The translations under genes and the position numbers were made by a program. This document shows, one piece after another, positions 1 through 19,967 of a stretch of DNA of 19,967 nt. The DNA is from Deltaproteobacteria bacterium RBG_13_61_14 (GTDB taxonomy: Bacteria; RBG-13-61-14). The stretch covers positions 8,180 to 28,146 of the forward strand of contig MGQK01000035.1 of assembly GCA_001797815.1 (NCBI GenBank), in the 5' to 3' direction. Position 1 is the stretch's first letter; each line of letters starts with the position of its first letter. Below the pieces are notes generated by a model. That model was not told where the DNA came from, did not search any database, and saw only the letters and a list, made by a program, of their open reading frames with translations.

Positions 1-1480
1 CCTGGATCTCCTTGGCGCTTCCAAAGTCCGAGGTCTCGCCTTCCATCTGCACCCGGCCTTCATTATAGGTATACTTGGCCAGGTCCACCGACACCTCGGC
101 CGGAATTTTCTCCGAGAGGGCGGCCAGCACCTCCATGGCCCGCGGTCCCAGGAGCGGCCGGTATTTCTCCATCTTTGCCTCGTCCGCCAAGAGCTTCTGC
201 TCCATGAACGCCACCGGGTCGCCGGTGACCACCAAGCCCGTCGAGCTCGCCAACAGCTGATTCGTCCGCCCCCGGATTTGCTCAATCTGGGCCGCGGCCC
301 CGGACCGGGCCATCCAAAACCGGGCCCCCATCGTCATGAAAACCAAGAGCAAGAGCGCGGCCGGGAAGGCCAGCTTTTGCCGGTAAATCCGGGTCTCCCG
401 CCGGTAGGCGAATTCCCCTTTCCGAAAATTAATCGCGGGCGGCCCCTCCGCCAGGGCCAGGGCTAAACACTCGGCCAATTGCGGATGCAGCTCCGGCGCG
501 ATCCGGCGATCCTCCGGCATGAGAGCGGCCGGGAAGCGGAAGACCCGGGCCGGGATTCCCAACTCGCGCTCGGCCATCTCCTTAAGGCCCCGGAGGTTGG
601 CCGTGCCCCCGCACAGCACCAACTCCTGCCACCGGCAGACTTCCTCCGTCCCTTCCCGCCGGCGCTCCAGCCAGCGCCGGTTGTTCAAAAGCCACGGCCA
701 AAGCGGAAGAAGGCCTTGCTCGAGCCGGCGCACGACCCGGGCCTCCTGCGGCTTAAGTCCCACCGGGTCCACTCCCACCCGGCCTTCCTGCCGCTTGCCT
801 TGCTCGGCCTGCTCCCAGGACAGGTGAAACTCCTCGGACAGCAACCGGGTCAGGTCATCTCCGCCCAATGACAACAAGCTGACGTGGAGCGGCAGCCCGT
901 CCCGCACCACGCACAGCCGGCTTTTCCGCGCGCCGATGTCCAGATAGGCCCGGCAGCGGACGCCGTTTTGCGGCTCCAGGCTCGCCAGCGCATACAGGCA
1001 AAGCCCCTGGGCGCTGACCACGGCCGGATCCATCCCGGCTAAAGCCAGGTCGCCCAGAAAACGGGAAAATTGCTGACGGTCGGCCCCCGCGATCAGGACC
1101 TCCGCGCCCTGTTTCCTGATGCCCGCGGGAAGATACTCCAGCAGGATTTCATCCAGGTCAAAAGGAAGGTAACTCTCGGCCTCGTAGGCAACGATTTGTT
1201 GGATTTTCTTGGGAGCCTGAAAAGGCAGTTCAATCAACCGGAAGGAACAGTGCTCGGCCGGAAAAGCCGTGTAAACCCCTTCCCGGGCCAGGGGCCAGCT
1301 CTCAAACAACCGGGAGAGCGCCGGCGCGCCCGGCTCTTTAGTCGAGCCCGGGGCAGGCGAATCGCCCTCCCATTCCTGGAGGTAGTGATCCTTCACCTGG
1401 TATTCGCCCAGGCGCTTCTCCACCTCCAATCCATGCAGGGCCCGATGTCCCACTTCTGCGACCACTACCCGCCTAGCCAT
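1..1480 (-). CDS. GspL/PilM-PilN-like pilus or type II secretion inner-membrane protein (3' end outside window)
   Basis: Read on the minus strand from an ATG at 1480 the frame is open for 493 codons to the window edge, so the C-terminus is missing. Residues 1 to about 365 look like the cytoplasmic actin-like domain of PilM/GspL: the N-terminus MARRVVVAEVG resembles a first nucleotide-binding strand, IVAYEAESYLPFDLDEILLE matches the PilM interface segment, AYLDIGARKSRLCVVRDG is the second strand-turn, and VLCGGTANLRGL the late glycine-rich loop. One membrane segment follows (about residues 380-397, AFPAALLLLVFMTMGARFW). After it comes a coiled-coil-like stretch and the start of a PilN/GspL-type ferredoxin fold (IPAEVSVDLAKYTYN, then VQMEGET). 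PilM and PilN are usually separate genes; here both parts are in one chain, as in GspL. The role would be coupling the cytoplasmic ATPase to the periplasmic part of a type IV pilus or type II secretion machine. An AGGT lies 8 bases before the ATG. The family is fairly sure; which of the two machines is not. Confidence 0.5.
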   Translation of the reverse strand, partial: MARRVVVAEVGHRALHGLEVEKRLGEYQVKDHYLQEWEGDSPAPGSTKEPGAPALSRLFESWPLAREGVYTAFPAEHCSFRLIELPFQAPKKIQQIVAYEAESYLPFDLDEILLEYLPAGIRKQGAEVLIAGADRQQFSRFLGDLALAGMDPAVVSAQGLCLYALASLEPQNGVRCRAYLDIGARKSRLCVVRDGLPLHVSLLSLGGDDLTRLLSEEFHLSWEQAEQGKRQEGRVGVDPVGLKPQEARVVRRLEQGLLPLWPWLLNNRRWLERRREGTEEVCRWQELVLCGGTANLRGLKEMAERELGIPARVFRFPAALMPEDRRIAPELHPQLAECLALALAEGPPAINFRKGEFAYRRETRIYRQKLAFPAALLLLVFMTMGARFWMARSGAAAQIEQIRGRTNQLLASSTGLVVTGDPVAFMEQKLLADEAKMEKYRPLLGPRAMEVLAALSEKIPAEVSVDLAKYTYNEGRVQMEGETSDFGSAKEIQ

Positions 1481-1576
1481 TATTCTTACCTAAATTCCGG
1501 TCTTAACTCCGGTTCCCCCGCCCGGCTCGATCCTCCGCTCCTCAGCCTGGTTCCGGAAACTTGCATCCGATTGTGA

Positions 1577-1619
1577 TTTTCACCCCCCCCTTCGGGGGCT
1601 TGCCCGCCTCCGGTGAAAA
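1577..1619. other. Inverted repeat / hairpin in the leader of the PilM-like gene
   Basis: TTTTCACC (1577-1584) and GGTGAAAA (1612-1619) form a perfect 8-bp inverted repeat. Inside it, CCCCC and GGGGG (1586-1598) form a second short stem. It lies within the predicted ~185-nt 5' leader of the minus-strand gene, between its promoter and start codon. No U-run follows on either strand, so it is not a standard intrinsic terminator. It does not match any riboswitch class I can recognise. A structured leader or a protein-binding site are both possible. Confidence 0.5.
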
Positions 1620-1672
1620 AGCGGTCTATCTTACATTCCCGTTCTTCGCTCAAGGTTCGATCGGATTACTTT

Positions 1673-1701
1673 CTTATAAAGTAATTTACTTAATTTGTCA
1701 A
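1673..1701 (-). promoter_or_regulatory. Sigma-70 promoter of the PilM-like gene
   Basis: On the minus strand a perfect -35 TTGACA (complement of 1696-1701) is followed after exactly 17 bases by TATAAG (complement of 1673-1678), 5 of 6 matches to the -10 consensus. The predicted start near 1666 gives a leader of about 185 nt before the ATG at 1480. It is the strongest promoter match in this intergenic region. Confidence 0.5.
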
Positions 1702-1822
1702 GTGATTTGAGAAAGAGCCCGGCGCCGGCCCGCTGCAAAAGCATTTGAGAAGAAACTTTTTGAGATCAATCTAGTTGAAAACTTTGGATTTTTAAGAAAA
1801 GATTTTTTTAATCATTTTTCTC

Positions 1823-1851
1823 TTGACAATCGCCTCCGGCTTTGCTAAAAG
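1823..1851 (+). promoter_or_regulatory. Candidate sigma-70 promoter upstream of the giant gene
   Basis: TTGACA at 1823-1828, a 17-base spacer, and TAAAAG at 1846-1851 (4 of 6 to the -10 consensus). An AT-rich stretch lies directly upstream (1790-1822), like an UP element. It would give a leader of about 500 nt before the ATG at 2361, which is long, so it may drive only part of the expression or something unannotated. Confidence 0.5.
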
Positions 1852-2132
1852 CTAAGGGGAATGAACCTTCTGGATTGAAGTTTAGAGGGTCCATCTAGCA
1901 TTTTACAAATTCAAGCGAATCAGGGAAGGCTTTACCATTCATTTCTCATTAGTCTCCTGAAGAAGAGAAATTGTTGCATGACATAACCAAGAAAGCTTGA
2001 AATTTTTTTCATGATTCCAACTGGGTTCGTTTTAAACGGTTTGACTTGAAACAAACAAGCAGGAAGATATTTATCCGGTTATTTAACGGGTTAGAAAATA
2101 TTCAAGAAAAATGGACTGGAACAAGTGATCTA

Positions 2133-2148
2133 GGGCATAAAAATTGCA
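2133..2148 (+). promoter_or_regulatory. Candidate sigma-54 (RpoN) promoter of the giant gene
   Basis: GGGCATAAAAATTGCA keeps the invariant GG (2134-2135), 10-base spacing and GC (2146-2147) of the -24/-12 class, with the full TTGCA downstream half and GGCA in the upstream half. Mismatches are the first T (G here) and the C after GGCA (T here). The predicted start near 2159 leaves a ~200-nt leader. Sigma-54 control is known for pilus and exported-surface genes in several Gram-negative groups. An enhancer-binding site was not identified. Confidence 0.5.
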
Positions 2149-2254
2149 ATTTTTTAGAAACGCTTATTTTTTAAGTTGCGTGAATTTTATTGATTTTTGG
2201 AGATTAATGATTGTTTCAACCCAATATTTATACCCGATTTGTTGGGGTCAAAGT

Positions 2255-2285
2255 AACCCTTTTGGCCTTGGCAAGGAGGGTTTTT
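2255..2285 (+). terminator. Possible weak terminator/attenuator-like hairpin in the giant gene's leader
   Basis: AACCCT (2255-2260) can pair with AGGGTT (2277-2282) and CCTTG with CAAGG inside it, followed by a T run to 2285. The 5' arm could instead pair with GGGGT at 2244-2248, giving two mutually exclusive folds. The stem has a 5-base bulge and is short, so this is a tentative regulatory structure only. Confidence 0.5.
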
Positions 2286-2346
2286 GCATTTGTAAACCGG
2301 AATTGGTAAGAATTTGAAAATATTGATGATTTCAAAGATTGAGGAG

Positions 2347-2360
2347 AAAGGAGACTTGAG
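2347..2360 (+). promoter_or_regulatory. Ribosome binding site of the giant gene
   Basis: AAGGAG at 2348-2353 sits 7 bases before ATG 2361. It fixes the start, which also gives a complete Sec signal peptide. Confidence 0.5.
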
Positions 2361-5300
2361 ATGAAAAGGTTTGGCATCGCAACGTTGGTGATGGGGCTGT
2401 GTATGGGCCTTTGCCTGGGCTTTTCCTCCCCAGCTTCGGCTCAAAGTCTGCCCGGAGCCTTCTACATCGGCGACGCGGATGGCAACGGCGTCATCGGCGT
2501 TCCCGACATGAATGCCCTTAACCTGAGGTTGAACGGGAAACCTTATGGTTACCTGAATGTAAAGCCATCCACCGGGGAAACCCAGGAATTGGACGGCAAC
2601 TGCCTCTTAGGCGTACCGGATAAAAACTTTCTCAACCAATGGTTGAACAACAAATGGACTATCCCCGGCGGCCATCCCGACAGCGTTGCCCCTGTCTCCA
2701 CTTCAATTATCATTCCTGAGGAGGGCGTGGATATCAGCGTGACTACCCCGGATAATCTGGGCGTTGGCATGATCAAGTCCGGCTGGGGCGTGACCTTTCG
2801 GGTGGAATCCGGCGCTGGTCTTTGCTCGGGCGCCCTGATCGAAGCTCTCAATGGAGGCGCGGTTCCCACCAGCGGCCCCGAGGGTTTCGACTACACCATG
2901 GATGGTTGCATGCTCGGCGGCGGCGATGATGGCTACGCCACCGTCAAGATCCTGCCCGGCACCTGCGTCAACGGCGACTCCGTGGAAATTTATCCCTGGG
3001 TCAAGAGAGACGCCATTTCCGGCGCCCTCGGCCAGCGCCTCCCTGCCGACATTCTCCCCACGGCCTCTATCCGCGGCGTGGTCCGCATCGGTGTGCTCCC
3101 TTGCGACCTGGTTTCCTTGACCATCAACGGGCCAACCAATATCTTTGAAAATGCTGTCCAGGCTTATACCGCGACCTGCACTTACGTGGGCGCCGGCTGC
3201 AGCATCTTCTCCGATGGCTGCACCCAGGCCGGCGGCGTCGCGTGGGATGCCCCGGGCGGCGACCTCTCCTTATCCTCCTCAGATCCTCTTTCCATTACAG
3301 TTCAAGCCAATGATATTCCCTGCGGCGACGGCGGCAACGGCACCGTTTCCGGCTCCGCCAGCTTCGGCCTTGGCTCGGATACGGACCTGGTAAACGTCAT
3401 AGTTGACAACGACGACAACCGGACCGGGATCACCGCCAGCGTGACCAACATTAACGAGAACCAGACCCTGCCCTACACGGTCAGCGCCCTTTACGGGCTG
3501 ACGGCGTGCGAGGACGTGACCGGCACGGCGTCGGTGAGCGGCGACTGCAGCGGCGTGGCGGGCTCGGGCTCGATCACCGGCAACAACGTGTGCGGGAACG
3601 CGGAGCCGGCCGGTACCTGCTCGATTAACGAGGGGTTGGACAGCGCTCTGCCGGTGACCCTGCACGATGACGGCGATACCATTTTCAGCACGCTGATCGC
3701 CCCGGATCCTCTTAACATCAGCGAGACCCAGAGCCAGCAGTTCACCTTGCTCCGGACCTGGACCGATTCCTGCACCGATAACCTGACCGCGACCGCGGGT
3801 TGGGGAGTGACTCCGGGAGACTGCTCCACCGCCGGTTCGATTACCTCCGGCGGTCTCTACACCGCCGCGGATGTTGACGCCGACTGCGCCGAGCAGGTTA
3901 CCACCAGCACCCCGGTGGCGGGCAACAGCCCGGTAACCGTGAACGTCTCCGCCATCTGCATTCCCATCAGCATGACCTGCACGGTTACGAATATTGATGA
4001 AAACGAGACCCTGCCCTATACCTGCACCGACAACTGCGGCGCCGACGTAACCGCTGACACCACGGTCTCCGACGACTGCACGTCCCCGACTGGCCCGGGC
4101 TCGATCAGGGGTAACGACGTGCCCTGCGGCGACGAGCCGGCCGGCACCTGCTCGATTGATCATGCCACCTTGGGCAGCGGGCCCGTAACCCTGCACGACG
4201 ACGGCGACGTGCAAACCGATATGCTCTGCTCGATTAACACCGCGATCGAAGGCGTGGACGGATCTTATACCTGCCAGGCCATTTACAACACTGATCTGTG
4301 CCAAGATGTTACCGCTTTGACGGCCATGGTCGGCGCGGTCTGCTCCGGCCCCGGCGGCAACTACACCTGCTCCGAGGTCTGCGGCGACGACGACCCGGCC
4401 GACTCGACTATTAACCAGGGCGGCCTGTATCCGCAGGCCGTGGCGGTGGGGGATGACGGCGACCTCATCACCGACACTGCCGGCCTGCCCGGCTCGATCC
4501 TGGAAGGTTCCAGCCAGGCCGTGGCCTGCCAGTACGTGTGGGGCTTGGAAGGCACCTGCAACGATACCGATGATATTTGCACCGCCGACCTCTCCGAGAC
4601 CTCGGGCAACTGCGCCCTCGCGGCCGGCAACCTGAGCGCGCCGGAGCTGTGCGGCGATGACAATCCGCCCGACTGCTCCCTGGCTTCCCAGGCCCCGAAC
4701 GAGACCGTGGACGTGGTGGACGACGGTGACTTCGTCAGCTCGGTGGACTTGACCCCGGCTGGTCCGCTTGACAAGAACGCCGGAACGACCGAGGACTTCT
4801 ATTGCGTGGGCACCTGGAACGAGGGGTGCACCAACAGCGAGGTCAACAACCAGGGCGTGCCCCCGGACTTTGTCCTGACCGTGAACCTGTCCGGAGCCAC
4901 GGTGGATGATGCCACGGGGATTTATACTGCCGGCTCCACCACCGGCGTCGCGGATAACCTGCAGTGCGCCATTGCCAGCGTGAACAGCAATACCGTGGTG
5001 ATTAACGTGACCGGCGCGGTCGGCACCTGCGCGCTCTCTGAGAGCACGCTTCTTCCGGGCAATACCCTCGAGCCTCCGACCGCGGCCATGGCCACCAACA
5101 CCGCGGAGGCGGTGACCGAGGTCAATAACTGGACCGACAGCCCCACCCCGCTTCTCAACGGCGCTCCCGTCGGCAGCGACGGGCAGAACACCGTGCTCGG
5201 ACTGCAGATGGGAAGCCCCATTACCTTGACCGGCAACTCGGTCCAGCTATATCCCACAGCGAAAACAGTGTCTGACACGACTAACGACATCGTCAATGGG

Positions 5301-8300
5301 TTCACTACGCAACCGTGGGACCTGCGATCGACTGGAGGCGTCCTTACGACCAATCTCGGGAGTTACTGGGTAGAGATCCTCGCGAACCAACCGGCTTCTG
5401 CCGAACGCATGGAAGTGACCAATTTCAATGTGAGCGCCATCCCGGATGGCGCCGTGGTCAGCGCGGTGACCCTGCGCGTAGTTTGCGGTAATTCTTATTG
5501 GTATTCTGCTGACTATATGCCCACCAACCCCTACATTCAATACAACACCGGCTCGGGTTGGAATACCAGCAGCATAATCTGCTGGGATAGCACTACGGGA
5601 TACAATCCCGAAGCAACCCAAGCTGTTTCGGGGATCACCACCAAAAGCGGCGTCCAGAACCTCCTGGTGGCCTTTGATATGGCGGGATACCCCGTCGCAG
5701 GCACGACGAGGTGGGCCGGGATCAATTACGTGTATTTGAATGTTACCTATGCCACCCCCGTGCCCGGCAAGACCCTGGCCATGGGCGATTGGGACACCAG
5801 CAAGATCCCGGGCGGCGCGACCATCACCGGCGTGACCCTGGAATCGCGGTATGCCACGGGTTCGGCCTATGCCGCCGGCGACCAGATCATGTGGGACCTG
5901 GACGGCGGTCCGGGAACGGGCACCGGCATCAACCTCAACGCCAACCAGGCCGCCTGGGTGGTCGAGACCGCCAGCCTGGGCGCGCTCACGCTTTCTGAAA
6001 TCGGAACTCTGGACGTGTGGGTGACCAACAGCTCCGCCACCGTGACCAACACCAACGCGACCTTTGATTACCTGCGGCTCAACGTCGCTTACACGACCGG
6101 CGGCAGCGGGCCTTTGACCGAGATCCTGGAAGGCGAAATCAAGGACTACTCTGCCTTGATCACCTGGGCGGACGAGACCACCGAGCCGGCGGTCGTTGCC
6201 GCTATTGCCGGTTGCGCGGCGAGCGACAACGGCGACGGCACCGGGACCTTGACCGGCGGCGAGTTCGGCTGCGGCGTCGGCGGCACCTGCTCGGTTTCGT
6301 GCACCGGCGTGGTTTCCGGCAATCCCGACGGCAATGTGGACATCCCGGTCAACAACGATGACTTCATCCTCGCGATGGATGAGACGCCGGAAGGCCCGCT
6401 GTCCATGACCACGGGCCAGAGCCAGGACTTCTACTGCGCGGGCCTCTGGAGTGACGGGTGCACCAACAGCGAGTCCAATCCCTTGGGCGTGGCTCCGGCC
6501 TATGACCGGGCTTCCACGACCTGCCCCACTCCCGGCACGATCGGCCCGGTGACCGGGCTTTACACCGGGGGCACCGGCGGGGACTGCACCGAGGAGTTGC
6601 GGTGCACTATTTCCGGGCTCTCGGACAGCGAGACGGCGAACCTGTTCGTGCCCTCCTGCGACTTGACCGCTTTGGATCTGGTTCCCCAGGTGGGCCCCGG
6701 GGGCGGCATCACCCTCACCGAAGGCCAGCAGCAGCAGTTCACCACTTCGTGCAGCTATGCCGGCCCGGCCTGCTCGCCTGATCCTTATACCGACGACTGC
6801 ACCCTGGCCGGCGGGGTGAGTTGGACCATCCTCGGAAACTTGATCGACCTGGGCAACGGCCTGGTCGAGGCCGACCAGGTCCCCTGCGGGGCCGGCGGTT
6901 CGGGCTCGGTCCAAGTCACGGCCAGTTACGGGCACGGCGTTCAAAGCGACACCACCAATGTGACCGTAGACAACAACGACGGGATCGATACTGAGGTGCT
7001 GGTCTGCCCCTCGATCGTCGTGGAGGGAGAGGCGTTTAACTGCGTGATCAACCGGATCTGGTCGGACGAGTGCACGGATAACGTGCCGGCCACCGGCTCG
7101 ACCTGTTCGCTCCCCTGCACCGGCTCGGACGGGGCCTTCGCCGCCGGCCAGATTCCGTGCGGGGCCGGCGGGTCCTGCGTGATCACCCTGACCGGCATGG
7201 CCGGCAGCCCCCAGACGGTCACGATCAACAACGACGACATCAAGTCCGCGGTGACCGTATTGCCGGGTAGTATCACATGCCCCAACACCGGCTGCACCCA
7301 GGACTTCTATGCCTACCTGGCCTGGTCCGACGGCTGCACCGATCCGGATGACGCCGGCGGGTGGAGCAAGAGCGGCAACTGCACCGGTTCCGCGGTGAAC
7401 AGCAACGGCGTTTACACCTTGCCGGACCAGGGTCCCTCCGGAGGCTTCGCGTGCGACGATCTCGTAACCAAGACCGATAACCCGGCCACCCCGGACAGCG
7501 CTGAGGTGAGCGTGGATGGAACTGCGAGGGCCGACTGCTCGCTGCAGGAGATGAGCGCACCCCAGTCCGTGAATGTATTCGTCAACAGCTTCGCCCCGGC
7601 GGAAGGTTCGTGTCTGGTGAACGAAACGACCGCGGACTGCTACGCGGACCTGCAGGGGATCGAGGGTGGAACCGGCCAGGATAACACGACCTGCCAGGGC
7701 TTGGGAGCGGCTAACGCCAACTGGCGGGTTGATGGAGCCAATACTCAGGACGTAAGCTCGTTTGATACTCTGAACGTGACCGCCATCCCGGACGGGGCGG
7801 TGATCACCTCGGTAGTGCTCCGGGGGGTTTGGTCCACCCAGGGCGGCTACGTCGGCCCCAACTGCTTACAATGGTCAACCAATGAGTGCGCCACCCTGGT
7901 GAACAGCACGATCTGTCCCGACCTCGACACCACGACCTGGCAAAACGAGTCGCAGGACATCACCGCGACCAGAGCCTGGACCAAAACCATGCTCGGAAAC
8001 ATGAACATTTACCACTATAACAACGACGCGGGCGACAATGACAACGTGTATTGGGACCTGATCCGGGTGGAGGTGGGATACGTCTTGCTTGCCCCCTTCA
8101 CCAGTCTTGATGAGGGCCAGACCAAGAACTTCAGCGCGTTGATCACCTGGGAGGACACGACCACTTCCAAGGCCAACCTGACTACGCTGGACAGCAACTG
8201 CAGCGTGGTGGACGGGGCCGGGGGCACCGGGAGTATCACCGCGGCCCAGATCCCCTGCGGGGCCGGCACCTGCCAGGTGCAGTGCGATGAGGAAGGCGGA

Positions 8301-11300
8301 TTGTTGCGGCCGGACGGCACGGTCACCATTCCGATCAACAACGACGACACGCTGCTGAGCGCGGTGATCACGCCAGGCTCGGCCTCCATCTTTGAGAACC
8401 AGACCCAGCAGTTCCAGGTGAAGCTCAGCTGGGACGACGGCTGCACCGAGGACCTGACTTCCAGCGCCGGCTGGGCCCTGAGCGGCGGAAATTGCACCAA
8501 CAGCAGCATCAGCAGCGGCGGTCTCTTCACCGCCGGGGATTATTCCGGCACCACCGAGCCGGCCTGCAACACCACCGTGGTCACGACGACCCCGGCCGCG
8601 GATAATCAGCCCGTGGTCATCGTGCACGATGACGACGGGACCGCGCCCGTGTTCATCGGCGTGTTCCCCCTGGATACGCCGACGGCGCCGGCCAACGACC
8701 GGTTCCGGCTCAACGCGCATCCCGACCAGGGGCTCACCCTCCTGCTCGATCCCACTCCGGCCCGGACCCCGACCTCCTGCACCGTGACCTGCGGCGGCTT
8801 GAGCTACACCTGCAATGTGGGACTCTTCCCGGATGTGGATTGCACGGCGCCTTCGAACCATCCGCCGTTGAGCACGGTAACCTGCACCACGATTTCCTGC
8901 ACCAACGCCAGCGGAGCCGGGAGCTTCCTCGGGGTCAACACCTTCGTCACCGGCCTGGTCGCGGCCCCGGCCACCGGCGGGTTCGGCGGCGGTTACATCG
9001 GGGCCAACACCTACGACCGGTCCACCGGCGTGGATCCTGGCAGCTTGAAGGTGCAACTGGTGGACTGGGACACCCGGGCGGCGACCACCGGCAAGGCCTA
9101 CGTGCAGCGGATCCAGAACGCGGTGACCTACCAGAACTTCACCACTCTCGCCGGTCTTCTCAACCTGGCCTCGGGCGTGCCGGGCTACCCGCTCGCGGAA
9201 CTGACCGTGGGCCTGAAGTGCGGCGCGACCCGGTGCCCCGACACCATGGCCGCCCAATACAACAACTACATGTACAAGAGTTGGCACGACGTGGACGCGC
9301 GGGACATCATTCTGACCATGGAGCTGATGCCCAGCGCCAAGGGCGTGGCGCCGCCCAGCGAGATTAACCCGGCGCTGTTCCCGGGCGACCGCTACCGCCG
9401 CTATGTTCTGAAACTGACGGGCACCTTAACCCCGGCGGAAATGAACACCATCTACCCGGGCCCCACTTCGCTGACGGCCCGGGTGATCTTGGCGCCGCCG
9501 GTGCACCTGCGCGCGGGCTTCATCCTGATGGCCCTCAAGGGCACGGCCAATATCAACATGGACTACTTGCTCATGGGCACCGATGACAATATTTCGATCG
9601 CTCTCTGCCTAGTCGAGAGCGGTAACATGGGTCTGGGCCTGGAGTTTGCCCTGCCGCCCAACCTGGTGACTCCGGAAATCTATCGGACCTACTGGTGGCA
9701 GGCTTGCGCGACCTGGACGGCCAACCCCGGCAAAACGGATTGGAAGAGCTATTACTGGACCTCCCAGCCAAGCGAAAGGCGGGTGATGATGGTCTTCGGC
9801 GTTTACGCGAATGCCTCGAACTTCTCCCTGGCCGGCGGTCTTGACCTGTTCCAATTCCCGATGTACGTCTGCTGGCTCGGGACCCAGAGCATCACGGTGC
9901 CGGCCAACATTTTAACCGGCGACCGGACCCTGACCGTGAACCTCCGCCGCGAGTGGGATCTGCGGGAACAAGTAGACGGCTTTACTCCCACGGATCCCGA
10001 CCCCCTCCTGGATCGGCGGACCCAGTTCCTGGTGGGCCCGGCCTTGCCGGTTGACCCGGCCCGGGAGCAGGCGGCCTTGCAGTTTAGCTGGATCCGCCGG
10101 GTGGCCAATGCCTCGGACTCGGAACTGCAGCAAAAGGGCCTGGTGCCGGCCGGCACCTGGGACAAGCGCTTTGTCCGGAATAGCATCACTTCGCTGATGG
10201 GCGTGGACAGCGGCTGGAGCACCGGGATGATCGTGTTCGGCCTGCAGCTTAACACGCGGATCAACGATCATGAGTGGACCTCGTTCGCGATGGCCTACAT
10301 GCAGAGCACCACCCCCCGGGGTGGTAACCGGGACCTGAGGTACTGGTCCGGCCACACCGCGGACAGCGAGGAATCCACCCGGATCCTGAATTCAATTGAC
10401 TCCCGCTGGACCGATCCGGATTTCTCGACCCAGCCGCTGGAGCGGGGCGGGCCGACCAACTACGCGGCGATCTTTATCATGATGCGGGGCGGAATGCTTG
10501 AGCAGAAAATGGCCGCCAGGGACAAGGTCGCCCGCACCATCACCAACCCCGGCACCATCATCAGCGTGGTGCACGCGGGGCCGATGGGCTTTAATACCGT
10601 TGACTATTACCAAGGCGGCACGGCCCATCTGATTGCGGTCAACGAGTTCATGAACGTGCCCAGGGCGATCTCGCCGACGCCGGAAGGGTATCAGTTCCCG
10701 GGTCCGCAATGGACGAGCTACACGGCAGATCCCGATGGCTACTACACGAATAACCGCAACAGCGAGCTGGAGCGGGTCTTGACCGGCGGCGGGCTCATTG
10801 CCACGGATTCGGCCTCGGGCAACCGGCGCTACTTCGAGTTCACCAGCCCGAGCACTTTGAAGAACGCCTCGCGCAAGGCGCACCAGTGGAAAATGACGGT
10901 GGCCGAGCCGGGCATGACTTTTGGAATGGACAAGTGGTCGGCCAAGAAACCGGTGCAAGACAGCGACGGTGTTTGCGCCAACACCAGCCCGGGCACGTTG
11001 AATGACAACCTCGACATTGCTTACAACCCGGCCCGGTTCAAAACCCAGGGCGTGCGTAGCGGCGACGCCCTGCGCATCATGAAGTGCACCACGACCGGCT
11101 GCACGGTCCGGACTTATACGGTCCAAAGCGCGCTCTCGGAGACCCAGATCCAGATCACCGCGGACTGGCTGGGCGCGGATAGCGGATTAGGGAGCCGTCG
11201 CTACTTCGTCTGGCGTCGCACGGGCGCCACCCCGCTGGACAGAAAGAAGGGTGAGTGCGTGATTGACCAGTGGTTCGGCGGCGGCCCCGGGGACTATGCT

Positions 11301-11630
11301 TGCAAGAGCAATACCTTCATGCAGATCGAAGGGGCGGTCAAGAGCTTCGCCAACATCCGGGTGCACATCCCGGCGCTCACCCCGGGCTATGCCACTTTGT
11401 CCGGCACCACCGGCTACATCCCGGACCTGTATGAGGGCATTGACCCGACCGGCACGCTCACTCCCAAGGCGAAGCAGTTGGAGTGGGCCGTCAGCATGAG
11501 CGCGATGAACACCGGCCTGGCCATGTATGGCGGACTGGGCGGTTTCGACTGGAACAACCAGGACTTCGTCAGGGTCGAGACCAAGGTGCAACTGAACGTT
11601 CAGGAAGGCTGGTTCTACCAGACCCAGTAA
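2361..11630 (+). CDS. Giant exported cysteine-rich protein: dockerin-like module, Ig-like repeats, unknown C-terminal region (3089 aa)
   Basis: Residues 1-28 are a Sec signal peptide (charged MKR, hydrophobic core, cleavage after ASA); no lipobox. Residues 36-98 hold two dockerin-like calcium loops: D38, D40, N42, I45, D49, then E76, D78, N80, L83, D87. After a beta-rich stretch (108-249), about 14 Ig-like repeats of 81-107 residues run from 250 to 2094, many with a W(S/T/D)D-x-CT core and ending in NNDD, DNDD or HDDGD. They are interrupted by beta-rich modules at about 898-1133, 1134-1247 and 1731-1910 that share an IP-x-GA-x-I turn. Residues 2095-3089 match no family I recognise. By hand count about 97 cysteines remain after cleavage, implying disulfides and export. 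I see no LPXTG, PEP-CTERM, autotransporter barrel or C-terminal membrane helix. It is divergent from a pilus/T2SS gene, so it may be a surface adhesin, filament or secreted scaffold (inference). No catalytic motif seen. Confidence 0.5.
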   Translation: MKRFGIATLVMGLCMGLCLGFSSPASAQSLPGAFYIGDADGNGVIGVPDMNALNLRLNGKPYGYLNVKPSTGETQELDGNCLLGVPDKNFLNQWLNNKWTIPGGHPDSVAPVSTSIIIPEEGVDISVTTPDNLGVGMIKSGWGVTFRVESGAGLCSGALIEALNGGAVPTSGPEGFDYTMDGCMLGGGDDGYATVKILPGTCVNGDSVEIYPWVKRDAISGALGQRLPADILPTASIRGVVRIGVLPCDLVSLTINGPTNIFENAVQAYTATCTYVGAGCSIFSDGCTQAGGVAWDAPGGDLSLSSSDPLSITVQANDIPCGDGGNGTVSGSASFGLGSDTDLVNVIVDNDDNRTGITASVTNINENQTLPYTVSALYGLTACEDVTGTASVSGDCSGVAGSGSITGNNVCGNAEPAGTCSINEGLDSALPVTLHDDGDTIFSTLIAPDPLNISETQSQQFTLLRTWTDSCTDNLTATAGWGVTPGDCSTAGSITSGGLYTAADVDADCAEQVTTSTPVAGNSPVTVNVSAICIPISMTCTVTNIDENETLPYTCTDNCGADVTADTTVSDDCTSPTGPGSIRGNDVPCGDEPAGTCSIDHATLGSGPVTLHDDGDVQTDMLCSINTAIEGVDGSYTCQAIYNTDLCQDVTALTAMVGAVCSGPGGNYTCSEVCGDDDPADSTINQGGLYPQAVAVGDDGDLITDTAGLPGSILEGSSQAVACQYVWGLEGTCNDTDDICTADLSETSGNCALAAGNLSAPELCGDDNPPDCSLASQAPNETVDVVDDGDFVSSVDLTPAGPLDKNAGTTEDFYCVGTWNEGCTNSEVNNQGVPPDFVLTVNLSGATVDDATGIYTAGSTTGVADNLQCAIASVNSNTVVINVTGAVGTCALSESTLLPGNTLEPPTAAMATNTAEAVTEVNNWTDSPTPLLNGAPVGSDGQNTVLGLQMGSPITLTGNSVQLYPTAKTVSDTTNDIVNGFTTQPWDLRSTGGVLTTNLGSYWVEILANQPASAERMEVTNFNVSAIPDGAVVSAVTLRVVCGNSYWYSADYMPTNPYIQYNTGSGWNTSSIICWDSTTGYNPEATQAVSGITTKSGVQNLLVAFDMAGYPVAGTTRWAGINYVYLNVTYATPVPGKTLAMGDWDTSKIPGGATITGVTLESRYATGSAYAAGDQIMWDLDGGPGTGTGINLNANQAAWVVETASLGALTLSEIGTLDVWVTNSSATVTNTNATFDYLRLNVAYTTGGSGPLTEILEGEIKDYSALITWADETTEPAVVAAIAGCAASDNGDGTGTLTGGEFGCGVGGTCSVSCTGVVSGNPDGNVDIPVNNDDFILAMDETPEGPLSMTTGQSQDFYCAGLWSDGCTNSESNPLGVAPAYDRASTTCPTPGTIGPVTGLYTGGTGGDCTEELRCTISGLSDSETANLFVPSCDLTALDLVPQVGPGGGITLTEGQQQQFTTSCSYAGPACSPDPYTDDCTLAGGVSWTILGNLIDLGNGLVEADQVPCGAGGSGSVQVTASYGHGVQSDTTNVTVDNNDGIDTEVLVCPSIVVEGEAFNCVINRIWSDECTDNVPATGSTCSLPCTGSDGAFAAGQIPCGAGGSCVITLTGMAGSPQTVTINNDDIKSAVTVLPGSITCPNTGCTQDFYAYLAWSDGCTDPDDAGGWSKSGNCTGSAVNSNGVYTLPDQGPSGGFACDDLVTKTDNPATPDSAEVSVDGTARADCSLQEMSAPQSVNVFVNSFAPAEGSCLVNETTADCYADLQGIEGGTGQDNTTCQGLGAANANWRVDGANTQDVSSFDTLNVTAIPDGAVITSVVLRGVWSTQGGYVGPNCLQWSTNECATLVNSTICPDLDTTTWQNESQDITATRAWTKTMLGNMNIYHYNNDAGDNDNVYWDLIRVEVGYVLLAPFTSLDEGQTKNFSALITWEDTTTSKANLTTLDSNCSVVDGAGGTGSITAAQIPCGAGTCQVQCDEEGGLLRPDGTVTIPINNDDTLLSAVITPGSASIFENQTQQFQVKLSWDDGCTEDLTSSAGWALSGGNCTNSSISSGGLFTAGDYSGTTEPACNTTVVTTTPAADNQPVVIVHDDDGTAPVFIGVFPLDTPTAPANDRFRLNAHPDQGLTLLLDPTPARTPTSCTVTCGGLSYTCNVGLFPDVDCTAPSNHPPLSTVTCTTISCTNASGAGSFLGVNTFVTGLVAAPATGGFGGGYIGANTYDRSTGVDPGSLKVQLVDWDTRAATTGKAYVQRIQNAVTYQNFTTLAGLLNLASGVPGYPLAELTVGLKCGATRCPDTMAAQYNNYMYKSWHDVDARDIILTMELMPSAKGVAPPSEINPALFPGDRYRRYVLKLTGTLTPAEMNTIYPGPTSLTARVILAPPVHLRAGFILMALKGTANINMDYLLMGTDDNISIALCLVESGNMGLGLEFALPPNLVTPEIYRTYWWQACATWTANPGKTDWKSYYWTSQPSERRVMMVFGVYANASNFSLAGGLDLFQFPMYVCWLGTQSITVPANILTGDRTLTVNLRREWDLREQVDGFTPTDPDPLLDRRTQFLVGPALPVDPAREQAALQFSWIRRVANASDSELQQKGLVPAGTWDKRFVRNSITSLMGVDSGWSTGMIVFGLQLNTRINDHEWTSFAMAYMQSTTPRGGNRDLRYWSGHTADSEESTRILNSIDSRWTDPDFSTQPLERGGPTNYAAIFIMMRGGMLEQKMAARDKVARTITNPGTIISVVHAGPMGFNTVDYYQGGTAHLIAVNEFMNVPRAISPTPEGYQFPGPQWTSYTADPDGYYTNNRNSELERVLTGGGLIATDSASGNRRYFEFTSPSTLKNASRKAHQWKMTVAEPGMTFGMDKWSAKKPVQDSDGVCANTSPGTLNDNLDIAYNPARFKTQGVRSGDALRIMKCTTTGCTVRTYTVQSALSETQIQITADWLGADSGLGSRRYFVWRRTGATPLDRKKGECVIDQWFGGGPGDYACKSNTFMQIEGAVKSFANIRVHIPALTPGYATLSGTTGYIPDLYEGIDPTGTLTPKAKQLEWAVSMSAMNTGLAMYGGLGGFDWNNQDFVRVETKVQLNVQEGWFYQTQ
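3108..8643 (+). repeat. Protein-coding repeat region: about 14 Ig-like modules in recurring classes
   Basis: By eye the repeats fall into classes. A (residues 250-353 and 1435-1540) has two linked CTY/CSY cysteines, an AGGV(A/S)W core and a PCG turn. B (354-439, 536-616, 617-701, probably 702-790) ends in DDGD. C (440-535, 1626-1730, 1997-2094) has W(T/S/D)D-x-CT and a SGGL(Y/F)TA turn. D (791-897, 1334-1434) has DFYC and GCTNSE. E (1248-1333, 1911-1996) has SALITW and follows an IP-x-GA module each time. One repeat (1541-1625) is intermediate. Class recurrence in the order C, D, module+E, A, C, module+E, C suggests duplication of blocks of domains. The fold resembles BIG2 or Calx-beta sandwiches; that assignment is inference. 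Confidence 0.5.
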
Positions 11631-11651
11631 CCTCTAGCCTCCTGCTTGAAC

Positions 11652-11690
11652 CAGCGCCCCGGGATCCCTTCCCGGGGCGCTGTTCTTTTA
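11652..11690 (+). terminator. Intrinsic terminator of the giant gene
   Basis: A perfect 12-bp stem (11652-11663 with 11671-11682, core AGCGCCCCGGG) and a 7-base loop are followed by TTCTTTTA. It starts 21 bases after the TAA at 11630, so the giant gene is probably monocistronic. Confidence 0.5.
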
Positions 11691-11748
11691 TTGAGGATCG
11701 CGTAATTGGTTGACACGCGTAAGTAGGGGCGGCTCGCGAGCCGCCCCT
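11688..11748 (+). repeat. 61-bp repeat, copy 1 (direct orientation)
   Basis: These 61 bases are identical to the reverse complement of 19351-19411. The last 24 bases are a perfect palindrome (AGGGGCGGCTCG and its complement). A 10-base tail TCATCAATAG (11751-11760) also recurs next to the other copy, at 19324-19333 inverted. It starts inside the T-rich tail of the terminator of the giant gene. It looks like a REP/MITE-type interspersed repeat; no transposase is nearby. Confidence 0.5.
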
Positions 11749-11753
11749 GCTCA

Positions 11754-11921
11754 TCAATAGTTGGGCGATGAACCTTTCTTTCTCATTCGGGCCTGCCGGA
11801 GATTCGGATCTCTTCTCCAGGGGCCGTGCCGGCCCGGTAGATAAGCCAGGGCGTTGAGCCCGGCGATAAGCGCAAGGCTCAAAATCAGGAGGAGGCGCGG
11901 TAAGGCGGCGGAATGACCCAT
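11754..11921 (-). CDS. Possible small single-pass membrane protein (55 aa)
   Basis: An ATG at 11921 on the minus strand opens a 55-residue frame. Residues 7-28 are strongly hydrophobic (LPRLLLILSLALIAGLNALA), followed by a basic tail (GRHGPWRRDPNLRQARMRKK), the layout of a small inner-membrane protein with positive-inside topology. It fills a region otherwise without genes and has its own promoter candidate 20-50 bases upstream; GGAAGAG lies 13-19 bases before the ATG. An ATG at 11969 would also be in frame (71 aa) but lies at the predicted -35, so the shorter form is preferred. The stop codon lies in the tail of the adjacent repeat. No family recognised; it could be a chance frame. Confidence 0.5.
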   Translation of the reverse strand: MGHSAALPRLLLILSLALIAGLNALAYLPGRHGPWRRDPNLRQARMRKKGSSPNY

Positions 11922-11939
11922 GCAACCGTTCTCTTCCGA

Positions 11940-11969
11940 ATTATAACAAGAAACAAGGAGGGCGGGCAA
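11940..11969 (-). promoter_or_regulatory. Candidate promoter of the small membrane protein
   Basis: On the minus strand TTGCCC (complement of 11964-11969), an 18-base spacer and a perfect TATAAT (complement of 11940-11945). Predicted transcription would begin only about 12 bases before the ATG at 11921. Confidence 0.5.
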
Positions 11970-11980
11970 AGCGCTTTGAG

Positions 11981-12027
11981 GTTCAACTTGCTTTTTCGTT
12001 GAACTTTTTGAGGAAAAAAAGTATCAT
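11981..12027 (+). promoter_or_regulatory. Promoter and possible operator of the glycosyltransferase operon
   Basis: TTGAAC (11999-12004), a 17-base spacer and TATCAT (12022-12027; 5 of 6) form a sigma-70-type promoter about 88 bases before the first operon gene. GTTCAAC (11981-11987) and GTTGAAC (11998-12004) are a perfect 7-bp inverted repeat whose right arm covers the -35. That is a typical place for a dimeric regulator to bind; the regulator is not identifiable. Confidence 0.5.
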
Positions 12028-12114
12028 AAAGAGAGTGCTGAGAAAGCGGTTGATAGTTAACGGGTTAGGGAATTTCCATTAGTTAGCGGCTGAGGGCTCT
12101 GGAACCCTTGGTCC

Positions 12115-13089
12115 ATGTCTCCGAGAATTGTGACGATTGAACCCAAAGTAGAGCTTTCGATTATCATCCCGGTGTTCAACGAGGGAGAGAGTCTGCGCTC
12201 GCTCCATCAGTCGCTGTGCGGAGTGCTGTCGGGCTTGCCGGGCCGGGCCGAAATCCTCTTTGTCGATGACGGGAGCACGGACCAGACCGTGGCCGTGCTG
12301 CGCGAGCTTTTTCAGGAGGATGAACGGGTGCGGGTGGTGCGCCTGAGCCGCAATTTCGGACAGACCGCAGCCTTGAGCGCGGGTTTCCACCATGCCCGCG
12401 GCCGGGTGGTGGTGACCATGGACGGGGATTTGCAGAACGCGGCGGAGGACATCCCGATTTTGCTCCGGAAGTTGGAGGAAGGCTTTGATGTGGTCTCCGG
12501 CTGGCGCAGCGCGCGGCAAGATCCCTGGCTGACCCGCCAGCTTCCTTCCCGCTTCGCCAACCTCCTGATCTCCGGGCTGACCCGGATTCCGCTCCACGAT
12601 TTCGGCTGCACCCTCAAGGCCTACCGCCGCGAGGTGGTCGAGCACCTGCACCTGTATGGGGAAATGCACCGGATGATCCCGGTGCTGGCCTATTGGACGG
12701 GAGCCCGGCTGGCCGAGGTGGAAGTCAGCCACCGGCCCCGCCAGCACGGCCGTTCCAAGTATTCCATGACCCGGATCCTGGCGGTCCTCCTTGACCTGAT
12801 CTCGGTGATCTTCTTTACCGGCTATTCCACCCGTCCCATTCACCTGTTCGGGCTTTTGGGCTTGCTCTCCCTGGTCATCGGCGGCTTAAGCTTTGCGGCC
12901 ATGGTGCTGATGAAGCTTTACTCCGGCACGGACATGACCGGCAACCCCTTCCTGATCCTGTTCGCCCTCTTCACCATCATCGGGATTCAGTTGATCATGC
13001 TCGGCCTCCTGGGTGAGATCAGCGTCCGCTCCTACTACGAAATCCAGGACAAGCCCACCTATCTCGTCCGCGAAGTCCTGGAGCGGTAA
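12115..13089 (+). CDS. Membrane-anchored family 2 glycosyltransferase (polyprenyl-phosphate sugar transferase type)
   Basis: 324 residues, close to the usual size of the GtrB/ArnC/DPM1-like group. Nucleotide-sugar binding is shown by SIIIPVFNEGES (15-26), VDDGSTD (50-56) and the metal-binding DGDLQN (103-108). DFGCTLKAYR (162-171) and SHRPRQHGRSKYS (205-217) are the acceptor-side motifs of this group. Two C-terminal membrane helices (about 241-266 and 279-303) hold the catalytic domain on the cytoplasmic face of the inner membrane. The expected reaction is transfer of a sugar from a nucleotide donor to undecaprenyl phosphate for glycan or lipid modification; the sugar cannot be read from sequence. 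ATG 12115 has no strong ribosome site; GTG 12130 is an alternative that would leave the fold intact. First gene of a four-gene operon. Confidence 0.5.
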   Translation: MSPRIVTIEPKVELSIIIPVFNEGESLRSLHQSLCGVLSGLPGRAEILFVDDGSTDQTVAVLRELFQEDERVRVVRLSRNFGQTAALSAGFHHARGRVVVTMDGDLQNAAEDIPILLRKLEEGFDVVSGWRSARQDPWLTRQLPSRFANLLISGLTRIPLHDFGCTLKAYRREVVEHLHLYGEMHRMIPVLAYWTGARLAEVEVSHRPRQHGRSKYSMTRILAVLLDLISVIFFTGYSTRPIHLFGLLGLLSLVIGGLSFAAMVLMKLYSGTDMTGNPFLILFALFTIIGIQLIMLGLLGEISVRSYYEIQDKPTYLVREVLER

Positions 13090-13097
13090 GGAGTCGG

Positions 13098-13189
13098 CAG
13101 TTGGCGGGCGATGGTTGGCAGTTGGCAGAAAGTTTCTTGCCGCAAACCACGAACCGCGAACCGCGAACTGTGAACCGTGAACCGTGACA
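13098..13189 (+). repeat. Period-7 tandem repeat between glycosyltransferase genes
   Basis: The right part (13141-13189) is seven heptamers: CGCAAAC, CACGAAC, CGCGAAC twice, TGTGAAC, CGTGAAC, CGTGACA. The left part (13098-13132) is a different, more degenerate heptamer family built on CAGTTGG. The last unit provides the GTG start codon of the next gene at 13184. It resembles the short tandemly repeated heptanucleotides known from cyanobacteria and other genomes. Confidence 0.5.
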
Positions 13190-14407
13190 CCCCTCCGGAT
13201 CTTAATGCTGGCGCCCACCCCCTTCTTCGCGGACCGGGGCTGTCATGTGCGGATTTTTGAGGAAGCGCGGGCGCTAAAGGAGCGGGGCCATGAGGTGGAG
13301 ATTGCGACCTACCACCTCGGCCGCGACCTGCCCGGCCTGAGTGCTCCCGGTTTGAAACCGGGAGTCGCGGTCCACCGCATCCGCCATTTCCCCTGGTACC
13401 GCCAGCTCTCGGCCGGGCCCAACCCCCATAAGCTCTATCTCGACGCCTTCCTCTTGCGCCTGGCCCAGCGCCGCCTGCGCGATTTTTCGCCCCACCTGAT
13501 CCACGCTCACCTGCACGAGGGCTGCCTGATCGGCCACCTGCTCCGCCTGAAAAAGCCGGTCCCGCTGGTCTTTGACTACCAGGGTTCCCTGGCCGATGAG
13601 GCCCTGGGTCATGGTTTGGTGCGGGATAACTCCTTCGGCCATCGCGGGCTCATGCTTCTCGAGCGCTGGATCAACCGCCGGGCCGACTTCATCCTGGTCA
13701 GTTCCGCCTCCCTGGCCGGCCGGCTCGCCGGGCCGGTTCTAAAGGGGCGCGTGGCCGTGATCGGAGACGGGGTGGACTCGGCCTTGTTCCAGCCGGCGCC
13801 GGATCCCGCCCTCCGCCAGCGTCTGGGCATTGCCGGCGACGCCATCCTGGTGGTCTTCCTGGGCTTGCTCACCACTTACCAGGGAGTGGACCTGCTCCTG
13901 GAAAGCGCCCGTCTGGCCTGTGCCCAGGAGCCGCGGCTGCATTTCCTGGTCATGGGCTACCCGGATGAGGACCGTTACCAAAAAAAGGCTTTAGCCCTGG
14001 GGCTGGCCGGCAAGGTCACCCTTCCCGGCCGCATCAATTATTTCGAGGCCTCTGCTTGCCTGGCCGCCGGCGATATCGCGGTGGCCCCCAAGATCTGCCG
14101 GACCGAGGCCAACGGCAAGCTGCTCAATTACCTGGCCTGCGCGCTTCCGGTGGCGGCCTTTGATACGGAGGTCAACCGGGAAATCCTGCAAGAGAACGCC
14201 GTCTATGCCGAGCTTTCTCCCGACGATGAGCCGACCAGCGCCCGGCGGCTGGCGGAAGCCGTGTTGACCCTGGCGCGCGACGGCGCCTTGCGGCTAAAGC
14301 TGGGGGCCGCCGGCCGGCGCCTGGCCAAGGAACACTATTCCTGGAAGCAGACCGCGGCCCGGATCGAGGAGATCTATCAGCGCCTTCTGGAGAAGGGTGA
14401 AAGGTGA
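13184..14407 (+). CDS. Family 4 glycosyltransferase (GT-B fold)
   Basis: 407 residues, normal for GT4. The first strand and glycine-containing loop are ILMLAPTPFFADRGCHVRI (6-24). The second Rossmann half opens with VVFLGLLTTYQGVDLLLES (223-241) and continues with VMGYPDEDRY. The donor-binding segment is APKICRTEANGKLLNYLACA (301-320), the NGKLLNY form of the GT4 E-x7-E region in which the second acidic position is not obvious. It would add a sugar with retention of configuration to a lipid-linked or surface glycan in the cytoplasm. The GTG start at 13184 keeps the whole first beta strand; ATG 13205 would cut it. Both the start codon and the C-terminal residues EKGER (stop at 14405-14407) are made from heptamer repeats. 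No good ribosome site is visible, so translation may depend on the gene before. Confidence 0.5.
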   Translation: MTPLRILMLAPTPFFADRGCHVRIFEEARALKERGHEVEIATYHLGRDLPGLSAPGLKPGVAVHRIRHFPWYRQLSAGPNPHKLYLDAFLLRLAQRRLRDFSPHLIHAHLHEGCLIGHLLRLKKPVPLVFDYQGSLADEALGHGLVRDNSFGHRGLMLLERWINRRADFILVSSASLAGRLAGPVLKGRVAVIGDGVDSALFQPAPDPALRQRLGIAGDAILVVFLGLLTTYQGVDLLLESARLACAQEPRLHFLVMGYPDEDRYQKKALALGLAGKVTLPGRINYFEASACLAAGDIAVAPKICRTEANGKLLNYLACALPVAAFDTEVNREILQENAVYAELSPDDEPTSARRLAEAVLTLARDGALRLKLGAAGRRLAKEHYSWKQTAARIEEIYQRLLEKGER

Positions 14408-14521
14408 AGAGTGAAGGATAAAGAGTGAAGGATGAAGGATGAAGAATGAAGAAAAAGAGATGAAGTCGGAAGGCGGCCATTCCGCAGGTCGGACTTCACC
14501 CTTCACCCTTCATCCTTCGCC
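14397..14521 (+). repeat. Paired inverted heptamer arrays across a gene junction
   Basis: Left array 14397-14466: ten period-7 units of the GTGAAGG/ATGAAGG type. Right array 14494-14521: four units of the complementary type (CTTCACC twice, CTTCATC, CTTCGCC). The two could fold into a long imperfect hairpin with a ~27-base loop. The left array contains the stop of the GT4 gene (14405-14407) and the start of the next gene (14439). The right array encodes part of that gene's N-terminal tail. Confidence 0.5.
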
Positions 14522-15542
14522 ATTGGTTTCGGTGGTGGTGCTGAACTGGAACCGGGCCGAGCTCTTGCTCGAGTGCCTGGAGTCGCTTTTCATTCAGCGG
14601 TTTCGGGAGTTCGAGGTGATCGTGGTGGACCAGGGCAGCCGCGACGGCTCGGTGGAAGCGGTGCGCCGGCGTTTCGGCGAAAGGGCGCGCCTGCTCCGGA
14701 ACGAGACCAACCTGGGTTTCGCCGAGGGGTGTAATGTTGGCATCCGGATGAGCCAGGGCCGCTGGATCGCGCTGCTCAACAACGATGCCGTGGCCGACCC
14801 CCGCTGGCTCGAAGAGATGGTGAAGGCAGGGAAGAGCCGGCCCGGGATCGGCATGGTGGCCTGCCGCATCCTCAGCCGCCGGGAGCGCGACCGCATTGAT
14901 AACGTGGGCGTGGCCGTCTATCCCGACGGGATGAACCGGGGCCGCGGCCGGGGCGAGCGCGACGCCGGGCTCTACGAAGAGGGATACGAGGTGTTCCTGC
15001 CCAGCGGCTGCGCCTGCCTGCTCAGCCGGGAAATGCTCCTGGAGACCGGGTTGTTTGACCGTGATTTCTTCGCTTACAGCGAGGACACGGATTTGGCCCT
15101 GCGCGGCCGGCTCCTGGGCTGGCGCTGCGTCTTCGCCCCCCGGGCCGCGGTCTATCACCATTATTCCTCGACTGCCGGCAAGGTGAGCGCCTTCAAGGTC
15201 TTTCATGCCGAGCGCAACCGCATCTGGATCCTGCTCCGCTACCTGCCCCCCGCTTACGTGGCGCTGAGTCCGGCTTATACCCTGGCGCGCTACCTTTTCC
15301 TGGCGCCTGCCGCCTTCAAATTGCTGGCGGCCAGGTCTCCAAATACTGAAAAAGGAGCAGAAGGAGTGACCGCACTCCTCAACGCCTTGCTCCGGGCTTA
15401 TCGCTCCGGCCTGGCCAGGATCCCTTGGCAATGGGCCTGGCGCAAACAATGGCAAAGTCGCCGGCGGATGAGCGCCTGGACGCTCTCACGCTGGCTCAAG
15501 CAATACCGGATCTCCCTCGCCGAACTTTCCTCCTGGGACTAA
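14439..15542 (+). CDS. Family 2 glycosyltransferase (rhamnosyltransferase-like)
   Basis: 367 residues. The GT-A domain starts at about residue 30: VSVVVLNWNRAE (30-41), VVDQGSRDGS (62-71), the metal-binding LLNNDA (112-117), then FFAYSEDTDLALRGRLLGW (210-228) and the VYHHYSST segment (239-245). This layout is that of the WbbL/rhamnosyltransferase branch of GT2, which adds sugars to O-antigen or other surface glycans; the donor is not readable. Residues 1-29 are polar, lie outside the fold and are largely translated heptamer repeat (for example SPFTLHPSP). The start is therefore uncertain between ATG 14439 and ATG 14460; GAAGG-like sequences from the array precede both. The C-terminal ~100 residues contain hydrophobic stretches (YVALSPAYTLARYLFLAPAA) that may associate with the membrane. 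Followed after 6 bases by the radical SAM gene. Confidence 0.5.
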   Translation: MKNEEKEMKSEGGHSAGRTSPFTLHPSPLVSVVVLNWNRAELLLECLESLFIQRFREFEVIVVDQGSRDGSVEAVRRRFGERARLLRNETNLGFAEGCNVGIRMSQGRWIALLNNDAVADPRWLEEMVKAGKSRPGIGMVACRILSRRERDRIDNVGVAVYPDGMNRGRGRGERDAGLYEEGYEVFLPSGCACLLSREMLLETGLFDRDFFAYSEDTDLALRGRLLGWRCVFAPRAAVYHHYSSTAGKVSAFKVFHAERNRIWILLRYLPPAYVALSPAYTLARYLFLAPAAFKLLAARSPNTEKGAEGVTALLNALLRAYRSGLARIPWQWAWRKQWQSRRRMSAWTLSRWLKQYRISLAELSSWD

Positions 15543-15548
15543 AGACCC

Positions 15549-16928
15549 ATGCGCATCCTGCTCATCAATCCGCCGCCCGAGTCCGGGCAAACCCAGGACA
15601 TCCTGGGCCCGCCCCTGGGCCTGGCCTATTTGGCCGCCGCCCTGGAAGCCGCAGGACAGACGGTCGAAATCCTGGACGCCTTCGCCCTAGGCCTGTCCTG
15701 GAAAGAGCTGGAAGGCTTCCTGGCGCGTTCCAGGCCCGATCTGGTGGGCATCGGCGGCATGACACCCATCATCAATGCCTCCTACCGGGCCGCAAAAATT
15801 GCAAGGCCACATACCCGCTGGCTGGTCCTGGGCGGACCCCATGTCTCGGCCGTCCGGTCCCAGGTTTTCCAGGAAGCGCCGGAGTTTGATTTTGCCCTGA
15901 AGGGCGAGGCCGAGGAATCTTTCCCTGCCCTGGTCCAGGCCCTGGAAAAGGGCGAGCCGAGCCCGGTGACTTCCATTCCAGGTCTGCTCACACCCAACGT
16001 CGAAAACCCCTCTCCGCCCATGATTGACGACCTGGACCGCCTGCCTTTTCCGGCCCGGCGCTTGCTGCCCAATTCGCGCTATTGCCACCCGCTTTTTGGG
16101 GGAGAACCCATTGCCACGGTCATGACCTCCCGGGGCTGCCCTTTCGGCTGCGTGTTTTGCGACAAGGCGGTGACCGGCCGGCGCTGGCGGCCGCGCTCGG
16201 CCGAGAACGTGCTTAAGGAACTGGAACAGATCGTCAAAGAGCTGGGCATCCGCTCCATTATTTTTTACGACGACCTCTTCACCCTGGACCAGGAGCGGAC
16301 CATCCGCATCGCCCGGGGCATGATCGAGCGGAAATGGAACCTGCGCTGGAAGTGCGAGGGCCGGGTGAACCTGGTGGATGAGGAAGCGCTTCAGTGGATG
16401 AAGCGGGCCGGGTGCGAGATGATCGCCTATGGAGTGGAGAGCGCCAACCCCCATGGCCTCCAGTTCCTGCACAAGGGGATCACGCCGGAGCAGGTGCGCC
16501 AGGCGTTTGCCCGGACCCGGGCCGCCGGCATCCAGACCCTGGCCTATTTCCTGCTCGGCATTCCCGGCGAGAGCTTTGCCGACGAACTCCGCACCATCCG
16601 CTTCGCCCGCGAGATCGGCGCGGACTATGCCCAGTTCGCCTTGCTCTCCCCGTTCCCGGGCACGCCCCTTTATCAAGAAGCGGTCGCCAAGGGCTGGTAC
16701 CGGGAAGGCCCGGCCTTGGGTCTGGCCGAGCAGGGCGTAAGGCGGCCTCTGCTCATCACCGCGGAGTGGACCGAGGACAAGCTGAAGGCGATCCAGCGCC
16801 GCGCCTATACCGGCTTTTATTTCCGGTCCGGCTACATCCTTGGGCGCTTGCGCCGGTTGCGGAGTCCCCGGGAGTTCCTCTCCGGCGCGCGCGCGGCTCT
16901 CTCGCTCTTGGGCTGGCGCTTCTTTTAA
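15549..16928 (+). CDS. B12-binding-type radical SAM protein
   Basis: 459 residues in two domains. Residues 1-140 form a cobalamin-binding-like Rossmann domain: ILLINPPP at the start, PPLGLAYLAAALE (21-33), VGIGGMTP, VLGGPH (93-98) and KGEAEESF (118-125). It lacks the DxHxxG base-off motif, as do many members of this class. The radical SAM core begins at TSRGCPFGCVFC, with the iron-sulfur ligands C197, C201 and C204, and includes FYDDLF, CEGRVNLV, IAYGVESA and YFLLGIPGES, typical strands of the barrel. Members of the class (BchE-, HpnP/HpnJ-like and methyltransferase-type enzymes) perform ring closures, methylations or lipid modifications; the substrate here cannot be told. It follows the GT2 gene by 6 bases without a clear ribosome site, suggesting translational coupling. 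The HpnA-like gene at 19416 makes a lipid/hopanoid link possible but unproven. Confidence 0.5.
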   Translation: MRILLINPPPESGQTQDILGPPLGLAYLAAALEAAGQTVEILDAFALGLSWKELEGFLARSRPDLVGIGGMTPIINASYRAAKIARPHTRWLVLGGPHVSAVRSQVFQEAPEFDFALKGEAEESFPALVQALEKGEPSPVTSIPGLLTPNVENPSPPMIDDLDRLPFPARRLLPNSRYCHPLFGGEPIATVMTSRGCPFGCVFCDKAVTGRRWRPRSAENVLKELEQIVKELGIRSIIFYDDLFTLDQERTIRIARGMIERKWNLRWKCEGRVNLVDEEALQWMKRAGCEMIAYGVESANPHGLQFLHKGITPEQVRQAFARTRAAGIQTLAYFLLGIPGESFADELRTIRFAREIGADYAQFALLSPFPGTPLYQEAVAKGWYREGPALGLAEQGVRRPLLITAEWTEDKLKAIQRRAYTGFYFRSGYILGRLRRLRSPREFLSGARAALSLLGWRFF

Positions 16929-16956
16929 CCCGAATCGTGCAGTTGGGAAAAAGATT

Positions 16957-17099
16957 TTTAACCACGAAGGCACAAAGTCACGAAGAATAAGCGGGTTGTA
17001 ATTACGGGCGCGAGGGGTCAACTTTGATCGCGAAAAAAACCCCAGCCGAATCGGCAAGAAATCATTCTGCCTTAGAGCCTTTGTGTCTTGGTGGTTAAA
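16957..17099. repeat. MITE-like element with 21-bp terminal inverted repeats
   Basis: TTTAACCACGAAGGCACAAAG (16957-16977) is matched at 19 of 21 positions by the reverse complement of 17079-17099. The ~100 bases between hold no gene. The arm belongs to the CACGAAG/CACAAAG type of short repeat often seen between genes in uncultured bacteria. No transposase is present and no clear target duplication was found. It separates the glycan operon from the next transcription unit and fills most of the 278-base gap. Confidence 0.5.
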
Positions 17100-17151
17100 T
17101 CCTAATTGCATTTTTCGTGTTTATGTCGCGCACCCTGGCGTGGCCTTGAAC

Positions 17152-17180
17152 TTGACAACCGTCCTGGCCCGACCTAGCAT
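17152..17180 (+). promoter_or_regulatory. Sigma-70 promoter of the SHOCT protein and transporter genes
   Basis: Perfect TTGACA (17152-17157), a 17-base spacer and TAGCAT (17175-17180; 4 of 6). The predicted start near 17187 gives a ~20-base leader containing AAGGAG (17194-17199). Confidence 0.5.
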
Positions 17181-17206
17181 GGAAAGATATTGCAAGGAGC
17201 CTGAAG

Positions 17207-18094
17207 ATGAAACGAGTGTTCTGCTGGTCGCTGGTTCTGCTGCTCTGGGCGGGTTCCGCTCAAGCGTTGCCCTTCAGCCGTTCCAAGAAGATTTTTCGCA
17301 AGGGCGATGGCACCTGGGTCAAGCTGATCAAGGGCAAGAAAACGCTGCGGCCCTTTGACCACCCGGCCCAGTTCAGCGAAGAAGCCATGGACCGCTACCT
17401 GGCCTCGATCCGCTATTTTCGGCCCGAGTTTTATTCGGTCACCGGCAAGACCGGCAAGGAATGGGACTTGCTCAGCGCCGAGGAGCGGGCTCCGATCGTG
17501 CCCCACCTGGTCAAGGCCTTTGCTTTAGCCAAGCCGGACCAATGGGTGGACTTTTCCATTTCCGCCTACCGCGGCACCTTGCTGATCGGCTCTTATCGCC
17601 AGAGCGACGGGGTGATGTTCGTCAAGGATGGCGAGCTCAATATCGTTTTTCGAAACATCTCGCTCAAGAAATCACCGGCCGAAGTGACGCCCAAGACCGA
17701 TCCCACCAAGTCCTACACGGCCCGCGTGCGGATCGCGCCCGGTCCCGGCCAGCGCCTGATGCCGGGCACCCGCCTGGGCAAGGAAGTGGACAAAGAAAAC
17801 TGGGTGGTGATGAGCGCCAAAGAAGCGCCGCCGCTCGCGACCGCGGTGAAGCCGGAGCGAGAGCCGGAAGAGCCGATTCCGTCTTCGATCCCGCCGGATC
17901 AGCCGGTGCCGGCCCAACCCCAGGCCTCGCCGGCTCCGGCTCCGCCGGCCTCTGCTTCGGAAGCCTCGCCCGCCCCCGAGCTTAAACCCTCGACCCGCGA
18001 GCGGCTCCAGGAACTGAAAGCGCTTTACGACGAGGGACTGATCAGCCACGAGGAATACCTGGAGAAGCGGGAGCAAATCCTCCAAGAGCTGTAA
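17207..18094 (+). CDS. Exported SHOCT-domain protein
   Basis: 295 residues. Residues 1-20 are a signal peptide (MKRVFCWSLVLLLWAGSAQA), probably cut after AQA; there is no lipobox. Residues 21-205 form a compact alpha/beta region with YRGTLLIGSYRQSDGVMFVK that I cannot assign to a family. Residues 207-261 are a low-complexity proline/alanine linker. Residues 264-295 are a SHOCT motif (RLQELKALYDEGLISHEEYL, then KREQIL), a short C-terminal oligomerisation helix pair found on many bacterial proteins. The start is firm: AAGGAG lies 7 bases upstream. With its own promoter and the CDF gene 14 bases downstream it forms a second operon. It probably acts in the periplasm or envelope; its role is unknown. 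Confidence 0.5.
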   Translation: MKRVFCWSLVLLLWAGSAQALPFSRSKKIFRKGDGTWVKLIKGKKTLRPFDHPAQFSEEAMDRYLASIRYFRPEFYSVTGKTGKEWDLLSAEERAPIVPHLVKAFALAKPDQWVDFSISAYRGTLLIGSYRQSDGVMFVKDGELNIVFRNISLKKSPAEVTPKTDPTKSYTARVRIAPGPGQRLMPGTRLGKEVDKENWVVMSAKEAPPLATAVKPEREPEEPIPSSIPPDQPVPAQPQASPAPAPPASASEASPAPELKPSTRERLQELKALYDEGLISHEEYLEKREQILQEL

Positions 18095-18108
18095 GGGCTT
18101 TAGCGGCC

Positions 18109-19302
18109 ATGAACTGGAGCAAGCAAGGCGCGGCCCTGCTCTCGGTATTTTCCAACATCACCCTGACCCTGGGCAAGGTGGTGGTGGGCATTGCCACCGG
18201 CTCGGTCAGTATTTTGTCCGAGGCCATCCACTCCGGGATTGACCTGGTGGCGTCCTTGATCGCCCTCTTTTCGGTCCGCTTCTCCGACCAGCCCGCGGAT
18301 CAAGACCACCCTTACGGTCACGGCAAGATTGAAAACGTCTCCGGCGTGGTCGAGGGCCTGTTGATCTTTATCGCCGCCGGCTGGATCGTGGGGGAATCGG
18401 TGCACAAACTCAGGCACGGCGGCGAGCTCGAATCTCTCGGACTCGGCGTCCTGATCATGGGTTTTTCCGCCGTGGTCAATACCCTCGTCTCCAGCCTCCT
18501 CTACCGGGTCGCCCGCCGGACCAATTCCGTGGCCCTGGAGGCCGACGCCGCCCACCTCCGCACCGATGTTTACACTTCCGCCGGCGTCTTTGCGGCCATT
18601 GGCGCGATCTTTTCCGCCCACGAAATCTGGGATGTTCACCTCGACTTCCTGGACCCGATCATCGCCATGGGCGTGGCCGCCTTTATCCTGGGCGTGGCCT
18701 GGCGGATCACCCGCAAGTCCTTTGTGCCGCTCTTGGACGCCCGCGCCGTGGCCGAAGAAAAGCAAATCCAGGAAATTCTGGCCCAATACCGGGGCCGGGT
18801 CTCCCACTTCCACCAGATGCGCACCCGCCGCTCCGGCTCCACCCTTCATGTAGATTTGCATATGGGCCTGCCCGGCGAGCGGCAGTTGGCCGAGGCCCAC
18901 GCCCTGAGCCACGAGCTCAAGGCCCGGATCCAACAGGCCCTGCCCCAGGCGCAAGTGCTGATCCACGTCGAGCCGCCGGCCGGCCCGGGCGGGGTCCGGC
19001 TCGACCAGGAATGCGAATGCCGCGGCCAGATGCTGGTAGCGGAGAATGGCTTTGAGGTGAAACGCCTGGAGCTCGACCCCGCCCAGCAGGTTCCCGGCCA
19101 CCAGCATCCCGACTGTTCGATCCGCTGGTTGGTGGTCAAGGGCGAAGCGCTGGTGATCCGCGGCCGGACTGAGAGCAGGCTGGGCCCGGGAGAGGAAATC
19201 GAAATTCCCGCCGGGCAAGTTTGCTCTCTTTCCAACCCGGGGCCGGAGCGATTGGTCCTGGTGGAAATCCTGGTGAAATCACCCCGCTCCCAATCGCCGT
19301 AG
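18109..19302 (+). CDS. CDF-family metal cation efflux protein fused to a degenerate cupin
   Basis: 397 residues. Residues 1-205 are the six-helix cation diffusion facilitator core: the metal-site pairs H41-xxx-D45 (helix 2) and H149-xxx-D153 (helix 5) are intact, and the DHPYGHGK loop (66-73) is typical. Residues 210-290 are the cytoplasmic ferredoxin-like dimer domain (FHQMRTRRSG, LHVDLHMGLPG, VLIHVEP), so this should export divalent metal (Zn, Fe, Mn or Co) from the cytoplasm by proton exchange. A CEC motif (C302, C304) follows. Residues 315-390 are a cupin barrel like the tail of mannose-6-phosphate isomerase: H331 and H333 are kept, the usual Glu ligand is missing, and the last His is C372 (PAGQVCSLSN). 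Most CDF proteins end after the dimer domain. No strong ribosome site; start 14 bases after the SHOCT gene, so probably co-translated. The cupin may sense metal or a ligand (inference). Confidence 0.5.
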   Translation: MNWSKQGAALLSVFSNITLTLGKVVVGIATGSVSILSEAIHSGIDLVASLIALFSVRFSDQPADQDHPYGHGKIENVSGVVEGLLIFIAAGWIVGESVHKLRHGGELESLGLGVLIMGFSAVVNTLVSSLLYRVARRTNSVALEADAAHLRTDVYTSAGVFAAIGAIFSAHEIWDVHLDFLDPIIAMGVAAFILGVAWRITRKSFVPLLDARAVAEEKQIQEILAQYRGRVSHFHQMRTRRSGSTLHVDLHMGLPGERQLAEAHALSHELKARIQQALPQAQVLIHVEPPAGPGGVRLDQECECRGQMLVAENGFEVKRLELDPAQQVPGHQHPDCSIRWLVVKGEALVIRGRTESRLGPGEEIEIPAGQVCSLSNPGPERLVLVEILVKSPRSQSP

Positions 19303-19350
19303 CCCGGTGGGGCCATCAAGATCCTATTGATGATCGCAGAATAGCGAGGT

Positions 19351-19411
19351 AGGGGCGGCTCGCGAGCCGCCCCTACTTACGCGTGTCAACCAATTACGCG
19401 ATCCTCAATAA
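19351..19411 (-). repeat. 61-bp repeat, copy 2 (inverted relative to copy 1)
   Basis: Exact reverse complement of 11688-11748. Here the palindrome reaches 28 bases (19349-19376, arms GTAGGGGCGGCTCG). It lies between the convergent transporter and epimerase genes, where such palindromes often stop transcription in both directions, although no T run follows. The shared tail TCATCAATAG is present inverted at 19324-19333 but is separated from the core by about 15 more bases than in copy 1. Confidence 0.5.
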
Positions 19412-19415
19412 GAGA

Positions 19416-19967
19416 CTAAGGGCGCTTGATCCGGCGGGCTCGTTCCGGCCGCACCAGTCCCTCCTCCAGGTAATAGCCCACTGCCTTCCGGATGGCGATC
19501 CGGATATCGTTCTGGGGCAGGCCCAGCTCTTCCCGCGCTTTGGTGCAATCCACGAATTCGTTGTAGTTGAGGTGGAGCGCCTGCTCGATCGCCACCAGCG
19601 GCGGCCGCTGGGTCAGGTTGGCCACCGGTTCGCTGATCGCGGCCATGATCCGGATCAGCCCGGCCGGCAGCCGGATCCTCGGCGCCGGGAGACCGGTCTC
19701 CTCCGCGATCAGGCCAAAGAAATTCGCCAGCGTGGTGTTGTAGTTCCCCAGGATATACCGCTCGCCGGGCCGGCCCTTCTTTTCCGCCAGCACAAACCCC
19801 TGGGCCAGGTCTTCCACGTCTATCAGGTTGATCCCGACCTCCGCGTAAGCCGGCATCCGGCCGTTGAGGAAATCGAGGATGGTCCGGCCGGTGGGCGTGG
19901 GCACCCAGTCGCGCACGCCGATGGGCGAGGCGGGGTTGACGATGGTCAGGTTCAGGCCCCGCTCGCG
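19416..19967 (-). CDS. hpnA: HpnA-like NAD-dependent sugar epimerase/dehydratase (5' end outside window)
   Basis: The minus-strand frame is open from the window edge to TAG at 19416-19418, giving the last 183 residues of an extended short-chain dehydrogenase/epimerase. The Rossmann glycine motif and the YxxxK catalytic pair lie outside the window. What is visible fits the hopanoid-associated epimerase HpnA: NPASPIGVRDWVPTPTGRTI, then GRMPAYAEVGINLIDVEDLA and GERYILGNYNTTLANFF, and a C-terminal CTKAREELGL helix. A GTG at 19916 is internal and not the true start. HpnA-type proteins are thought to work on sugar head groups of hopanoids, but dihydroflavonol-reductase-like relatives share these motifs, so the symbol is tentative. 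It converges with the CDF transporter across repeat copy 2. Confidence 0.5.
   Translation of the reverse strand, partial: RERGLNLTIVNPASPIGVRDWVPTPTGRTILDFLNGRMPAYAEVGINLIDVEDLAQGFVLAEKKGRPGERYILGNYNTTLANFFGLIAEETGLPAPRIRLPAGLIRIMAAISEPVANLTQRPPLVAIEQALHLNYNEFVDCTKAREELGLPQNDIRIAIRKAVGYYLEEGLVRPERARRIKRP

Follow-up and report, generated by a model that had tools for sequence, protein, structure and literature searches.

The bacterial Ig rods known so far owe their stability mostly to core packing, Ca2+ or isopeptide bonds, and they contain few cysteines. The SpaA-type pilins, which are polymerised by sortase and carry isopeptide bonds, belong to other Ig families than the protein described here, and S-layer genes often adjoin glycosylation genes. 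According to a title cited in PMC5380327, the shaft pilins of the SpaA type have Ig-like modules with both isopeptide and disulfide bonds, and to that extent they offer a precedent for the covalent stabilisation of tandem Ig-like modules. LigA and LigB of Leptospira, which gave the closest structure matches to the repeats of our protein and are among their closest sequence-profile matches, are thought to be lipoproteins, and their Ig domains have no cysteines of the kind that, in some Ig domains, link one sheet to another (PMC7821625). Like the giant protein of this locus, they combine tandem Big_2 Ig domains with an export signal, and LigB and LigC also have a large C-terminal extension, whereas no dockerin head and no counterpart of the giant protein's C-terminal domain were detected there. 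Since the LigA/LigB Ig domains have no such cysteines, the cysteines are the departure of the giant protein from Big_2 proteins of this type. The S-layer proteins SbsC, EA1 and Sap likewise contain strings of Ig-like domains, but the giant protein differs from them in having no SLH domain, many paralogues and a high cysteine content. We use the likeness to LigB or to S-layer Ig strings as a working analogy, which does not make the giant protein a member of either functional class. Giant proteins are also found in candidate phyla such as Omnitrophota (PMC10066038), and these very large proteins of uncultured bacteria are likened to ours by size alone, with no shared domain claimed.

The window, that is, the whole stretch of 19,967 nucleotides analysed here (G000:C35:8180-28146), comes from a genome of 4.74 Mb in 132 contigs with a completeness of 95%, in a phylum of which very few genomes have been sampled; its features are collected in Table 1. 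A reading made earlier from the letters alone (the sequence-only reading) had described a single giant gene for 3089 residues with about 97 mature cysteines, and this holds: the ORF starts with ATG and has no internal stop, and 97 of the 99 cysteines lie after residue 28. GC3 along the gene is 0.64-0.89 and is high over most of it, and when the bases of this 9.3-kb stretch were shuffled 200 times, the longest run without a stop had 500 codons. Misassembly or a pseudogene, which would have spoken against that reading, is unlikely, because the contig, of 54.8 kb, extends beyond the gene on both sides, and because two other genomes share the conserved C-terminal domain. These relatives, G001 and G002, are MAGs of an "uncultured delta proteobacterium" named AlinenSediments. 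Cysteine makes up 3.2% of the whole protein and 5.3-5.4% of the two large repeat blocks, the mean of the 15 neighbouring ORFs being 1.1%, and residues 251-890 are strikingly acidic and poor in Lys/Arg (86 D+E versus 4 K+R). The repeats are also rich in Thr and Ser. Histidine accounts for 0.55% of the residues, and CxxC, like CxxCH, is absent from all 3089. The whole protein gave no match to Pfam (anchor families included, E ≤ 1), NCBIfam or PDB sequences, and a search for Rfam elements and tRNAs found none. The region 5' of the gene (1481-2360) is unusually long and AT-rich in a window of 62% GC, and it has TTGACA at 1823 and TAAAAG 17 nt further on.

Table 1. Features of the window and of the giant gene (positions in the window; residues of the giant protein).
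Feature	Position	Strand	Basis and remarks
GspL/PilM-like gene	2..1480	-	Runs off the left window edge; divergent from giant gene
Shine-Dalgarno AAGGAG	2348..2353	+	7 nt 5' of the ATG of the giant gene; read from sequence
Giant Cys-rich exported protein, 3089 aa	2361..11630	+	319 kDa mature, pI 4.1
Sec signal peptide, residues 1-28	2361..2444	+	By eye: AxA site, no lipobox
Dockerin-type head, residues 31-98	2451..2654	+	Two 12-residue Ca2+ loops, profile matches
Big_1-like Ig domain, residues 100-245	2658..3095	+	Part of head module; Pfam Big_1 in 2 of 12 family members
Big_2-type repeats 1-7, residues 251-890, 34 Cys	3111..5030	+	HMM, AlphaFold, Foldseek/VIA
Inserts J1 (residues 946-1117) and J2 (1113-1247)	5196..6101	+	Alignment, HMM; beta-sandwich-like, mutually related
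Big_2-type repeats 8-12, residues 1246-1727, about 26 Cys	6096..7541	+	HMM
Insert J3, residues 1728-1910	7542..8090	+	Related to J1/J2
Big_2-type repeats 13-14, residues 1907-2095	8079..8645	+	HMM
C-terminal domain, residues 2096-3089 (~1000 aa)	8646..11627	+	10 Cys invariant in three genomes
Intrinsic terminator-like site	11652..11682	+	13-bp stem, 11 G-C, then TTCTTTTATT; begins 22 bp 3' of giant gene
GT2, polyprenyl-phosphate-type (ArnC/PgfS-like)	12115..13089	+	Same neighbour in G001, 52% identical
GT4 glycosyltransferase	13184..14407	+	Same order in G001 and G002, 44-46% identity
GT2 glycosyltransferase	14439..15542	+	Same order in G001 and G002, about 40% identity
B12-binding radical SAM protein (HpnJ/BchE-like)	15549..16928	+	B12-radical-SAM gene at same position in G001 and G002

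The many Ig-like repeats seen in the sequence-only reading are 14 in number by HMM, all of Big_2 type and arranged in three blocks. Residues 29-535 were modelled by AlphaFold together with 17 related sequences; the pLDDT was about 90 (blocks about 82-95) for repeats 1-2 and 58-85 for repeat 3. Among the best structure matches was LigA 8gyr (Z 11.5, 168 residues aligned, with an rmsd of 10.9 taken across two domains, repeats 2-3), LigB 2mog aligned to repeat 3, the repeat with pLDDT 58-85, at Z 9.7 and an rmsd of 2.6 across 90 residues (VIA-align), and the S-layer Ig domains of SbsC, EA1 and Sap matched the repeats at Z 8.3-8.7 (SbsC 8.7; Foldseek/VIA). Foldseek matches to nucleoporin, cadherin and titin had low TM-scores and were read as generic strings of beta-sandwiches. 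In the PDB, a profile of the repeats matched LigB (0.006) and, at 4e-5, domains of Big_2 type in a teneurin-like protein from bacteria; with Pfam Big_2 (PF02368) the giant protein had no match at E ≤ 1, and one relative matched at 0.0078. The repeats show the Big_2 fold by the AlphaFold model together with the LigA/LigB structure matches, and with SbsC also among the best matches we identify them, on this model, as Big_2-type Ig domains of known fold. Among the inserts, J1 and J2 carry the motif IPxGAxITxVxL and have relatives at two other loci (L015 and L080), and neither matched a Pfam family.

The cysteines had been described as recurring at fixed places, which is not what the alignment of the repeats gives: each repeat of the giant protein has 3-7 Cys (relatives reach 8-9) and uses a different subset of about eight main cysteine columns, so that positions are preferred and not fixed. 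The count is even in 12 of the 14 repeats (column-shuffle p 0.013) and in 52 of 70 repeats of the family, a number reached in none of 5000 shuffles; after redundancy filtering, the family parity has a p of 0.008 at 60%, 0.06 at 50% and 0.03 at 40%. All repeats with two cysteines (n = 5) have them on the same two columns, and columns co-occur, with a best phi of 0.69-0.73 (95% limit from shuffles: 0.48). The parity group for G001 and G002 also takes in the giant protein, and the group confined to its own genome leaves it out; in these own-genome paralogues parity is absent (5 of 13 repeats even), which is either counter-evidence or a sign of pairing between domains. In an unrelated genome (G376), the Big_2-like repeats caught by the same HMM carry no cysteine. 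A VKOR-DsbA fusion, with a CPHC motif in its thioredoxin part, is found above the Pfam cut-off in all three genomes of the phylum compared, which answers a check for DsbA/DsbB or VKOR proposed beforehand. Given the even counts, the co-varying columns, the lack of CxxC and the VKOR-DsbA of all three genomes, disulfides in the repeats of the giant protein are likely, as a moderately firm prediction; the disulfide-locked rod of the sequence-only reading is thus favoured indirectly by the same four lines, and the missing parity of the own-genome paralogues, like the p of 0.06 at the 50% filter, goes against it. In the literature searched we found no report of disulfide-rich Big_2 repeats, which is no proof of their absence.

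An ordinary Big_2 adhesin, with cysteines that are incidental and mostly unpaired, would accord with the standard fold, with cysteine positions that differ from repeat to repeat and with the parity missing in the own-genome paralogues, but we consider it quite improbable in view of the cysteine content of the repeats (5.3% versus 1.1% in the neighbours), the parity and co-variation in the giant protein and G001/G002 (a group that includes the giant protein), the encoded VKOR-DsbA and a C-terminal domain with ten invariant cysteines. A standard family with unpaired cysteines was also what the sequence-only reading had named as speaking against it, and here the fold is indeed standard, whereas unpaired cysteines are not what the data point to. 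The high cysteine content and the lake-sediment origin of the relatives might instead point to cysteines that bind metal or serve in redox reactions or electron transfer at the cell surface. This is very improbable, as metal and haem motifs were rejected by the motif search of the giant protein, its cysteines are spread across Ig strands and loops, and histidine is scarce.

At the N-terminus, three further claims of the sequence-only reading, an exported protein, a dockerin-like head and no visible common anchor, agree with what we found. Export is indicated by the signal peptide, within which residues 3-24 form the sole strongly hydrophobic stretch of the protein. Sortase and autotransporter anchors had no match in Pfam and no second segment is as hydrophobic as the signal peptide; the single LPxTG (LPCTG) sits within a repeat, and no Pfam family for SLH or another S-layer anchor was found at E ≤ 1, a result compatible with an S-layer protein that is without SLH. 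The head has two Ca2+-loop/helix segments of the type I dockerin form DxDxNGxxxxxD, with loops at residues 38-49 (DADGNGVIGVPD) and 76-87 (ELDGNCLLGVPD), the second of which deviates by E at position 1 and C at position 6. A profile of 12 family heads matched PDB entries 5nrk, a type I dockerin (1.9e-4), and 8x39 (7e-9); Pfam Dockerin_1 was matched by five of the 12, and the giant protein's own head had no Pfam match. As in type I dockerins, the loop is duplicated and followed by a helix, but here the head comes directly after the signal peptide, is fused to the Big_1-like domain, and has no cohesin counterpart found in its own genome (95% complete); relative G001 has two cohesin matches just over the cut-off. 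The Big_1-like domain has strands in the AlphaFold model at low pLDDT, and the whole head is poorly modelled. The three genomes of the phylum compared have 10, 13 and 13 matches to the head module. Some of these matches are fragments where a contig ends, and in several own-genome paralogues the module lies near the C-terminus instead.

The C-terminal domain has an ordinary composition and a pI of 6.3. AlphaFold with three sequences gave a pLDDT of 29 and no fold, and no catalytic family was found for it by sequence in Pfam, NCBIfam or the PDB. It is present in all three genomes of the phylum compared and in none of 383 other genomes sampled, and when contigs of GTDB species and IMG/VR, both of which are samples, were scanned from pattern seeds with the C-terminal alignment, it turned up only in the two lake-sediment relatives. 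We regard it as a candidate new domain, with relatives found only in the three genomes of the phylum compared. The sequence-only reading had suggested looking for a homologue of the same architecture; the domain occurs in two other genomes, which are so fragmented that the orthologue has its head and its C-terminal domain on separate contigs. The large size, conservation and ordinary composition of this domain, together with the dockerin-type head and the cohesin matches in G001, would suit a stalked extracellular enzyme or binding protein, with a catalytic or lectin-like C-terminal part of ~1000 residues, repeats as spacers and a head that docks into a cellulosome-like scaffold. We think this rather unlikely, with no cohesin found in the protein's own genome, no catalytic family by sequence and a failed prediction of the C-terminal fold.

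Downstream of the giant gene, the order GT4, GT2 and B12-radical-SAM gene is kept in all three genomes, the last gene having been judged in G002 by its N-terminus and length. The polyprenyl-phosphate-type GT2 that comes first after the giant gene was verified in the window and in G001; at its slot in G002, only an antisense ORF is listed. In G001 the cluster extends to further glycosyltransferases and an epimerase. The giant gene and the glycosyltransferases are neighbours but probably not one operon, because a strong terminator-like hairpin lies between them. This conserved neighbourhood, conservation in all three genomes and the structure matches to S-layer Ig domains of SbsC, EA1 and Sap would fit an S-layer-like coat, in which Ig repeats and C-terminal domain self-assemble as the main envelope layer and are glycosylated by the adjacent cluster. 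Such a coat is unlikely, however, since the head module occurs at many loci per genome, unlike an S-layer with its single dominant gene, Pfam (E ≤ 1) gave neither SLH nor a different anchor, and Ig matches of this kind are common in unrelated proteins. On the other side, beyond the left window edge, there is a T2SS GspM gene followed by a GspN/AsmA-like gene (L023:6608-8052, minus strand). The T2SS was detected in part, with GspM above the cut-off, GspL/N-like genes near the giant gene and GspK on contig C110, in a search that covered components other than the secretin and the ATPase.

We lean towards a secreted surface fibre of disulfide-braced Ig domains, which would have a Ca2+-loop head for docking and, at the far end, a large domain, and which may be glycosylated. 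Of this picture, the rod and its export by Sec have good support, and the disulfides moderate support; export by the T2SS, glycosylation and adhesion we infer. In such a fibre, the chain would cross the inner membrane via Sec, and VKOR-DsbA would join the cysteines of the repeats in pairs by oxidation, for the most part inside single Ig domains. This would brace the rod covalently and not just by core packing or Ca2+. A type II system may then take the folded protein over the outer membrane, and the Ca2+-loop head would dock it onto a cell-surface partner. The adjacent enzymes may decorate the protein or make a surface glycan to which it binds, and the C-terminal domain may form the exposed tip, with a substrate or an adjacent cell as its binding target. 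More tentatively, the protein may belong to a phylum-specific fibre system of about 10 loci per genome with a dockerin/Big_1 head, several with Big_2 rods Cys-stapled via VKOR-DsbA, and with one conserved member that has the new ~1000-residue C-terminal domain and a syntenic, dedicated glycosylation cluster. If stapling of nearly every Big_2 domain is true, the family would offer a natural series of 2, 4, 6 and 8 Cys per repeat for the evolution of covalent bracing in a tandem fold, and a major surface product of uncultured bacteria would be linked to oxidation by VKOR-DsbA. The C-terminal domain, for its part, is a conserved target without annotation.

Some minor observations concern the surroundings of the locus and its relatives. 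The window also encodes, on the plus strand, a small exported-looking protein with a SHOCT domain at its end (17207-18094) and a cation diffusion facilitator (18109-19302) whose residues 309-387 match the end of a mannose-1-phosphate guanylyltransferase/mannose-6-phosphate isomerase, an unusual fusion. Directly left of the window lies a gene for a large DxDxDG-rich protein with thrombospondin-3-like repeats (L023:1-5623, minus strand). A protein fragment of G002 (L081:8256-14999, minus strand; 2247 residues) has 113 Cys (5.0%) and 13 repeats, mostly with exactly 8 Cys. On sequence matches, the head module is shuffled onto different repeat types. One protein of G001 (L049:311-6571, plus strand) carries the same head together with kelch repeats and RCC1 repeats, the latter about 13 in number. 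At several loci (L014, L021, L015 and L017), ORFs break off in a dockerin segment of nearly identical protein sequence (YFGDGDGNLLIGVPDLNRINLILNG), at contig edges or masked stretches. It is as if the dockerin module existed in near-identical DNA copies that collapse the assembly. One of these loci (L014:1-14278, minus strand), in the protein's own genome, encodes a second giant of at least 4759 residues and 105 Cys, with the contig edge inside its dockerin-type head and with four very similar tandem repeats of 6 Cys each.
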